In this document: one piece after another, positions 1 to 64,000 of the stretch | How the letters are laid out: every line of letters starts with the position of its first letter | Numbering within the stretch: the first letter of the stretch is position 1 | Assembly (NCBI RefSeq): GCF_020177375.1 | Contig: NZ_JAIWHV010000014.1 | Coordinates: 1 to 64,000, forward strand | Length of the DNA: 64,000 nt | Origin: Saliphagus infecundisoli | GTDB lineage: Archaea > Halobacteriota > Halobacteria > Halobacteriales > Natrialbaceae | Direction: 5' to 3' | Translations under genes and position numbers: made by a program | The notes under the pieces: model-generated | What the model was told of the DNA's origin: nothing | The model's database searches: none | Seen by the model: only the letters and a program-made list of their open reading frames with translations

Positions 1-81
1 CCGCTGTACTGCTGCACCGTCATCGACCTCCGCCAAGATCTGGCGGAGGTCTTCGGTAGAGACGTTCTCCAGATTGGCCAT
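1..81 (-). CDS. IS630-type transposase, N-terminal fragment (cut by window edge)
   Basis: Reading leftwards from an ATG at 81, the frame stays open to the window edge and gives 27 residues beginning MANLENVSTEDLRQILAEV. This resembles the N-terminus of a haloarchaeal IS630-family helix-turn-helix transposase, as I remember that family. The rest lies outside the window, so catalytic residues cannot be seen. The 5' end of this element abuts the truncated IS4-type transposase, so one element probably inserted into the other. Confidence 0.5.
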   Translation of the reverse strand, partial: MANLENVSTEDLRQILAEVDDGAAVQR

Positions 82-109
82 ACGGCCATTACTGACTCGA
101 ACTCTATGA

Positions 110-1394
110 ACTTTTAGCCGTCAGTATCACATGCTGGTCTGGACGCTCGCTGTGGGCTTCGCCGTCGGCGGCGAAGCCCGCTCGATCGCCGACTATCGAC
201 GTGCGTACAACGCAGCAACCAACCGGTCGATCGTTGCCTCCAGCTTCTACGACCGCTTTACCGAGCAGTTGCACGAACTCCTTCGTGAACTGCTCGAACA
301 CGCACTCAACGAAGTCGCGGTTCCACATACTCTCTCTCCCGAGTTCGATCGGTTCAGAGACGTCATCGCAACCGATGCCACCGTGTTTCGGCTGAATCAG
401 TTCCTCTCGGAGTTCAAAGCGACTCATGAGAATCAGTCGGGCGTCATGCTCTATCTTGTGCACAATATCACAGAGCAGTCGGTGATCTCCGACGAGATCA
501 CCGACGAGAAGAGCCACGAAAGCACCCTGTTCGAAACCGGAAGCTGGATGGCTGGACGCCTCTTTCTGTTCGATCTCGGCTTCTTCAAGTACCGCCGCTT
601 TGCACTGATCGATGAGAACGACGGTTTCTTCGTGAGTCGACTGAAAAAGAGCTCGAATCCGCTGATTACGGAGGAGCTCCGCTCCTGGAACGGGAACTCG
701 ATCGACTTGACAGGGAAGCAGGTCTTCGACGTCGTCGATGACCTGCATCGCAAGTACATCGATGTCGCAGTCGAGGTCACCTTCAAGCGCCGACCCTACG
801 ACGGAGTACAGTCGTACTCCACCAAGCAGTTCCGCGTCGTCGGTGTCCGCAACGAGGACACCGACGACTACCACCTGTATATCACCAACCTTCCACGTGA
901 AGAGTTCATCCCACGCGAGATCGGTGCACTCTACCGAGCGAGATGGGAGGTTGAGCTTCTCTTTCGGGAACTCAAGTCACAGTATTCGCTTGATGAGTTC
1001 GAGACATCGAAGGAACATATCGTGAAGATTCAGATAGTAGCAGCCCTGCTAACGCTGATCGTTAGCAGGGCGATTCTTCGGCTGTTGGTTGATCATGCTG
1101 AGGAGCGAGGCGACGACTGCACGTTCCCGAGAGAACGCTGGGCGACGACCTTCCGGTCGTACGCCCAGCTGATCCTCATGGAACTGGCCAATCTCTACGG
1201 ATACCCACCGCCGAACATTCCAGAACTCCTGTATCAAGAGGCCAAACAACCGTCTCCTGCCCGCATGACACTGTTAGAGGAGGTGTGTGCTGATCTCTAT
1301 GCGGAGTCAGGAGCTTAACCGAATACAGATGGGGGTTCTATTCAAACCACGAACTTTGGATTATGTCTGCTGAGAATCATTGTATGACACGCTC
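110..1394 (+). mobile_element. Left-truncated IS4-family (ISH8-like) element
   Basis: The element carries the transposase described next. On the right it ends with the 12-bp terminus TATGACACGCTC at 1383-1394. The same terminus bounds the IS5-type element at 39743-40805 and the MITEs near 22.5 and 62.4 kb. No matching left end is visible. The frame opens at 110 just after a stop, and the neighbouring leftward transposase fragment begins at 81, so the left end was probably lost by insertion or deletion. Confidence 0.55.
131..1318 (+). CDS. IS4-family transposase, probably N-terminally truncated
   Basis: This is a cut-and-paste DDE transposase. The IS4 YREK signature is clear near residues 270-285 (YRARWEVELLFRELK, spacing Y-x2-R-x3-E-x6-K). 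An upstream Asp lies in VIATDATVF near residue 80. At 395 residues it seems to lack several dozen N-terminal residues relative to ISH8-type proteins, because the first visible residues (LVWTLAVGFAVG) correspond to an internal stretch of the family. The frame is open only from 110, so no better start exists here. Transposition activity is doubtful because the left terminus is missing. Confidence 0.8.
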   Translation: MLVWTLAVGFAVGGEARSIADYRRAYNAATNRSIVASSFYDRFTEQLHELLRELLEHALNEVAVPHTLSPEFDRFRDVIATDATVFRLNQFLSEFKATHENQSGVMLYLVHNITEQSVISDEITDEKSHESTLFETGSWMAGRLFLFDLGFFKYRRFALIDENDGFFVSRLKKSSNPLITEELRSWNGNSIDLTGKQVFDVVDDLHRKYIDVAVEVTFKRRPYDGVQSYSTKQFRVVGVRNEDTDDYHLYITNLPREEFIPREIGALYRARWEVELLFRELKSQYSLDEFETSKEHIVKIQIVAALLTLIVSRAILRLLVDHAEERGDDCTFPRERWATTFRSYAQLILMELANLYGYPPPNIPELLYQEAKQPSPARMTLLEEVCADLYAESGA

Positions 1395-1522
1395 TACTAG
1401 GATGTGGCGGCTGGTTCAGTGCAGTTTTTCTTCGAGGTGTCTCGGTCCTCACCTCCTCCGCAGCGAACGAACGCGCGTCTTCGACTTCACTCTCGTGACT
1501 AATCGAGGTTAGGTCCGGCCAC

Positions 1523-1720
1523 TCACTCGGTCGCAGGCCGATACAGACACCGCTCGCATTCGAGGACCTCCTGGCCGTCGGCGTCGGCACATCCGGCCAT
1601 CGTCGCTGCGCCACACCGCGGACAGGGATCACCGTGGGTGAGGCCGCCGGTGACCGGCAGCGCGGGTGACCGTGCGGCGAGTGCCACAACGCGGGTTTGC
1701 GCGTCTGGACGCAGATTCAT
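1523..1720 (-). CDS. Small zinc-ribbon protein, 65 aa
   Basis: The C-terminal half has two Cys pairs (DPCPRCGAATMAGC, then LECERC), the layout of a small zinc ribbon. The N-terminal half is unrecognised. Its start overlaps the stop of the upstream gene by 4 bases (ATGA), so the two are probably translationally coupled in one transcript that begins at the leader near 2.13 kb. Function is unknown; DNA or protein binding is an inference from the zinc ribbon alone. Confidence 0.6.
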   Translation of the reverse strand: MNLRPDAQTRVVALAARSPALPVTGGLTHGDPCPRCGAATMAGCADADGQEVLECERCLYRPATE

Positions 1721-2106
1721 GATCTCTCACCGCCGTCGGTTACTCGCTTGCCGGTCTGCGTCTCACTCTTGCCCACACTCTCTCGCTCACGCTCAGGCTC
1801 GATTTCCTCGAAGAGGAACCGTGCGCTGGCGTCCTCGCCTGTCAGTGTCTGTTGATCGTCGGCCGTATCCGCGAACAGCGACGATTGGTCGCTGTCATCG
1901 CCTGCCAACTCGCGCACTTCGACGCGGTCGTCGACGCCGAACTCGCTGGCAGTGGGTCGATCGAGACGCGACTCTTGGTCGCGATGGCTGACGTCGGCGC
2001 CGAAATCCTCGAGGGAGGTCTCGACGCTTTCCTCGGTCAGTTCGAGGTCACCATCGTCGGTGAACGCTGCCTGATGCTGGATCGTGATCTCTGGTCGATT
2101 TGCCAT
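1717..2106 (-). CDS. Acidic hypothetical protein, 129 aa
   Basis: This strongly acidic, probably cytoplasmic protein has no recognised domain, no membrane segment and no signal peptide. It starts at an ATG 15 bases downstream of a stem-loop leader shared with eight other genes in the window, with a GAGG-type Shine-Dalgarno in between. It is followed, with a 4-base overlap, by a zinc-ribbon gene. The acidic composition and codon use fit a haloarchaeal gene. Confidence 0.6.
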   Translation of the reverse strand: MANRPEITIQHQAAFTDDGDLELTEESVETSLEDFGADVSHRDQESRLDRPTASEFGVDDRVEVRELAGDDSDQSSLFADTADDQQTLTGEDASARFLFEEIEPERERESVGKSETQTGKRVTDGGERS

Positions 2107-2160
2107 CTGTGAACCCCTCTACCCCTCTCTGAGGGGGAACGACACCATCGGGCGACGCCG
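2107..2160 (-). promoter_or_regulatory. Stem-loop 5' leader, copy 1
   Basis: Stem CCCCTC/GAGGGG with loop TCT at 2122-2136. Read on the minus strand the order is TGGTGTCGTT, stem-loop, TAGAGG (Shine-Dalgarno-like), then ATG at 2106. It belongs to the family of nine leaders described in the findings. Confidence 0.6.
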
Positions 2161-2171
2161 TTTGCTAAAGA

Positions 2172-2214
2172 CTTGTGCAACATTGTTGGCGGCCCCCGCT
2201 CGCTGTTGCACAAG
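2172..2214. repeat. 43-bp inverted repeat with IS630-like ends
   Basis: Ten-base arms CTTGTGCAAC (2172-2181) and GTTGCACAAG (2205-2214) surround 23 bases. The arms match the ends of the MITE at 62108-62263. It lies between two minus-strand genes and may be an ends-only relic of such an element or a transcript-end hairpin. Confidence 0.5.
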
Positions 2215-2253
2215 GCGACTCGCTGGGATAGCCGAGGCGAGCTGTGGGCTCAC

Positions 2254-2487
2254 TCACGATACGTCTTCTTCGCGCAGTTCTTCGGCACGCCGGGCAAGCT
2301 GTTTGAGAACGGGGAACCGCTGCTGGTGTTGGTTTTCGTAGGCGACACACGCATGGAGTGTCTCCATGTCGGTGATCGTCGCGATCCCTGCATCGATCAG
2401 TCGCACGCTCGGCGCTTCCAGGCGCTTTGCGGGCGGGAACTCGTCGTCAGACGCTTCGGCAGTGTTTTGGGTCGGATCCTCGCTCAT
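2254..2487 (-). CDS. Small acidic hypothetical protein, 77 aa
   Basis: The N-terminus is acidic (MSEDPTQNTAEASDDEF) and is followed by a predicted helical region ending in QLARRAEELREE. No domain is recognised. It is divergent from the TFB-like gene that starts at 2594, with about 105 bases between them that could hold both promoters. The coding call rests on frame length, amino-acid composition and lack of a competing gene. Confidence 0.45.
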   Translation of the reverse strand: MSEDPTQNTAEASDDEFPPAKRLEAPSVRLIDAGIATITDMETLHACVAYENQHQQRFPVLKQLARRAEELREEDVS

Positions 2488-2593
2488 CTCGAATCTCCTT
2501 CAGCTCTTCGTGAGGTCGAACAACGCCACTGGTCGTTGCTTGTCACCATCGGAGATATTTTCTCCTTCCGCTGTCGTAGGACGAACCCCCCAC

Positions 2594-3508
2594 ATGAACG
2601 ACCAGCAGGAAAGCGCCCTTGATCACCTCCTGACGACACTCAACGTCGCGGAGAGCGAGGCCCAGCTCGCCCGTGTGCTCTCTCACCGGGCGTTCGATGC
2701 GGAGCTTCACCATGGCCGGGGCGGCACTACCACCATTGCGAGCGCCGTCTATACCGCCTCACGGCAAGCTGGGCAGCCGCTTTCGCTTGACGAGCTTGCT
2801 GACGCCGCCGGAGTGGATCGATCCGAGCTCGGGCGCACCTACAAGCAGCTCGTTCGCGAGTTCGATCTCGACGTCGAACCGGCTGATCCACACAAGTTCG
2901 TCAGTCGATTCGGCGATCAACTCGATCTTGGCGAGTCCACCATGAGTACCGCCCATAACGTCGTCGACGCGGCGAGCGAGACTGGCACCCGGTCGGGGCA
3001 CTCACCCATCGGAACTGCGGCCGGCGCGCTATATCTCGCGGGACTGGTCACCGGCGAGCACGTCCTTCAACGCGAGGTCGTCGAGGCGACCGAGGTGACT
3101 CCGGTGACGCTTCGGAACCGGTATCAGGAGCAAGCAATGCTCGTGGGGATCGACCGTCGGAAGTGGTCGCCCCCGATTGCATCCTCGTTCGATGCATCGG
3201 GGCTCTCGACCGAGGCGATCAACGAGCAACTGGATCGGTTCGCGATTCTCGATCTCGCCGAGGATTTATTCGCCTCTCACGCCCGCTGCACCAACTGTGA
3301 GCGGACGGGCGAGTACGGGCATCTCCTTAGCAACCACTACACCCAGCGGATCGAGCGCGAGCAGTGCTGCTACGAAACGGCAGCTGAACTCAGCGAGCAG
3401 TTGGACGGATTCGAGGTCCTTGAACTGGATGAGCAAATTCACAACACGCGCGTCCGCTGCATGCACTGTGGGAGGGAAGATTCCTATCTCCAGCTGAGTG
3501 ATCATTGA
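2594..3508 (+). CDS. TFB-like protein: two cyclin folds, no N-terminal zinc ribbon, two C-terminal CxxC...H units
   Basis: Two TFIIB/cyclin-like repeats are visible. The first, near residues 40-95, contains GGTTTIASAVYTASRQ and SLDELADAAGVDRSELGRTYK. The second, near 135-185, contains SPIGTAAGALYLAGL and EATEVTPVTLRNRY. The zinc ribbon that opens a normal TFB is absent. Instead, the C-terminal 90 residues hold two related units, RCTNCERTGEYGHLLSNH and RCMHCGREDSYLQLSDH, each with CxxC and a later His. TFB recruits RNA polymerase through its N-terminal ribbon, so this protein may act as a modulator or bind DNA without full initiation activity. The ATG at 2594 is chosen because sequence upstream of it lacks the family pattern. 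Confidence 0.7.
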   Translation: MNDQQESALDHLLTTLNVAESEAQLARVLSHRAFDAELHHGRGGTTTIASAVYTASRQAGQPLSLDELADAAGVDRSELGRTYKQLVREFDLDVEPADPHKFVSRFGDQLDLGESTMSTAHNVVDAASETGTRSGHSPIGTAAGALYLAGLVTGEHVLQREVVEATEVTPVTLRNRYQEQAMLVGIDRRKWSPPIASSFDASGLSTEAINEQLDRFAILDLAEDLFASHARCTNCERTGEYGHLLSNHYTQRIEREQCCYETAAELSEQLDGFEVLELDEQIHNTRVRCMHCGREDSYLQLSDH

Positions 3509-3717
3509 GCTTGGGGCGCCGGTGACGAGCCAACCTGTGTCGAATCGTGATCGGTTCGCTGTTCGTGCATACGCATCGAGAGAGGGCTCTCTCGCCCACA
3601 GAGAGAAGTGGGTGAGTGAGTGAACGCGTATCTTGCCTCCAAGTACATCGTCCAGAGGTCGATAACGAGCGGAGCGTTGGTGTTTGCGATCGCGCCGTCT
3701 GTCGCTCACTCAGTCGG

Positions 3718-4374
3718 TCAGCTTCGTATCAATCCTAAATTTTGCATCGTCGGGAGATTCCACCCATACGTCACTGCTGCTAACCGTGTCCCAACGGTCA
3801 CTACCGCACACACGCCGGCGGCGGTACTCCCAGCAGCCCCCAGACTCAGTGCTACCCAGTACGCACTCCCACCTAATACTGCACAACTCGCATAGAAATC
3901 GTCGAAGAGGATGAACGGAGATCGATCGAGCAGAATATCCGCGACTGCACCGCCACCCACTGCGTTGATTGTTGCAATCGCAACGACACCAAACGCTGAA
4001 ACGCTCGCTTCGGTTGCGACGATCGCTCCTGTTGTCGCAAACGCAGCGAGTCCGATCGCGTCCGAGATGAGCGCAATCGGATGAGTATCCGGAGACGAGA
4101 GGAGGGCACTCAACGCGATCGCCAAGCCCACTCCGATCAGTGCTAAACTGATTTCGAGTGGTGACTGAAGTGCGAGTGGGACTCGAGTCACAAGGAGATC
4201 GCGTGTTATCCCGCCAGCAAATGCCATCGCGAGCCCAACAACGGCAATCCCGAACAGATCGAACTCCTCACGGATCGCTTTCGCCGACCCGACGAGTGCA
4301 AATGCAACCAGGCCGATCGTGTTCATCACCGCAAACGGATCGCCGAACAGTACCGTGATGAGGCCCTCACTCAC
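3718..4374 (-). CDS. TRIC/UPF0126-family membrane protein
   Basis: About seven hydrophobic segments span 218 residues, and the family's glycine-rich repeats are present (FALVGSAKAIREEFDLFGIAVVGLAMAFAGGITRD and, later, FATTGAIVATEASVSAFGVVAIATINAVGGGAVAD). Prokaryotic relatives form trimeric cation channels. The start is a GTG at 4374; an ATG about 16 codons later would also give a complete protein. A 12-bp site 50 bases upstream is an inverted copy of one in the HxlR/DoxX promoter, so it may share that regulator. Confidence 0.8.
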   Translation of the reverse strand: MSEGLITVLFGDPFAVMNTIGLVAFALVGSAKAIREEFDLFGIAVVGLAMAFAGGITRDLLVTRVPLALQSPLEISLALIGVGLAIALSALLSSPDTHPIALISDAIGLAAFATTGAIVATEASVSAFGVVAIATINAVGGGAVADILLDRSPFILFDDFYASCAVLGGSAYWVALSLGAAGSTAAGVCAVVTVGTRLAAVTYGWNLPTMQNLGLIRS

Positions 4375-4423
4375 TGTCTTCGCCTCTGTGAATTCATCCG
4401 TCGAAGAGTCTGTGAGTCCATCC

Positions 4424-4435
4424 GTTGGGTACCAA
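4424..4435. promoter_or_regulatory. Candidate HxlR operator, copy A
   Basis: GTTGGGTACCAA lies 50 bp upstream of the TRIC-type gene and just past the 3' end of the HxlR gene. Its exact reverse complement sits in the promoter at 4903-4914. The core GGTACC is palindromic. Confidence 0.45.
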
Positions 4436-4506
4436 GCATTCCAGTTCCGGTCGTTAGGGACCGGAGAAGGCTCCAGCTACCCAGTCGTTCTGAGCACATC
4501 GGGTAT

Positions 4507-4863
4507 CTATTCGAGCCAGTCTTCGCCCCACTCGTCTAATACGTCGAACACAGGACAGAGCGCGCTCCCTTTCTCGGTCAGAGTGTAGTAGCTCGCGACC
4601 GGCGATTCGAACTCTTTTCGGTTCTTGATGAACCCTTCCTCTTCTAGGTCACCGAGGACACGCGAGAGTGTGTAGGAGCTCGCGCCCGTCGATCGCTTGA
4701 GTTCATTGAATCGCTTTTCGCCATCTCGAAGATCATTGAGGATGATGAGCTTCCACTTCGATCCGATCTCCTTGATCGACCCAACGACGTTACAGACGTC
4801 CGCATTTTGGCGCACGACGTCGGTCTCTTCATCCGTCTCAGCCGTTGGTGGTTGGGTCGTCAT
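4507..4863 (-). CDS. HxlR-family winged-helix regulator
   Basis: The 118 residues match the HxlR pattern: a Cys near the N-terminus (DVCNVVGSIKEIGSKWKLIIL), then FNELKRSTGASSYTLSRVLGDLEEEGFI as the recognition region, then a wing and YYTLTEKGSAL. HxlR proteins are dimeric repressors or activators that often respond to electrophiles or redox stress through the conserved Cys. The gene is divergent from the doxX-like operon, with a TATA-like CTATATATAG 28-37 bases upstream of its ATG. It probably regulates itself and its neighbours. Confidence 0.88.
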   Translation of the reverse strand: MTTQPPTAETDEETDVVRQNADVCNVVGSIKEIGSKWKLIILNDLRDGEKRFNELKRSTGASSYTLSRVLGDLEEEGFIKNRKEFESPVASYYTLTEKGSALCPVFDVLDEWGEDWLE

Positions 4864-4888
4864 TACCTGGTCACCTTCTTATTGCCTG

Positions 4889-4925
4889 AGCTATATATAG
4901 GTTTGGTACCCAACTAGGTAACGTG
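4889..4925. promoter_or_regulatory. Divergent promoter with candidate HxlR operator, copy B
   Basis: CTATATATAG at 4891-4900 fits a TATA box for leaderless transcription of the HxlR gene. TTGGTACCCAAC at 4903-4914 directly adjoins it, where a bound repressor would block TBP/TFB access on both strands. Confidence 0.5.
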
Positions 4926-5027
4926 ATGGAACTACAGAATTCGACAGTCCACCACCTGCTAACGAACGAAAGTGTAACGGGTCAGATCGTGCAGATGCCG
5001 AACGGACAGTCCACGGTGGAGGCCTAA
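4926..5027 (+). CDS. Possible 33-aa small ORF upstream of doxX-like gene
   Basis: An ATG at 4926 opens a 33-codon frame (MELQNSTVHHLLTNESV...) whose TAA overlaps the next gene's ATG as TAATG, the usual layout of translational coupling. It begins 12 bases past the candidate operator. It could be a leader peptide, a small protein or the remnant of a longer gene. No family is recognised. Confidence 0.35.
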   Translation: MELQNSTVHHLLTNESVTGQIVQMPNGQSTVEA

Positions 5028-5443
5028 TGGTCCTGGAGACCACGGCTGGCGGCCTCGTCTTCCTCGTCGGCCGAGTCGTCTTCGGTGTCTTACTCGTGTT
5101 CCAGGGGTTCAACCACTTCCAGAATACCGAGGCAATGAGTGGGTACGCCCGATCGAAGGGGGTCCCAGCACCTCGAGCAAGCGTCCTGCTCTCCGGCGGC
5201 ATGCTCATCTTCGGTGGGCTTGGCATCATACTCGGAGCGTTCCCTGCGATTGCCGCAGGGGCGGTCGCGATCTTCCTCCTCGTGACGACGCCAATGATGC
5301 ACGACTTCTGGGCCGTTCCCGAAGACCAGCAGCAGTCCGAAATGACGCACTTCATCAAGAACGTCGAACTCTTCGGTGCGTCGCTGGTCTTCCTCGTCCT
5401 CAGCAGTGAACATTGGGCGTACGCACTCAATATCGGCCTCTAA
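5027..5443 (+). CDS. DoxX-family membrane protein
   Basis: The 138 residues form four hydrophobic segments. The opening pattern (GRVVFGVLLVFQGFNHFQNTEAMSGYARSKGVPAP) and the later LGIILGAFPAIAAGAVAIFLLVTTPMMHDFW are typical of DoxX/DoxD-like proteins. Members sit in the cytoplasmic membrane and are linked to quinone or redox stress. It is followed after 10 bases by a VOC dioxygenase gene and sits opposite HxlR, a common arrangement for quinone/aromatic detoxification operons. Confidence 0.85.
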   Translation: MVLETTAGGLVFLVGRVVFGVLLVFQGFNHFQNTEAMSGYARSKGVPAPRASVLLSGGMLIFGGLGIILGAFPAIAAGAVAIFLLVTTPMMHDFWAVPEDQQQSEMTHFIKNVELFGASLVFLVLSSEHWAYALNIGL

Positions 5444-5453
5444 GGAATTCGAA

Positions 5454-6305
5454 ATGAGCACCCAACCACCTCAAAACGTCCTCCCGCAAGACACACGTAT
5501 CGGACGGACTGCGCTTCGGGTCACTGATCTCGAGGAGGTGTCCGAGTTTTACCGAAATGTGGTCGGGATCCGTGTACTGGACCAGTCTGATAGCAGTTCA
5601 GTTCTCGGTGTCGAGGACACACCATTACTCGTCTTAGAGGAAGATGAAGAGGCACCTAAACGCCAGAGATCAAGTGCGGGGCTCTTCCACAACGCGTTTA
5701 GAGTGCCTTCGCGTGCCGCATTAGGTACTGCGTTGGATCGAATACGGGATCGGTGGCAGCTTAGTGGTGCGTCCGATCATCGGGTCAGCGAGGCGCTCTA
5801 CGTCAGAGACCCCGAAGGGAACGGCGTCGAGATCTATTGCGACCTTCCACGCGATGAGTGGCCCACCGCCGACGATGGGCGGGTTCAGATCGGTACTGAA
5901 CCGCTTGATCTCGAGAGGATCGAGGCCGCTGCTGAAGGGAGCACGCGGGCACCGCCGGGAACGGACGTCGGGCATATCCATCTCGAGGTCTCCTCACTTG
6001 ACGGGTTCAGGAAGTTCTACATTGACACCCTTAGGTTCGAAGTGCAAACGACCGTGCCCGCCGCGTCCTTTGTGTCGGCGGGCGGGTATCACCACCATAT
6101 CGGAGCGAACACGTGGCAGCATCGAACAGAGCCGCTCAGTGGTCGTGGATTAGCATGGTTCGAGATCGTTCTTCCCGAGCCACAGGCACTCGACGCCTTG
6201 CGAGAGCGATTCAGCGGTAGTCAATACTCTCTGACTGAAGCGGATGAGGGGGTCTCAGTCATGGATTCAGACGGGATCGAAGTCCGGTTGCGAGTTGACT
6301 CCTAA
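5454..6305 (+). CDS. VOC-superfamily (glyoxalase/extradiol dioxygenase-like) protein with two modules
   Basis: Two vicinal-oxygen-chelate modules are visible. The first, residues about 15-125, contains IGRTALRVTDLEEVSEFYRNVVGI, ending in LYVRDPEGNGVEIYCD. The second, about 165-283, contains VGHIHLEVSSLDGFRKFYIDTL, GGYHHHIGANTW and DSDGIEVRLRV. The His residues in GHIHLEV and YHHHIG and the Glu near the end are candidate metal ligands. This is the layout of CatE-like catechol 2,3-dioxygenases. The ATG at 5454 follows a short gap after doxX, so the pair is likely one transcript. The exact substrate is unknown. Confidence 0.8.
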   Translation: MSTQPPQNVLPQDTRIGRTALRVTDLEEVSEFYRNVVGIRVLDQSDSSSVLGVEDTPLLVLEEDEEAPKRQRSSAGLFHNAFRVPSRAALGTALDRIRDRWQLSGASDHRVSEALYVRDPEGNGVEIYCDLPRDEWPTADDGRVQIGTEPLDLERIEAAAEGSTRAPPGTDVGHIHLEVSSLDGFRKFYIDTLRFEVQTTVPAASFVSAGGYHHHIGANTWQHRTEPLSGRGLAWFEIVLPEPQALDALRERFSGSQYSLTEADEGVSVMDSDGIEVRLRVDS

Positions 6306-6376
6306 TCTATCAGATCATCAGGCTCACTGGCAGCAACAAGCACCATACTCTCTCCTCTGTCTCTCGAATCGACCTT

Positions 6377-6619
6377 GTGAATGACCCTCCGTCCGACACT
6401 GTGGATGACGACGAGTCGCGGATTCTGATGGAGTGGTCGCTATGGGCAGAGCGAGACGACGAGCAGACCGGCCGCCGTATCAGGGTCGTCCCGAACGATG
6501 GGCCCCAAGGGGCGTGGAAAGCGATTCTCGAAATCCAACCTCACGCCGAGTTCTGGGTCGAACGAGCCACGATCGGCTATGGAGACTCTCCTGACGATTT
6601 CGATGTGATCGAGCCGTAG
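6377..6619 (+). CDS. Small conserved-looking hypothetical protein, 80 aa
   Basis: This acidic soluble protein contains SRILMEWSLWAERDDEQTGRRIRVVPNDGPQGAWKAILEI and no recognised domain. It may continue the HxlR-linked operon, or it may have its own promoter in the 70-base gap after the dioxygenase. It is convergent with the Bat-type regulator gene. Confidence 0.45.
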   Translation: MNDPPSDTVDDDESRILMEWSLWAERDDEQTGRRIRVVPNDGPQGAWKAILEIQPHAEFWVERATIGYGDSPDDFDVIEP

Positions 6620-6640
6620 GCTGGCAGCTGTTTCATCTGT

Positions 6641-6659
6641 ATCATACTGGTGATATGAT
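6641..6659. terminator. Short inverted repeat between convergent genes
   Basis: ATCATA and TATGAT arms flank a 7-base loop between two convergent genes. A shared transcript-end structure is possible, but the arms are short and there is no T-tract. Confidence 0.2.
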
Positions 6660-6770
6660 ATCCCCCTTGACCTGGGCCGTCTCCCGCGGCCTACCCTCCA
6701 GATCGTGCCTCGGACGAATCTACGATCTACTCATGGAGACATCCCTTTTCGAGAGCAAACGCCCTCTGAG

Positions 6771-7448
6771 TTAGTGAGCGATCTCGTCTTGGCTGGGCTC
6801 GCCCACCTGTTCGCTGGCGAGGACCTTATTGGCCCGTCGGAGGCGCTCGGAGAGTGCCTGATGGGAGATGTCGAGTTCGGTCGCCAAGTCCTCGAGAGAG
6901 ATGCGGCGCGGAACATCGTAGTAGCCCCGGTCGTAGGCCTCGTTGATTGCCTCTTCTTGGGCCTCGGTCAGTGCTGCAGTCGCCTCGAGGTCGGCGTTGC
7001 GACCGGCTTCGACCATTCGCTTGACGTCGACGTGGATTCCCTGGTCTTCGAGTTCCGACACCGTCTCTGAGAGGAGGTCCCGCTCAGGGAATAACAGGCG
7101 GAACGTCCAGTGGTCGGACGAACACTGTGCGTCGAGGATCGTCCCGTCGTTGGCGAAGATCGCTCCGCACATGTCGCCGACGTCCGAGGCGTATTCGATG
7201 CGGTAGAGCCACTCCGAATCACCGCTTTCCTCGAGCAGACAGTCGAATGTGTCGACTGACGAATCGTCGGCGAGGGCTTCCTCGATCTCTTCGTTGGGCT
7301 CGCCGGCGATCCAGACCAGCGGCATCGTCTGCTGTGCTCCCTCGGCGACGACGCTTTTGATTCGCATCTCCAGCTCCGGCAGCACCTCGAACGTCTCCGA
7401 GAGGGCGACGTCGTCGGAACTCAACGCGAGTTCGGTGACGGTCGTCAT
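6771..7448 (-). CDS. Bacterio-opsin-activator-type (HTH-10) regulator
   Basis: The C-terminal 60 residues carry the HTH-10 pattern: LTEAQEEAINEAYDRGYYDVPRRISLEDLATELDISHQALSERLRRA. The preceding 150 residues form a sensory region with a Bat-like beginning (MTTVTELALSSDDVALSETFEVLPELEMRIKSVVAEG). Haloarchaeal members of this family are one-component activators or repressors with mostly unknown ligands. No partner gene lies adjacent, so its target is unclear. Confidence 0.85.
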   Translation of the reverse strand: MTTVTELALSSDDVALSETFEVLPELEMRIKSVVAEGAQQTMPLVWIAGEPNEEIEEALADDSSVDTFDCLLEESGDSEWLYRIEYASDVGDMCGAIFANDGTILDAQCSSDHWTFRLLFPERDLLSETVSELEDQGIHVDVKRMVEAGRNADLEATAALTEAQEEAINEAYDRGYYDVPRRISLEDLATELDISHQALSERLRRANKVLASEQVGEPSQDEIAH

Positions 7449-7711
7449 GCCGTCTCACCTGCCATCCGGCCGGGTGACCGATACGCGAGCGGGACGCCTA
7501 CACTGTCGGCTCTGGTGGTGTCAGTCATGGGTGAGGTGGATAGGTACCGGGCCGACACTGCGCGGCCACCCGGATCGATCCTGGCCATCGATACACTACT
7601 CATCCGGTTGCGTTGTGGCCCTGACTGTTCCAGCGGTTTATGAAGGGGGTGATCCTCGCTTTCACGAGTCGTACTGTTTCGTCGGTCACGGACCTGTTGA
7701 GAGAACCCCCG
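7449..7711. other. Intergenic stretch without a recognised gene
   Basis: This roughly 260-base stretch lies between the start of the Bat-type regulator gene and the end of the PadR-type gene, both on the minus strand. Nothing recognisable was found apart from space for the regulator's promoter. Confidence 0.4.
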
Positions 7712-7987
7712 TTAGAGGTCGACGTATTGGTCTTCCCACTCTCGACGGTCGTGGATGGCTTGTTCTCCAGTCTTGGTGATCGCGTAGTAGTTCGTTCGTC
7801 GATCGAGTTCACCCTTTTCGACGAGGTCCTTGTTGACGACCGTATCGAGATTCGGATACAACCGACCGTGATTGATCTCAGTCTGATAGTTTGATTGTAA
7901 TTCGTCTTTAATGGACTGTCCTGAGGGTTGGTCGAACCCATTAATGACGTACAAGAGATCGCGTTGGAAGCCAGTGAGATTATGCAT
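7712..7987 (-). CDS. PadR-family winged-helix regulator
   Basis: The 91-residue protein starts MHNLTGFQRDLLYVINGFDQPSGQSIKDEL and continues with INHGRLYPNLDTVVNKDLVEKGELDRRTNYYAIT, the PadR winged-helix signature including the GRLYPNLD recognition segment. The ATG at 7987 is preferred to one seven codons upstream because it matches family N-termini. PadR proteins are usually dimeric repressors with small-molecule ligands. There is no adjacent target operon, so autoregulation is the simplest guess. Confidence 0.85.
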   Translation of the reverse strand: MHNLTGFQRDLLYVINGFDQPSGQSIKDELQSNYQTEINHGRLYPNLDTVVNKDLVEKGELDRRTNYYAITKTGEQAIHDRREWEDQYVDL

Positions 7988-8587
7988 ACCAGACACTTGG
8001 ATACTCACTCAAATGGTAATGAGGCGTCTACTTTGTGTTAGAGATTCACGTAGATGTGTATGGATTGCGTACCTTCTGTATATTACATGACTGTTCAAAC
8101 ACGATGACTTCGTCTGACCTCTGTCTGACGAAGATTTATTTCCATTGGAAATGGTTCTATCTTTGTCGGCCCTTCCCCACGGACCTGGTCGACACCGAAA
8201 ATTCCCCACTCGCGTCGCATCGCCGCTCCCGGGATAAGCCACTCACGGGGGCGGCGGCTTCTACACTGGAATCCTTCAATGAGATCGTTGTGAAGACAGA
8301 GCTATCCTCAACCACCTGATCTCAGACATCTGACCGAATCAACCACCCGTCTTTTCGACCGATGGACTTATGATTCTGGGTGCATGACATTAACATGCAC
8401 GGTACAGAACTTGCGTCGCATTCACCAAGCCGCCGTGCACCCTACTGGCACAGGCGGACCTAAGCCACCCGCCTGTTCCTGCTTTGACTGGTGCCAAATA
8501 GTGAGTCCTCGATAGAGGACTGGCCGAGACAGTCTTTCATAGGGCTCAAGAAGATTCCGAAGAATTCCGAGCCATCAACCTTCATCA
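7988..8587. other. Gene-poor intergenic region with a possible 22-aa ORF
   Basis: No convincing gene longer than 30 codons was found. A 23-codon frame at 8395-8463 (MHGTELASHSPSRRAPYWHRRT) lies within an inverted repeat with TGCACGG/CCGTGCA arms. It could be a tiny ORF or only a structured RNA segment. The region also holds the PadR promoter. Confidence 0.3.
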
Positions 8588-9559
8588 TCAGACTGAGGGA
8601 TCCGGGCCGTGCTGGGGCGACTGACACTGAGTACACTCCCAGATCGGTGTGGCGTTGAGTTCAGGGTGAGGGACCGCGTTCCAGCCAGCGAACGTATGTC
8701 GTGCCGGCTCGCCACACTCCCGACAGGCCAGCATCCGGCGCGTACGTCCTTCCCAAGACGGCTCAGTGGGTTCTGACCAGCTGACGTGTTCGAGGGCGAT
8801 TGCGGGGACGATCCAGGTTTGACCGGGCTCGCCGCTGGCGTCAACCATATCCCACGCGAGGCGGCTCCGCTCGAGCGAGCCGCCGGCGATCAATTCCCCG
8901 ACTTCCTCAATATCGGTGATCGGTTCGCCGTCGGCGTCGAACAGGACGGGATCGAGCGTCGGGCCGTTGTCCTCGGTGTTGCCGTCTTCCGCTCGGATAT
9001 AGTCATGGCCGGCGTTCTGTCGGATCGTGTCGAGTTGACGCTGGCCGGCGCTCGAGTCGACTGGGGAAGCAGCGGGCAGCTGGCCCCACTTGTGAGCGAA
9101 CCGATCAGCGAGGTCCTCGTCGAGATGGGCGACGAGCTCACACTCGTCAATGCCGTCGATCAACGAATCCTCGGCGATGTCCTCGAACACAGTTTGGGCG
9201 ATGCAGACGGCGTTGGCTTCACTGCTCGCGTCGACGAGGACGTGAATCATGCCTCTGACTTCACGGTCGCTGTCGGGCTCCTCGCGGTTCTCGTACTCGA
9301 CCTCCCTGGTGAGGCAGAAATCGCATTTCGTTCTGCCGGGATCGAGCGGGGCACCACACGCACAGCGGTGTTCGCTCGGTTTGTCATCGTTGGATTCGGG
9401 GCCGGGCGTATCCGGATAGCTCAGTCGGTCGTCTTCGAGGGAGTCCTCAGCGCGCTCGTAGCTGCCATCATCAACAGCGGTCGAGTTGGTCGGATCGGGC
9501 TCGATTCGGCCTTCGCCTTCGGGATTGAACTCCCAGCGGTCGTCATCGTAGTAGCTCAT
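8588..9559 (-). CDS. Acidic plasmid-type protein with zinc-ribbon motifs at both ends, 323 aa
   Basis: The start at 9559 (MSYYDDDRWEFNPEGEGRIEPD) is chosen because upstream residues are basic and unlike the rest. Near residues 62-80 there is CACGAPLDPGRTKCDFC, and near the C-terminus CRECGEPARHTF followed by WECTQC. Each is a four-Cys zinc-ribbon pattern. The middle is acidic with a conserved-looking GMIHVLVDASSEANAVCIAQTVFEDI segment. The family is not recognised with certainty. The two zinc ribbons suggest nucleic-acid or protein binding. Confidence 0.6.
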   Translation of the reverse strand: MSYYDDDRWEFNPEGEGRIEPDPTNSTAVDDGSYERAEDSLEDDRLSYPDTPGPESNDDKPSEHRCACGAPLDPGRTKCDFCLTREVEYENREEPDSDREVRGMIHVLVDASSEANAVCIAQTVFEDIAEDSLIDGIDECELVAHLDEDLADRFAHKWGQLPAASPVDSSAGQRQLDTIRQNAGHDYIRAEDGNTEDNGPTLDPVLFDADGEPITDIEEVGELIAGGSLERSRLAWDMVDASGEPGQTWIVPAIALEHVSWSEPTEPSWEGRTRRMLACRECGEPARHTFAGWNAVPHPELNATPIWECTQCQSPQHGPDPSV

Positions 9560-9740
9560 ATGATATGGTTCGTGGTGGAGTCTCGTTAATCTCCGTGAAC
9601 CGCGGTGAAAGTGAAACTGAACGCACACCGATCGGTGCTCAGAGGGGCTGAAGCCAGTTACCCCACGCGCCGCGAATCGTCTTCCTTGAGCTTTTCATCG
9701 AGCAAAGAGCTATCTTCACTCGACGCCTAGTTTGAACATT

Positions 9741-10220
9741 GTGACACGTCCAGTCGGAACGAAAGAAGAATTGGAAGCACGGCGACGGCGTGCCGTCGCC
9801 ATGCTGGAGCTTGGCCACAGCCCGTACGAGATCGCTGAAATCGAGGAAGTTACACCGTGGTCCGTGTACCGGTGGAAAAAGATGTATGAGGATGAGGGAA
9901 AGGACGGTCTCAGTTCGAAACCGCATCCTGGGCCCACGACAATCCTTCCGAAAGAACGCTTCCCGGAGCTTGCGGAGCTGCTCCAGCAGGGTCCGCAAGC
10001 TCACGGGTTTAAGACTGATCGATGGACGTTAGATCGAATTCGTGTTGTGATCGAACAGGAATTTGATGTGTCTGTGAGTACAGCGACCGTCTGGCGCTAT
10101 ATGAGGCGTCTCAACTGGAGTTGCCAGAAGCCGCAACGTCGCGCTCGTGAGCGCGACGAAGCGGCTGTTGAGGAGTGGCTGAACGAAACGGTCCCAGAAA
10201 TTGAAAAAAAGCGCGGCTGA
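9741..10220 (+). CDS. IS630 transposase, first frame (helix-turn-helix part)
   Basis: The frame has a TTG at 9732 and a GTG at 9741 as possible starts. It encodes paired helix-turn-helix motifs: RRRAVAMLELGHSPYEIAEIEEVTPWSVYRWKKMY and, further on, GFKTDRWTLDRIRVVIEQEFDVSVSTATVWRYMRRLNWSCQKPQRRA. These are the DNA-end binding domains of IS630 transposases. The frame stops at 10220, while the catalytic half continues in the -1 frame. Confidence 0.8.
   Translation: MTRPVGTKEELEARRRRAVAMLELGHSPYEIAEIEEVTPWSVYRWKKMYEDEGKDGLSSKPHPGPTTILPKERFPELAELLQQGPQAHGFKTDRWTLDRIRVVIEQEFDVSVSTATVWRYMRRLNWSCQKPQRRARERDEAAVEEWLNETVPEIEKKRG
10205..10211 (+). promoter_or_regulatory. Candidate -1 frameshift heptamer A AAA AAG
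   Basis: In the first frame the codons are AAA (10206-10208) and AAG (10209-10211), preceded by A, exactly the X XXY YYZ slippery pattern. Slipping back one base continues into the second frame at GCG (10211). Confidence 0.6.
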
Positions 10221-10792
10221 ACGATGAGTTCCTCATTTTTGTCGACGAGAGTTCGTTTGCTATGCAATCAACGGTCGTTCGGACCTGGGGACCGAGGGGA
10301 CAGACACCGGTCCACGTTGGCTCAGGAAAGTGGGAGAGCTGGAAGGTTCTCGGAGTGCTGGCAGTCGCGCCTGCAAGCGGCGCGACTGTCCTCAATCATT
10401 GGATGTCGCCAGAAGGACTCCCTGGACGGATAATTGCTGAGTTCTTGCGAGATTTTCTGGATTATTACAACAAACCTGCGATCATTTGTTGGGATAATGA
10501 TTCATCGCACGAGTACGCGCAACGACTCTTGACGACACCAGAGTTTGACACAGCGACGCGCGTCGCTGTGTCGTTCCCCAAGATGCCAGCTTACGCACCT
10601 GAACTCATGCCAGTCGAACAAGTCTGGAAATCTGGCAAAGTCGACTTGCTCGGGAACTTCGTTCCGTTCGATTTCACTGATCTTGAGTGGGAAGTTGATA
10701 GGTCGCTCGCCTCGATCGGCGATCGACCAGAGTTACTTCGAGCTTTCGTCAGGTGGGCGGGCTTCGAATTGGACGAGTCTCATTGGCAGTGA
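10211..10792 (+). CDS. IS630 transposase, second frame (DDE catalytic part)
   Basis: The frame gives LNDEFLIFVDESSFAMQSTVVRTWGPRGQTP, with the first catalytic Asp in FVDESS. Next comes IICWDNDSSH, with the second Asp in the WDN context, and then PKMPAYAPELMPVEQVWKSGK with the terminal acidic residue (PVEQVW). This order is typical of the DDE_3 domain of IS630 elements. There is an internal ATG at 10262, but translation by frameshift from the first frame is more likely. All three acidic residues are present, so the element may be active. Confidence 0.8.
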   Translation, partial: ARLNDEFLIFVDESSFAMQSTVVRTWGPRGQTPVHVGSGKWESWKVLGVLAVAPASGATVLNHWMSPEGLPGRIIAEFLRDFLDYYNKPAIICWDNDSSHEYAQRLLTTPEFDTATRVAVSFPKMPAYAPELMPVEQVWKSGKVDLLGNFVPFDFTDLEWEVDRSLASIGDRPELLRAFVRWAGFELDESHWQ

Positions 10793-10931
10793 AAAGACCA
10801 AAACCGCGTTTCGATCGGAAGCGTGGGGTAACTCAAATGGTTCATATGCGAGTCGTGTTCTCGAGCGGGTCGGGGTGCGAAAATTCCAGCGTGCTCTGGT
10901 CTGATTTTCGCGTTACATACAGGTCAAGTAG

Positions 10932-11189
10932 CTAACGAGCGAGTGAAATTAGTATCAGGGCAATTCCGAGCGGGAGATACACCGGGCCCAGACCAGCGGT
11001 ACATGAATTGACTCCGCCATCAGGTGTATAGGACACTGTAACGCCAGTAAACCCTTCGAGTTCGTAGCCGCCCGGTGGTCCATCAGGTCCGTATCCTACA
11101 TCACTACACGTCGTCCAAAAGAACGGTGGACTGATGATGACAAGAAAGACCCCGAGAAAAAGCAGTCTCCGCCTTGTCTTCGGCTTCAT
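10932..11189 (-). CDS. Small membrane protein, 85 aa
   Basis: The start at 11189 (MKPKTRRRLLFLGVFLVIISPPFFWTTC) gives a basic N-terminus and a first membrane segment. A Gly/Pro-rich external loop follows, with Cys residues at both ends (TTCSDVG...NSCTAG), then a second membrane segment (LGPVYLPLGIALILISLA). Two extracytoplasmic Cys could form a disulfide. No family is recognised. Confidence 0.55.
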   Translation of the reverse strand: MKPKTRRRLLFLGVFLVIISPPFFWTTCSDVGYGPDGPPGGYELEGFTGVTVSYTPDGGVNSCTAGLGPVYLPLGIALILISLAR

Positions 11190-11273
11190 ACTACAGCTTT
11201 CAATTCGAGAGTAAGAGAATCTTCTGCTGCTTGTTACGTTCGCACCTAGACGTAACACGACCGCAAGTATTGC

Positions 11274-11591
11274 TCACTGAGTAGCGACTGGACGAGCGGA
11301 GAGGTTTCGAACGCACTGGAGATTGTACGCCGAGTCGAGGACGGGCGATCGGATCGCGACTGCGACCCGATGTTTGCACGCCCCTTGATGGTGTTCGTCT
11401 GCTGGGCACGTGCAGCTGTCCGGTAAGCCGTCGGCGATCCTCACGAGGTACTCGTGGTCGCTCGGATTTTCGTGGCTCGCGTTGCGAACGAGCACGCCCT
11501 GTTCGACCAGTTCAAACTCGAAGGCTTCGTACTGAGCCCGTCGGAGCGTCCGTTCGGTCATGTCGAGTCGGTCAAGTGGATGTGCTGGCAT
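11274..11591 (-). CDS. SWIM zinc-finger protein, 105 aa
   Basis: It contains the SWIM pattern CxC...HxC: SCTCPADEHHQGACKHRVAVAI, near residues 65-85. This motif binds zinc and is used in DNA and protein interaction. The start at 11591 (MPAHPLDRLDMTERTLRRAQYEAFEF) matches small haloarchaeal SWIM proteins in size. Haloarchaeal plasmids often encode such proteins, but their targets are not known. Confidence 0.75.
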   Translation of the reverse strand: MPAHPLDRLDMTERTLRRAQYEAFEFELVEQGVLVRNASHENPSDHEYLVRIADGLPDSCTCPADEHHQGACKHRVAVAIRSPVLDSAYNLQCVRNLSARPVATQ

Positions 11592-11659
11592 GGTTGTGTT
11601 ACTGTCTCTCAGCGCCCGTGAGCGGTGCTGTAGGCGAAGGGAGTGAACACACAGATCGA

Positions 11660-11887
11660 TCACTCACAGTCGGTGCAGATCAGCGGCAGGTCGAATTTCT
11701 CGGCGGTTTCGCAGCGGTCTGTCTCGACCACTCCAACCCGTCCGCAGAAATCACAGCTCGTGGTCATCTCCTCTGGATCAGCGAACATCTCGACGCGGGA
11801 ACTAGCTGACCCGGAGTCAAGGGTCAGCGTTGGTTCGGGGGTGAACTCTGCGACGATCGGATCTGAAGCTTCGCTGGCGGTGATCAT
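11660..11887 (-). CDS. Small zinc-finger protein, 75 aa
   Basis: The start at 11887 gives MITASEASDPIVAEF..., and the C-terminal half contains CDFCGRVGVVETDRC and ends in LICTDCE, a four/five-Cys zinc-binding arrangement. It lies about 50 bases downstream of the 279-aa gene, probably in the same transcript, and 68 bases upstream of the SWIM gene. Function is unknown. Confidence 0.5.
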   Translation of the reverse strand: MITASEASDPIVAEFTPEPTLTLDSGSASSRVEMFADPEEMTTSCDFCGRVGVVETDRCETAEKFDLPLICTDCE

Positions 11888-11936
11888 CTCGACTCTCTCA
11901 GCGCTCAAGAGAGCGATCAACACCAGGAGCAGGAGC

Positions 11937-12776
11937 TTACTCGCGAAGTGTAGCGCGTGTTTCTTCGATCCACTGGGCTTCTGCCGACCTGATTTGGTCG
12001 CGAAGCTCCTCGCATTGGCTCTCTGCCTCTGCGTGATCACAGCGTGCCCGTTCAAGCATCGCCTCGAGCGTGTCGAGTGACTTCTCGGCGTATACAGGAT
12101 CGGGATCGGGGACGTCGTAGCCATACCGACTGGTGAACTCGAAGCGAGCCCGAAGCGTGTCCTCGATCGCCCGGATTCGTCCGTCCAGTGGCCCGGACAC
12201 GCCAGTCAGGCGCTGCATCATCGCGTACTCGCGTCGACGCGCCAGTTGCTCCTCAGTGGGGGTGTGCTCGTCGATGGTGTTCACCTGCTCAACGGCGCCC
12301 CCGATCTCGATACTCTCCTCGGCAAGATACTCGCGGGCCGTATCGGCAACGAACACGCGGAGGTTCTCGGCTGGGATCGTCCGCAGCTCTGGGTGCAACG
12401 GGACAGCCAGTAAACCGAGCTTCCACTCGAGGAACCGGTCACGGGCGTTCACAGCGCGAATCCCACCAGTGCCAAACCGAGGAGAGGGCTCCCCAGCGTC
12501 GTCGGTGGCATGCTCGATCCGTGTCTCCCAGCAGAGTGCTCGCTGCACGCCGCTCAGGTCGCTCTGGGCGGCCACGTACAGGTGGAAGTAGCCGTAGGGC
12601 TCATTGGCGTCTTCACGTTCTGTGACCCACTGGTCGATCGTTTCCGAGTGGAGGATGTCGATCTGGGCGTCGTCTGTTGAGCTCCGATGAGCGGAGCGAT
12701 CGCTCGTCGCCTCGTCAGCAGTACGGCTGTCGGATTCGTCTCGATTAGCCGTGCTGAAGGTGGTTTGTTCGCTCAT
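11937..12776 (-). CDS. Hypothetical protein with C-terminal coiled coil, 279 aa
   Basis: Residues 1-45 are Ser/Thr/Asp-rich and probably disordered. The middle contains YGYFHLYVAAQSDLSGVQRALCWETRIEH and FLEWKLGLLAVPLHPEL. The last 70 residues (LDTLEAMLERARCDHAEAESQCEELRDQIRSAEAQW) look coiled-coil. No family is recognised. Its ATG overlaps the stop of a 30-codon upstream ORF, which itself follows a stem-loop leader, so translation is probably coupled. Confidence 0.6.
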   Translation of the reverse strand: MSEQTTFSTANRDESDSRTADEATSDRSAHRSSTDDAQIDILHSETIDQWVTEREDANEPYGYFHLYVAAQSDLSGVQRALCWETRIEHATDDAGEPSPRFGTGGIRAVNARDRFLEWKLGLLAVPLHPELRTIPAENLRVFVADTAREYLAEESIEIGGAVEQVNTIDEHTPTEEQLARRREYAMMQRLTGVSGPLDGRIRAIEDTLRARFEFTSRYGYDVPDPDPVYAEKSLDTLEAMLERARCDHAEAESQCEELRDQIRSAEAQWIEETRATLRE

Positions 12777-12865
12777 GGGTCCTGGGTGTGTCTCAATTGA
12801 TAGCGATTGGTCCGCTCCTGGTCGGTGTTCGACGCAGAACGCGCTCGTATGCTGTCACTGACCAT
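12773..12865 (-). CDS. 30-aa small ORF coupled to downstream gene
   Basis: An ATG at 12865, preceded by the stem-loop leader and a GGAGG, opens a frame beginning MVSDSIRARSASNTDQERTN. It ends in TGA overlapping the next ATG (ATGA). The position matches two other leader ORFs in this window (15059-15127 and 35475-35579). It may be a leader peptide that governs translation of the gene behind it. Confidence 0.4.
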   Translation of the reverse strand: MVSDSIRARSASNTDQERTNRYQLRHTQDP

Positions 12866-12915
12866 CTTTATCTTTCCCTCCGCCCCTCTTTGAGGGGGGA
12901 ATAACACCATCTGCG
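12866..12915 (-). promoter_or_regulatory. Stem-loop 5' leader, copy 2
   Basis: Stem CCCCTC/GAGGGG with loop TTT at 12883-12897, followed on the minus strand by CGGAGGG and the ATG of the 30-aa ORF. TGGTGTTATT precedes the stem. Confidence 0.6.
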
Positions 12916-13021
12916 GAATGGCCAGGGTCGGCTGGTTCCCGAGTTGCCTCACGCTGCCGGGACTCCTCTACCCCGTGGGGTGACTACAGAAAGGGCATAG
13001 TGTGATGACTCGTGAGTCGTC

Positions 13022-13465
13022 CTATGCAGATTCGTCGCGAAATTGGAGAATATCGACAGACACAGGAAGGTTCTCGAAGTCATCGTCGGCCCCGACGACG
13101 AGCGTCGCATCGTCATCACAGGCTTGAGCAACAGCAAACGCATCACCCAGTGAGAGCCCACCGGGCGCTTTAATCCGACCAGCTTGCTCCCAGCTAGCGT
13201 CTTCGATCCGGATCCCAGCACGCTCGAGCATTGTAATGTCGTAGAGCCCCTCAGCGATGTCCCTCGTGATCGGTTTTGTGTCTCCCCTCGATGCAGCCAA
13301 GAGTCGTGCATTCAGGTACACGATCTCTGCGGCGTTCGCGTCGGCGATGATCCCCTCACTCTCTCCAGTGGTCGCCTCTTCCAGGAGTTTGTCGACCCGT
13401 TCATGCCCAGGCTCTTCGTGTAACCAGGCGATGATCGGCTCTGTGTCGAAGACGTAGGTCGTCAC
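13022..13465 (-). CDS. PIN-domain toxin (VapC type)
   Basis: The 147-residue PIN fold has the expected acidic residues: Asp7 in YVFDTEPII, Glu in ANAAEIVYLNARLL, Asp in GGLSLGDAFAVAQA and the C-terminal VVGADDDFENL. VapC toxins are Mg-dependent RNases. The gene overlaps the upstream AbrB-type gene by four bases, the usual coupling of antitoxin and toxin. Confidence 0.85.
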   Translation of the reverse strand: MTTYVFDTEPIIAWLHEEPGHERVDKLLEEATTGESEGIIADANAAEIVYLNARLLAASRGDTKPITRDIAEGLYDITMLERAGIRIEDASWEQAGRIKAPGGLSLGDAFAVAQACDDDATLVVGADDDFENLPVSVDILQFRDESA

Positions 13466-13953
13466 AGATCGGATCCGTTCTCAGACTTCAAGCCGTGATT
13501 TCGTTCATCCGCTCGTTCCTGTTCTTCCTCCTCTGTGTTCCACTCTTGGAGCTTCGCGAGTGCCTCGCCTTCTTCGAGCGCATCACCGTGTCGACCTGCG
13601 AGTTCTTCGAGCGAGCGCAACGGTTTCACGATAATACTGTCATCGACCGAGATCATCACGACCTCGTCTGGAGCGTCGATTCCGAGCCGCTCACGCCATT
13701 CTTTCGGCAGTGTTGCCTGACCGCGCTGGGTCACGCGAACGAATTTCCGTGTTTCATCGTTGACTGCCATATCATTGATTGGGACGTCCTGAACAATGAT
13801 AACGGTGTCGCTAGTGCCCTCCTCAAACGTGAGTGTCTCTTGGGAGCAGAAGTGACAGTTGCACTTCTCGAAGGGGATTTCCTCGGCACTTTCGGTGACC
13901 CCTCGGTCGCGAAGATCGTCAAGGATCTCCGCTTCAGTTTTCTTCTCACCCAT
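13462..13953 (-). CDS. SpoVT/AbrB-domain antitoxin (VapB type) with N-terminal Cys motif
   Basis: The start at 13953 (MGEKKTEAEILDDLRDRG) is preferred; it overlaps the upstream small gene by 8 bases. The middle has the swapped-hairpin AbrB pattern RKFVRVTQRGQATLPKEWRERLGIDAPDEVVMISVDDSIIVKP. An extra N-terminal part contains CNCHFC, a possible metal site that is unusual for VapB. The acidic C-terminus (EWNTEEEEQERADERN) probably wraps the toxin. It would neutralise the PIN protein and repress the operon. Confidence 0.75.
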   Translation of the reverse strand: MGEKKTEAEILDDLRDRGVTESAEEIPFEKCNCHFCSQETLTFEEGTSDTVIIVQDVPINDMAVNDETRKFVRVTQRGQATLPKEWRERLGIDAPDEVVMISVDDSIIVKPLRSLEELAGRHGDALEEGEALAKLQEWNTEEEEQERADERNHGLKSENGSDL

Positions 13954-14155
13954 CGTGATCACCGTCATCCTCAGCGGGATCGACCCGGATGGTGAGCTGG
14001 CAGATCGGGCACTCGAGGACGAGTGGCGAGGCCGTTCGAATCGTGAGAAACGTCGGGTCGTGCGACCGGGACGTCCCCAAGCACTGCACTCGAGGGACCG
14101 ACGTCGTCGTGCGGTGAGGCGGCTCGTGGGCAGGGGTTGAACACTGGTGTTGCAT
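13946..14155 (-). CDS. Small Cys-containing protein upstream of vapBC, 69 aa
   Basis: The frame from ATG 14155 ends in LVLECPICQLTIRVDPAEDDGDHDG, which looks like half a zinc ribbon; another Cys lies near the N-terminus. It overlaps the AbrB gene by 8 bases and follows a leader stem-loop, so it is probably the first gene of the operon. Its identity is uncertain and the first 40 residues are of low confidence. Confidence 0.4.
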   Translation of the reverse strand: MQHQCSTPAHEPPHRTTTSVPRVQCLGTSRSHDPTFLTIRTASPLVLECPICQLTIRVDPAEDDGDHDG

Positions 14156-14184
14156 CTGAGGGTCCTCGTCAGGACGAGTTGATC

Positions 14185-14220
14185 GCGTCGTCCCTCTGCC
14201 CTCTCCGGGGGACGAACATC
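14185..14220 (-). promoter_or_regulatory. Stem-loop 5' leader, copy 3 (weaker stem)
   Basis: CCCTCTCC/GGGGG forms a shorter hairpin near 14198-14212. On the minus strand GGTGGTGATGTTCGT precedes it and GCAGAGGG follows. The nearest usable ATG (14155) is further away than in other copies. Confidence 0.4.
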
Positions 14221-14284
14221 ACCACCGGCTGGCCGTTCGTGCGACCGTGCAGCCACTGATTTGATAGGAGACTTGGTCTGGTTG

Positions 14285-14328
14285 AGTTACCCCACGAGTG
14301 CTGATCACCCCTCGGTCGTGGGGTAACT
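14285..14328. repeat. 44-bp inverted repeat with IS630-type ends
   Basis: Arms AGTTACCCCACGA (14285-14297) and TCGTGGGGTAACT (14316-14328) are perfect 13-mers. They contain the TA plus CCCCAC(G) ends of the IS630 element at 9661. The right part overlaps the stop region of the next minus-strand gene, so it may also serve as a transcript-end hairpin. Confidence 0.55.
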
Positions 14329-14709
14329 ATACTCACCCTCGTTCTCTGGTTCCCGATTCCATGCTGGCTCCCACTCACAGTCGTCGTGAACGTGGTCTGC
14401 GCGCGCCGAAAACCAGTGCTGGTGGTAACCAGTGTTCTCGGTCCCAAGCCACTTTCCGGAAGCGACCGGACCATACTCCTCCGTTTCGGGGATGTTTTCC
14501 CCATCATCGACAGACCAGGTGTACGCGCCGTCGAACTCCGCGATGAACCCCTGATCACCCGCTGGTTCCCGAAGCGTGCATTTCGTGTTGCAGTGCCTGC
14601 AGAACACGCCCTGGTACACGAGGTGGGTCCACTCGTCGGACCCACAGACTGGACAGTTCACAACGTCGAACGCGCCACTGTAGCGGTCTTCGGTTTCGAC
14701 GATTCCCAT
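14305..14709 (-). CDS. Zinc-ribbon hypothetical protein, 134 aa
   Basis: The start at 14709 (MGIVETEDRYSGAFDVVNCPVCGSDEW) gives an immediate zinc ribbon: CPVCG followed by FCRHCNTKC. The rest is rich in aromatic residues, including YTWSVDDGENIPETEEYGPVASGKWLGTENTGYHQHWFSARADHVHDDCEWEPAW, and looks like a folded domain of unknown type. It begins 5 bases after the stop of the upstream 115-aa gene, in one operon. Confidence 0.6.
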   Translation of the reverse strand: MGIVETEDRYSGAFDVVNCPVCGSDEWTHLVYQGVFCRHCNTKCTLREPAGDQGFIAEFDGAYTWSVDDGENIPETEEYGPVASGKWLGTENTGYHQHWFSARADHVHDDCEWEPAWNREPENEGEYSYPTTEG

Positions 14710-14714
14710 GCTGA

Positions 14715-15062
14715 TCACCCCTCGCGTTCGTCTGGCTCGATGCGGGTGATCCGTCCAATGTTCCCGTGAGCGCCGGCCAGCACCTGTGGGACGTGCTCGA
14801 GCATCGTGATGTCGGTGACGATCGTGGTCCCGTCTTTCTGGAGGACGACCACGCCACTCTCGTGGATCCAGACGGAGACGCCGATGCCCCAGTGATGCCA
14901 CCGATCTGCTGAGAGGGGTGCTGACGGACGTGACAGGCACTCCTCACCGTGTTCGATGGCAGCCCGAACGCCGTTTCGGAGCTCCCACACCTGCGACTCG
15001 GTCAACGTCTCCCCAGAGGCCTCAGCACTGTCGACGTGGGCCAACAAGTCGGCGACCATCAT
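14715..15062 (-). CDS. Hypothetical protein, 115 aa
   Basis: From M15062 the protein reads MMVADLLAHVDSAEASGETLTESQVWELRNGVRAAIEHGEECLSRP, a helical N-terminus. A small beta-rich part follows (WGIGVSVWIHESGVVVLQKDGTTIVTDITMLEHVPQVL). No family is recognised. The start overlaps the stop of a 22-codon upstream ORF, implying coupled translation. Confidence 0.55.
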   Translation of the reverse strand: MMVADLLAHVDSAEASGETLTESQVWELRNGVRAAIEHGEECLSRPSAPLSADRWHHWGIGVSVWIHESGVVVLQKDGTTIVTDITMLEHVPQVLAGAHGNIGRITRIEPDEREG

Positions 15063-15127
15063 GTCCCACCCCCGGTGTCGGTTGTCGTCGGTAGCTGTGC
15101 TCCTGCGAGTTCGTTTGTGTGAACCAT
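15059..15127 (-). CDS. 22-aa small ORF behind stem-loop leader
   Basis: An ATG at 15127, 17 bases after the leader stem, opens MVHTNELAGAQLPTTTDTGG.. and ends in TGA overlapping the ATG of the next gene. The arrangement repeats that at 12773-12865. Confidence 0.4.
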   Translation of the reverse strand: MVHTNELAGAQLPTTTDTGGGT

Positions 15128-15175
15128 CTCTGAAACCCTCCACCCCTCTCTGAGGGACGACCAACGCCACTGGCG
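15128..15175 (-). promoter_or_regulatory. Stem-loop 5' leader, copy 4
   Basis: Stem CCCTC/GAGGG with loop TCT at 15144-15156. On the minus strand TGGCGTTGGTCGT precedes and GTGGAGGG follows, then ATG 15127. Confidence 0.6.
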
Positions 15176-15256
15176 TCCGCTGCTCGGTCGAGAGAGCGGC
15201 GTGCCGACGCTGTCTGGAGGGTCACGATCTCGGGAGAAGGCACCGTGGAGTAATGG

Positions 15257-16884
15257 CTAGTCGTCGGCAGTTTCACCGTCGTCGGCGACTGTCTGGGGTG
15301 TCTCGTACTGGGTGACAGTCGGCTGGTTCGTCGGAAGCAGCAGGTGCTTCACGAGTGCTTTGCCGAGACAAACCGGCACAGCGTTCCCGATCTGCTTCGT
15401 GGTCTGAGTCTTGTTCCCAGCGAACTCGTACGTTTCGGGAAAGCCTTGCGCTGCAGCAAGCTCCCGTGGTTGAAGCATCCGGTAGCGGAGGTCGAGTCCC
15501 CACGGGTAGCAGTCTGGGATACACAGCGCGTGACGGTCTTTCGTCGTCACCGTCGGGAGCGGCTCGTCAAGTGACTCCACGTCGGAATTCCCATAGTATT
15601 CTACCAGGAACGGGCGAGCAAGGTACGGATCAGAACCCGTCGCGGTGATCGTCGGGTACGGCTCCTCGATCTCGTGCGTCCGGGGACACTGCCCTTCTCG
15701 TTCGCTCTTGTACGGGACGAGAAACGGCCAGACGAGGTGGCCGTCGTGGTTTTTCGCTGTCACCGTGTGGAGCGGACGCTCGTCCGGCTCGTACGTGGAG
15801 TTGCTGTGCAGCCCTCGGAACGCGCCGTTTCGTGGAAGAACGAACGGGTCAGCGTGGATACAAGGGATCGCCCCCCGCGTGGCGATCGTCGAGACGGGGC
15901 TTTCCGTGGCGTCCTTCGCTAATGCGTTCGAGTGCTGTCCCATCACCATCGTCGTCGAGAGCTCGGTCTCATCGGCGTCAGGACCGGCTGCTGGCCCCTC
16001 GACGAGGAACGGGTCGTCGCGTTCGTCGGCTGTGTGCTCGAGGTCGTCGAGAGCCACCACGTTCTCTTGCATCGCTTCGACGTCCTCGGGAGTGATCTCG
16101 GCGATGGCGTCGGCGTACGGCGCGAGACTGTCGGCACAGTGCTGGCGGATGCCTTCGGCGATCCGCTGCATCGTGTTGTTCGACAGGGGCCGAGAGCGCG
16201 TCCAGATCGAGTCGCCGAGATCGCTCCAGTCGATGATCTCGGCCGCACTACGCCACTCGTCGGTCCCCGGCTTGTCGCCGTTCTGACTGTGAGTTGGGTC
16301 GGGGAACGCGGGACGATAGTCCCGACGCGCCATGACGAAGAAGCGGCGGCGAGAGGTTGCGTCACCGTAGTCCGCCGCGTTCAGTGTCGTGTGTCGAACG
16401 GAATAGCGGTCGGCCTCCAGCTGGGCCTTCCAGGCGTCGAATTTCGTCCCGTCACGTGTCGGCTCACCATCGACGATTGGCCCCATGATTTAAACTCGGG
16501 GACGTTCTCGAGGAGGACCGACTCGGGTTGGAGTTTGCCGACCCAGTCGAGGACGTGCATCGGACTCGCCCGCTGCTGTTCGGTCACCGGCTTCCCGCCT
16601 CGGGCCGCTGAAAAGTGCGTACACTCGGGGGCAGCGATGAGAATATCGACGGTTCCAGGGTCGACGACGTCCGGCGGGTGGAGTTCCTCGACTTTCGCGT
16701 TGAGGTGGGTTGCCCACGGATGGTTTCGCTGGTGGGTTTCGATCGCCTTGCCCCAGTGATTGACTGCGACGAGTTCGACGTCGCGGTCCAACTCCTCGCA
16801 GGCTTCAGCGAGGGCGGTTGAAAGGCCTCCACCGCCGCAGAACAGGTCCACGGCACGAACGGTCTCGTCTGATTGATCTGTCAT
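15257..16884 (-). pseudogene. DNA cytosine-5 methyltransferase, split by a one-base frameshift
   Basis: The first frame (from ATG 16884) carries motif I (VDLFCGGGGLS), the catalytic region AAPECTHFSAARGGKP with the motif IV Cys, and ENVPEFKSWG (motif VI). A one-base loss near 16484-16488 shifts the frame. The second frame continues with GPIVDGEPTRDGTKFDAW, SRRRFFVMARRD (motif VIII) and AQGFPETYEFAG...KQIGNAVPVCLGKAL (motifs IX/X). Restored, the protein would be about 540 residues. No restriction gene is adjacent, so it looks like a solo methyltransferase of plasmid/phage type. If the shift is real the gene is inactive; a sequencing error in TGGGGCC is also possible. Confidence 0.8.
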
Positions 16885-16930
16885 CTTTCAAATCCTCTAC
16901 CCTCTCTGAGGGGGCGACCAACGCCACCTG
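16885..16930 (-). promoter_or_regulatory. Stem-loop 5' leader, copy 5
   Basis: Stem CCCTC/GAGGG with loop TCT at 16900-16912. On the minus strand GTGGCGTTGGTCGC precedes and GTAGAGG follows, 9 bases before the methyltransferase ATG. Confidence 0.6.
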
Positions 16931-16987
16931 CGTGTGGTGCAGTCAGCGTCCCGTCGAGTTGAGGAACAGCGGCAAGGTTCCAAGTTA

Positions 16988-17129
16988 CCCCACGCCGTCG
17001 TATTCTGTTCTTTGGGGTTTTCATTGAGAATGTGACCGGGACGTTCTCTACAGAGGTGAAAACTTCAGTGTGGACAGTCGGTCCGTCGTGGGTGTCTCAT
17101 TGGTGGCTGGAAACGCCAACTCTGTGGGG
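16988..17129. mobile_element. 142-bp MITE derived from an IS630 element
   Basis: It begins CCCCACGC and ends GTGGGG, with TA on both outer sides (16986-16987 and 17130-17131). The inside aligns with the left end of the IS630 at 9661 up to its start-codon region (TTTTCAT..GAG, then TGTGGACAGTCGG). It also aligns with that element's right end (TCTCATTGG...). It has no ORF and needs a transposase in trans. Confidence 0.75.
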
Positions 17130-17131
17130 TA

Positions 17132-17478
17132 ACGAAGGGAGTCCCATCAAGAGAGGAGATGAGCAAGCCGGCGATACAGCCGCCGGTTAGGATCAGTGTT
17201 CGTTATGGGGCGCGTCTCGAATTCTCGAAGCCGCCTCGTCAATCCCGTCTCGAAGGCCGGCGCTTGAACGTGACCGCTGGGTACGATCCTACAAACGTCC
17301 CTATCCCGGGAGCGTAGCCGGCCACTAGTTGTCGCGACCCAACTCCAACTTGTCGAGCTAGGAGCGCTCTATATCGCTCTACATGCTTGTAGATGGGTGG
17401 TGATCTCTCGAATTTGCCAGAAGCGGCCAAACGACGAAAGGCGGTGAACGGCAAGATTCGGTCGGAACGGCTGTGTCC
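17132..17478. other. Intergenic stretch at the edge of the sugar island
   Basis: No convincing gene was found. Short frames exist in both directions without family resemblance. This is the left boundary between the leader-bearing accessory block and the sugar gene cluster, so remnants of an insertion event may lie here, but no att-like repeat was recognised. Confidence 0.35.
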
Positions 17479-18561
17479 TCAGCCTTCCATTCCGCTGAAC
17501 GAGAGGCCGCCCTCGATGTACCGCTGTGCAAACAGGTATACAAGCATAATCGGCATGGCGAAGGTGAGCGCGAACGCCGAGAACCGCGCCCACGGGATGG
17601 AGTACTCGTCCACTAGTGAGTAGAGACCCACTGGGAGCGTGTAGTTGTCCGTCCCGAGTAATGTTTGGGCGACCACGAACTCAGTCCACCCAGTCAGGAA
17701 GGTGAAAATGAACACCGTCGCGAGACCGGCGGTTGAGAGCGGGATAATGACCTCAGTGACAACGCGCCACGGTGGCGCGCCGTCTACCACGGCGGCCTCC
17801 TCATAGGAGACTGGGATCCCGTCCATGTACGTCTTCAACAGCCACGTGTTGAACGGGACCGCAGTCGCGGCGTAGTACACCGATAGCGCGAGTTTGCTGT
17901 CGTTGACGCCAAATTGGACGTAGATGGCGTACAAGCCGATCAGAAGCGCGACTCCGAGACCGCCGCCTACCTGCGTCAGCAGTACATAGAGAAACAGAAT
18001 TTTGCGCCGGAAGATGAATTGTCGCCGCGACAGCGCGTACGACGCTGGCACGATGAGACACATCGAGATGATGACGGTCGGGATCGCGACCGTGATACTG
18101 TTCCATAAGAAGTGTTTGAAGCTGGACGGTCTGTCAACCCCGTACGTTGAGGCGTCAAGCAGCGTGACCTCTGGCGTGTCGAACACAAGCGAAACGTTGG
18201 TCAGCGGAACGTCGAATGCGATGCTATACCCCGGAATGATGAGGTCTCCGACCACCCATACGAATGCTTGGAGTGTAGGGTCGTCAGGGAATATCGAGAT
18301 TCCGTCTGCCGAGTAGAGCGATGCCCCCGACCCTGACAGTGCTGCCTGCAGAATCCAGTAGACCGGAAACAGGAGCGCGAGCACGAGTACGAGCGCGCCC
18401 GCAGTCGCTCCGACAGTCTTGAGTGGTTCGGTCGGCGATATTTTTCCGCTTCGGATGCCCTCGACCGTGTAGGTGATATCTCGCGCTGTCTCGGCCGGAA
18501 CCGTAAGGATGTTCTTGATGTCTTCAGACAGTTTCCGGACAATACCCGAGAGCAGACTCAT
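17479..18561 (-). CDS. ABC sugar transporter permease, MalG-like
   Basis: Six membrane segments are visible. The EAA loop reads SYEEAAVVDGAPPWRVVTEVIIPLSTAGL, near residues 255-280, the site that contacts the ATPase. The protein has an extended N-terminus of about 60 residues and an external loop of about 80 residues after the first membrane segment. Its start overlaps the MalF-like stop by four bases. With the MalF-like partner and the lipoprotein upstream it would form the membrane channel of a maltodextrin-type importer. Confidence 0.9.
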   Translation of the reverse strand: MSLLSGIVRKLSEDIKNILTVPAETARDITYTVEGIRSGKISPTEPLKTVGATAGALVLVLALLFPVYWILQAALSGSGASLYSADGISIFPDDPTLQAFVWVVGDLIIPGYSIAFDVPLTNVSLVFDTPEVTLLDASTYGVDRPSSFKHFLWNSITVAIPTVIISMCLIVPASYALSRRQFIFRRKILFLYVLLTQVGGGLGVALLIGLYAIYVQFGVNDSKLALSVYYAATAVPFNTWLLKTYMDGIPVSYEEAAVVDGAPPWRVVTEVIIPLSTAGLATVFIFTFLTGWTEFVVAQTLLGTDNYTLPVGLYSLVDEYSIPWARFSAFALTFAMPIMLVYLFAQRYIEGGLSFSGMEG

Positions 18562-19523
18562 TCGTCGCTCACCCCATCTGCGAGTTTTCCACGCTTGACG
18601 TTAATCCACATGAACGCGCCAATGAACACGACAGCGATGAGGCTCACCGCGGCGCCGCGCCCGTATTCTGAGAACGATAGGGCCTCCCGGTAACCGTACA
18701 CGACGATGAGTTCGTTTGCCCGCGCCGGACCACCCTGATTGAATACGTACGGAATCAGGAACTGCTGGAACGACGCCGCGGCAGTCAGAATCGATGCGAA
18801 CAACACGGGCCGCTTTATCGAGGGGAGCGTCACATGGAAGAACCGAGAGATGAGACCTGCACCGTCAACGGTGGCGGCCTCGTGGAGTTCCTCGGGCACG
18901 TCCTGTAGTGCGCTGACTGTGATGATGACCATAAACGGGTATGCCAGCCACATCTCGGTGATGTTGTACGCGAAGAACGCAGGCCACCTCGTCGAGAGCC
19001 ACGCAACCGATTCAGCCCCGAAGATACCAAGCACCTGATTCACGAGCCCGAACTCTGCGGAACTGAAGATGCCGCGCCACACCGTGATGGTGAAAATTGC
19101 GGGCAGGCCCATTGGAAGAATGATGAACGACCGCATCAGTCGCCGTCCGCGTACTCGCTCGTTGGTGACGACCAGTGCGACCCCGAGGCTAAGGCAGATT
19201 TTCAGCGCGACGCTCGTCGCGACGAACAGCCACGTTACACCGAACGAGTTCCAGAACTCGGGGTCGGTCAGCACGTCGGTATAGTTCTGGAGCCCGACGA
19301 ACGTCGCCTCACCGAACGTCATGACTGAGAACACACCCTCCCCAGCGAAGAGATTGGACGGTGCTGCATTGGTGAATGAAACTCCAATGAGATACAAGAC
19401 GGGAAACAGCATGAACGTCGAGAAGACGAACAGTCCCGGAAGGACGAAAAGGAGCGATGCGTCTCGCGATTCGAGGAACGGTACTTCCTCTAATCGGTGT
19501 ACGACGCGTGAAGCCGTACTCAT
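18558..19523 (-). CDS. ABC sugar transporter permease, MalF-like
   Basis: The 321-residue protein has six membrane segments. The first is LLFVLPGLFVFSTFMLFPVLYLIGVSF. The EAA motif is PEELHEAATVDGAGLISRFFHVTLPSIKRP near residues 210-240. It starts 8 bases after the binding-protein gene and overlaps the MalG-like gene by four bases, so the three form one operon. Substrate choice (maltodextrin) is inferred from the surrounding amylases, the glucoamylase and TrmB. Confidence 0.9.
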   Translation of the reverse strand: MSTASRVVHRLEEVPFLESRDASLLFVLPGLFVFSTFMLFPVLYLIGVSFTNAAPSNLFAGEGVFSVMTFGEATFVGLQNYTDVLTDPEFWNSFGVTWLFVATSVALKICLSLGVALVVTNERVRGRRLMRSFIILPMGLPAIFTITVWRGIFSSAEFGLVNQVLGIFGAESVAWLSTRWPAFFAYNITEMWLAYPFMVIITVSALQDVPEELHEAATVDGAGLISRFFHVTLPSIKRPVLFASILTAAASFQQFLIPYVFNQGGPARANELIVVYGYREALSFSEYGRGAAVSLIAVVFIGAFMWINVKRGKLADGVSDE

Positions 19524-19531
19524 GTATCAGT

Positions 19532-20863
19532 TCACTCCCAATTACTTCGCACTTCTTCGGCGGCACCGGTGAGCGCCTCCTCCGGAGACTGACTCCCATT
19601 GAAGACCTGTACCATCGGTTCCTCCAAGGCGGCCCATACGTCGTTCATCCGCGGGTCGGTCGGCATCGGAACACCCTGGTCAACCGCCTCCGAGTACACC
19701 TGCACCGGGCCGGGTAGTTCGTCGCTTCCAACGAGATCGGCCAGAACCGGGATGTGTCCCTGGTTCTCGGCTCTTGACAAGAGGTGATCCTCGTTGGTGA
19801 CGAACCACTCGGCGAACTCCCTGCCTGCGGCGGCGTCCGCGCCATCTTCCTCCATCGCCTTCGAGAAGTACCAGATTTTGATGCCGGTGTACGGCGTGAA
19901 CTGCCCGCCGTCCATCTCGGGGAATGTCATAATCTCGTAGTTGATGTCGTTGTCGTTGAGGCCCGCGAGATACCACGGTCCGCTGATGGCGAACGCGGCG
20001 TTCCCCTCTAAGAAGGCCGCCTCTTGGGGTTCGTAGCTGGGGTCGTTGGGCATGTACGGCGTGAGGTTGTCCACCGCAAATTCGAGACCCTGAATCGTCT
20101 CGTCCGCCTCGAGACCTAGGGCTGGGTCCTCTTCGGGATCGAAATAGTAGCCGCCAAACGCCTGCGCGAAGCCACTCACGAAGTACGGATCAAACGGGTA
20201 CGCGAGACCGTACTGGCCGTTCTCCGGATTATGGTGGTCTTCCATCGCGGCCTCCATGTCGGCGAAGGTTTCGGGGGCTTCGTCTACGATGTCAGCGTTG
20301 TAAATGAGCGTCACTGTCTCCGCGGAGAATGGAAGGCCGACGACTGCGTCGTCGTACTGAACTGCACCGGCCGCCGCCTCAGAGAACTGGTCCATATTGA
20401 CCGAGAGTTGGTCGCTCTGGTCAACCACGAAGTCGCGCTCGTAGTAGTCGCCGACCCAATCGTGAGCCCACTGAAAAATTTCGGGTCCCTGTCCGGCGGG
20501 AATCGAACTCGTCGTCTTATCTTGCATTTCCGAAATATCCGATCCCTCGACCGAGTGGTGAGACTCGTCGTTGAACGCCTGTATAATGTCCTCACGTAGC
20601 GGCTTTTCGGTATCCGAGAGCGAATACCAGACCGTCGCGGTCCCGGATGGTCCCTGCGATTCGGTGCTGTCACTTTCGTTGCTCTCATTGCCTCCATTCT
20701 CATCGCTCCCATTGGTTCCGTTGTCACTGTCGCTATCGGAGTCGCTTCCTCCGTTTCCTTCCGTGTCTTGGGAGTTCTCTTGAACGCTAGCGCAGCCCGC
20801 GAGCGTCACGACAGTGCCCGCACCGCCGATCTGCTTCAGTAGCTTTCTACGGTCGAGTGCCAT
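19532..20863 (-). CDS. Extracellular sugar-binding lipoprotein, maltodextrin-type
   Basis: The start at 20863 gives MALDRRKLLKQIGGAGTVVTLAGCA, a Tat-type signal with a lipobox Cys. An acidic linker (residues about 28-70) is rich in Asp, Ser and N-glycosylation sequons (NGT, NGS, NES). The binding domain includes KPLREDIIQAFNDES, FQWAHDWVGDYYERDF, AAFLEGNAAFAISGPWYLAG and WAALEEPMVQVFNG, the usual family-1 solute-binding pattern. It would capture maltodextrins outside the cell and deliver them to the permeases encoded just downstream. Confidence 0.9.
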   Translation of the reverse strand: MALDRRKLLKQIGGAGTVVTLAGCASVQENSQDTEGNGGSDSDSDSDNGTNGSDENGGNESNESDSTESQGPSGTATVWYSLSDTEKPLREDIIQAFNDESHHSVEGSDISEMQDKTTSSIPAGQGPEIFQWAHDWVGDYYERDFVVDQSDQLSVNMDQFSEAAAGAVQYDDAVVGLPFSAETVTLIYNADIVDEAPETFADMEAAMEDHHNPENGQYGLAYPFDPYFVSGFAQAFGGYYFDPEEDPALGLEADETIQGLEFAVDNLTPYMPNDPSYEPQEAAFLEGNAAFAISGPWYLAGLNDNDINYEIMTFPEMDGGQFTPYTGIKIWYFSKAMEEDGADAAAGREFAEWFVTNEDHLLSRAENQGHIPVLADLVGSDELPGPVQVYSEAVDQGVPMPTDPRMNDVWAALEEPMVQVFNGSQSPEEALTGAAEEVRSNWE

Positions 20864-21113
20864 GAGTGTACGAGTGAGGAAATAGTCGTTCATCTATTAA
20901 ACCTTTTGGACTCTTGCACGAATATTCATATCGTTCACCGCCGTCCAGGATGAATATTGTCAGTCCATGAGAACCAGTCTGAGTTCTTCTAGATCAAATA
21001 GTCTGTTACCCAATCATCGTGGTCACTAACCGCACCATCCCAGAAAGTAATACGAAATCATACATCAACATTTCCGTAAGAACTATCCCGCTGCTTAACA
21101 ATACTCATCTCAA
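20864..21113. promoter_or_regulatory. Divergent promoter region of the transporter genes
   Basis: This AT-richer 250-bp gap separates the binding-protein operon from the ATPase gene. ATTAAACC...GGACTCTTG near 20896-20918 partly resembles the operator-like sites at 24752 and 26496, but the match is weak. Confidence 0.35.
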
Positions 21114-22244
21114 ATGGCGACCGTTACACTCCAATCACTCAGGAAGGAGTTCGACAACGGCCGAATCGTGGCGGTTGACGATCTCTCACTGGAGGTTGAA
21201 GACGGTGAGTTCGTCACTGTCGTCGGCCCCTCGGGGTGTGGAAAGTCCACGACGCTTCGGATGATCGCCGGACTCGAACAGCCCACGTCGGGGCAGATAT
21301 TCATCGGCGGCGAGGATGTGACCGACGTTCATGCGCGGAACCGGGACGTTGCGATGGTGTTCCAGAACTACGCGCTCTATCCACACAAGACGGTTGAGCA
21401 GAACATGGCGTTCGGTCTCCGGATGAGTACAAACCTCTCGAGGGCTGAGCGCGAAGAGAAGGTACATCAGACCGCGGAGATGATGGATATCGAGGAACTG
21501 CTTGACGACAGGCCCAGCGAGCTTTCGGGCGGCCAGAAACAGCGAGTTGCGCTCGGACGGGCCATCGTTCGTGAACCCGACGTGTTCCTGTTCGACGAAC
21601 CCCTCTCGAACCTCGACGCCAAACTCCGAACCACGATGCGGACCGAAATCCAGCGACTGCAGGACGAACTTGGTACGACCGCCATCTACGTTACTCACGA
21701 TCAGGAGGAGGCGATGACAATGGGCGATCGCATCGCTATCCTCAATGGCGGGATCCTCCAACAGACCGGCCACCCCAAATCGGTATACCAGAATCCCACC
21801 AACGAATTCGTCGGCACGTTCGTCGGATCGCCTGCCATGAACATGCTCAACGTGTCGGTCACAACCGAGGGCGATCGGGCCATTCTCGCGAACGGCAACC
21901 GATTCACATACACACTCGACGGCGACCAGGGCCAGCGGGTCGCCGACGCCGACCTAGCAGAAGCTCGTCTGGGTATCCGTCCCGAAAACATCATCGTCAG
22001 CGAACACCTGTCGGGCGATGGCATTGAAACCGTCGTGGACGTGGTCGAACCCGTCGGAAGCGACAACTACCTTTATCTTGACTTAGGTAAGAACTTTATT
22101 GCGCGCGTAGACGCCGATCTCGAACCGACCCGGGGCGACACCGTCGTGGTTGAGTTCGACCAGTCGGACGTCCACCTGTTCGACCAGGACGGCGAATCGG
22201 TCCTGTTCGAGGCTGAACCCGATCAGCACGCTGTGACCGCTTGA
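21114..22244 (+). CDS. ABC transporter ATPase, MalK/UgpC type
   Basis: The 376-residue ATPase has Walker A GPSGCGKST near residues 38-46, Q-loop VFQNYALYPHKTV, signature ELSGGQKQRVALGRA, Walker B VFLFDEPLSNLD and the switch His in YVTHDQEEA. The C-terminal 130 residues (AEARLGIRPENII...DVVEPVGSDNYLYLDL) form the MalK-type regulatory OB domain. It is transcribed away from the permease operon and would energise that importer in the cytoplasm. Confidence 0.93.
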   Translation: MATVTLQSLRKEFDNGRIVAVDDLSLEVEDGEFVTVVGPSGCGKSTTLRMIAGLEQPTSGQIFIGGEDVTDVHARNRDVAMVFQNYALYPHKTVEQNMAFGLRMSTNLSRAEREEKVHQTAEMMDIEELLDDRPSELSGGQKQRVALGRAIVREPDVFLFDEPLSNLDAKLRTTMRTEIQRLQDELGTTAIYVTHDQEEAMTMGDRIAILNGGILQQTGHPKSVYQNPTNEFVGTFVGSPAMNMLNVSVTTEGDRAILANGNRFTYTLDGDQGQRVADADLAEARLGIRPENIIVSEHLSGDGIETVVDVVEPVGSDNYLYLDLGKNFIARVDADLEPTRGDTVVVEFDQSDVHLFDQDGESVLFEAEPDQHAVTA

Positions 22245-22472
22245 GACACTGTTGTCGACCCCAACTCGAAATGCGAGGCGAACTCGAAATTGGTTGTTCG
22301 GTCGCGGGCGGTTAGGCTCTTGCCAAAGGTTACGATGTTTGTTCTTGCTGAGAGTGCAGTACTCGCCTGAGGAAAGCATTCCGACCACGGTTGGACGTCT
22401 AAAGGCGATACTGAGCCCTTAGCGTTCGTTACCAGATTTCCGCGACCGGACGAAGGGTCAAAACCAACCGAA

Positions 22473-22622
22473 GAGCGTGTCATACAATGGTTCCCAACAG
22501 CCATTATCCACGGTCTCGATCCCGAATAAAATCCATGACTGACGAGACTCACCAGGCTATACGCGAAATGAAGGCTGTAAAATCGCAGGTAGAGGGTATG
22601 AGGCGTATTCTATGACACGCTC
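22473..22622. mobile_element. 150-bp MITE with IS5-type ends
   Basis: The ends are GAGCGTGTCATA (22473-22484) and TATGACACGCTC (22611-22622), with the 7-bp direct repeat AACCGAA on both sides. The ends equal those of the IS at 39743-40805. It shares internal blocks with the MITE at 62353-62503 (ATGGTT..CAACAGCCA near the left, AATCGC, GAGGGT.TGAG near the right). It has no ORF. Confidence 0.8.
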
Positions 22623-22668
22623 AACCGAACGTTTCTCCCGACCGGGGACTCCGTCCGAACGTTTCTGT

Positions 22669-24687
22669 TTAGTCCGTCTGTGGGACCGCGTTCTCAGCCC
22701 GAAGTTCGTCGACCTCGGTAAGGTGGGCTACCGTCGCGAGTCGAAGTGCGTGCGGCCATCCCAGTGGGGTCGCACAATCGGGAGTTCCGTCGTCAAACAC
22801 CTGCTCGGAAAGGTAGCCGCTTGACTGGACGAGCGACCCCCCAGGAAGCAGTTCTCGGAGGAGACCGCGCGCACGACCGTAGGCACGTGCCGCGCGGTCG
22901 TCGTCCGAATCCGCAAGGAGCGTCCCGGTCTGCGCGGCCGCGTTGCTCCCCCATGCGGTCGAGACGGTCCAAATCTTTGGCTCATCCTGGGAGCGTCGTC
23001 GCCACGGGTCGTCCTCGAAGCGCGCAAGTCCACGGACTGAATCGGTCTCGCGGTACAGACCGTCGATCGTCGTCTCGACGTGTGCAAGAAGTCGGTCGCG
23101 TTCCTCATTGGAGAGGGTGCCCACTGCAGTGTACTCCCGATGGGCGGCACCGAGCGCGAGCGTACTCGAATCGAGTCGTAAGTCCGGCTCACCATTAGCA
23201 AGCCGAAGCGCGTAGTGGTCGCCTGTCCAAAGCCGGTCGAGACTCGCGAGTACCGTCTCGGCCTGCGAGAGTGCGTGGCTCCGAATGTTCTCCCTGACAG
23301 GTGCGCGCGCGACCGCACTGTACGCGTGGAGGAAGGTGGCGGCCGTGTGAGCGAATCGACCCTGCATGTTTTCCCACGCGTTCTGGCTGGCAACCGGGAG
23401 TCCGTCATCGGCCAGCGTCGTGTCGAGCGCACCAACCGCTCTCCCGAGCGTGGTTTCAACGGCGTCGGCGTCATCACCATCGCACTGGCGAAGGTAGGCT
23501 GCGAGAAACGACGCGACGCTCGCAGTCTGGTCGGCTTGGTAGTCAGCGTTGCTCCCGGCTTCGAGTCGCGCGTTCGCCCAGCCAGGTGCAAGTATCCCTC
23601 TCTGGGGCCAGACCCGATGAGGCCACGTTCCGTCCTCGAGTTGGGTATCGCGGTAGAACGTCGCCGAGCGTGCATGCCAGTCGTCGATGGGGAGCGCCAG
23701 AACCTGGTCAGCGGTCAGCAAAAACCGCGATATCTCGGCGTCGTCACGGAACCACGTATATCCATAGCCGCCGGAGTGTTCGAAGAACGGGTCGAAGTCA
23801 GGACCCGCGATTCGAGCCCCTGACGACGCCGAAAGGAACGAGAGTGCGCGCAGATCTGCGGTCACAGCCCGCCGATTCGGAACGTCCTCGCCGACCGAAA
23901 GCGCACGTTCGTCACCGCGATTCCGCAACGTAGACACATCGTTATGTCTCGTCAGCAGCTCCTCTACACGTGTCAGTGCCGCTTCCCGAGGGAGCTCGCC
24001 GCTGTCGGCGAGGAGTGAAACCACGGTCACACCGCCGTCTTCGAACGGTGCAGCGAATGCCACAGTGCCAGAGAGCGTCGGCTCCTCGTAGTTGGATGCG
24101 TCGAGCGATCGCGGGAACGCTACGGGTGCAGGAGAAACCAGATCTCCTAGACGTTCGGGCACCTGCCCCGCGATATCGCGCAGATCGGTCGAGACGCCGA
24201 CATAATCGTGTTCGTCCCGATGGTAGACCTCAATGGCATCCTCATGGATCAGGTTTGCTAGTTGACCCTCTTGGCCATCGGGTGCGAACCCGATGACGCC
24301 CCGCAGACGGGCGTCGAGCGGTGGGTCGCCCGACAGCTCAAACCGTGTGACGTGGGCAAGTCCGATCGTAAGATCGTACTGGATTACGCTCCAGTCGTCA
24401 AACTCGTGGACCGTCTTGACTATCGCCGAGTCGCCAACGTACCCCTGCTCTGATGTCTCGGTGAACCATCGGATGTCGTCGATCTCGACGCCGAAGCGGG
24501 ACCGCTCGATGCCGGATAACTCGACGAGCGGGTCGGAGTAGTCACAGAGTGCGCCTTCTTGGCTGACGTGGACGAGGCGGCCATCAGTCCCGGAAAAGAT
24601 GCCGGTCGTCGACCGACGCTCACCGGGGAATTTCGTATCGTGGTCCCGGTGACGCTTGTAGTCGTTCAGTGCATGTCGCAACTTCAT
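22669..24687 (-). CDS. Glycoside hydrolase family 15-type glucoamylase
   Basis: The start at 24687 (MKLRHALNDYKRHRDHDTKFPGERR) is chosen over one nine codons upstream. The N-terminal beta-rich domain (1-260) is typical of archaeal GH15 enzymes. The (alpha/alpha)6 domain begins near residue 290 and shows HSGGYGYTWFRDDAEISRFLL, LEDGTWPHRVW, DYQADQTASV, WENMQGRFAHTAATFLHAYSAVA and EPKIWTVSTAWG. It would release glucose from maltodextrins. There is no signal peptide, so it acts in the cytoplasm on imported sugar. It is divergent from trmB across a 120-bp promoter gap. Confidence 0.85.
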   Translation of the reverse strand: MKLRHALNDYKRHRDHDTKFPGERRSTTGIFSGTDGRLVHVSQEGALCDYSDPLVELSGIERSRFGVEIDDIRWFTETSEQGYVGDSAIVKTVHEFDDWSVIQYDLTIGLAHVTRFELSGDPPLDARLRGVIGFAPDGQEGQLANLIHEDAIEVYHRDEHDYVGVSTDLRDIAGQVPERLGDLVSPAPVAFPRSLDASNYEEPTLSGTVAFAAPFEDGGVTVVSLLADSGELPREAALTRVEELLTRHNDVSTLRNRGDERALSVGEDVPNRRAVTADLRALSFLSASSGARIAGPDFDPFFEHSGGYGYTWFRDDAEISRFLLTADQVLALPIDDWHARSATFYRDTQLEDGTWPHRVWPQRGILAPGWANARLEAGSNADYQADQTASVASFLAAYLRQCDGDDADAVETTLGRAVGALDTTLADDGLPVASQNAWENMQGRFAHTAATFLHAYSAVARAPVRENIRSHALSQAETVLASLDRLWTGDHYALRLANGEPDLRLDSSTLALGAAHREYTAVGTLSNEERDRLLAHVETTIDGLYRETDSVRGLARFEDDPWRRRSQDEPKIWTVSTAWGSNAAAQTGTLLADSDDDRAARAYGRARGLLRELLPGGSLVQSSGYLSEQVFDDGTPDCATPLGWPHALRLATVAHLTEVDELRAENAVPQTD

Positions 24688-24751
24688 ACTCGAAAGACGC
24701 GCAATGCTCTGCAATAAAATTTGTTGTAATATTTTCTCCCCCTTGATACCG

Positions 24752-24774
24752 TACGAGAGTCCGTTAATCGCGTA
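24752..24774. promoter_or_regulatory. Candidate TrmB operator, trmB/glucoamylase promoter
   Basis: On the minus strand the 23 bases begin TACGCGATTAACGGACTC and end GTA. The site at 26496-26517 upstream of the secreted amylase gives TACGCGATTA, CCGACTC and AGTA. Both sit upstream of starch genes. The trmB ATG lies 33 bases downstream. Confidence 0.5.
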
Positions 24775-24806
24775 GATTAAAAAACCGGCGGACGAAATAG
24801 ACAGTA

Positions 24807-25862
24807 ATGAACGACCTGACGCTCTCGGAGCAGCTACGTCACTTCGGACTATCGGAAAAAGAGGTGGACACGTATCTCGCGATTCTCGAACAGGGCGAGG
24901 CGACGGCGAGCGAAATCGCCGACGTCACCGGGGTTTCGAAGCGATATGTCTACAGCATCAGCGAAGCACTCGAAGACCGGGGATTCGTCGATGTAGATGA
25001 CCACGTGGTGCCGACGAAGATTTGGGCTCGGCCCCCCGAGGAGGTCATGGCGACGCTCACTGATGAACTCGCTGTGATGGAGCCTGCGCTCTCCGAGCGA
25101 TACTCCCGGACCGAACGCGACGTTCAACAGTTCGACGTAGTCAAATCGCGGGTTACGGTCGTCAAGCGAATCGCTGAGTTTATTTCGGCAGCCGACAGCG
25201 AGCTTACCCTGTCGGTTCCCTCCGAGCATCTCACAGAGGTTCGAGACGAACTCCAAGAGGCAGTTGAGCGTGGCGTCCTCGCACTCGTACTGGTCAACGA
25301 CACGCCTCCGAGTGGGTTCGACATCGAGGAGGTAGATGGCGTCGCAACGGTCGTCCGGACATGGGAGCATGCGACACCACTAATTCTGACGGTCGACCAG
25401 CAGTACGGGGTGGTGGCACCCGTCGAGATGGTGGCACGGTCGAATACCGACCAGCGGGCCATTGCCTTCGCTCAGCAACAGATAGTCCCCGTGCTGGTCG
25501 GATCGTTTATGGGCAACTACTGGTCGATGGCCGATGAGGTCTACATCGCTGAACCCCGGTCGCTCCCGGCGGAGTACCGGAGCTTTCGACATGCGGTACT
25601 CGATGCGACCCTCCACCTTCGAGACAACCGGCCAATCACTGTCGAGGCCACTGTCACCCCGTCATCGGGCGATCCCGACCACAAGACGCTCACTGGAACG
25701 GTAGTAGATACTTATCAGGGGCTGATTGAACCCATGACGAACGATTTTCCGGTCCAGAACACCCTCGTCGTGGAACTGGAAGGAGGACGAGTGACTGTGG
25801 GCGGCCCGGGGTCGTTCCTTGAAGAGTATGAGGCTTCCAAGATCACTCTTACTCCTCAATAA
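24807..25862 (+). CDS. trmB: TrmB-family sugar-sensing transcription regulator
   Basis: Residues 1-75 form the TrmB winged helix (LRHFGLSEKEVDTYLAILEQGEATASEIADVTGVSKRYVYSISEALEDRGFV). Residues about 110-230 are the phospholipase-D-like sensor part, and the C-terminal 100 residues (NRPITVEATVTPSSGDPDHKTLTGTVVDTYQGL...ELEGGRVTVGGPGSFLEEYEASKITL) form the sugar-binding domain. TrmB binds DNA when sugar is scarce and lets go when maltose or glucose binds. Its place between glucoamylase and amylase genes makes it the likely regulator of the island. Confidence 0.92.
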   Translation: MNDLTLSEQLRHFGLSEKEVDTYLAILEQGEATASEIADVTGVSKRYVYSISEALEDRGFVDVDDHVVPTKIWARPPEEVMATLTDELAVMEPALSERYSRTERDVQQFDVVKSRVTVVKRIAEFISAADSELTLSVPSEHLTEVRDELQEAVERGVLALVLVNDTPPSGFDIEEVDGVATVVRTWEHATPLILTVDQQYGVVAPVEMVARSNTDQRAIAFAQQQIVPVLVGSFMGNYWSMADEVYIAEPRSLPAEYRSFRHAVLDATLHLRDNRPITVEATVTPSSGDPDHKTLTGTVVDTYQGLIEPMTNDFPVQNTLVVELEGGRVTVGGPGSFLEEYEASKITLTPQ

Positions 25863-26027
25863 CTGCCGACAATCGACGCTTCTCAGCCACCGAATGGATG
25901 GCGCAAGGTCATTACTGCAACACATAAATTTAAGAGAATGTGCCTAATCGAACCAATATTTGCGCATACACGTTAGCTTGCTTGGGGGAATACCCTCAGG
26001 TCCTCTAAAGAGGCCATTGGTCTTTAG

Positions 26028-26261
26028 CTAAGCTTCAACAGTCGATTGAAGGATGGTAGCAAGCTGTTCCTGGAGAAGTGGTCGTTGTTGGTGGATTTTC
26101 CGACCGCCTTCGATCAGTCGCTGTAACAGTGATGAGGATGAGTAGGCGAGATATTCCCTCAGTTTATCGAGGATGAGCTGGGCGTGCGACCGTAGTGAAC
26201 CAGACCACTCCATCAGCTGCTCCTCGGTTAGATATTTCAAGATTAACGTCATGAGCCGCAA
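26028..26261 (-). pseudogene. IS4-family (ISH8-like) transposase, C-terminal remnant
   Basis: The 77-codon frame contains WSGSLRSHAQLILDKLREYLAYSSSSLLQRLIEGGRKIHQQRPLLQEQL. This aligns with the C-terminus of the IS4 transposase at 131-1318 (WATTFRSYAQLILMELANLYGYPPPNIPELLYQEAKQPSPARMTLLEEV). The catalytic part is missing. It marks an old insertion inside the sugar island. Confidence 0.65.
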
Positions 26262-26495
26262 CCCAGGCGAAAGCTGAGAGTGGTCTTCATTTCAGGTGAG
26301 TTCTTCGTCGAGAACATCAATGACGCCGCTCTCCGCACAGACGGCACGAATGAAGGGCCTGGCGCCAGGATTTTCTCAAACGAACACACTGTACCGTGAA
26401 TTTGTCTGACCTCTCAAGAATTGATCCTACTCCTCAGCAGAAATAACGTTGTCAACCTAGAAGAGGTACTGAAAGTCGGCTATAACTGAAACACC
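26262..26495. other. Intergenic, likely decayed IS sequence
   Basis: No intact gene was found. The stretch directly upstream of the transposase remnant may be its decayed 5' part, but no motif is recognisable. Confidence 0.3.
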
Positions 26496-26517
26496 ATACG
26501 CGATTACCGACTCGAGT
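26496..26517. promoter_or_regulatory. Candidate TrmB operator, amylase promoter
   Basis: The 22 bases begin TACGCGATTACCGACTCGAG and end TA. It lies 48 bases before the amylase ATG, close to where BRE/TATA would be, and is an inverted near-copy of the site at 24752-24774. Confidence 0.5.
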
Positions 26518-26564
26518 AAAAAGTGGGATGTTTTATTACACCATATACTGAACGTCGATCCGTC

Positions 26565-28871
26565 ATGCTCGATAACGACAGTCACGATATCGGTCGCCGA
26601 ACCGTCCTCCGGGGAGTCGGAGCGCTCGGCGGGCTCTCGCTCGCCGGCGTTTCGATCGGCTCGCGAAACGCCAGGGCCCTCTCGGAGCCGCCCGCCGGCG
26701 AGGGCGTCCTCCTTCAAGTCTTTCACCGCAAGTGGACGACGATCGAGGAGCGGATCCCCGAGATTGCGGGGAGTGGGTTCGACGCGATCTGGATACAGCA
26801 GCCTGCGGCGTCGAAACTCGGCTGGGAGGACCTCTCCTACGACGGCAAGATCGGTTTCTACGACGAAGTCGGTCCCTACGGCCACCGCGATCCGCACCCG
26901 CCGATCGGCTACCAGCCGGTCGATCTCCGGAATTTTGACTCTGCGCTCGGGACAGAGGCCGAACTCGAGCGCCTGATCGGGACCGCCCACGACCACGGGA
27001 TCGAGGTGATCGTGGATGTCGTCCTCAACCACATGGCTGCCCCCGACGGTCCCGATGGAACAGTCGAGTGGCCTCAGTTCGATACCGATGAACACTTCCA
27101 CGACAACGGGACGCTCGGCGACGACTGCGAGTTGGAGGGCGAGGCCGCCGACTACGAGTGCGATCTCCTCGGATTGCCCTCGCTCGACGTCTCCCACCCC
27201 GATGTGCAGGCGGCCCACGAAGCGTATATCGAGCGGATCGCCGGACTGGGCGCCGACGGCCTCCGGTACGATGCCGCGGCCCACGTCTGGCCGTGGTACT
27301 TCGCCGAGCACGTCAACCCGCTGGCCGACGACCTCGGCCTCTGGCGCGTCGCGGAGGTCTGGGAGGAAAGCGACGTCGAGGGGCTCGTGGAGTGGGCCGA
27401 CACGGGAATGACCGTCTTCGACTTCCCCCTCTACTCGGCCATCGCCGATGCCTTCGACGGCGGCAGTCTCGCGGATCTCTCCCGGAGCGTCGCGCCGGGG
27501 GTCGCCCACCGTGACCCCGACGCGGCGGTCACGTTTGTCCAGAACCACGATGCCATCGGTCCCGGCGTCGAGCCAACCGACGATGCCGCGACCGTTCCGG
27601 AGGGGCGGGCGGTCGAACTCGCCGAGGCGTTCGTCCTCGCGTACGCGGGCCGGCCCAAGATCTATCGCTCGGGCCCCGAGGAGTACCACGAACTCGCCGA
27701 CGACGACCTGGCGACGCTCGTGGGGATCGCCGACGAACACGCGGAGGGCTATGTCGTAGACCGCGCCGTCAGCGAGGACTACTACGTCTTCGAGCGCGAC
27801 GGAAGCCTGCTAGCGGGGATCAACACGGGCGAGGAACCCGCATCAGTGACGGTTGATACCGCCTGGAGGGGAACCGATCTTTCGGACGCGACCGGTACCG
27901 GGGACCTCGTCGCGGTCGGCGCCGACGGCGAGGCGACCATCGAGATTCCCGCCAGGGGGTACGTGATGTACGTCGCCGACTGCCCGCCGACCGAGCCTAC
28001 CGTCTCGTTTCGCTCCCTCGAGTACGCTGCCGAGGGCGGTGAGACCGCCACCATCGATGCCGTGGTTCGCGCCGGCCGCGAGGACCTCTACGACGATCTG
28101 ACTGTTTCGCTTTCAGGCGAGACCGTGGCGAGCGAGCGGGTCTGTCTCGGCGCGAGAGAATCGATGACGGTCACGTTCGAGGTTGATACCGATCGCGACG
28201 AGGGCGAGTACGAACTTATCGGTTCGACCCCGGACGACGCGGACGTTTCGACCCTCATTGTCCGCGAGGACGAGGTGATCACGCTCCGGATCGAGGCGCC
28301 GACGGCCCCCGACGAGTCGGTGTACTTCACGGGGAGCAGCGAGGAACTCACCGACTGGGGCGAGGGAATCGAGGGCAACCACATCGAAGGCGAGATTTGG
28401 GAAGTCACGCTCGAGGACTCGGACACTTTCGCCTGGAAGACCCGACGCGGTCCCGAGGGAGAGGGCGGCGACGTCTGGGAGGGCGGCGAGAATCACTCGG
28501 CCGCCGACCGCTCGCCCGACCACCAGGGGTGGGAAGACGGGTTCGACGGTGGCGATGGCGGAGGCAGCGAGGACGAGGGGGAAGACGAGGACGGAGACGG
28601 AGAGATCACACTCCGAACGACCGTCGAGATAAAGGATGGCGAGTCGGTGTATTTCACCGGAAGTCCTGAGTCACTCACGGAGTGGGGCGGCGGAGTCGAG
28701 GCGACCCGAACCGAGGACGAGGTCTGGGCGGTCACGATCGACGATCCCGGTACCTTCGAGTGGAAGACCCGACGCGGACCCGAAGGCGAGGACGGCGACG
28801 TCTGGGAGGCCGGCGAGAACCACGACGAGGACGACCGCCACCCGGATCACCAGGGGTGGGAAGACGAGTAG
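26565..28871 (+). CDS. Secreted GH13 alpha-amylase with two C-terminal starch-binding-like domains
   Basis: The start at 26565 gives a Tat signal (RRTVLRGVGALGGLSLAGVSIG). The catalytic barrel shows the GH13 regions I VIVDVVLNH, II ADGLRYDAAAHV (nucleophile Asp), III LWRVAEVWEE (acid/base Glu) and IV FVQNHD. After an Ig-like stretch (about residues 480-575) come two copies of an about 90-residue CBM20-like domain (VYFTGS.E.LT.WG, FAWKTRRGPEGE or FEWKTRRGPEGE, DHQGWED). They are joined by a linker of about 30 Gly, Asp and Glu residues. It would bind and hydrolyse starch outside the cell. Confidence 0.92.
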   Translation: MLDNDSHDIGRRTVLRGVGALGGLSLAGVSIGSRNARALSEPPAGEGVLLQVFHRKWTTIEERIPEIAGSGFDAIWIQQPAASKLGWEDLSYDGKIGFYDEVGPYGHRDPHPPIGYQPVDLRNFDSALGTEAELERLIGTAHDHGIEVIVDVVLNHMAAPDGPDGTVEWPQFDTDEHFHDNGTLGDDCELEGEAADYECDLLGLPSLDVSHPDVQAAHEAYIERIAGLGADGLRYDAAAHVWPWYFAEHVNPLADDLGLWRVAEVWEESDVEGLVEWADTGMTVFDFPLYSAIADAFDGGSLADLSRSVAPGVAHRDPDAAVTFVQNHDAIGPGVEPTDDAATVPEGRAVELAEAFVLAYAGRPKIYRSGPEEYHELADDDLATLVGIADEHAEGYVVDRAVSEDYYVFERDGSLLAGINTGEEPASVTVDTAWRGTDLSDATGTGDLVAVGADGEATIEIPARGYVMYVADCPPTEPTVSFRSLEYAAEGGETATIDAVVRAGREDLYDDLTVSLSGETVASERVCLGARESMTVTFEVDTDRDEGEYELIGSTPDDADVSTLIVREDEVITLRIEAPTAPDESVYFTGSSEELTDWGEGIEGNHIEGEIWEVTLEDSDTFAWKTRRGPEGEGGDVWEGGENHSAADRSPDHQGWEDGFDGGDGGGSEDEGEDEDGDGEITLRTTVEIKDGESVYFTGSPESLTEWGGGVEATRTEDEVWAVTIDDPGTFEWKTRRGPEGEDGDVWEAGENHDEDDRHPDHQGWEDE

Positions 28872-29248
28872 GGAAGGTACATATCGTTCCCGGAGCCGGG
28901 CCGTACCAGGCAAATGCAAGGCCGATCCCACGGGTCGGGCCCCGATACTGCGGACTGTGGTTTGGCTAGACGCTTTCACTGTCGAACGAGATCGGATAGT
29001 GCGACTTCCATGGACCAAATCGGATTCTTCGACTTTACCCGCTTGTAACCGACGGTGTCGACTGGTTCATCCGCCCTTCGACAAAGCAGCGTATTCAGGT
29101 CTTAGCCCAATTACTCTGCCTCGTCTGTCCCATCTATAAGTTTGAAGAATCTATACAAAACATTTTTTTCCCAGTCTCGTGACGAACTGGTTGTAATGTA
29201 CGCGAACACGTATGACAAAGCGGGCCGAACGGGCACGGAGGGGGCATA
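28872..29248. other. Intergenic region upstream of the second amylase gene
   Basis: No gene was found. AT-rich TATAAGTTTG and CTATACAAAAC near 29135-29160 are candidate TATA elements. TACGCGAACACGTA at 29199-29212 recalls half of the operator-like sites upstream. GGAGGGGG precedes the 29249 ATG as a Shine-Dalgarno. Confidence 0.4.
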
Positions 29249-31015
29249 ATGTCAGTCTGCCGTGAAGCTATTCACCATCGACCCAAGAGCAACCTCGCAT
29301 ACGCGGAGGATGAGGAGACCGTCCGCCTCCGTCTCCGAGCGAAGAAAGGAGATCTCGATGGCTGTCAAGTGCTCCACGCCGACAAGTTCGACTGGGCGAA
29401 CCGGAATCTGACCGGCCTCGAAAAGGTTCGGAGCGATTCGCGTTTCGACTACTGGGAGACGTCGGTCAAACCCGACCATCGCCGACTGTGCTACGCGTTT
29501 CTCGTTCAAGCCGACGGCGAGGAGCTGTGGTTCACCGAGTGGGGCTTCGAGTCGAAGGCCGACAACGACCTGCCGACTGCCGGGACCGACCAGCCGCTAC
29601 ACTACTTCGAGTATCCATTCATCAATCCCGTGGACGTCATCGACCCGCCTGAGTGGGTCGCCGACGCGGTGTTCTACCAGATTTTTCCTGAGCGATTTGC
29701 TAACGGGAACCCCGACATTAACCCCGACGGGGTCGAAGACTGGGGCGGAGACCCCGAACAGGATAACTTCTTCGGGGGCGATTTACAGGGGATCATCGAG
29801 AATCTGGACTATCTCGACGATCTCGGCATCACCGCGCTATATCTCACGCCCATTTTCGAATCAACGTCGAATCACAAGTACAACACGACTGACTACGAAC
29901 GCATCGACCCCCATTTCGGCGACACTGAGACTTTGAAGCGACTTGTGGACGCCGCCCACGATCGGGACATGCGCGTTATGCTTGATGCAGTCTTCAACCA
30001 CTGTGGACGACAGTTTGAGCCGTTTCAAGACGTACTCGAAAACGGTCGTGATTCCGAGTACGTCGATTGGTTCCATATCCACGAGTTTCCCATCGAATTC
30101 GAGCCCCGACCGAGCTACGACACCTTCGGCTTCGAGAGCTACATGCCCAAGCTCAACACCGAGAACTCCGAGGTCAAGTCCTATCTCATCGACGTGGCGA
30201 CGGACTGGATTGAGGAGACGGGCATCGATGGGTGGCGTCTTGACGTGGCGAACGAAGTGGACCACGAGTTCTGGCGCGAGTTCCGGCGGGCGGTCAAGGA
30301 AGTCAAGCCTGACGCTTACATTTTGGGCGAAATTTGGCGCGATTCGCGGCCGTGGCTCCGGGGCGACCAATTCGATGCCGTGATGAACTATCCGTTCACG
30401 TACGCGGCCGACGACTTCCTCGGCGAGCAGTCTATAGACGCCGCGACGTTCACTAACAAAATCAATCGCTTCCTCATGCGCTACCCGGAACAGGTCAACG
30501 AAGTCCTGTTCAATCTGCTCGGAAGCCACGATACCGCTCGTCTCAAACACCGATATGACGGAGACGAGCGAAAAGTCAGAGTAGCGCTACTCATGTTGCT
30601 GACCTTCCGAGGAACGCCCTGCCTCTACTACGGTGACGAGATCGGCATGACCGGCGGCGAAGACCCCGACTGTCGACGGACGATGGTGTGGGACGAAGCC
30701 GATCAAAATCGGGACCTCCACCGGTATGTGTCCGACCTCATCAATATGCGAGCGCGCCACCGACCGCTCCGGCGGGGAACCCTCTCCTTCGATAGAGATC
30801 AATGTTACGGCGACCAAGTCGTCTACTCGTGCTCGGAGCGTGACGCCGCGGAAAGAATCACCGTGGGCGTCAACCGCGGCGAGTCACCGGCCAAGATTCG
30901 GGTTCCGTCGGAAGCCACTCCCGAGACCCTCGTGGCCACTACGGAATCAGAGATTCCGCGAGACGGCGACTCAGTCTTCGAACTACCGTCGATGTCGGGC
31001 GCGGTTTGGAAGTAG
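29249..31015 (+). CDS. GH13 neopullulanase/cyclomaltodextrinase-type amylase
   Basis: The 588-residue protein has an N-terminal beta domain (1-120, CBM34-like) followed by the catalytic barrel. The subfamily marker MPKLNTEN is present. Conserved regions are I VMLDAVFNHCG, II GWRLDVANEVD, III YILGEIWRDS and IV LLGSHDTAR, so the Asp/Glu/Asp triad is complete. There is no signal peptide, so it would cleave imported maltodextrins, cyclodextrins or pullulan fragments in the cytoplasm. It is the last gene of the starch island. Confidence 0.92.
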   Translation: MSVCREAIHHRPKSNLAYAEDEETVRLRLRAKKGDLDGCQVLHADKFDWANRNLTGLEKVRSDSRFDYWETSVKPDHRRLCYAFLVQADGEELWFTEWGFESKADNDLPTAGTDQPLHYFEYPFINPVDVIDPPEWVADAVFYQIFPERFANGNPDINPDGVEDWGGDPEQDNFFGGDLQGIIENLDYLDDLGITALYLTPIFESTSNHKYNTTDYERIDPHFGDTETLKRLVDAAHDRDMRVMLDAVFNHCGRQFEPFQDVLENGRDSEYVDWFHIHEFPIEFEPRPSYDTFGFESYMPKLNTENSEVKSYLIDVATDWIEETGIDGWRLDVANEVDHEFWREFRRAVKEVKPDAYILGEIWRDSRPWLRGDQFDAVMNYPFTYAADDFLGEQSIDAATFTNKINRFLMRYPEQVNEVLFNLLGSHDTARLKHRYDGDERKVRVALLMLLTFRGTPCLYYGDEIGMTGGEDPDCRRTMVWDEADQNRDLHRYVSDLINMRARHRPLRRGTLSFDRDQCYGDQVVYSCSERDAAERITVGVNRGESPAKIRVPSEATPETLVATTESEIPRDGDSVFELPSMSGAVWK

Positions 31016-31036
31016 GGCCGATCGGCACTCTTCGAA

Positions 31037-31423
31037 TCAAGTCCCGCATTCGAGGGATTCGAGCCCGCCAAGATTTGCGCGCAGGACGGCGCCGTTCCGG
31101 ATGACGTATCGACAGGCGTGTACTGGATACCGACACTTCGTGAACCCGGCACTCTGGACGTCGAGTTCGTCACCCTCCTCGATGTATTCGGCGAGCTTCC
31201 AGAGGAACTCCCGCGTCACCTCGCTGGCGTCGAGATCCATCGTGCCGTCGTCTGCCTGGACGTAGACTCGAAACGCTTCGTAGCCCCACACGGAGAACTC
31301 GCCGTCGTCGGTGAGCCGCCATTTGAGGCCGCCGAAGCAGTGTGCTTCACAGAGCTGTTCGACTGCATCTGGGTCAGTGACCATCGCACCGCTCGAAGCG
31401 GTCACTGCTCGGAGTGTTGCCAT
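31037..31423 (-). CDS. Hypothetical protein, 128 aa, leader-bearing
   Basis: From ATG 31423 the protein reads MATLRAVTASSGAMVTDPDAVEQLCEAHCFGGLKWRLTDDGEFSVWGYEAFRVYVQADDG. It contains a beta-rich domain with a helix (SEVTREFLWKLAEYIEEGDEL) and ends with CRYPVHACRYVIRNG. Four Cys might bind metal, but spacing is not that of a classical zinc ribbon. It has a stem-loop leader like the accessory genes on the far side of the sugar island. Confidence 0.6.
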   Translation of the reverse strand: MATLRAVTASSGAMVTDPDAVEQLCEAHCFGGLKWRLTDDGEFSVWGYEAFRVYVQADDGTMDLDASEVTREFLWKLAEYIEEGDELDVQSAGFTKCRYPVHACRYVIRNGAVLRANLGGLESLECGT

Positions 31424-31475
31424 TTTTGTTCGCCTCCACTCCCTCGCAGGGAGGGAATTAACGCCACCAGATGTC
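31424..31475 (-). promoter_or_regulatory. Stem-loop 5' leader, copy 6
   Basis: Stem CTCCCT/AGGGAG with loop CGC at 31439-31453, followed on the minus strand by TGGAGG. TGGTGGCGTTAATT precedes the stem. Confidence 0.55.
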
Positions 31476-31592
31476 CGGTGCGGCCACTGTCCAGTTGGGG
31501 GCTGTAGAAGAGCGGCAGGATCGAGCGAGAAGGCAACGCACGAACAGAGACGTACGCTGAGGCGCGTTAGTACCGTCCGAGGGATAAATCGA

Positions 31593-31682
31593 GGGGAAAG
31601 CCCGGCAGCCACAACAAGCGAACGCAGCGACCGATAGGGAGTGCTGTGAATGATGTGAGCAGCCCGGGCCCTGTAAATGAGC
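31593..31682. repeat. Dispersed RNA-like element, copy 1
   Basis: Blocks GGGAAAGCCCGGCAGC, GCGAACGCAGCGACCGA, AGGGAG and GAGCAGCCCGGGCCCTG occur in this order. Copy 2 is at 42127-42202 and a shorter copy 3 at 38080-38120. Spacers between the blocks differ, as in a structured RNA or an old repeat. Confidence 0.45.
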
Positions 31683-31799
31683 GACAATGAACCGGGAGGG
31701 CGCCTTCATAGAAGGCGAAGCCATTCATGTGATCCAAAGGTCAATTGGAATCGGGGAAGAGTTGGAGGGACTTCTTCCTTGCCGACATACTTGATCGAC

Positions 31800-32069
31800 T
31801 TAGGGATTGATGTCGAGTGTGTACAGCTGTCGGCGGGCATCCATAACTGAAAACCTAGACGAGATGGTATTCTTCTCATCGAGACGATTCAGAGCATATC
31901 TGACCGTTCGATCGGGCAAGAGCGTCTCTTCTGCAATCGTTTGTTGAGTCATCGCCTCATTTTGCTCGAGAACTTTCGCGACTAGTTTCGCACTCGGAGG
32001 TAACTCTTTGATATCATCCCACGTCCCACGAGGATGAGTGTCTTGGCGTACTGACTCTGAATCAGTCAT
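31800..32069 (-). CDS. Small winged-helix (MarR-like) DNA-binding protein, 89 aa
   Basis: It contains LPPSAKLVAKVLEQNEAMTQQTIAEETLLPDRTVRYALNRLDEKNTISSRFSVMDARRQLYTL, a complete winged helix with an Arg-containing recognition helix. Such small proteins are common in haloarchaea as regulators. There is no adjacent target other than the divergent region downstream. Confidence 0.75.
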   Translation of the reverse strand: MTDSESVRQDTHPRGTWDDIKELPPSAKLVAKVLEQNEAMTQQTIAEETLLPDRTVRYALNRLDEKNTISSRFSVMDARRQLYTLDINP

Positions 32070-32220
32070 CGCACTATAGGTTTTGACATACAGGATAATA
32101 ATATTTCCCTTTTTGCAAATGACGTATAGTAATAGCGTTATTCGCGGATCAAGTCGATAATGTCCTGAGAACGACGGCTAAACGAAGAGAGAGCGAGAGA
32201 GGGGCCCTTGCCGATTATTG

Positions 32221-32526
32221 TTAGAACGAGATATCACGTTCGTCTTCCGATCGTTCAGACGTGTCTATAGTTTGCTGGCCTCGATCATCGTAGAATTTCC
32301 GTCCGATATACTCTTCGTTGAGATTACCGATGATGGTCGTGTACAGCTCATCTGACGAGTCGTACGTTTCGTCAGTGAGAGGGCGGAGAATAGTGGAAAC
32401 CGTTTCAGAATCGCCTTGGTCTGGGGCTTCAACTTCAACCTCTCCGAGTTGCTCAATAACAGTTGCTCTGTCGGCCGGATACGTGAGTTGCTCGTCGAAA
32501 TGCTCTGGAAGGTCTTCTATCTGCAT
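32221..32526 (-). CDS. Haloarchaeal DUF5789-like protein, 101 aa
   Basis: The sequence has the look of a small haloarchaeal family I associate with DUF5789: FDEQLTYPADRATVIEQLGEVEVEAPDQGDSETVSTILRPLTDETYDSSDELYTTIIGNLNEEYIGRKFYDDRG. It is acidic and soluble. Function is unknown. Confidence 0.65.
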   Translation of the reverse strand: MQIEDLPEHFDEQLTYPADRATVIEQLGEVEVEAPDQGDSETVSTILRPLTDETYDSSDELYTTIIGNLNEEYIGRKFYDDRGQQTIDTSERSEDERDISF

Positions 32527-32736
32527 GATTATTCACAGTGGTTCGAGCTGCATAATCCTTCGTGTATGTTCTCTTGACCATGGATCCCCTGGAAGAGCAA
32601 ATTGACCGAAGGGGTGAAACCGATACGTTCCCCCATCGTCGCCTGGGCCTGTTTCCACTACCAGACATCACTATGACACTTGGTGAGATCCACTTGAGGA
32701 TAAACAGTTAACGCAGCTGGACCAGTACGGCCGGCT

Positions 32737-33267
32737 ATGAATCCTGGTGACTACGTGATCGATACCGATGATGAGTCCCCGGACCTCGCTGTTGTCGTTG
32801 AGAGACCTGAAGGGACGATCGCAGACCGACCAGTCACTACAGGGGATGGCGACACACGTACGGTTGCTGACGACAACCCTGAGTACGATTCTGAGATGCC
32901 AGCTGTGGTCGTCGCCTTCGTCACAGGACTCGACACAGGGTGGCCTGACTGGACCGACGCTGCTCCTGACGAACTCGAAGATGGGGTACGAGACCACGAC
33001 GTGAAACGATACACGTTCCCCGAGACACGACTCACAACAGTCCCCACTGAGGACGCTGACGCGCTCCGTGAGGCACAGACCACTGTCGATATGGCTGCCC
33101 TCCAAACCCATCTCGAGGATGCAGACTGGACGACAGAACGAGAGGGACTCCTGTTGACCGTCGAAAAATTTGACGAGCAGTACCACATCCATCCCACCGG
33201 AGACGTCGACGGCGATGGACAGGTCCGCCAACCGCTCACCAATATCGTCGAGGACTATACGACCTGA
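32737..33267 (+). CDS. Haloarchaeal hypothetical protein, 176 aa
   Basis: The protein begins MNPGDYVIDTDDESPDLAVVVERPEGTIADRPV and contains VVVAFVTGLDTGWPDWTDAAPDELEDGVRDHDVKRYTFPETRL. It is acidic, probably soluble and compact in composition. I do not recognise a family with a known role. A structured RNA-like element follows about 155 bases downstream. Confidence 0.6.
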   Translation: MNPGDYVIDTDDESPDLAVVVERPEGTIADRPVTTGDGDTRTVADDNPEYDSEMPAVVVAFVTGLDTGWPDWTDAAPDELEDGVRDHDVKRYTFPETRLTTVPTEDADALREAQTTVDMAALQTHLEDADWTTEREGLLLTVEKFDEQYHIHPTGDVDGDGQVRQPLTNIVEDYTT

Positions 33268-33423
33268 AGCTGCTCCCATCGTGTCTGGTCGCGTCCTCAA
33301 CACGATGATACCGACGCCCTCCACTCGATGCAGTTACGGAGATTCCAGAACGCGGCGACTCCGTGAGCGTCTCGATAGGGTTCTCGACCGCGATCTCGTG
33401 ACAAACACGTTCGGTCTGAGCAG

Positions 33424-33559
33424 TGGCGCGCGATGAAAGCGCTTCACCAGAAGCGCTGAACGTGCGAGGGACGACCGAGGACGCGCACTCGGGGAGTGCG
33501 CTCTGCAGGGAGTCGGCTGGGGAGGATACGAGCGAAGCGAGTAGGTGGCTGTATACACA
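33424..33559 (+). ncRNA. Structured RNA-like element with kink-turn-like motif, copy A
   Basis: It is about 75-80 percent alike to 36753-36885. Hairpin 1 has stem AGCGCTTC/GAAGCGCT (33438-33457). It is joined to a GC outer stem through GATGA (33432-33436) opposite GA (33458-33459), a kink-turn-like internal loop. Hairpin 2 is GCGCACT/AGTGCGC (33483-33501). Hairpin 3 has an outer TAC/GTA pair set (33527-33543). The kink-turn reads correctly only on the plus strand. There is no ORF. Confidence 0.5.
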
Positions 33560-33576
33560 GAACGAGCACGACTGGA

Positions 33577-34248
33577 TTAGCTCGAACGAGCTCCTTCCGA
33601 ACGCGGCATTGGAATCTCGATCGCCGTGAACCGGGTGTCAACAGCGCCGCATACTGGACAGTCCGCGACGTACGCACAGACTTTCACTGACGCTTCCATC
33701 TCGTGAACGCCGCCACACACCTCACACTCGTACGCTGTGACGAACTGTGAGGGCGGTGCTGCTTCCGATTCCCACGCCTCACCGCCGGCTCCACCAAGCG
33801 GCGACGAAGGATCATCGGCCGCCCCTGCATGATCGCGGTTCGAGCTGGTGTCACCATGAGCAGGGCAGGCGTCCCAGGCGTGGGCCGGCAGATCATCGTA
33901 AACCTGTGACGGAGGTCTGGCAGACGGCTCGGTGAGACTGCCCTCATCGCCGTGCCCGGTTGGAGTTGGAGGGTTCTCATCCGTGGGTTCACCCGCACTC
34001 GCACTGTGATCCTCATCATTGGAGTGTGACGGGCCGTTCGACGGAGCGACCGTCGTGACGCTGAGCTCGAGAGGTGCAGCCTCAGACACCTCCTGCTCGC
34101 GGACACGGTCGCCGATCGCAGCCGCGAGGCCGGCGAGCGGCTCAGCAACCGCTGGCTCAAGTGAGTCATGTTGGCTCATACTCTGGAGCCAGCTCCCAAC
34201 GGTGACTGCAGTCTCGGTATCAAGCGTGATTGACGAATCTGATGGCAT
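33577..34248 (-). CDS. Acidic protein with C-terminal zinc ribbon, 223 aa
   Basis: The start at 34248 (MPSDSSITLDTETAVTVGSWLQSM) follows the stem-loop leader. A helical N-terminus is followed by about 100 residues of low-complexity Ser/Pro/Asp/Gly sequence. The C-terminal zinc ribbon is YECEVCGGVHEMEASVKVCAYVADCPVCGAVDTRFTAIEIP. The two CxxC pairs and the beta-rich spacing suggest nucleic-acid or protein binding. It ends 17 bases from RNA-like copy A, which is convergent. Confidence 0.6.
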   Translation of the reverse strand: MPSDSSITLDTETAVTVGSWLQSMSQHDSLEPAVAEPLAGLAAAIGDRVREQEVSEAAPLELSVTTVAPSNGPSHSNDEDHSASAGEPTDENPPTPTGHGDEGSLTEPSARPPSQVYDDLPAHAWDACPAHGDTSSNRDHAGAADDPSSPLGGAGGEAWESEAAPPSQFVTAYECEVCGGVHEMEASVKVCAYVADCPVCGAVDTRFTAIEIPMPRSEGARSS

Positions 34249-34295
34249 GAGTCTCTTCCTCCATCCTCTAGAGGGAGCGACCAACACCAGACCCC
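34249..34295 (-). promoter_or_regulatory. Stem-loop 5' leader, copy 7
   Basis: Palindrome CCTCTAGAGG at 34265-34274, followed on the minus strand by ATGGAGGAAG and the ATG at 34248. TGGTGTTGGTCGC precedes it. Confidence 0.55.
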
Positions 34296-34319
34296 CTCTC
34301 GACCGCTGTCTAAGGACTC

Positions 34320-35468
34320 TTACTCCATCACGATCCGCCCGTATTGGGGAAGGGCGCTCGGCGTGGCAGCCTCGTCTCGCTCGGCGTACTCAGTCCGGAG
34401 TGTGGAGGAATACCGATTGATTTTGTCTTTGCTCGTTTCGACGATCACACTGATCGAATCGGCGACCTGCTGCATGGTGAGGCACTCACTGCCGAGCAAC
34501 CGATCCCCAGCGTACACTGCGGCTGCTGCCACGGTCAGTCGTGGCGTGCCCGCACCAATCGCTTCTTCGTCGGCAACCTCCATTAAGCGCTGTGCAACGT
34601 CCTTGAGACGCAGGTAGGTCCCACTATCGATCGCGCTCTTGTCGAGCGTCTCAAGGACAGTAGCAACCGCGTCTGCTCGTATCGGTGAAACGTCGGTCGA
34701 GACGTAGCACCGAATTTTGCGCGCGGCTGCACACAGCCGCACGTGGCTTACTTTCCCGTAGCAGGCGACTTCTCGAACCGGGCGATTCACCCCAGCATCG
34801 GTCGCTGCAAGTAATACGGCACCAGCGGCGACTCCTTCCCACGAAGTCCACGCACCCGGGACACGCGCGTCACCAGCCTCTTTCACCAGCCGTCCGGCGT
34901 CGACGACGACGTGAGAGGGCAGGCCGAGATTCCCGCCGATCATCTGGACGTCTCGAAGCGCCTCGTTGAGCCGGATCGCCCGCTTGCTCTCGACCTGGAA
35001 GCGCTTGTGTCGGTGCTTCAGCCGGTCGTATTTGTCTTGTTGATCGCTCGAAAGCGCGTTCCCGTAGCCGTCACTGGTAAGGTAGAACGTCGTGTGCAGC
35101 CCCTTGTCGATCCGCAACTGTGTGACCGACTCACAGCTCCACTCGGCGGGACCGCCTCCGCTCTGTGGTCCGTGAAATCGCCGGGTTGGACCGTGATCGA
35201 TGTGGTCTGCGGTCACGACCAGGCCACACTCCTGACAGTGGGACGTGTTGTCTTCAGTGATTACACGTCCGCCGCACTCGACACACGTTGACTGGTGAGC
35301 GGGTTCGCGCTCACCTGTCTCTCTGATCGAGTGCGTTGTCTCCGATTTGGTCTCTGTCTCCGTGTTCGTGCTTGTGCTCGTAACCGAGCGGGTCGTCGCG
35401 TCGTCGTGTTCGGATTCCTGTTCGTTCGACCCGTCGAACTGGGCAAAGCGCGTGGGCGTTGTTGACAT
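34320..35468 (-). CDS. tfb: Transcription initiation factor TFB (TFIIB homologue)
   Basis: The 382-residue protein has a 55-residue Ser/Thr/Glu-rich N-terminus and then the zinc ribbon CVECGGRVITEDNTSHCQECGLVV. The B-finger region follows, then two cyclin repeats (about 175-265 with VVVDAGRLVKEAGDARVPGAWTSWEGVAAGAVLLAATDAG, and about 280-370 with AQRLMEVADEEAIGAGTPRLTVAAAAVYAGDRL). It recruits RNA polymerase to BRE/TATA promoters. The sequence diverges from housekeeping TFBs, so it may serve a promoter subset of this element. Its ATG is 6 bases after a 34-codon leader ORF. Confidence 0.88.
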   Translation of the reverse strand: MSTTPTRFAQFDGSNEQESEHDDATTRSVTSTSTNTETETKSETTHSIRETGEREPAHQSTCVECGGRVITEDNTSHCQECGLVVTADHIDHGPTRRFHGPQSGGGPAEWSCESVTQLRIDKGLHTTFYLTSDGYGNALSSDQQDKYDRLKHRHKRFQVESKRAIRLNEALRDVQMIGGNLGLPSHVVVDAGRLVKEAGDARVPGAWTSWEGVAAGAVLLAATDAGVNRPVREVACYGKVSHVRLCAAARKIRCYVSTDVSPIRADAVATVLETLDKSAIDSGTYLRLKDVAQRLMEVADEEAIGAGTPRLTVAAAAVYAGDRLLGSECLTMQQVADSISVIVETSKDKINRYSSTLRTEYAERDEAATPSALPQYGRIVME

Positions 35469-35474
35469 GGAAAT

Positions 35475-35579
35475 TCACGGGGAGAAGGCTCTCACGCAAC
35501 TGCCGCTGCCAACATCGACGTCAACGGATCTGACTCGAGTAGATCCAACGAGCTGACTGAACGGAGCTGAGAAGGCCAT
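35475..35579 (-). CDS. 34-aa small ORF between leader and tfb
   Basis: An ATG at 35579, 13 bases after the leader stem, opens MAFSAPFSQLVGSTRVRSV... and stops 6 bases before the tfb ATG. It is the third small ORF of this type in the window. Confidence 0.4.
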   Translation of the reverse strand: MAFSAPFSQLVGSTRVRSVDVDVGSGSCVRAFSP

Positions 35580-35630
35580 TTCGACTCTCCCTCACCCCTC
35601 TCGTGGGGGTGAACCGACACCACGGGCGGT
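35580..35630 (-). promoter_or_regulatory. Stem-loop 5' leader, copy 8
   Basis: Stem CACCCC/GGGGTG at 35593-35611. On the minus strand TGGTGTCGGTT precedes and GAGGGAGAG follows, then ATG 35579. Confidence 0.55.
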
Positions 35631-35849
35631 AGCGATCGCGCTCGCAGCGGAACTCGGCCAGGACGAGATGAGGATACTTCCTCGTCTTGGTTGTCACTCG
35701 GTACGCGGGGTGATCACGTCGAGGTTCCGAGGCGTGTCGCTCATACGGCCGGTTACAACGATGTACCGTTCGGTCGCAGTGCCGTATTGCGATCGAGGGT
35801 GCAACGACCTGTAACCGACCGTCTCAAAAACGAAAAGTGGCGATGCTGC

Positions 35850-36284
35850 TCACGCGTCGGCCGCATCGTATGCTTTGCTCGCGCCAAGAAGCGGCAGATC
35901 GACCTCGATCGCATCGTACCAGACGGTGGGTCGTTTCGAGTGGCCATCGTCTTCGAGCGTGATGAGGTGAAGTGATTCTAACTCTGTCACGTTACGATGG
36001 ACCTGGCGGACGTCGCGGTCGACTAACCGGGCAGTCTCGCGAATGCTCTCGGGCTCGTGCCGAGCGATCGTCCGGAGGAGTTCGAGGTTCTTCGGCCGCG
36101 TGACTCGATCAATGTCGGCTGGATCGTGATAGATGTTCTCGAAATGTGGATCAGGTGTCTCACCACGATCAATCGCTGTGAGTGTCTGTTCGAGTCCGTC
36201 GCGGTCGCCCTCTCGAAATCGGATGTAGAGCGTCCGCTTTTCGGCCGATCCGTCGTCGGGCGTTTCAGTCCCATGTGTCGCCAT
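35850..36284 (-). CDS. HTH antitoxin of a TumE/TumA-type pair
   Basis: The C-terminal 90 residues carry a winged helix: RPKNLELLRTIARHEPESIRETARLVDRDVRQVHRNVTELESLHLITLEDDGHSKRPTVWYDAIEVDLPL. This pattern matches haloarchaeal HVO_A0114-like DNA-binding proteins, which pair with TumE-type toxins. The N-terminus contains LYIRFREGDRDGLEQTLTAIDRGETP. The start overlaps the upstream toxin gene by 20 bases. It would neutralise the toxin and repress the operon. Confidence 0.75.
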   Translation of the reverse strand: MATHGTETPDDGSAEKRTLYIRFREGDRDGLEQTLTAIDRGETPDPHFENIYHDPADIDRVTRPKNLELLRTIARHEPESIRETARLVDRDVRQVHRNVTELESLHLITLEDDGHSKRPTVWYDAIEVDLPLLGASKAYDAADA

Positions 36285-36573
36285 GTGCGTTCACCTCGTC
36301 TTTAAACGTCTCGAGCAGCGGGCCCAGGCCTTCGAAATCGACGTCTTTGACGCCGCCACGGGTGTGCTTGTGGTGGTGGGTCGCGTCAGGGTGGTCCGGG
36401 AAGTTGTCGTACCGGATGATCGTCTCGCCGCCGACCGTCCCGTACTGCATCGAGTATTTGAGTCCATCGGGGTACCGCTCGGAAACCGGGACCTCCCACA
36501 CCACCACTTCGACGTACCGCCCGCCGAAGTCCTCCGTGTGCGAGACCAGTTCCCGAGCCCCGTCATCTGTCAT
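36265..36573 (-). CDS. TumE-type toxin (DUF6516-like), 102 aa
   Basis: The protein reads ARELVSHTEDFGGRYVEVVVWEVPVSERYPDGLKYSMQYG and then IIRYDNFPDHPDATHHHKHTRGGVKDVDFEGLGPLLETF. The YDN and HHKH elements are the core of the TumE/DUF6516 toxin family. Here the toxin gene precedes the antitoxin gene. The family is thought to act on RNA, but the target here cannot be read from sequence. Confidence 0.78.
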   Translation of the reverse strand: MTDDGARELVSHTEDFGGRYVEVVVWEVPVSERYPDGLKYSMQYGTVGGETIIRYDNFPDHPDATHHHKHTRGGVKDVDFEGLGPLLETFKDEVNAHGDTWD

Positions 36574-36752
36574 CGCGTGTTGCTACTCTCCACAACACAA
36601 TAACTGTTGTTGTCTATGGCAACACGAACAGGGCACAAAATCGACGACGGAGGCGTTACCCCTCGAGTATCGCCATCCTCGGCCTCGAGAACGGCCTGGG
36701 AGCATCACAATTGCCGGTCGCGCCAACGGGCGCGGTGACAGTAGAGTTGCGG

Positions 36753-36885
36753 TGGCGCGCGATGAAAGCGCTTCTGGTGAAGCGCTGAACGCGCGAGGGA
36801 CGACCGAGGACGCGCACGCCAGTGCGCCCCGCAGGGAGGAGGGTGGGGAGGACGCGAGCGAAGCGAGCGTGTGGTCGGACACACA
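36753..36885 (+). ncRNA. Structured RNA-like element with kink-turn-like motif, copy B
   Basis: Hairpin 1 has the same AGCGCTTC/GAAGCGCT stem (36767-36786) but loop TGGT instead of ACCA. GATGA (36761-36765) faces GA (36787-36788). Hairpin 2 is GCGCAC/GTGCGC. Hairpin 3 has CGC/GCG where copy A has TAC/GTA. Hairpin 4 is GTGTG/CACAC (36869-36884), followed by AAAAAA. Like copy A it runs into the 3' end of a minus-strand gene. Confidence 0.5.
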
Positions 36886-36905
36886 AAAAAGAGAGGTCGT
36901 GTCGG

Positions 36906-37766
36906 CTACTCCTCGGTCCACCACCGGCCGTGCTCGGGGAACTCGATCCGACTCCACCCGGTCACGGCCAGGTTGCACGTCTCGTCGTACCAGTTTTTCT
37001 TGACGTTCCTGAGTCGCACCGTGTCCCTCTCGCTCACCTTCGTCTGGTAGGAGTTCTTCCAGACCGTGAACTTGATCTTCTCCGTCTCGTCCGCGATCAG
37101 TCCCACCTGTTGGATCGACGGCTTCGAGGGCTTCCACAGTTCGATGATCTCGCCTTCCACGTCCACTTCGCCCGTTTCCACTTCGGGGACGTCCGCGATG
37201 TCCACGATCGTCCCCGCTTCAGCCTTCACTTCGTCCATCTGCTCGAGGGTCGCGTCGATCATCGACTTCCCCTTCTCGACCTTCTCGGCCAGCCCACGGC
37301 TCACCGCCGCCCGGCTTGGTCCACTGCGCACGCTCTCCGTGATTCGCACCGACTGCGTGTTCACCTCTGCAACCTCCGTCCGCTCGAGTTCCGACCGGGG
37401 ATCGATCCGCTCGATCCGCCGCTCGCGACGCTGCTCGACGACCACCTCTCGGGTGCGCTCTTCACGCCCCTCTTGCTGGCCGAACGCCGCTTTCGCACTG
37501 ATCCGATCGAGCTCTTCCTCCCGAGCCCGAATCTCCTCTTCCTGGGCCAACGGCAGGTGTCCAAACTCGTTCTCGTCCCGTCCGACCACCGTCTCTGGGT
37601 GGTTCGTCTCGACCTTCGTGTGCACCTCCTGATCGACCGACGCCGCGAACTCCGGCGTCTCATCGACGACCTCGAACCCATCCTCATCGACCGCTCGTCC
37701 GCCCTTCTGTTCGTCCGTCTGTTCATCGACCGAAACGTCCTTGTCGCTTGGGTTGTTACTAGACAT
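36906..37766 (-). CDS. OB-fold DNA-binding protein (RPA-like), 286 aa
   Basis: The C-terminal 90 residues look like an OB fold: VDVEGEIIELWKPSKPSIQQVGLIADETEKIKFTVWKNSYQTKVSERDTVRLRNVKKNWYDETCNLAVTGWSRIEF. The N-terminal half is acidic and helical with a charged region (EEEIRAREEELDRISAKAAFGQQEGREERTREVVVEQRRERRIERI). Such plasmid proteins resemble RPA and may bind single-stranded DNA during replication or transfer. The gene is monocistronic, with a hairpin-rich region upstream. Confidence 0.7.
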   Translation of the reverse strand: MSSNNPSDKDVSVDEQTDEQKGGRAVDEDGFEVVDETPEFAASVDQEVHTKVETNHPETVVGRDENEFGHLPLAQEEEIRAREEELDRISAKAAFGQQEGREERTREVVVEQRRERRIERIDPRSELERTEVAEVNTQSVRITESVRSGPSRAAVSRGLAEKVEKGKSMIDATLEQMDEVKAEAGTIVDIADVPEVETGEVDVEGEIIELWKPSKPSIQQVGLIADETEKIKFTVWKNSYQTKVSERDTVRLRNVKKNWYDETCNLAVTGWSRIEFPEHGRWWTEE

Positions 37767-38454
37767 TGGATCTCACCGATCCTGAAGGCGCTCACGCGCC
37801 CGACACCGCGATGCCTATACATCGCGGTTTTCAACGCACGTCACCGTCCGACAGACTCGTCTGCGCGCTCTCGCTTGCGCCTTCGCGAGCGCCCCTGGGC
37901 GCGAGCGAGAGCGCGCCTCAGGAGGGGACCCAACCAGCACCGCGCGCCGACCCGCCCGGAGCGAGCGTCCAGCGCATTCCCCGTTCGCCGCGACGCAACC
38001 ACGTCCGTCGCGGGCGGCGCAGCCGCGGTCCGTAGGACCCGAACGGGTGAAGCGCTGGCGCCGAAACCACATCCATTTTAGCCCGGCAGCGCAGCGACCA
38101 TCGGGAGCGAGCAGCCCGGAATGGTCGGTCGCGAGCGACGCGGAGGGCGGCACGCGGTGAGCGGGGCGTGCCGTCTCGAACATACCGGGCAGACGCCTCG
38201 AGGACAGCCGGCTATCGATCCCTCCGCCTGGTGGATACACAGGGCGAGCCCCGCCTCGATCGTCCCCCGACCCTGTAAGCACCACAACGGAGTGAGGAGC
38301 GCAGCGGGGTCGCGGGATGTCGAGCGGGCGAGGGCTTGTGGAGAACGGCTCGAAAGCACTCCGACGTCGAGAAGCTACTGATGCAGGAGGTCACAGAGGG
38401 GCACAGCGTTGCATATCGGAAAAGACTATACTGTCTGTGTAGGGAATTGACAAT
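37767..38454. other. GC-rich noncoding region with several hairpins
   Basis: No convincing gene was found in 690 bases. Hairpin CCGCGATG..CATCGCGG (near 37805-37828) is followed by TTTT on the plus strand. GC-rich repeats such as GCGCGAGCGAGAGCGCGC and a short copy of the dispersed RNA-like element (38080-38120) follow. It could hold an RNA gene or a regulatory region for the OB-fold gene. Confidence 0.4.
38080..38120. repeat. Dispersed RNA-like element, copy 3 (short)
   Basis: AGCCCGGCAGC, GCAGCGACC, CGGGAGC and GAGCAGCCCGG occur in the same order as copies 1 and 2 but with the spacers removed. Confidence 0.4.
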
Positions 38455-38679
38455 GTGGTTGTAAATCTGCAGGAAAGCCGTCTCGTCAGCATTCGTCGGG
38501 CGGTATTGACTTATTCCGTCGCGTTTCTCATCTCCCTCAGTGATATGTGGCTCACTCATATCATCGGGATCAGCACACCAGAAGAACTCCTCACCGAGAC
38601 ACTTATTCACGGAACTGGTTTCTATCTCGCTCTCACTCTCATCGCCTTGTTCAACGTGCCAACTGAAACGACAAACTGA
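38455..38679 (+). CDS. Small membrane protein, 74 aa
   Basis: The frame starts at GTG 38455. It has two hydrophobic segments (RRAVLTYSVAFLISLSDMWLTHIIGI and LIHGTGFYLALTLIALFNV) and a short charged N-terminus. No family is recognised. It is convergent with the PIN gene. Confidence 0.5.
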   Translation: MVVNLQESRLVSIRRAVLTYSVAFLISLSDMWLTHIIGISTPEELLTETLIHGTGFYLALTLIALFNVPTETTN

Positions 38680-38725
38680 ACCACTCGACTGCTTGATCTC
38701 GTTCGAACCAATCCGTGAGATCGGG

Positions 38726-39286
38726 TTACTCGGTGAGATAGATGGTTCGCAGTTGGTCGACGTACTGCCGGTCCCATTGTTTCGTCTCAATATAGTACGT
38801 CAATGCAGCATCGACATACTGAGGGGTGAGAAATCCGCGATCGGCCAGTACACACAGGATATGTGGCGTCGTGAACAAGATGTTGCGGTCATCGAGCGCC
38901 AAGGAAACAAAGAGATAGTTCGTCGTGTTGAATTCGTCCGTGACGAACATCGCAGCGGACAGCTCGTTTGCGAGCCAAATTCCGTGTGACTCACCCCGGT
39001 CTAGCCCAAACTCGAGTGGATCGCCAATGTCGGCATCGACGTCGTGCGTGGTCAGATGATGCGACGCTTGGAACACTAGATCCGCAGCTGCTGAGAGGAG
39101 ATCGTCGCTTCCCTGTGCCTCGCTTACTTCGCCAAGGACACTCGACGGGACGTGGACGTCGTATCCCGTTAATACCGTTTTGAGTGGGTCTTCACCAGTC
39201 GGGGCCCGAGAGCGTCCGTCAACCACTGGTGTTGCAAGGTTGAGGAGAACGTTCGTATCGACGACGATGACGGCCCGTTCGCCCAT
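38726..39286 (-). CDS. PIN-like toxin, 186 aa
   Basis: The start at 39286 gives MGERAVIVVDTNVLLNLATP with the first PIN Asp. Later residues include VPSSVLGEVSEA (Glu), LDRGESHGIWLANELSAAMFVTDEFNTTNYLF (acidic pair) and a helical C-terminus. The PIN fold is an RNase. It follows a ribbon-helix-type gene by two bases, so the two look like an antitoxin-toxin pair. Confidence 0.75.
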   Translation of the reverse strand: MGERAVIVVDTNVLLNLATPVVDGRSRAPTGEDPLKTVLTGYDVHVPSSVLGEVSEAQGSDDLLSAAADLVFQASHHLTTHDVDADIGDPLEFGLDRGESHGIWLANELSAAMFVTDEFNTTNYLFVSLALDDRNILFTTPHILCVLADRGFLTPQYVDAALTYYIETKQWDRQYVDQLRTIYLTE

Positions 39287-39288
39287 CG

Positions 39289-39681
39289 CTATGCGCGTGA
39301 CTCCGGATCGTCCGTTTCGTCCTGAGGAGTCCACTCGGGAACGTCACCGTCGTAAAATTCCGCTGGTGGTGGGAGTTCGCCCTTGATCTGCGGCTCGGGT
39401 GGATCGCGGTTCAGTGAGGCTCGCAAGAGTTTCATCCGCATCGCTTCCTCCGTCCCGAGAATCGATTCGACGGTCTTGAAGTCAATTTCCCCGGAATAGT
39501 ACGCGTCGCTGATCATCCGCCGGAAACCGTCATCGGTGGCGAGTTCTTCAATTTCGTCCCGAAGCGCCTCAATGAGGAGTTGGGTCCGAGAGACATCGAG
39601 AAGCTCAGCGACCACGTCCGCCTGATCGACGAGCGAAACGGGGGCGTTGAAATCGACCCGAGTTTTCTCCTCTGGCGTCAT
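39289..39681 (-). CDS. Putative antitoxin, ribbon-helix-helix-like, 130 aa
   Basis: The N-terminus MTPEEKTRVDFNAPVSLVDQADVVAELLDVSRTQLLIEALRDEIEELA has the beta-strand plus two-helix pattern of ribbon-helix-helix antitoxins. The rest is helical and ends in a Pro/Asp-rich tail. The IS at 39743 inserted 62 bases upstream, so its promoter may be altered. Pairing with the PIN gene is inferred from the two-base gap. Confidence 0.65.
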   Translation of the reverse strand: MTPEEKTRVDFNAPVSLVDQADVVAELLDVSRTQLLIEALRDEIEELATDDGFRRMISDAYYSGEIDFKTVESILGTEEAMRMKLLRASLNRDPPEPQIKGELPPPAEFYDGDVPEWTPQDETDDPESRA

Positions 39682-39742
39682 GGCTATGTGTAGAACCTAC
39701 ACATGAATAAGGCTGATGCTGGAACCCAGAATTCGATCAGTA

Positions 39743-40805
39743 GAGCGTGTCATAGAAAGCCTCCCAAGGGAGGCCGCAGGGCTTGGAAACTGTGTCCAGC
39801 AGTACCAACGCCCTGCAAGACGCAGCATCGGTAGACGACTTCTTGAATGCGGCGGCTACCGAAACAGTGCCGTTGTTCAAACACCTTGAGTTCGAGTTTC
39901 TCCTGGAGTACGACGTGTTCGCCCCCGCTCGCCGGGGGCGAACACGAGTTCATCAACCGCCAGATCTCTTTCGCGGCTTTCTACACTGCTACTACAAGAA
40001 TATCTACGGTACACGGCTAGTCACACGCGAACTCCAGCACAGCCTCGTCTGGTACTACTGCGGACTCGACAAACCGCCTTCCAGAGACACCATTGACCGC
40101 TTTCTCACCGACCTCGAACACGTTGTTGACAACGTCTTCGACAGGCTCGTCGAGCAGGCCGCCGCCCGCGGCCTGCTCGACTCCACGTACTCGATCGATT
40201 CGACCCATGTCGAAGCGATCCAATACAACGACGCTGCCTCGTGGAATTACGATCCAACAGCCGAGGAGCACTACTACGGCTTCGGCTGTACGATCGTCTC
40301 AACTGGCGAAAAGATCCCGATAGCAGCGGAATTCACACAAACCAAACAAGCGGATCAAGAGACGGCGATGCGCGTCACGCGTGACGCGCTCGCCGTCGAC
40401 ACACCGATCTGGATGCTTGGAGACAGCGCGTACGATATCCTTGATTGGCACGACCACCTGCTGGCCGCAGGGGTCGTGCCAATTGCTCCGTACAACCCGC
40501 GAAACGCCGACGATCCACTCGATATCGAGTACAGGGTCGAAAACCGCATCGCCGAACACAGTGAGGACGTTCAGCTGAACCACTCCATCTTGGACGAGAC
40601 GTACAACCACCGGACAGGCGTCGAACGAACCAACGATGCAGTCAAGGGCTGCGGCCTCGGGCACGTTCGCGCCCGAGGCCGCGTCCACGCTCGAACAGAA
40701 GTGTACGTTGCGCTCTGCCTCCGACTAGTCGTTGCAATCACCAACTACGAGCGAGGAAACGATCCGGGCTGCGAGAAGCTATGAGATGCATTCTATGACA
40801 CGCTC
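39743..40805 (+). mobile_element. IS5-type insertion sequence, complete
   Basis: Ends GAGCGTGTCATA (39743-39754) and TATGACACGCTC (40794-40805) are perfect 12-bp inverted repeats, and TCAGTA is duplicated on both outer sides. Length is 1063 bp, with one transposase gene. The same ends occur on two MITEs and on the right end of the IS4-type element at the left of the window. Confidence 0.9.
39783..40784 (+). CDS. IS5-type DDE transposase
   Basis: The 333-residue protein has the first Asp in TYSIDSTHVEAIQYN, the second in WMLGDSAYDILDW and the Glu in RTGVERTNDAVKGCGLGHVRARGR, the normal DDE order. The N-terminal DNA-binding part precedes LFRGFLHCYYKNIYGTRLVTRELQ. The start is a TTG at 39783 or a GTG at 39792. 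All catalytic residues and both ends are present, so the element looks functional and could mobilise the MITEs in trans. Confidence 0.88.
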   Translation: METVSSSTNALQDAASVDDFLNAAATETVPLFKHLEFEFLLEYDVFAPARRGRTRVHQPPDLFRGFLHCYYKNIYGTRLVTRELQHSLVWYYCGLDKPPSRDTIDRFLTDLEHVVDNVFDRLVEQAAARGLLDSTYSIDSTHVEAIQYNDAASWNYDPTAEEHYYGFGCTIVSTGEKIPIAAEFTQTKQADQETAMRVTRDALAVDTPIWMLGDSAYDILDWHDHLLAAGVVPIAPYNPRNADDPLDIEYRVENRIAEHSEDVQLNHSILDETYNHRTGVERTNDAVKGCGLGHVRARGRVHARTEVYVALCLRLVVAITNYERGNDPGCEKL

Positions 40806-40810
40806 TCAGT

Positions 40811-40860
40811 AAGCATCCGGTTGAATCACGCTCACCGGACCACCCATCGTTACATACAGA
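40811..40860. repeat. Dispersed 50-bp repeat, copy 3
   Basis: It ends in CGTTACATACAGA. It resembles 63492-63541 and 63823-63872 over 50 bases without gaps, and its 3' half resembles 10896-10922. It lies upstream of a lipoprotein gene. Confidence 0.4.
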
Positions 40861-41003
40861 GGGCTCAGGCAACGCGAGAAATACGTTCAGGAAAGGGCGA
40901 AACGTTCTGGCCGTCCTGCTTCTATTATATACCCTTTCGGGTAGCTCATACGCGCCGTTCACCGTCACCAACATATATCCCTTGGTAACCTAACATAGCT
41001 ATC

Positions 41004-41930
41004 ATGAAACGACGCGCACTTCTGATCGCAGGTGTCGGTGTCCTCGGTGGCTGCCTCCAGAACGGGGCAGAAAACACGCAAGGCTCCGACGGGACTGACC
41101 AAGAGGAGAACGATAACGGAACAGATCAGGGAGACGAATCGAACGGAACCGTCGAGGAACCCGACTCGAACACTACGGATCAAGACAACACGTCGAACGG
41201 ATCAGCGCAAGAAGACGACGGAAACGGGACTGACCAGGATGATCGAACGAACGGATCGGGTCACACTAACGACTCACCCGAGAGCGAGCAGACCGACACG
41301 TCAAACGGGACGGCCCAGGACAACGCGACGAACGGGTCAGCCCAAGAGAAGGATGGAAACAGGACCGATCAGGACGACCACGACCGTGAATCACGGACCT
41401 ACGAGATAGAAGCGGAGACGTCATCGGAGAGCCCGATTCAACACGAGTTCGAAGTCACTCAGCCCGACATTCACTCGCCGGACTCGCCGCTCACGGTCAC
41501 TGTCTCGATCTCGAATACGACCGACGAGACGATCTCCTATGGAAGCATGCGTCCGGTCATGGGAATATATCAAACTGATGGTGAATTTTTTCTGGTTCCG
41601 ACGTTCGAGGGAAGTTCGGCGCCGGAGCTAGGAGGGGGAGGCGGCGCGAGACCGAGTGAAAAACATGAGTATTCGTTCGACGAGGAGGAACGAATGTGGT
41701 TTGCGACCGAGACAATCAGCTACGGGGCGGCGAGTTTGGTGGGAGAACTCGAACCAGATGAAACACGATCTCGGGAAATCGTCTTGATACGCCGACCGCA
41801 TAAAGAGTTCCCGGAGACGGTTCCCTCGGAGTTCGAGTTCGCTACGGAGTTTGGAGTTGATGACGAAGACAGTGAAGGGATCACCGACTACCAGCACACT
41901 ATCGCGTTCTCTCTCGTTGCAACGCAGTAG
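41004..41930 (+). CDS. Lipoprotein with N-glycosylation-rich stalk, 308 aa
   Basis: The N-terminus MKRRALLIAGVGVLGGC is a short lipoprotein signal ending in a lipobox Cys (residue 17). Residues about 20-130 form a low-complexity Asp/Asn/Gly/Thr stalk with twelve N-x-S/T sequons (NGT, NTT, NTS, NGS, NDS, NAT, NRT). The C-terminal domain (about 135-308) is beta-rich: HEFEVTQPDIHSPDSPLTVTVSISNTTDETISYGSM and EYSFDEEERMWFATETIS. It would sit outside the membrane. No family is recognised. Confidence 0.7.
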   Translation: MKRRALLIAGVGVLGGCLQNGAENTQGSDGTDQEENDNGTDQGDESNGTVEEPDSNTTDQDNTSNGSAQEDDGNGTDQDDRTNGSGHTNDSPESEQTDTSNGTAQDNATNGSAQEKDGNRTDQDDHDRESRTYEIEAETSSESPIQHEFEVTQPDIHSPDSPLTVTVSISNTTDETISYGSMRPVMGIYQTDGEFFLVPTFEGSSAPELGGGGGARPSEKHEYSFDEEERMWFATETISYGAASLVGELEPDETRSREIVLIRRPHKEFPETVPSEFEFATEFGVDDEDSEGITDYQHTIAFSLVATQ

Positions 41931-42361
41931 CCCTGAAGGAGGTGTCGCATAGTAGCAATCTCCTCACCCCTTAATCCTATTCTGAGAATCCGAATATACC
42001 AGAACGGTCCATTCGCACGCTCGATGTAACGCGAGATTCTTGGACAGGCAGTGTTGAAAGAAGACAACCCACCCCAGAGCCCACGCCACGGCGAGCGAGT
42101 TTCGAAGCGGAGGCAAGCACTAGTCAGGGAAAGCCCGGCAGCGATCGAGCGAACACAGCGACCGAAGGGAGCGATTAGAGCGAGATGAGCAGCCCGGACC
42201 CTGGAGGTGGTGGGGGATCGTGGGAGGGCGGTGTTGTGCTGTGCGGTCGAATCGTTCTCTGGGAGTTGGATCTCTCTACTCACACTTCTCCTGACCGTCT
42301 GATACTGTCTGACTCCGGTCAATAATGGATATAGGATTCCAGCCGAGGTGCACCCCTCGAG
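41931..42361. other. Intergenic region holding RNA-like element copy 2
   Basis: No gene is supported. The only recognisable content is the dispersed element at 42127-42202. Confidence 0.4.
42127..42202. repeat. Dispersed RNA-like element, copy 2
   Basis: GGAAAGCCCGGCAGC, GCGAACACAGCGACCGA, AGGGAG and GAGCAGCCCGGACCCTGG are arranged as in copy 1 (31593-31682). Confidence 0.45.
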
Positions 42362-42853
42362 TCAGTCCCGGAAGGGTTTGCGAACGAGAGTCCCGAGTGA
42401 GTCGAGCCACGTTCGTACTTGCACTCGGATCGCCCGCCGCAGGTCCTGCTTGAGGACGGCCACCTCCGAGTAGTACGATCGCGCTCCCGTGGGGAGTTCA
42501 TGGAACCGCTTGGTGCACCCAATACACGTGTACTCGAACTCTGCCCGGACCCGATTCTGATGATGCTCGAGGTCGCCGCCTTCGCTGTAGTGGAACTCCT
42601 CGTAGACGAGTTTTTTCGAGACGAATTCCCGACAGTCGCAGCGCGGGCACTGCGTCATCTGTAGTGGCTCGTCTGCCCCCTCTCGTGGTCGGAGCTCCCG
42701 GCCTCTTGCGACGTCGTCTCCGCTGGACTCCGTCCGACCCTCTGACACTGGCTGGTTCCCCTCTCGAGCCCACTCGTCGAACTCGTCGCCCAGGACTTGC
42801 TCTTGATCGTCGTCCGATTCGTCGTCTGCCTCGTGCCGATCACTCCAACTCAT
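42362..42853 (-). CDS. Zinc-ribbon hypothetical protein, 163 aa
   Basis: The start at 42853 (MSWSDRHEADDESDDDQEQVLGDEF) follows the stem-loop leader. An acidic N-terminal 60 residues is followed by a zinc ribbon CPRCDCREFVSKKLVYEEFHYSEGGDLEHHQNRVRAEFEYTCIGC with two CxxC pairs. A basic helical C-terminus ends the protein (SEVAVLKQDLRRAIRVQVRTWLDSL). The layout resembles the other leader-bearing zinc proteins here. A DNA-associated role is an inference. Confidence 0.6.
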   Translation of the reverse strand: MSWSDRHEADDESDDDQEQVLGDEFDEWAREGNQPVSEGRTESSGDDVARGRELRPREGADEPLQMTQCPRCDCREFVSKKLVYEEFHYSEGGDLEHHQNRVRAEFEYTCIGCTKRFHELPTGARSYYSEVAVLKQDLRRAIRVQVRTWLDSLGTLVRKPFRD

Positions 42854-42900
42854 GAGACCTCTACCCCTCCCAGGGGATGACCGACACCACCGCGTACGCT
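42854..42900 (-). promoter_or_regulatory. Stem-loop 5' leader, copy 9
   Basis: Stem CCCCT/AGGGG with loop CCC at 42864-42876. On the minus strand TGGTGTCGGTCAT precedes and GTAGAGG follows, then ATG 42853. Confidence 0.6.
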
Positions 42901-43440
42901 GTAGCACGGTTGGTCGCTCAGTCTCTCGCGCTCCATATCTTGTACCACGCTCTCACGGGGTGCCAGATTGTCAATCGAGTCACCACCATGCACTCGAGTC
43001 TACCCAGTTGGAATCTGCTCCCTCTCCAGCCCCGTTCCTCGAGCCTGGAATCCACTCACTTGTCCGCTCGTTATGCCGCACCGTTCTCCGCCTCTTCTTA
43101 CCTCCCCCCGCTCTGCCTAGGTATCTGATACATCCCCCCGAAAACCCCGTTCTCTTCGTTCGTACTTCCCCCGCTTCTCCTGTTCAGAAAGACGCCTCTT
43201 CCATGCTCTCTCACCCTCCCTGATCACACTGTTCTCCCAGCTGGCCTCCGACCCTGTTTCCCCGCCGTTCTGTTACCCCTATCTCCCCCCATCTCACATC
43301 GTCGCCATCCACCCCACCTTTCCCCTTCACTCTTCTTATGCGATCTGATACATCCTCTCTCCTCCACCTCCCTCACCGTCCGCTATTCGCACCCCGTCGG
43401 GCATCGCTTAGTTTCTGCATACCCCCCTTATCCTTTGGAC
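42900..43440. other. Strand-biased pyrimidine-rich region
   Basis: The plus strand is dominated by C and T for about 540 bases, with long runs of C. ATCTGATACATCC occurs at 43123-43135 and again at 43343-43355, each after CTCTTCTTA-like sequence. No ORF is convincing. Together with the AT-rich stretch behind it and the primase genes next to it, it is a candidate replication origin. Confidence 0.4.
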
Positions 43441-43959
43441 GATTTTGAGGTATACGAAGCCAATATAACGAGTTCAGAATAGATTATAGGCCCGTCGGGC
43501 GCCGCTAAAGCCATTAATCGGTGGTCGACGGAATCAGATTTTAGAGATTAAATCGATATTTTGCTCGACGAGGGGGTGAAACGGCCGATATAGACTGAAT
43601 AAGGCCAATAGTGTTAATCTGCTATGGACAGCTAATGGTTACTGGGATCCCGATATTCTGGACCAAAATGGCTCGAACAGGTTTTTCCGGAGTTTCAAGC
43701 CTCAGTAAACGCTCGACGGGATGGTAGCGCACAAGTAGTGATATTCAAAAGTACAGTTCCTCTCTTAGGTATAATCGGTAGTGGTTCGTCTCTATACGAG
43801 AGATCACACCACACAATTTGGGGGCACAGTGAGCGAAGAAATTGTTCCAATGGGACGTTTTTATCAAGTATACAAATCTTGTTTCAATCATGGGGAGACG
43901 ATGCTATTTTGAAAAGGTATTCCTCCTTCCTACGCAGCGAAACGAGTGGGAAAAGCGCC
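43441..43959. other. AT-rich intergenic stretch next to the primase operon
   Basis: It is clearly richer in A/T than the surroundings, with CCCGTCGGGC inverted motifs nearby (43394 and 43491). No supported gene was found. It could serve as a DNA-unwinding region or hold an undetected small gene. Confidence 0.35.
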
Positions 43960-45501
43960 TCAAAACCAGTCGTCGTTTCCATCTAGCTGATCATACATGT
44001 CGTCGGGGAATGGGAGGCTGCCGTAGATCGAGTAGGGGCACTGGTCTTGCCCGATACAGTACCGTTGCATGTCGTCGTTATCGCAGTTCATCGGGAGTGG
44101 TGTTGTGCCCTTGGGGCCAATCCCGCGCTCTCCGCGACGCGCTTCGTATTTGATCTGGTACTCGGTGATCTCGGGATCATGCCACGGCCACCGACTAAAG
44201 AGATCCTGAAGATCATCGATAGTTTTCTCGAGAGATGCCTCCTGGTACTGTGGAAGCCACATCACCATCCGGACGATGTTGAAGAGGTCTTTCCGGACTG
44301 GTTTCTCTTCATGCAGGCGTTCGTCCAGAGCGGCTAGACACGGCAGTTCGAACAGGTCTTCGAGCTCGTCGACTTCGACCAGCCGCGCTCCACTACTTGA
44401 ATGTGCAACTTGGTAAGTGTTGATTCGCCCACCCCGATCAATCGTAATCGACTGGTGTGCATCCTTATTCGCGAGCGTGTTTCCGACCGTTCGCGGACTA
44501 GTGAACTGCTGCAGTTGTGCTTCCTCACCGTTACTCTCAGGGTCGTACGCTTCGAGAGCGTCGTAAAGTTCTCGCGAGGTGTAGAACTCGCCGACCTGGA
44601 TGTTCGGACTGGCGCTGATGGCCGATCGAAGGAGCCGCACGAGACGCTGTCCCTGGTTCCAATTCTTCCAGAGCTTCTCGTAGTGACCGCCGCGAAGCGC
44701 TCGTTCGATTCGGTCGGTGATCGCTGTTTCGTTGGCTGTGAGCCAACTGCGCTCGTCTTCGCCCAGTTCCTCCTCTTGGGCAGACCGTAAGCGAGCGAAC
44801 CCGGTTTCGGCGTACTCCTGATAGTCCCCCTCGAAATCTTCGATGGAAATGTAGAGGCTGTTGTTCACGAGCGGTGTCCTGATTTCGCCCGTTTCTTCGG
44901 CACTGGTCGCTTCGTCGGTTGTCCGGGTGAGACAGGCCCGTGAGGCCGCTGCCATCGGAATCTCGATGTAGAGAGTGTCTTCGTCGAACCCGTCAGTGTC
45001 GAACTGGGACATCGTCGTAACGTCGGTACAGACCCGGCCCGGATGTGGCCCATCTTCGCTGGGCGATTTCGCGTAGAGGACTTCTGCACCGTCTTGGTAG
45101 AGCGTGGGGTCGTTGTACTCGCGGATGAGCGAAATGAGGTTGTTGGCGAACAGTTCGCGGATATTGTGGATGGCTTGGTTGCGCCGAATGGGCGTATTGT
45201 CGAACCGGGAGTGTTCCATCACGCAGATCGTCCCCACGGTCGCGACCAAAACGAGTGTCGCGGGCCGATCGACGAACGATCGCTCGAGTGTCCGTTCGCG
45301 TTGGGCCGGCTCAAACGCGGCGGTCACGAACCGTTCAACGTCCGAAAGCACCGCATCGGGATCCGGTTCATCCTCGACGAGATAGCGATCGTAGCCACGG
45401 GCGAACAGTTGGATGATCTCGCTCGTTGTGTATTGGGTTGGAACTGCGGCGACCAGGTAGGCATCTCGTTCGGAGTTACGCGGATCAACCATTGGGATCA
45501 C
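43960..45501 (-). CDS. PriL-like primase large-subunit protein with Fe-S domain
   Basis: The C-terminal 130 residues of this 513-residue protein match the primase large-subunit iron-sulfur domain. They run LPCLAALDERLHEEKPVRKDLFNIVRMVM, ITEYQIKYEARRGERG and NCDNDDMQRYCIGQDQCPYSIYGSLPF, with Cys near 388, 473, 482 and 488 as the likely 4Fe-4S ligands. The N-terminal 370 residues are not recognised and are longer than in cellular PriL. The start overlaps the PriS-like stop by four bases (ATGA), so the two proteins are probably made together and form a heterodimer. Confidence 0.72.
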   Translation of the reverse strand: MIPMVDPRNSERDAYLVAAVPTQYTTSEIIQLFARGYDRYLVEDEPDPDAVLSDVERFVTAAFEPAQRERTLERSFVDRPATLVLVATVGTICVMEHSRFDNTPIRRNQAIHNIRELFANNLISLIREYNDPTLYQDGAEVLYAKSPSEDGPHPGRVCTDVTTMSQFDTDGFDEDTLYIEIPMAAASRACLTRTTDEATSAEETGEIRTPLVNNSLYISIEDFEGDYQEYAETGFARLRSAQEEELGEDERSWLTANETAITDRIERALRGGHYEKLWKNWNQGQRLVRLLRSAISASPNIQVGEFYTSRELYDALEAYDPESNGEEAQLQQFTSPRTVGNTLANKDAHQSITIDRGGRINTYQVAHSSSGARLVEVDELEDLFELPCLAALDERLHEEKPVRKDLFNIVRMVMWLPQYQEASLEKTIDDLQDLFSRWPWHDPEITEYQIKYEARRGERGIGPKGTTPLPMNCDNDDMQRYCIGQDQCPYSIYGSLPFPDDMYDQLDGNDDWF

Positions 45502-46424
45502 TCAAGGAACTGCGGTCGGGCTTCCGTTCGGGGATCGAATGCAGAGCTATCGATCGGCTGGACGACTCGGCACACCTCCGCGTGCAGCGAGTAGGGAACC
45601 CGAAGCAGCCGGCTTCGGTCGGCTGTCACGACGGGATCGATTGGGATCTCGTATCGCTCGATCAGGAGGTCGTTGAGCACTTCGCGGCTGCTTTCATCGT
45701 AGTCATGTTCTGGATCGTCATCAAGCAGGTAGACGTGGACGCCTTGCCCGGAGTAGACGACCATCGTGTCGTCAGCGTCGAACTCGGTTTCGAAGATGTC
45801 GCGCGTTTCAAAGCCGTACTCGATGGTCCGCTTGAGGTCTTCGAACGCGTAGGGATAGCCGGCGGGAGCAGTCGCTTGAATGCCTGATTCTGTGAGCAGG
45901 ACCTCGTTACGGGACCGATCGTCGTCGTGGCTATCGATCTCGACGTCCTTGAGTTCTCGGTCGGCCCGTGCTATGGCGATGTCTTTCGCGTCGATGTCGA
46001 CGGCGAGCACCCAGGGGCGCTCCCAGTTATCCAACCCGTAGTAGACGCCTGCTGACACGGGGTCAGATTTCACGAGGAGACCGGGATCGGCAAGCGCGTA
46101 CTCGCTGTCACCGAAGGGATCGTTGCGTGCGGGGGCTTGAATGAACGAGCGAACCTCTTCGAACCCATCGAAATGTTGTGCAATCCGCTCGCCAGATGAG
46201 TCCGTCCGCCATGTTGCCCGTCGGATAAAGTCTCGATCGGGACGCTCGTCTTTGCGGATTGGGTGACGATCCCGAAAACTGAGCCCGAACTCTTTCGGTC
46301 CAGTGGCTGTGATGAACCCCGGAAGCTGATCCGTGTACTCCGGGAACTCTTGATCGTAGTAGGCGTAGATTTCACTTCGGGTCGCTTCTCTCCAGATCAT
46401 GATTCTCTTCTCGCTATCCCGCAT
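45498..46424 (-). CDS. PriS-like archaeo-eukaryotic primase (AEP) catalytic subunit
   Basis: This 308-residue protein shows the three AEP motifs: RPWVLAVDIDAKD (metal-binding Asp143 and Asp145), MVVYSGQGVHVYLLDD (residues 222-236; His230) and DPVVTADRSRLLRVPYSLH (263-281). Primer synthesis or primer-polymerase activity is expected. An alternative start at Met9 (MIWREATRSEIYAYY) resembles cellular PriS N-termini better. It lies 84 bases after the TraD-like gene and overlaps the PriL-like gene. It is shorter and divergent compared with cellular PriS, which fits an element-encoded primase. Confidence 0.8.
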   Translation of the reverse strand: MRDSEKRIMIWREATRSEIYAYYDQEFPEYTDQLPGFITATGPKEFGLSFRDRHPIRKDERPDRDFIRRATWRTDSSGERIAQHFDGFEEVRSFIQAPARNDPFGDSEYALADPGLLVKSDPVSAGVYYGLDNWERPWVLAVDIDAKDIAIARADRELKDVEIDSHDDDRSRNEVLLTESGIQATAPAGYPYAFEDLKRTIEYGFETRDIFETEFDADDTMVVYSGQGVHVYLLDDDPEHDYDESSREVLNDLLIERYEIPIDPVVTADRSRLLRVPYSLHAEVCRVVQPIDSSAFDPRTEARPQFLE

Positions 46425-46508
46425 CCGGCGATCAGCATGTGTTGAGAGATCGCCGGCGAAACACTGCCCAATTCTGAAATAGACTTCTGCAGGAAACTGA
46501 CGGAGTCA

Positions 46509-49500
46509 TCAGTCCAGATCATCCTCCAGTCGTCGGAAAGTTTGAACCGTGGTCATGCCATCCGATTCAAATTCGCTAATTTTCTCTTGTATCTTGACAA
46601 CTGAACGGGCTGCTCGACCGGCTACTTGATTCGGAAGCCGACCCTCCTCAGCAAGGAGATTCACTACTTCTAGGAGATCACTCCGCGAGCGGAAAGCCCA
46701 CACTGCGTCGGCATCGACAGCAGCCATTTTATCGTAATCATCCCCGGCTGCGGTCGGGTTGTTCGACATCATTTCGACCTCACCAACCCAAATGAGATCG
46801 CCATCAGCGTCGAATCCAGCGACATCGAATATCGTTTCGGGATCCTGCTGGTAATACCGCTCAGCGCGCTCGACGTCCTTTTTCCCCCTCAGCCACTGAA
46901 ACAGCAATTCTACACCGACCTTGTGAGGTGTCTTCTCTCCGAGATCACCGACGCCGGCTTCCGCCGTGATCGTTTCATCGAGTAGCTCCCTTCCCTCTGG
47001 AAGAACTGTGTAGTACGGCCGTCGATCAACCTCTACTTTTTCGAGGAACTCGTTCTCGATCAGCACCTCGACGTCAAGCCCAGAGAGGTCCTCTTTCAAC
47101 TTGTCCATCCCCTCCAAGAGCGTATAGTCTGGAAGCTCCCGGTTCATCGCATCCACTACCCGTTTCAGGAAGGTCGCGTCATCGCGAGAGAGGCCCCGTG
47201 CTCGAAGCGTCTCGTCGTCGATCGGGCAGGTGTCCGTCGTCTCCTCATGACCACCGAAGAACGAACTCCCTGCTGCCTCGTCCGACGACTCGTCGTTGCC
47301 CTCTGTGTCTGCTGTCGAGTCGGAGTCTCCGTCATCTTCGATCTCCTCGAACGTTGCCCGTTCGGGAGGGTCAGCCGTCTCATCGCCCGCAACTTCGGTC
47401 GCTGACGAAGATGTTGGCGTGTCTGACTCGGAATCCAGTTCTGTATTGAGCCCAGGTGTCCCCGTTTGCTCTGTCACCGAGTCTGGGGATGCCTCCGGTG
47501 TCGATTCCGTATCTGGTGCTGGCGGCGATCCAACACTGCGTTCGGTTCCAGAATCGTTCCACGGCGACCACTCGAGCGTGTCCTCGTGCGTCGGCACGTC
47601 CAACCCGTACTCCTCGTCAGTCCGTTCGATGACCTCCGGCAGGATCTCCTCGTCGAAGCGGTTCTGCTCGGCCACCGAGAGCGGCTCATCGCTCTCGGGA
47701 TGGCCGCTGATGATCGGTAGCGAATGCAATGTGAGCGGTGCCGGTCTGTCTTCGCCGAACTTGGGACTCCCGAGCTTCGTGAACCACTCGCCAGCAGCGA
47801 TCCGGTTGTTCCGGTTGCGAACGTCCTCGACGGAGAGCTCGTCGTGCGTGAACGTTTTCGCAAACCGGTCCGTGATCGAGATGTCCCCGACGAGCTTCGT
47901 GTGCACTTCGGTCAACAATTCCTCGTAGGCACCGTTGCCGGTGTCCCAGCTTTGGACCTGTTCGGGATATTGCATCACGAATCCCAGGCTCAATCCAGAG
48001 GAACGGCCCTGTGGGAGCAGCTGATCGGCGACCAACTCCGTCGCGATGAACGGCGCTGCCTCCTCGAGAATTACGTTCACCACGTTATCCGACGACGCCC
48101 GCCGCCGGTGCTGAATCGAGTGCCACAGGTTACTCAATAGGACGGTCGTCAATCCACGCTGAGCGTCGAGCGTGAGGTCGCCAAGGTCGAACAGGATCGT
48201 CACGTCCTCGTCGAGGATGTCGCGGAAATCGAAATGGACGTTCTGATCGTGGAACCCGTAGAGGCTGTCGCCTTCGGCCTCCCGACCGGGCTTGTGTCGC
48301 AACATCCAGTACAGGTGACGGTCCTCTTTCAGTCGGTTGAGTCGATTGAGCACCGCACCCATCGTCGTGTGAAACTGGTGATCTTCCTTGTCAAACTGGC
48401 TGGCTAACGACTCGTGGATATCGTCGTTGATCCCCGAAACGTCCGGCAGCTCTCGCGCACGCTGCATCTGCGTTGCCGCCTCGACCAGATCGTCCAGCCC
48501 GAACACGTCGTCACCGTGAACGGGATCGAACAGCGCGTGGATGAGAAACGTCAGAATCTCGTTCGCGACGAACGCCTGTTCGTGACGCTCTGAACCCATA
48601 ATCATCCGCATCAGCGCGTGGAAGTGGTCTGCTTTCTCCTTGACCGCAGTCTCCCGATCATGTCCGGCTTCGAGCGCAGGTCGAAGGTCGAAAAACGAGA
48701 CCGCTGGGAGTGTTTCGGGCTCACGGAAGTAGTAGACGTCCTCAAGTGAACCGTACTTCTTGTAGTGGCCCATGAGGTAATTAGTACACATTCCGTCGCC
48801 TTTCGGCTCGAAGAGGATGTTTGGTCCCGGCGTCGTCTCTGTCAGCGAGCGGAGCATCCGATTGACGAGTTGGCTCTTCCCCGACCCAGTCGTCGCGCAG
48901 ACAAGCCAGTGGCGCGTCTGTTGAGCCGGTGGTAATCGAAGCGGGCCATCAACGGAACTGGTGGGGTCTCCTCCGAGCACCATTCCTGTCGTGTACTGCC
49001 GGCGCTGGGCGGTCTCCAGGCCGGGAAGTGACGTCCGACTCTCGGGATTCGCGTGGGTTTCCTTGGTGGCCTCGTCGGTGAGGTGTTCCGTGCTCGGGAC
49101 GATGATTACGTTGCAGAGTTCGTTCGGATCGAGATGGAGGTCGGGCGTCGAACGGCCAAGACGATTGCCGGCCACGACATCGCGATCGAGGACACGGTTG
49201 AAGCAGCGCCGCGAGTACGTCCGGCTACGACGGGCGACCAGCCCCTTGTCGTATAGTTTCTCGCTCTCGATCGAATAGAACTCGCCTTCCAGGGGGTCGA
49301 ACACCGTACTGATGTTCCGAAGCGTGTGCTTGAGCTCGGATTTGTCGCTGCTCGCCGAGTTCGACGGGACAATCACCGCTCGCAAATTGACGGTGAACGT
49401 ATGGCCCCAGTCTTCGGTCTGGAGCTTGTCGATTAGATCGCGATCGGCTTCGGGAATCGGTTTGGATTCTCGTTGCCGGCGCTCGTGCGGGGATTCGTCT

Positions 49501-51149
49501 CCAGAGACGATATTTTCGAGCTCTCGAACGAACACATCTCGCCAAGTGTCTCGGTCGCCTCTGATGTGCTCAATCCGCTGATTCCCGCTTCGTGTGGAGT
49601 CCGGCCCACCTTCGAATGCGGCTTGGAAGACGATAGGGTGGTCAGTCGTTGCGAAGTGGTCGATCAGCACTGTCAGCGGCGCGTGCGAGGAGTCTTTCGT
49701 GAAGTCTTCGTCGCCTAATTCTTCGTCGAAACGCCGGATCGGCGTCATGGGATCGCCGCTGCCCGTCCACCGGATACTGTACGGTTCGACCTCGTCCGGG
49801 TGGGGCCGAGCGAGGACACCTTCGCCGGTATCAACGGGAGTGTCGAGTCCGAACGTGAGCGAGCCTGGATCGCGATGCTCCGCCTCTTCTCGGGCTCGGA
49901 GGGCATCGAGGTCAACACTGGGAAGTTGCTGTCCCAGTGGGGCGTCCCCTTCCGAACCCGCGCTGGTACTGGCAACCCCTCCATCAGCTGCGAGGGACTG
50001 ATCGTTGTGGACACGTGTGATCGCCTCGACTTCCTCGACCGACGTTTGCAGCGCTCCGTTTTGGAGTGCCGCTTCGAACTCGTCGTAGCTGTACTGCTCT
50101 GGAGCGACAAGCTTCTCGGCGAGGTCGACAGTTACTCGATCGATTTCGACGGTATCCGGATAGGCCGAGTTGAGGCGGTCGTAAAGCGTCGAGAGGTGCT
50201 GATCAGTCGAATAGTAGAACTCGATCGGCGCGTCCGTGCCGTTGCTGTAGATCGTAAACTCGAACGTGAGCGGCTCTGGGCTAGTAAACGGGTTCATCGT
50301 CTGCCAGACTGACTCCTCTGCCGGACTCAGCGTATGTAAGGGGCGAATCTGGTTGACGATCTCGGACGGTGCTCGCTCGCCCGTCGAGGGGATGACGCGA
50401 ACGTACTCCTGTTTGCGATCGAGGGGCGAGTCAGCGGAAGCGTCGAGGGCGAGGACGGTCGAATGGACGCCTTTCGGATCATGAACGCCTTTACAGGCCA
50501 CTTTCGGGATATCTGGGTCGACGGTACGGAACGTGACCGTCCCATATGAGAAGAGCAGCCCGGCAATCGACTGCTGGCAGGTTGTCTCGACCACCCGTTC
50601 GAGATCAAGCTTCGTGAATCGATCCGTTCGGATGCGTCGCGTTCGCGCGTAGAGCGTGTCTGGAGTGAGAACGTACTCCGTCCGAACCGACCGCACCAGT
50701 GGGAATCCGCCGACGACAACACTCGCGCCTCCGAAGATAACCGGGACTACTCCCACCCACCTCAGTGGAATCACAACAGAGGCCTCCATCAGTCCGATCT
50801 CGTTCGGTGCGAGTCCGACGACGTTCGGCCCTGTCTGATAGCCAGCGAAGCTAGTCGTCGCAAGGGCGACTGCAAGCCCGGCGAGAAGAATCGCACCTAC
50901 GTATGCACGAATGCCGCTCCGGGCCAACGGACTGCCGACCCACTGGACCTCAAGATCGGCGACGTCAGTCACTTGGTCGTCTTCTTCGACGATCCACTCG
51001 AGGGACTCGTGATCGGTGATACTGCTGTTCTCGGGTATGGACGTATCGGCGTCGGCTGAGACGGTCATGCGTGAACCACCTCCAGATATCGGGTGGATGA
51101 ACCGAGCGGTGTCCAGGGTGCGAGCGTCGCCGGCATCATCGACAGTCAC
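46509..51149 (-). CDS. VirD4/TraD-like conjugation ATPase with PH-like N-terminus and nuclease-like C-terminus
   Basis: The protein has 1546 residues. Residues about 70-150 have two membrane segments, followed by a bacterial-PH-like domain (VRTEYVLTPDTLYARTRRIRTDRFTKLDLERV). The motor has Walker A CATTGSGKSQLVNR near residue 755 and Walker B NVVNVILEEAAPF near 1027. A Ser/Thr/Glu-rich linker (about 1190-1310) leads to a winged helix (YYTVLPEGRELLDETI). A possible PD-(D/E)XK core follows, with FDVAGFD, then LIWVGEVEM near 1459. It would pump DNA at the membrane; the C-terminal nuclease-like part might process or recognise the DNA. It overlaps the next gene upstream by 14 bases. Confidence 0.8.
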   Translation of the reverse strand: MTVDDAGDARTLDTARFIHPISGGGSRMTVSADADTSIPENSSITDHESLEWIVEEDDQVTDVADLEVQWVGSPLARSGIRAYVGAILLAGLAVALATTSFAGYQTGPNVVGLAPNEIGLMEASVVIPLRWVGVVPVIFGGASVVVGGFPLVRSVRTEYVLTPDTLYARTRRIRTDRFTKLDLERVVETTCQQSIAGLLFSYGTVTFRTVDPDIPKVACKGVHDPKGVHSTVLALDASADSPLDRKQEYVRVIPSTGERAPSEIVNQIRPLHTLSPAEESVWQTMNPFTSPEPLTFEFTIYSNGTDAPIEFYYSTDQHLSTLYDRLNSAYPDTVEIDRVTVDLAEKLVAPEQYSYDEFEAALQNGALQTSVEEVEAITRVHNDQSLAADGGVASTSAGSEGDAPLGQQLPSVDLDALRAREEAEHRDPGSLTFGLDTPVDTGEGVLARPHPDEVEPYSIRWTGSGDPMTPIRRFDEELGDEDFTKDSSHAPLTVLIDHFATTDHPIVFQAAFEGGPDSTRSGNQRIEHIRGDRDTWRDVFVRELENIVSGDESPHERRQRESKPIPEADRDLIDKLQTEDWGHTFTVNLRAVIVPSNSASSDKSELKHTLRNISTVFDPLEGEFYSIESEKLYDKGLVARRSRTYSRRCFNRVLDRDVVAGNRLGRSTPDLHLDPNELCNVIIVPSTEHLTDEATKETHANPESRTSLPGLETAQRRQYTTGMVLGGDPTSSVDGPLRLPPAQQTRHWLVCATTGSGKSQLVNRMLRSLTETTPGPNILFEPKGDGMCTNYLMGHYKKYGSLEDVYYFREPETLPAVSFFDLRPALEAGHDRETAVKEKADHFHALMRMIMGSERHEQAFVANEILTFLIHALFDPVHGDDVFGLDDLVEAATQMQRARELPDVSGINDDIHESLASQFDKEDHQFHTTMGAVLNRLNRLKEDRHLYWMLRHKPGREAEGDSLYGFHDQNVHFDFRDILDEDVTILFDLGDLTLDAQRGLTTVLLSNLWHSIQHRRRASSDNVVNVILEEAAPFIATELVADQLLPQGRSSGLSLGFVMQYPEQVQSWDTGNGAYEELLTEVHTKLVGDISITDRFAKTFTHDELSVEDVRNRNNRIAAGEWFTKLGSPKFGEDRPAPLTLHSLPIISGHPESDEPLSVAEQNRFDEEILPEVIERTDEEYGLDVPTHEDTLEWSPWNDSGTERSVGSPPAPDTESTPEASPDSVTEQTGTPGLNTELDSESDTPTSSSATEVAGDETADPPERATFEEIEDDGDSDSTADTEGNDESSDEAAGSSFFGGHEETTDTCPIDDETLRARGLSRDDATFLKRVVDAMNRELPDYTLLEGMDKLKEDLSGLDVEVLIENEFLEKVEVDRRPYYTVLPEGRELLDETITAEAGVGDLGEKTPHKVGVELLFQWLRGKKDVERAERYYQQDPETIFDVAGFDADGDLIWVGEVEMMSNNPTAAGDDYDKMAAVDADAVWAFRSRSDLLEVVNLLAEEGRLPNQVAGRAARSVVKIQEKISEFESDGMTTVQTFRRLEDDLD

Positions 51150-52341
51150 CTCTGAAATCGAGAACGTTCCTCACGCCGCGCAACGATCTGCCCAGTTTGC
51201 TATTTCGATCGCTTTCGGCGGTCTCCTGATGTTGTTTTGCATACTTTTCTTTCAACACGGGCGTCGTCTTCCCAGAGAGCAGTGTGACGTGATCCCCTCC
51301 CCACCCCTTGCCCGTCCCGAATCGTGTGAGTGCAACCTCGCTGCCGATGAAATAGTCCTCATCAACCCCGTGGGACCCACCTTTCGGGCGAAGTGGGAAC
51401 CGATCAATCGAGAGGAGTTGGGGGATCACCTCACGCGTCACGCCTGCGTCGTCGAGGCGATCGTACTGCTCGTTACGCTCGTCTGCTGCCGTTCGAGGGC
51501 GGTAGTACGGGTTCGCGCACGAAATGCACTCGACTGGGCTCTCGCGACCCCTGTAACCAATGAGACGGTGTTCGCTGACGTTCACAAGTGGGCCAGGACC
51601 GAGCAGGAGGCGTGCTTGAGCCTCTGTATGCTGTCGATCGACTGCCGACGGGCTACCGAGCGCAGGGTGGCTGAGGCGATCGTTCAGCCATTGTGTCACG
51701 AGCGGGCCGTGCTGTTCGAGCGTCGTGACGGAAACTGACGTCCACGAATAGACTTCTTCGTCGGGAGATTCGGTCAATCGGATTGTGAAGCGTAACCAGA
51801 CACCCTCAACGGCAGTAAGCCCGATGCAGCGAACGGTCATGTATTGGTTTCCGTGGGGGAAGCCGGGACGCTGACGCTCGCCAGGAGGGTCGAGTTGGGT
51901 TTCAAGATCGGTATAGATCCGTCGAACGTTCTCGGTCGCCTCGAAATAGTCGTCCAGACCGTTCCCACCGATCTGTGCGCGCTCACCCGCGATAGTATAG
52001 TAGAAGCTCCGTCCGGTATCAGCATCGAACTGGTCTATGAGGTCTCGAACGACCGTCTTGCTCTCAGCGAGCGTCTCGGCGTCGACGGTGTAGTGTTGAT
52101 GACGAATATCGCTGAGATCGATCGCAAGCGGATCATCCTGTAGTGTCTTTGCGTCCGGGGCGAGCGTCATCAGTGGATCATCATCCACATACACCACGGG
52201 CGTCTGCGACTCGTTTCGGAGCGTAAGCCGGTCGGTCCGATGGACGAGCGGCGGGTAATCGTCCGTGTGAGATTTCAACGCGTCTTCAATCGGCGGAACC
52301 GTATCCCGTGGTCGCGTTCGCCGCCGGTTTCGAGTCGCCAT
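51136..52341 (-). CDS. Hypothetical protein of the transfer cluster, 401 aa
   Basis: This soluble protein has no membrane segment. A short N-terminal basic stretch (MATRNRRRTRPR) is followed by a mixed alpha/beta region (FYYTIAGERAQIGGNGLDDYFEATENVRRIYTDLE and YMTVRCIGLTAVEGVWLRFTIRLTESPDEEVYSW). A C-terminal part has CISCANPYYRPRTAADERNEQY. It sits between the two ATPase genes with no gap, so it probably works with the secretion motor. I do not recognise the family. Confidence 0.65.
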   Translation of the reverse strand: MATRNRRRTRPRDTVPPIEDALKSHTDDYPPLVHRTDRLTLRNESQTPVVYVDDDPLMTLAPDAKTLQDDPLAIDLSDIRHQHYTVDAETLAESKTVVRDLIDQFDADTGRSFYYTIAGERAQIGGNGLDDYFEATENVRRIYTDLETQLDPPGERQRPGFPHGNQYMTVRCIGLTAVEGVWLRFTIRLTESPDEEVYSWTSVSVTTLEQHGPLVTQWLNDRLSHPALGSPSAVDRQHTEAQARLLLGPGPLVNVSEHRLIGYRGRESPVECISCANPYYRPRTAADERNEQYDRLDDAGVTREVIPQLLSIDRFPLRPKGGSHGVDEDYFIGSEVALTRFGTGKGWGGDHVTLLSGKTTPVLKEKYAKQHQETAESDRNSKLGRSLRGVRNVLDFRGDCR

Positions 52342-55300
52342 CTACAGCCACCTCCACTCGTCCGTCTGCTCGCGCAGAAATGACGCCATGTTCTCCCCGT
52401 GATTCGACGGGTCGTACTGTACGAAGGCGAACTCGCACGGATTGTGATGATCCCCCATCTCGACGCGAAGCGGATAACAGCCCTTCTGGTCAACCTTCAG
52501 CAGTGCTTCCGAGAAGCCGTACTCCTCTTTCCCGGGAGTCGCTCCCTGGATGTATTCTTTCTCCGAGTCGGTGAGATCGAACCGCTCGGCCCACGTGTCG
52601 TCCATCTCTTCGAGATAGTGGAAGATTTTCACGCTCATCTGGTCGATGATGATCTGGGCGTCCTCTTGCTTCTGCTCGCGATTCTCGTCGTCGACCGTAT
52701 CCTTCTCGCCGTAGAACTCCCCGACCGACTGCGTACTGAAGATCATCGAGAGATCGTAGTGCCGCGAGTGACGGATCGCTTGTTTGAGGAAGGAGAGGTC
52801 TGACGAGTGCTTGGTCATGTAGTGGGACTCGTCCATCGCCATGATCGTCGGGTGTTCGCTCCGCTTGGCCTGCTGATAAACCAGCGAGGTGAGCGTCTGC
52901 ATCATCAGGCCCGTCTTCGCCTCGCCCTCGTAGCGCTGGAGGTCTAGGTACAGCGTATCGGACTCGCTGATATCGAGTTCGGTTGGCTTCGTCAGGTGGT
53001 GGTAGATCCCACCCTCTTCGAACGCTGAGATGTCGTTGTTCAGAATCCGAATCGCCGTCTCCTTCCGATCCTCCCAGGACTCCTCGTCGTCAGCGATCTC
53101 GTCGCGAACGAACTGGTCCGGGTCGTTCACCATGTCCTCGAGTACCTGGATGGCGTCGGTGATCGTCGGACTCGGGCGGTCGTGGGTGGCAGGGGCTTCG
53201 GTGATCCCCGCTCGGTCAAACGCTACCTCGATTGCCTTCTGCCACGTTCCCTTCTTGTCCGTGAGATCCAGATCCTCGAGCCGATAGTACGTCTGGATGA
53301 ACGTCATTCCCCGGCGCTTGACGTCCTTGAGTGGGGTCGACTCGCCGATCCGTTTCAGCTTCTCCTCGGGCACTGCTTCGATCTCGAGGGGGTTGATTGG
53401 CGTTTCTCCACCGATCACGACGTGGTTGCCATCGAAGATCTCACAGAGTCCCGTAAACTCGCGAACCGGGTCGATGAGAACCATCCGCGTCTCCGGATTT
53501 TGGATCTTGTGTCGAAGCAGGAACGTCTTCAGGGTGGTTGTCTTCCCCGAGCCGATCTTGCCGAAGATCCCCATGTTGTAGCCCGTACTTCGGCTGAACA
53601 GATCGAGGACCGTCGGTTCGCACCGATCGGCATGGGTTCCAATCTCGACGCCGCCCGGCTCGATCAGGTTCTCGGAAGTCCACGGGATGAGCGCTGCGAG
53701 CCCATTGCTCGTCATAGTTACTTCCTCCCCCGTGTCGTCCTTCGCAAGCGGGGCGGCCGTCTGGTAGCCCTCGACCTGATGGTATTTCATCTCCTTCGCG
53801 TCGGCGTTCAACTCGCGAAGGCTCGTCCGGACGGAGCGAATGGCCTTCTTCAGAAGCTTCGGCGAAGGAGCTCGAAGCTCGATATACGTTGTACTCTCGA
53901 AGAGTCCCGTGTCGGGTTGCTCGACGGACTCTTTGATGTCGCGGGCGGCCTCGTAGCTCTGCCTGTAACGCTCGGCAAAGGGGCTGTTTTTCTCCTCGGC
54001 ATTCGCCGTCTTCTGCTCCATCGCATCGACCTGACTCTTCAACTCCCGACGCTTGTTATCGACGTCGAGACCCTGGAAGTGCGTCGAGGTCGTGGCTCGA
54101 ACCCCTGGTTCATCGAAGTTCAAGATTGGCTCGAGCATTCCGAGTGGAGGACGTCCCGGCCAGTCACGGATCGCTAGCGTTGTCGAGTACGTATCATCGT
54201 CGAGAACGACGTAGCGCGGGCTCTCGGAAGGGTTGATTGAGTCCGGCGAGAGGAGTGACTGGTAGCGCCACTCAAGTTCGTCCTCGTCGGTCACGATCCC
54301 GACGGTCGCACCGTTGTTTAACGCCTCGGGCTCGTACTCAATCTCGGAAAACTCGCTGTCGTCGTCTTCGCCTTCCTCTTTCCCCTCTTGGTCGTCGGTG
54401 TCGTCGCCCTGCTCGCCGTCGTCTGCTCCTCGATCGTCGTCGGGGCGGCGGTCGCTGTCGGGACGGTCCTCCGGGTCGGGACTGGGACCGAAGTCGCTCC
54501 TGGGTCTTTCGTCTCCTTTCTGGCCGTCCCCGCTGATCTGCTCACGGAGCAACGTGGAGAGATCACTGCCACCGCCACGGGTTGAACTTCGACTCCGCCC
54601 TCGGTCCTTCCGATCATGCTCTCGGTCCTGACTCTGCTCTTGATCCTGCCCGACGACCGTCCCACCGTCCGGGGCTGTCGCCGACGCGGAGACTCCTGGG
54701 GCCGCTTCACGCCGTGATCTGGTGTTTCCCGGGTCTGGGCGATCCGTGGTGAGATGGCTATAGTCGAGGTCGTGCTCGGGATCACCGGATTCCTCGTCGT
54801 CTACCGGCACCGGACACTGGCGAACGAGCGACGTGAAATCCTCGTACTCGTAGACGTCGTCGCCTCGGTAGTAGTCCGCGAGCACTTTCGAAAATGCCGA
54901 CGACGACAAGGGGACGGCCGTAATGTCCGAATCAACCGAGCGGGCGAGCTCCGCCACCTCGTTCAAGCGCATCTCAAGCTTTTCGACCATCTCCTGGAGG
55001 TGCTCTTCGGAGCCCTCACGCTCTGCAAGCCGCTTTGCCGTCACGAACTTCCCGAGGATTGGCACCGCTGCGAGCCCCTCGTCGTCCACCGAAATAACGA
55101 CGTCCTCGGGATCGACAGCGACGATGAAATAGTACTCGCGGGTCATCGTCGTCTCCTGTAAGACGCTCACCGTCCACGCTCGTTCCTCGCAAATGTCCGT
55201 GAGAACGTTCCGGGTGAGTGTCGTCTGGTCGTCGCCGTCCTCCTCAGCAGAGATTGCCTGCGACCGATACTCAGACCCTCGCTGTCGGTAGGTGTTCTCC

Positions 55301-55944
55301 CGGCTCTCGTAATCGACCGACCGCATCGTGTTGAACCACTGTGCGCCATAGTGCACCTTCGACGCGAGCGATCGGGCGAGACGGTTGACCTTCGTCCGCC
55401 ACTCGTCTTCGTCCTTCGTCGCCATGTTCGCGGGCGTCACGCGCACCGCGCCGACAAGCGTCCCGTCTGACCGCTCGACTGCATGAGAGTCCCGGTACGC
55501 CTTCTTGACCTCGATAAACTCCTGGGTCGAATCGTCTGTCCCTGATCCGAACACACTCCACTTGATGAGCGGCAGGGACGCGACTCGTCTCACAAACGAT
55601 TCTGGCTCGGGCTGGCGGTCGCTGGTGGTCTCGTTGCTCATGGTATGGACGTATTCCGGTTGATCGGTGTAGTGGCGGTACAGGTCGATGACGTAGCGGT
55701 GAATCCGACGGTGCGACGGGGCCGCAAACACGAGGATCGTCGAGACGATGAACGCCAGGAGGCCGATTGCCCCGAGCGGGAACGTCATTCCCGGTGGCGA
55801 CAGGACGACCGCGACCGTCCAGAACGCGAACGCCACCGCGTACACGATCACGAACTCGGAGAGCGCTCGACCGGCGATCTCCGGCTGCTTCACGATCGTA
55901 TTCAGTACCTGATCGCGCCGTCGTTCCGATTGTTCAGTAGTCAT
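52342..55944 (-). CDS. VirB4-like conjugation ATPase, 1200 aa
   Basis: Two membrane segments near residues 25-75 (IVYAVAFAFWTVAVVLSPPGM and FPLGAIGLLAFIVSTILVFAA) form a PrgI/VirB3-like start fused to the ATPase. A variable acidic linker (about 390-530) follows. The motor has Walker A YNMGIFGKIGSGKTTTLKTFLL near residue 798 and Walker B HPTIMAMDESHYMTKHS near 1035, with IFSTQSVGEFYGE behind it. VirB4 proteins power assembly of type IV secretion-like channels. It is directly followed by the 401-aa gene and preceded by the VirB6-like gene. Confidence 0.88.
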   Translation of the reverse strand: MTTEQSERRRDQVLNTIVKQPEIAGRALSEFVIVYAVAFAFWTVAVVLSPPGMTFPLGAIGLLAFIVSTILVFAAPSHRRIHRYVIDLYRHYTDQPEYVHTMSNETTSDRQPEPESFVRRVASLPLIKWSVFGSGTDDSTQEFIEVKKAYRDSHAVERSDGTLVGAVRVTPANMATKDEDEWRTKVNRLARSLASKVHYGAQWFNTMRSVDYESRENTYRQRGSEYRSQAISAEEDGDDQTTLTRNVLTDICEERAWTVSVLQETTMTREYYFIVAVDPEDVVISVDDEGLAAVPILGKFVTAKRLAEREGSEEHLQEMVEKLEMRLNEVAELARSVDSDITAVPLSSSAFSKVLADYYRGDDVYEYEDFTSLVRQCPVPVDDEESGDPEHDLDYSHLTTDRPDPGNTRSRREAAPGVSASATAPDGGTVVGQDQEQSQDREHDRKDRGRSRSSTRGGGSDLSTLLREQISGDGQKGDERPRSDFGPSPDPEDRPDSDRRPDDDRGADDGEQGDDTDDQEGKEEGEDDDSEFSEIEYEPEALNNGATVGIVTDEDELEWRYQSLLSPDSINPSESPRYVVLDDDTYSTTLAIRDWPGRPPLGMLEPILNFDEPGVRATTSTHFQGLDVDNKRRELKSQVDAMEQKTANAEEKNSPFAERYRQSYEAARDIKESVEQPDTGLFESTTYIELRAPSPKLLKKAIRSVRTSLRELNADAKEMKYHQVEGYQTAAPLAKDDTGEEVTMTSNGLAALIPWTSENLIEPGGVEIGTHADRCEPTVLDLFSRSTGYNMGIFGKIGSGKTTTLKTFLLRHKIQNPETRMVLIDPVREFTGLCEIFDGNHVVIGGETPINPLEIEAVPEEKLKRIGESTPLKDVKRRGMTFIQTYYRLEDLDLTDKKGTWQKAIEVAFDRAGITEAPATHDRPSPTITDAIQVLEDMVNDPDQFVRDEIADDEESWEDRKETAIRILNNDISAFEEGGIYHHLTKPTELDISESDTLYLDLQRYEGEAKTGLMMQTLTSLVYQQAKRSEHPTIMAMDESHYMTKHSSDLSFLKQAIRHSRHYDLSMIFSTQSVGEFYGEKDTVDDENREQKQEDAQIIIDQMSVKIFHYLEEMDDTWAERFDLTDSEKEYIQGATPGKEEYGFSEALLKVDQKGCYPLRVEMGDHHNPCEFAFVQYDPSNHGENMASFLREQTDEWRWL

Positions 55945-55962
55945 GGTGTGATCTGAAGCCTC

Positions 55963-57492
55963 CTAGTCGGACACCTGTCGATAGGCATCCACGTCGTCTC
56001 GACGCCCGCCGATTGAACCGACTGCACGCGCCGAGGACGCCTGCTCACGGTCGCGAGACGCTTGGCGAACCATCGTCGTCCGCTCGGCCTGCGTACTTCC
56101 GGCACCTGGACCGCGCTTGTGGACACGCGGATCCAGCGACGGCTCTTTCTCGGTCGAGATGAGTCCGATCCGCTCCCCGATATTCACCGCCCTGCTTCGA
56201 CTAGCGGCTGCACCACCTGACACGATGTCACGAGCACGGCCCCCAGCGCGTCTCGCCTGTTGTGGGGTCTTCACGTCGTAACCCATCCGGCTTCGGCGCT
56301 GGAGTCCTGCACCGATCGCTCCTGCTGAACCAGCCATGAGCGCGTTCGTAACGAACATCGCTTTCATGATCGCGAGCGGGACCAGGATCGCAATCACGAG
56401 CGTCCCCAACGTGAGAATCACCCCAGCCATGCCACTCGCATTGAAGCCCCACTCGATGCTGATCGCTGCGCTGAACAGCACAGCTGCTGGGATCGGCATG
56501 ATCAACAGCCCGATATACGACCAGATGAACAACGACCCGATCCGGCGAACGATCTTGTGGGGGCCGAGTAAGGCAAACGAGATCGCGAACGGGAACAGGA
56601 ACGGCATGACCATGTAGAGGAGCGTCCAGCGAAAGCCCCAGAGAAGCGCGAAGACGATGGCCTTCAGCCATCCGAAGAGGTAGATCCCACCGGCTGCAGC
56701 GACTGACGCGCTCCCCAACTGCGGGAGGTTGGCGGTCAGTTCCTCCGTTGTCGGTCCGAACCACGAAGCGATCGAGTCTGCCGCGAGGTGCAGGAGCGAA
56801 GTGAGCGGCCATGCGAGGGCGAACGCAACGATACCGCCCATAATCATCAGCGCCCACGACGATGCCTGATACGAGTTGAAGAACGTCCCGAACGGAAGGA
56901 TCGTCGCGACGACCATGATCGATAGCACCATGAAGAACAGGACGACCGGCGACACCGCTCCGATGTAGATCTCGTCATAGAGCGCGTTATAGTGGTCGTC
57001 TGTCGGCGTTCCAAAGACACCCATCCAGCCGTCGTTATCCATCGTTGGCGTGCTCGTAGCGAACTCGATTGAGCCCTCGAGAATCGCCTCAAACGTGGAT
57101 TGAGCCGTCTCATCGATCCACTCAACAACGTGATTGACCATCGCGACGGCGATGTTTCGTGGGTCTAACTGCGAGAATCCAAACCCACCGCCGCCTCTTC
57201 CAATCCCGCCCTCGTCATCGCTCTCGTTGTCATCAGCGTCGTCTCCCTCTTGGTCAGCGACTTCATCTCCTCTTCCACCGTCGAGAATGCCGTCACCACT
57301 CGCGTTCTCGTCACCACCGGCCCCGTCATCGCTTTCGTTGTCATCCTCGACGTCGGGCACTGGCCCATCGTCGTCCGTCTCATTGCCTCCTTCCTGAGCA
57401 GTGACTCCGTCGAGAAAAATCCCTGGCGCAAGCACTAGACCGGGTACCAACCCGATGAGGAGGATGACACGGAACCAACTAACTCGGCGCAC
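55963..57492 (-). CDS. VirB6/TrbL-like polytopic membrane protein, 509 aa
   Basis: A signal-like N-terminus (FRVILLIGLVPGLVLAPGIFL) is followed by about 90 acidic low-complexity residues (DDDGPVPDVEDDNESDDGAGG...). Six or seven membrane segments come next (about 185-400, for example VSPVVLFFMVLSIMVVATILPFGTFF). The tail is basic and soluble (QRRSRMGYDVKTPQQARRAGGRARDIVSG). This is the organisation of VirB6/TrbL channel proteins. It lies 18 bases upstream of the VirB4-like gene and is transcribed with it. Confidence 0.75.
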   Translation of the reverse strand: MRRVSWFRVILLIGLVPGLVLAPGIFLDGVTAQEGGNETDDDGPVPDVEDDNESDDGAGGDENASGDGILDGGRGDEVADQEGDDADDNESDDEGGIGRGGGGFGFSQLDPRNIAVAMVNHVVEWIDETAQSTFEAILEGSIEFATSTPTMDNDGWMGVFGTPTDDHYNALYDEIYIGAVSPVVLFFMVLSIMVVATILPFGTFFNSYQASSWALMIMGGIVAFALAWPLTSLLHLAADSIASWFGPTTEELTANLPQLGSASVAAAGGIYLFGWLKAIVFALLWGFRWTLLYMVMPFLFPFAISFALLGPHKIVRRIGSLFIWSYIGLLIMPIPAAVLFSAAISIEWGFNASGMAGVILTLGTLVIAILVPLAIMKAMFVTNALMAGSAGAIGAGLQRRSRMGYDVKTPQQARRAGGRARDIVSGGAAASRSRAVNIGERIGLISTEKEPSLDPRVHKRGPGAGSTQAERTTMVRQASRDREQASSARAVGSIGGRRDDVDAYRQVSD

Positions 57493-57498
57493 TGGACA

Positions 57499-57951
57499 TC
57501 ACCCCAGAATCGGGATGCACGAAGGGACGTTGAGGCTACCGACGCCCACAGCGAGCACAAGCACGCTGATCCCGAAGAGGACGAATCCGACGGCAATCGG
57601 GATTCGCCCCATCATTGAGTAGCCGGTCTGCATCCACCAGCCACTCACCGGCAGCGCCTCGATCGCGCCACCAAGGAAAATCGCAGTGACGATCACACCG
57701 AAGAACATGAAGATCGCCACCCAGACAGCGAGCTCCATGAAGTCTCCAGCGGGAGTCGCGCAGATCTCCTCACCCATCTGAAGCGGGTAAACGAATTGTT
57801 CAGAGGACGCAGGCGCTGCTGCAACCACTCCCGAGAACAGTGACAGTGCAACCGTAACCACAAGGACCGTCATAGCAGCACGCACGCTGGAGCGCGACTC
57901 CAGAGTCGGAATCTGTGCATCACGGACGAGTGTTGCCAGCCGATTGTTCAT
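57499..57951 (-). CDS. Small membrane protein, pilin-like (VirB2/TrbC-type organisation), 150 aa
   Basis: The start at 57951 (MNNRLATLVRDAQIPTLESRSS) is used; a start five codons upstream is also possible. A first hydrophobic segment ends in an Ala-rich signal-like site (FSGVVAAAPASS). Two more membrane segments follow (FMELAVWVAIFMFFGVIVTAIFLGGAI and IPIAVGFVLFGISVLVLAVGVG), and two Cys are in ICATPAG and VPSCIPILG. A signal plus two helices is the VirB2/TrbC layout. It is the first gene of the transfer operon. Confidence 0.6.
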   Translation of the reverse strand: MNNRLATLVRDAQIPTLESRSSVRAAMTVLVVTVALSLFSGVVAAAPASSEQFVYPLQMGEEICATPAGDFMELAVWVAIFMFFGVIVTAIFLGGAIEALPVSGWWMQTGYSMMGRIPIAVGFVLFGISVLVLAVGVGSLNVPSCIPILG

Positions 57952-57966
57952 TGACACCAGCTCCAC

Positions 57967-58084
57967 TGGAACGCAAGTCGAACCTGATAATAACCGCTAT
58001 GCCTATAATATGATATATAGCCGTAACGTATTTAGTTTTAGTTAGACCTACCTCGCTATATGGATTTCACATGGAGGTTCCATC
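57967..58084. promoter_or_regulatory. Divergent AT-rich promoter of the transfer operon and the 71-aa gene
   Basis: CTATAATATGATATATAG near 57998-58020 and TTTAGTTTTAGTTAG near 58033 provide TATA-like sequence for both directions. The leftward operon runs from here to about 43.9 kb. Confidence 0.5.
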
Positions 58085-58300
58085 ATGGGTGCTGAGTCTG
58101 AAACGGGCGAAATCGCGACCTACCAGGGAACGATCAATCGAGAGGTATCGGAAGAGTTCAAACAGTGCGTTTCGCGGAAAGTAAATATAGATGATAAGAT
58201 GAACGAGGTCATCACAGGCCGGACTAAGACACAGAACGAACGCGAACAGCGATTAGCACAGTTGGAACACAGCGACCAGGTAGAGTCGCTCACAGAGTAA
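58085..58300 (+). CDS. Small acidic protein, 71 aa
   Basis: The protein reads MGAESETGEIATYQGTINREVSEEFKQCVSRKVNIDDKMNEVITGRTKTQNEREQRLAQLEHSD. It is helical and charged, with a single Cys. GGAGG precedes the ATG. It stops two bases before the next gene and is divergent from the transfer operon. No family is recognised; an accessory or regulatory role in transfer is possible. Confidence 0.55.
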   Translation: MGAESETGEIATYQGTINREVSEEFKQCVSRKVNIDDKMNEVITGRTKTQNEREQRLAQLEHSDQVESLTE

Positions 58301-58302
58301 CA

Positions 58303-58548
58303 ATGCCAGTGTATTTCAAGCGAACAGATGCAAAGCTCGGTCGGTTAATCGCCGTCTGTACCGTGATCGCTGCCGTCTTCTTCCTCGGGGGAGGCGACGT
58401 CCTTCCGGCATTCGTTTTCGCGATCGCTGGCGGCTTCCTGTTTATACAAAGTGACCCACAGCAGTCAGCACTTCGCGATTTCGGGGTGAAGCTCATCTAC
58501 TTCGTGCTGATCGCGCTTGGAATCGGCCTCTATCACGGGTTCAACTAA
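58303..58548 (+). CDS. Small membrane protein, 81 aa
   Basis: Two or three hydrophobic segments are visible (LIAVCTVIAAVFFLGGGDVLPAFVFAIAGGFLFI and FGVKLIYFVLIALGIGLYHGF) with a basic start (MPVYFKRTDAKLGR). It is coupled to the 71-aa gene upstream and the lipoprotein gene downstream. No family is recognised. Confidence 0.6.
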   Translation: MPVYFKRTDAKLGRLIAVCTVIAAVFFLGGGDVLPAFVFAIAGGFLFIQSDPQQSALRDFGVKLIYFVLIALGIGLYHGFN

Positions 58549-58564
58549 CCGAAACGAGAGAACC

Positions 58565-60046
58565 ATGGCCCAGCAGGAACCTCGATCCGGCGGGAACTCC
58601 ACTGATGACGGCGTGTGGTCCCGACGGAAGCTGCTCAGATCAGGTGCGTCGGCCGCGGCTATTGGATTCGCGGCACTGGCTGGCTGTACCGACGAAGATC
58701 TTGCGGAGAACGAACAGAGTGAGACAAGCGGAGGTGGGACAATCGGCGGTATGGCCCCACCCTCGCTCGATCCCTCAACGTATGACAGCTACTTCGATCG
58801 TGTTGTCGTCGCAACTGACGTCGGTGCTGATCCGACGGGAGAACAACCGATCGACTCGATCCTGAACGCCGAACTCCGACCGGGAACGCTGTTGCATTTC
58901 CCCGAAGGCATCTACAAGATGAACTCGGGGTTTCGAGCGACCGGAAGGACGGGGAATCTCGGGATCACGGGCAATCGAGCTGTGATTCGCCATGGTGAGG
59001 TCGAGGCCATCCACAGACACACGGTCGATCGGGGAGAGTACAGCGGCACCACGATGATGTTCCGTATCGGGACGTCGTCACGGCCACATCACGGACATTT
59101 CGTGTTTGGCGGTCTCATCTTCGATTGGGCGTGGCACGAAAACGCGGGAATGCAGGGTCTCAATGCGTTCATCAACGGGCAGGCTGAGATCCGAAATATC
59201 GTCTTTCACGGAACGCATTCGCTCGGATCATTCGCCAATTTGCGCGTCGCAACGGCTTCACCCGATTCCGTGGCCCTCGTTGACTCGATCGATATGCGCG
59301 GCGGCGGGCTCCACTACATCGATACGATCAACACCCGAGAAGAGCGCCGGTTCGATGACGGACCCGAGCACCCCGATTTCGGGCAAAGCTGGGGCTCGAC
59401 GGGGTTCACTGGCCATCCCGATCAGCAAGGGACGACCGTGATCCGCAACATGGTCTGTGGCCCATGGCCCGATAACACGGTCTACCCTCGGGGGGGTACC
59501 GGCCGAAAGATCGTCTCTGGGTGCACCGTCTGGAACGGCGGTGGGTCCCAGATTCGGAACAATGGAGGCGACGATTGGGAACCCGTCGACTGGCTGGATG
59601 GAACCGACGACAAAGAGGAAGCCCTCAACGGGCCGTATCCAGGCTCCGTGATCGAAAACTGCCACGTACTGATCGATCGCAAGCCGGATGGTGTCTACAT
59701 CGCCCCACGTGGAATCCTGCTCCAGGACGGCCCGCAACTCGTTCGTAACTGCGAAATCGAAATTGCGTTTTCCGAGGCCGGCGGTGCGGGCGGGACGTAT
59801 GGAATCGGCACTCGCGGCGAAGGCGGGTCCGCACCGGCCGGCCCAGCGGTCGTCGAGGACTGCGTGATTACGCTCCACGAGGATGCGAACGCAGTGTACG
59901 TCTCGCCGTACACGAATTCGATCGACTTCCGTGAGATGCAGATCAACGTCGTTGGGTGGAATCCGGTGTCCTCGAGTGCGTTGATGGGTGGTGAAGCTCC
60001 CCGGATGGATCAGCTGACGGTCAACACAATTCCAAACAATGGATAG
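58565..60046 (+). CDS. Tat lipoprotein with right-handed beta-helix fold, 493 aa
   Basis: The start at 58565 (MAQQEPRSGGNSTDDGVWSRRKLLRSGASAAAIGFAALAGC) gives a twin-arginine lipoprotein signal with Cys near residue 41. The mature part has repeated short beta-strand turns: GNLGITGNRAVIR, ARNIVFHGT-like stretches, VIRNMVCGPW, IVSGCTVWNGG, VIENCHVLIDR, LVRNCEIEI and VVEDCVITL. These suggest a pectate-lyase-type beta helix. It would sit on the outer cell surface. Substrate and catalysis cannot be read. It overlaps the next gene by 8 bases. Confidence 0.75.
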   Translation: MAQQEPRSGGNSTDDGVWSRRKLLRSGASAAAIGFAALAGCTDEDLAENEQSETSGGGTIGGMAPPSLDPSTYDSYFDRVVVATDVGADPTGEQPIDSILNAELRPGTLLHFPEGIYKMNSGFRATGRTGNLGITGNRAVIRHGEVEAIHRHTVDRGEYSGTTMMFRIGTSSRPHHGHFVFGGLIFDWAWHENAGMQGLNAFINGQAEIRNIVFHGTHSLGSFANLRVATASPDSVALVDSIDMRGGGLHYIDTINTREERRFDDGPEHPDFGQSWGSTGFTGHPDQQGTTVIRNMVCGPWPDNTVYPRGGTGRKIVSGCTVWNGGGSQIRNNGGDDWEPVDWLDGTDDKEEALNGPYPGSVIENCHVLIDRKPDGVYIAPRGILLQDGPQLVRNCEIEIAFSEAGGAGGTYGIGTRGEGGSAPAGPAVVEDCVITLHEDANAVYVSPYTNSIDFREMQINVVGWNPVSSSALMGGEAPRMDQLTVNTIPNNG

Positions 60047-60815
60047 ACGAGAACTCTTGGCGACTGGCGGCGTCTCGCTCATCGCAATCGCTGGCTGTCT
60101 CGGCACGTACGAGGTCGCAAGACAGTCGGGCCTCATGCCGAAGGGAGACGATAGTGGCTCCGGTTCGGACAGTGATTCGGACGAGGGTGGGCCGGAACTG
60201 AGCGACGATGCCGATGATCCGCTAGCCGATACTAGTGAAAGTGAAGACGACAGCCCGCTCGAGGACAACGAGAACAGCGAGAACGAGAGCAAACCCGTAC
60301 CGAAGGACAACGAGAGTAACGACTCGGACGAATCCTACGAACCTGATGATGGCCCGCTCCTTGACGATGTGAACGAGACGGTCAGTAACGAGACCAAGCG
60401 AAGCGGAACAAACGATACCGACGAGAGCCTCGTTGACGAACCAGAGGCCAACAGGAGCGACGAGAACGAGACTGACGGGAACGAATCAGGCGAGGTGCCT
60501 GACGATCGCCCAGAGGACCCGGCCGAGCACGTCACCTGGATTGAGACCGATCACGAAATCTTCGAGACGGAATACGGTGATTCAGAGGTGATCATCCTCG
60601 GCGAGATTCGCAACGAAACTGGCTACGACCTCTCGTATCTCCGTGTCGGCGGGCAGGGCTATCTCGATGGCGAACTCATCACCGAAAACTCGATCGAAAT
60701 CGCCGGATTAGCCACTGGAGATACCCTCACTATCGAAATCCCACTCTACGTCGAACCAGAAGCCATAGACGAGTATCGGTACGGTGTGTGGGAAGCCGAA
60801 TACGTCGAAGAATAA
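60039..60815 (+). CDS. Lipoprotein with acidic N-glycosylation-rich stalk, 258 aa
   Basis: The N-terminus MDRRELLATGGVSLIAIAGC is a lipoprotein signal. Residues about 35-170 form an Asp/Glu/Ser/Asn stalk with nine N-x-S/T sequons (NES, NDS, NET, NDT, NRS). The C-terminal 90 residues (VTWIETDHEIFETEYGDSEVIILGEIRNETGYDLSYLRVGGQGYLDGELI) look like an FxLYD-type beta sandwich. It is coupled to the beta-helix gene, so both may act at the cell surface. Confidence 0.7.
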   Translation: MDRRELLATGGVSLIAIAGCLGTYEVARQSGLMPKGDDSGSGSDSDSDEGGPELSDDADDPLADTSESEDDSPLEDNENSENESKPVPKDNESNDSDESYEPDDGPLLDDVNETVSNETKRSGTNDTDESLVDEPEANRSDENETDGNESGEVPDDRPEDPAEHVTWIETDHEIFETEYGDSEVIILGEIRNETGYDLSYLRVGGQGYLDGELITENSIEIAGLATGDTLTIEIPLYVEPEAIDEYRYGVWEAEYVEE

Positions 60816-60827
60816 ACCTCAGACACC

Positions 60828-61472
60828 TCAGACGTACGATTCCCACACCCGCTTCTGATAGGCTGCAACGCTGACCATCGCAACTCCGATCACACCGAGA
60901 ACCAGGGCGATCGTACCGAGCCAGGACCGGTCTTCGACCTCGGACTCGACGGACACTCGGTCAGGGTTCGTTTTGTGTAGTTCCCACACGGCGACGTTTC
61001 CGTTCTCAATCTCCGTCGCGTCCGTCTCGGTGATTTCGCCAGGCATTTCGACACGATACGTGTACCCGTTGAGGTCTGTGACGTCATCGCTTATTGATGC
61101 AGTGAACGCTACCGTCTCGTTCTCGGTGACTCTCGTCGTGATATACGATACCTCCTCAACAGTCACCTTCTGAGCGATGAGTTCAACGACGACCGTTCCA
61201 TTCTCCCGGCGATCCTCATATTCGACGTCGCTGAAGCCGTCTTCGTTGGTTTCGAGCTCGTCAGCGAACTGCTCACCAACGCTCTCGTAGCCGCTTGATG
61301 TCGCATCCTCAAGGGCCAGTGCGTACACTTCCTGGCTCATTTCAGCCTCGGCTCGTACTTGCTCGATCTCTCCCTCGTTATCAACAGTCGTCGTCATCGT
61401 CACGTCCACGCACCCGCCTAACAGGCAGAGCAGAACGACCGCCGCCACCACCTTCACTCGTCGGCCGCTCAT
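60828..61472 (-). CDS. Lipoprotein with C-terminal membrane anchor, 214 aa
   Basis: The N-terminus MSGRRVKVVAAVVLLCLLGGC is a lipobox signal. The body is beta-rich (VDVTMTTTVDNEGEIEQVRAEAEMSQEVYALAL and VTVEEVSYITTRVTENETVAFTASISDDVTDLNGYTYRVEMPGEI). A C-terminal membrane helix (LGTIALVLGVIGVAMVSVAAY) is followed by a basic end. It overlaps the upstream membrane-protein gene by four bases. Function is unknown. Confidence 0.65.
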   Translation of the reverse strand: MSGRRVKVVAAVVLLCLLGGCVDVTMTTTVDNEGEIEQVRAEAEMSQEVYALALEDATSSGYESVGEQFADELETNEDGFSDVEYEDRRENGTVVVELIAQKVTVEEVSYITTRVTENETVAFTASISDDVTDLNGYTYRVEMPGEITETDATEIENGNVAVWELHKTNPDRVSVESEVEDRSWLGTIALVLGVIGVAMVSVAAYQKRVWESYV

Positions 61473-62062
61473 CGTCCCACCTCGGAAGGCCGTCCGTGAA
61501 CCCCCATAAATCGGCGATCGATCCAGGCAACGCCGGGTGCGATAATCCCGGCCAGGATTGACGTCGCGGCCGATAGGACGAACCCACGGCCGAAGCCGAA
61601 CTTAACAGCGCCAATCGGGGAGAAAGCACCTCGAATGACCCGGAGCGAAAGGACGGTGATCGCGAACACACCCCCATAGCAGCTGGCCCCATCGATCAAA
61701 GACATCTGGATAAGCGAACGGTCAAGCGTCGTCCGCGCTTGAGTCGCGATCACAGCGGCGAGCGCTGTACCAAAATACAAGACGAGCAGCAACACGATTA
61801 TTCCGAGGACGAATCTGAATGTGACGTCGAGGATACCCTCGCCACTGAGCAATAACGAAAGAGTGAGAGAACCGGCGAACCCGAACCCTACGCCGATCAG
61901 CACGAACAATGCGACCGTCCGCTTCCCATACGGTGTGTCCATAGCCTCGCGAAAGAGTGCAATCGTCCGCTCGAGAGTGTTCAGGCTTTCCGACGATTGT
62001 GACGAGCCAGTGGGCGACTCGGTCGAGTACGTGCTGCCGCCCGGTGACCGCCCACTCTCCAT
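61469..62062 (-). CDS. Membrane protein, 197 aa
   Basis: The start at 62062 (MESGRSPGGSTYSTESPTGSSQSS) is used because upstream residues come from MITE sequence. A Ser-rich N-terminus precedes four membrane segments (VALFVLIGVGFGFAGSLTLSLLL, LGIIVLLLVLYFGTALAAVIA, CYGGVFAITVLSLRVI and GFVLSAATSILAGIIAPGVAW). No family is recognised. It overlaps the lipoprotein gene and is followed upstream by two MITEs. Confidence 0.65.
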   Translation of the reverse strand: MESGRSPGGSTYSTESPTGSSQSSESLNTLERTIALFREAMDTPYGKRTVALFVLIGVGFGFAGSLTLSLLLSGEGILDVTFRFVLGIIVLLLVLYFGTALAAVIATQARTTLDRSLIQMSLIDGASCYGGVFAITVLSLRVIRGAFSPIGAVKFGFGRGFVLSAATSILAGIIAPGVAWIDRRFMGVHGRPSEVGR

Positions 62063-62107
62063 GATTATCAGGTGTGCTAACGGGAAACAAATAGGTTTGG
62101 GCACTGA

Positions 62108-62263
62108 CCTTGTGCAACACGTAGAGAAAAATATGCATCTTGAGGTTTTCATTGAAAATGTGATTTGCACTACCTCTACAAAGGTTGAAACTTCAATGTG
62201 GACAATCGGTCCGTCCGGCGTGTCTCATTAGTGGCTGAAAACCCCAATCCATGTTGCACAAGG
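62108..62263. mobile_element. 156-bp MITE, IS630-related, with CCTTGTGCAAC ends
   Basis: Ends CCTTGTGCAAC and GTTGCACAAGG, with TA on the right (62264-62265) and GA on the left. The inside (TTTTCATTGAAAATGTG, AACTTCAATGTGGACAATCGG, TGTCTCATTAGTGGCTG) is homologous to the MITE at 16988-17129, although the terminal repeats differ. It has no ORF. Confidence 0.7.
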
Positions 62264-62352
62264 TAAGGGGCTGAAGCCAGCCAGAAATATTCTTTCCAGC
62301 CAGCCGGCTCTTGAATTGCTCCTGAAGTGTACTGCCTTGAGTAACACCCTCG

Positions 62353-62503
62353 GAGCGTGTCATATAATGGTTCTCAACAGCCACCATTCACAGGGAATAA
62401 TTTGCAAGAAACTCCCAACTGCCGAGATCGGCGGAGTCAGGGACAATATGGAGCCCGTATAATCGCCGGGTCGAGGGTGTGAGACGAATTCTATGACACG
62501 CTG
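62353..62503. mobile_element. 151-bp MITE with IS5-type ends
   Basis: Left end GAGCGTGTCATA and right end TATGACACGCTG (one base off), with CCCTCG on both outer sides. Inside it resembles the MITE at 22473-22622. Confidence 0.75.
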
Positions 62504-62547
62504 CCCTCGTGTAGAACAGCGATATCGACGACCTCTATCGTGGCGTA

Positions 62548-63405
62548 CTACTCATCGTCCCCAAGGATTTCTTCGAGCGCCTCGACGGCAGCATCCAGCT
62601 CCTCAACATCCTCACGGTCGGATCGGTAGGCCGGGCGCCACCACGCGGACGGGTGGATGATCAGCGCGGTGTCGGTAACCGTGTAGCTCTCGAACTCGGA
62701 CCACGGCCGGAGACGCTGCTGGAGTGGCCGTTCGACAACGAGCCCCACGTCGGTCACGCGGAACGTCCGTGGATTTGCGGCCCCCGCGAAGGGTGTCCAC
62801 AGGAAGATGAGAAAATAGAGATTTCCTGCCCAGGACAAGTCGCTCCACACAAGCTGAACGATGACGCCACCAACGCCGAGGACGCTCGCGATGACTATCC
62901 AAGCCACGGAGAAGTGCCGCCAGCGCCGCGGCCAGCGCGCCTCCCATTCGACGACGTCTTCAGCACCGATCAGAACGGCCGCCGCGTACCGGGTCCGACT
63001 CATCCCAGTCAGGAAGAGGCCGAGAAACATCCCTCCGATCGTGCTGACGATTGCGAGACCAATCGTAATGCCTGGTGGCTCAGTCACCATGGCAGCCACA
63101 CCGAAAACGCCGATGAACCAGACGAATGGGAGGACAACGAGCAGCCACGCGGTGGTTCGTCCGCCGAGGCTAACTGCGAGTCCGGACGTCCGAGAGACGG
63201 TCCAGCCAACCACAGTGGCGATGACTGTGAGTGCCGCGAGAAATCCGAGATAGAGGAGGCCGCCGTTCGACGTCACGCGTGCGAAGACGAGAACAGCGAA
63301 CGGAGCGAGGAGAATGGCGACGTAGAGGCCAGCGACGATTGCATATGACGCATCCGGAGATTCTGCGTTCGGCTGGCCCAGTCCGGTCTCCGTTCGCGTT
63401 GCCAT
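62548..63405 (-). CDS. Polytopic membrane protein, 285 aa
   Basis: The start at 63405 (MATRTETGLGQPNAESPDAS) is used. Six to seven hydrophobic segments fill residues about 20-210 (IVAGLYVAILLAPFAVLVFARV, LLYLGFLAALTVIATVVGWTV, WLLVVLPFVWFIGVFGVAAMV and others). A soluble C-terminal region follows, with a PH-like look (FRVTDVGLVVERPLQQRLRPWSEFESYTVTDTALIIHPS) and an acidic helix at the end. No family is recognised. Confidence 0.65.
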   Translation of the reverse strand: MATRTETGLGQPNAESPDASYAIVAGLYVAILLAPFAVLVFARVTSNGGLLYLGFLAALTVIATVVGWTVSRTSGLAVSLGGRTTAWLLVVLPFVWFIGVFGVAAMVTEPPGITIGLAIVSTIGGMFLGLFLTGMSRTRYAAAVLIGAEDVVEWEARWPRRWRHFSVAWIVIASVLGVGGVIVQLVWSDLSWAGNLYFLIFLWTPFAGAANPRTFRVTDVGLVVERPLQQRLRPWSEFESYTVTDTALIIHPSAWWRPAYRSDREDVEELDAAVEALEEILGDDE

Positions 63406-63491
63406 GGCGGAATTTGTATACAAGGTCACAAAAATATGTTGCTCAGTTAGTGGGATTTCAGCCAGCAACACATCGAGTCGTGACCCACCGA

Positions 63492-63541
63492 AACGCGGCA
63501 GTTGGATTATGCCGATTGGACCAGTTATCGGAACATACAGG
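63492..63541. repeat. Dispersed 50-bp repeat, copy 1
   Basis: It is identical at 39 of 50 positions, without gaps, to 63823-63872; both end in TACAGG. It lies 58 bases upstream of a small gene. Confidence 0.45.
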
Positions 63542-63598
63542 AAACTCTCATGCGATTAGATCTCTGAGTTTATCTCACAGGAAATCTAAAGACAGCAC

Positions 63599-63769
63599 GT
63601 GTCTGACGGAGAAGACGACCAAATAGATCCGAATAAGATGGCTCTGGGGATTGCGTTCGGACCGCTACTAGGAGTCGCTCTTGGACTCGCACTGGGTGAT
63701 ATAGCGATAGGTATTTCGATTGGGATGGGTCTCGGTATCATTCTCGGTGTCGTGTGGGGCCTCACGTAG
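63599..63769 (+). CDS. Small glycine-zipper membrane peptide, 56 aa
   Basis: A GTG start at 63599 gives a short acidic N-terminus (VSDGEDDQIDPNK). Two Gly-rich hydrophobic helices follow (ALGIAFGPLLGVALGLALGD and IAIGISIGMGLGIILGVVWGL) with GxxxG-type spacing. An ATG 13 codons on is also possible. Small Gly-zipper proteins like this are common in haloarchaea; function is unknown. Confidence 0.5.
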   Translation: MSDGEDDQIDPNKMALGIAFGPLLGVALGLALGDIAIGISIGMGLGIILGVVWGLT

Positions 63770-63822
63770 TGAACTGCCACGTGCGAACGTGAACAGCTGA
63801 TGCTGTGCTCGAAGCTCACGGT

Positions 63823-63872
63823 AACGCGTCAGTTGGATTACCCCAATCGAACCACTTAGCGTTACGTACAGG
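63823..63872. repeat. Dispersed 50-bp repeat, copy 2
   Basis: It pairs with 63492-63541. It directly precedes the GC-rich structured stretch at 63878-63982. Confidence 0.45.
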
Positions 63873-63877
63873 CGGTG

Positions 63878-63982
63878 GCAAGCACAGCATCCGCGAGCGA
63901 ACGGAGTGAGCGAGCGGGCCGAGGAATCCCTCGAAGCCGCGCCCCTGGCGCGGCTGAGGGGGTGACGCCGTGCTTTTCATCA
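63878..63982 (+). ncRNA. Possible structured RNA, GC-rich with T-tract end
   Basis: The stem AGCCGCGCC/GGCGCGGCT near 63938-63959 lies within CCTC/GAGG. A further hairpin with CCGC/GCGG arms is at 63890-63920. GCAC near the start can pair with GTGC just before TTTT. No ORF was seen. Promoter and transcription are unknown. Confidence 0.3.
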
Positions 63983-64000
63983 ACGTTTTGCCGAGCGACT

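Follow-up and report, generated by a model that had tools for sequence, protein, structure and literature searches.

Relaxases of the MOB_C family, represented by Pfam PF13814 (PMC5357655), are related to PD-(D/E)XK enzymes, and no covalent intermediate has been seen with them (PMC12857230). The TraX protein consists of an N-terminal winged helix followed by a restriction-endonuclease-like active site, and it binds direct repeats lying 70-120 bp from the nic site (PMC12857230). In the CloDF13 system the MobB protein serves as a coupling protein and as an accessory factor in relaxation (PMC7431656). For Archaea, the 2011 survey of Guglielmini recorded many VirB4 and coupling proteins and almost no relaxases, with the remark that unknown ones may exist, and it placed archaeal VirB4 in the FATA clade together with those of Firmicutes and Tenericutes (PMC3158045). 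In a plasmidome described as dominated by halobacteria, MOBC ranked first among the relaxase families with 41 profile hits, and the available part of that report does not mention a coupling-protein fusion for these hits (PMC8563766). VirB4, TraG/TraD/VirD4 and HerA genes are also carried by the fsx1 integrated mobile elements of haloarchaea, which differ from the locus described here in having a fusexin and an integrase, and for which a nuclease fusion was not found in the accessible part of the source (PMC9259645).

The locus presented here is contained in a 64,000-nucleotide stretch of Saliphagus infecundisoli DNA (the window, positions 1 to 64,000 of contig NZ_JAIWHV010000014.1), a genome whose close relatives are Natronococcus, Natrialba, Haloterrigena and Natrinema. 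It shares with CloDF13 MobB-MobC a coupling motor and a winged-helix/PD-(D/E)XK domain of the relaxase type, and the PHR, D and ExE motifs align. However, the CloDF13 proteins are bacterial, are two separate products of adjacent genes, are devoid of a PH domain and belong to a mobilizable plasmid that uses another channel. The enterococcal pAD1-type TraX, a MOB_C protein, has the same winged helix followed by a restriction-endonuclease-like domain with H, D and ExE, and its gene lies near that of a TraM-recognition coupling protein, whereas TraX itself is a stand-alone protein whose sequence link to the haloarchaeal domain is weak by itself.

The coupling protein gene (46509..51149, reverse strand, like all genes of the cluster) encodes 1546 residues when read from a GTG; Met28 (codon at 51068) is the likelier start, because homologues begin close to it. 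The sequence-only reading had described a VirD4/TraD-type motor with membrane helices and a PH-like domain at the front and a winged helix at the back, and the present analysis agrees with it on each of these points. Hydropathy indicates two hydrophobic stretches (residues ~78-104 and ~120-155), which form a putative membrane anchor (residues 78-155, 50685..50918). The following bPH_2 domain (PF03703, residues 156-213, 50511..50684) is weak in the window protein itself (E 0.011-0.19, the latter value with the full-length protein) and was detected in all four close homologues, with a best E of 2.9e-7. The ATPase motor (residues ~735-1190, 47580..48947) contains, as judged from motif positions, a Walker A sequence TTGSGKSQ (residues 753-760, 48870-48893) and a Walker B sequence (residues 1025-1033, 48051-48077, with VILEEA at 1026), and it matches the Pfam DUF87/HerA model above its cut-off (E 2.5e-6). 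The match to TrwB_AAD_bind is weak (15.4 bits, cut-off 20.5) and rises above the cut-off in more distant homologues (31.3 bits in L049, 26.3 in L048). The protein thus resembles VirD4/TraD/TrwB coupling proteins in its Walker A/B motor, its N-terminal membrane anchor and its VirB4 neighbour, and differs from them in scoring better with HerA and in possessing the additional PH domain and nuclease C-terminus. Of the features that characterize VirD4-type proteins, the ATPase with Walker A and B motifs is present, as is the location of the gene next to VirB4 and a membrane channel, the VirB6-like protein of the window being recognized by position only.

The cluster is transcribed in the order small protein, multi-span membrane protein, VirB4, 401-aa protein, coupling protein, primase-like protein and primase-associated protein. 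The small protein (155 aa, 57499..57966) is possibly pilin-like, which is suggested by its position only; in a related plasmid (L010) the upstream gene has a weak TrbC/VirB2 match (E 1e-4). The 509-aa multi-span protein (55963..57492) is VirB6/TrbL-like by position and has no Pfam match itself, while a gene similarly placed upstream of VirB4 in the related plasmid L012 is TrbL_3 (E 5e-134). The VirB4-type ATPase (1200 aa, 52342..55944; NF045975 E 1e-52, TIGR00929 E 9e-20) is best matched by VirB4 models of Mycoplasma and Firmicutes. Between it and the coupling motor lies the gene of the 401-aa protein (51136..52341), without a family match in Pfam and NCBIfam. The coupling protein gene is followed by those of an archaeal-type primase small-subunit-like protein (308 aa, 45498..46424; TIGR00335 E 1.9e-9, PF01896 E 4.4e-5) and a primase-associated protein (513 aa, 43960..45501; NF038197 E 3e-211). 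In the loci examined, the VirB4, primase and primase-associated genes recur as neighbours of the coupling protein homologues. The same window also carries starch-use cargo (17479-31015), comprising a sugar ABC transporter, a TrmB regulator, two alpha-amylase family proteins and a GH15 protein, and this mobile contig encodes two TFIIB-family transcription factors (2366-3508 and 34320-35468).

The C-terminal part of the coupling protein is composed of a winged helix (residues ~1322-1395, 46965..47186), supported by weak PadR-like matches in PDB and Pfam and aligned to the winged helix of MobC, and of a nuclease core (residues 1398-1506, 46632..46958). A PD-(D/E)XK-like segment had been proposed earlier at residues 1441-1460 (FDVAGFDADGDLIWVGEVEM); its location was confirmed, but the motif is D...ExE, as in MOB_C, and not ExK. 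The nuclease part gave no match in Pfam, NCBIfam and PDB sequence searches. In an alignment of 44 diverse haloarchaeal homologues, His1409 (codon 46923-46925) and Asp1442 (46824-46826) are invariant, and Glu1457 (46779-46781) and Glu1459 (46773-46775) are each kept in 43. Because D and ExE are retained in such divergent proteins and the domain alone has matches in 102 plasmid records, its presence is not due to chance. No homologues of the C-terminus were found in three viral-contig scans. For the complete C-terminus (239 aa) AlphaFold gave no usable prediction (pLDDT 44). The trimmed core of 109 aa, modelled with only three close sequences, reached pLDDT 75 and pTM 0.60 and adopts the a-b-b-b-a-b-a order typical of PD-(D/E)XK nucleases. 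The closest solved folds are almost all PD-(D/E)XK proteins, among them restriction enzymes including PaqCI, and YaeQ, NucS/EndoMS, Card1 and Hjc. Taken singly, the scores are modest (Foldseek E 0.05 at best, Z up to 6.7), and the weight of this comparison therefore rests on the consistency of the list. The predicted PD-(D/E)XK fold is thus well supported by the model, in agreement with the nuclease-like C-terminus expected by the sequence-only reading.

The relationship to MOB_C relaxases emerges from profile comparison. The profile of the 44 haloarchaeal homologues aligned by hhalign with CloDF13-type MobC over 159 columns (probability 80, P 1.4e-5). The nuclease part without the winged helix still gave a probability of 74 and a score of 34.3, whereas 300 column shuffles scored 11.3 +/- 2.2 and did not exceed 20.3, and the highest value among 250 real ORFs was 20.1. 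The top-scoring unrelated ORF against the nuclease profile (20.1), a 252-aa frame adjoining a domain homologue (L084:255-1010), carries IADIR...IEIET. The domain and MobC share the motif order PHR/PHK, D, ExE, IW, and His1409, Asp1442, Glu1457 and Glu1459 align with MobC residues. By eye, the arrangement is shared by TraX of pTEF1, a plasmid typed MOBC: the winged helix is followed by a helix with the H, then by the D strand, the ExE strand and an aromatic strand. Enterococcal TraX alone provides a weak link (P 1e-3), its nuclease part not exceeding the shuffles; a profile of this protein alone was insufficient for a nuclease match, which became significant after CloDF13-type MobC and more homologues were added. 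No match was obtained between the C-terminal domain and the Pfam MOB_C model (PF13814), whose matches in haloarchaeal genomes are confined to the winged-helix part of the model; a MOB_C-related protein of E. mundtii also falls under the cut-off (21.1 vs 25.3). Owing to this lack of a match the domain is called MOB_C-related and not a MOB_C member. The other hallmarks of the family are present: a PD-(D/E)XK restriction-endonuclease-like catalytic domain according to the core model and fold matches, a winged helix immediately N-terminal of it, and H, D and ExE conserved in order, with catalytic roles assigned by analogy. On this sequence evidence, the winged helix and nuclease are a probable divergent relative of the MOB_C relaxases, such as CloDF13 MobC and pAD1-type TraX. 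In bacteria, mobC genes on plasmids of the CloDF13 and pAD1 kinds adjoin or lie near the gene of the coupling protein, which makes the archaeal protein look like a fusion of the two.

The coupling protein matches 143 plasmid records, and in 58 of these the match extends over 80% or more of its length; the organisms listed are haloarchaeal. The PH domain and membrane anchor are limited to one subtype; in the commonest plasmid type, which includes pNRC200 of Halobacterium NRC-1, the protein begins about 245 residues later. The source genome has three further full-length copies on other contigs, and it contains four related transfer clusters (contigs C5, C13, C16 and C30), each with its own copy of the non-coding element described below. 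A second haloarchaeal subgroup of coupling proteins (L031-L036, L102:3670-8043), about 35% identical to residues 244-1184, ends in a different, PD-(D/E)XK-looking domain with a PDGR...D(I/L)E(V/A)E motif, for which profile comparison of the L031-L036 C-terminus gave no link to MobC. Stand-alone homologues of the MOB_C-like domain (272-312 aa) occur at L043:7493-8422, L044:6953-7888 and L045:6519-7334. In L043 and L044 they lie opposite a divergent gene whose product has a helix-turn-helix-like C-terminus, and the ~420 bp between the two genes contain iteron-like direct and inverted repeats.

A non-coding block that lies about 500 bp beyond the primase-associated gene is conserved across seven clusters of the PH subtype. 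Its core is a 29-bp element, CGTCCAAAGGATAAGGGGGGTATGCAGAA (43413..43441, reverse strand), present once per cluster. When 62 genomes were searched with up to two mismatches allowed, seven sites were obtained, all without a mismatch, and none with the reversed control: four in the source genome (one for each of its clusters), one in each of three others with the PH subtype, and none in the remaining 58. Because it occurs once per cluster of the PH subtype and is absent from the other genomes searched, the element is a candidate for an oriT or a replication origin. It is flanked by two copies of an imperfect direct repeat (43393..43408 and 43491..43506, forward strand), and, considering that TraX binds direct repeats near nic, a role as oriT is plausible by analogy; it could also be a replication origin. 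Beyond the element, the DNA of the gene for a 181-aa protein (42362..42907) is also conserved in related clusters. Clusters of the non-PH subtype likewise show conservation downstream of the primase-associated gene, with a 40-bp block before a small gene in some loci and no clear core among the loci compared.

Canonical relaxases were sought with models of three common families. Neither PF03432 (Relaxase) nor TrwC gave anything above cut-off on eight complete haloarchaeal plasmids or on the contig of the window, and the same was true of MobA_MobL on 12 complete plasmids and this contig. No HUH relaxase of the MOB_P, MOB_F or MOB_Q type (PF03432, PF08751, PF03389) was found on the same replicon. 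Moreover, Pfam scans of the larger ORFs of the window revealed no other relaxase or Rep. The earlier statement that no relaxase gene was found in the cluster holds for canonical families on the whole of this contig. Elsewhere in the genome, a single match is located on a separate replicon of about 10 kb with its own coupling motor. This contig (C45, 10238 bp) has overlapping ends and is apparently circular; an ORF spanning its junction (9402-10238 continuing at 2-1462) encodes an HUH relaxase (HVHVVATG) fused to a VirD4/TrwB motor. It would be the second relaxase-motor fusion of this genome, of an unrelated relaxase type. C45 is regarded as a separate element, which may be a client of the channel.

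Taken together, the protein is probably, though with real room for doubt, a type IV coupling motor whose C-terminus incorporates a relaxase-like domain of the MOB_C type. The previously proposed idea that a built-in nuclease could supply DNA processing is supported at the sequence level and takes a specific form through the relationship of the domain to MOB_C relaxases. Action as a transfer relaxase is the best explanation, in which cutting activity, strand specificity, DNA transfer and the oriT role of the element are inferred. The winged helix would bind repeats in the transfer origin, for which 43413-43441, just downstream of the primase genes, is the candidate. The H-D-ExE nuclease would nick one strand there, and the membrane-anchored ATPase of the same chain would pass the nicked strand to the VirB4/VirB6-like channel. 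Priming of the complementary strand may be the task of the primase and primase-associated protein, which belong to the same operon.

The proximity of the primase genes in the loci examined would also be expected if the MOB_C-like domain, primase and element constitute a replication module, whose nuclease would nick a replication origin and have no role as a transfer relaxase, the fusion to the motor linking copying to partition or transfer. The family name of MOB_C, replication-relaxation, and the stand-alone homologues, which neighbour iteron-like repeats and a divergent gene whose product ends in a helix-turn-helix-like region, are in accordance with this possibility. However, the domain is part of a coupling protein encoded in one operon with VirB4, bacterial MOB_C proteins pair with coupling proteins, and on some of these replicons an Orc1/Cdc6 gene lies near the cluster, which makes a pure replication function unlikely. 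The best score of the motor, that with HerA, and the few relaxases found in surveys beside archaeal VirB4 and coupling proteins (PMC3158045) would also fit relaxase-free transport of double-stranded DNA, the mechanism proposed for Sulfolobus plasmids or for TraB of Streptomyces. In such a case the nuclease would open, trim or resolve the element, or act on recipient DNA. The specifically MOB_C-like character of the nuclease with its winged helix and the scores of more distant homologues above the TrwB cut-off speak against this mechanism, and we regard it as distinctly unlikely. Finally, the glutamate that replaces the lysine of ExK might denote a catalytically dead domain or one that is mainly a DNA-binding adaptor. 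Nicking would then depend on another enzyme, such as the HUH relaxase of C45 or an endonuclease of the Rep-Arvir/DUF7845 type, Rep-Arvir proteins being contained in archaeal conjugative elements (PMC13107129). This is very improbable, given that H-D-ExE is near-invariant and ExE is found in MobC and TraX as well, that C45 has its own coupling motor, and that the Pfam scans of the window yielded no alternative enzyme.

Many haloarchaeal plasmids that carry the fusion have no recognised relaxase, and a description of a motor-nuclease fusion was not found in the part of the literature covered by our search. Read as a relaxase, the domain is a specific candidate for which catalytic residues can be named and an origin suggested, and it occurs on many plasmids, pNRC200 of Halobacterium among them. 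We incline, with some reserve, to the view that many of the missing haloarchaeal relaxases exist as MOB_C-related domains within the coupling protein itself. One chain would then recognise, nick and pump DNA, and each subtype would have a cognate origin, 43413-43441 being one of these. Since plasmid typing classifies all 143 matching records as non-mobilizable, a relaxase role, if true, would alter the prediction of archaeal plasmid mobility, and the combination of relaxase and motor in a single polypeptide would represent an unusual means of coupling DNA processing to export.
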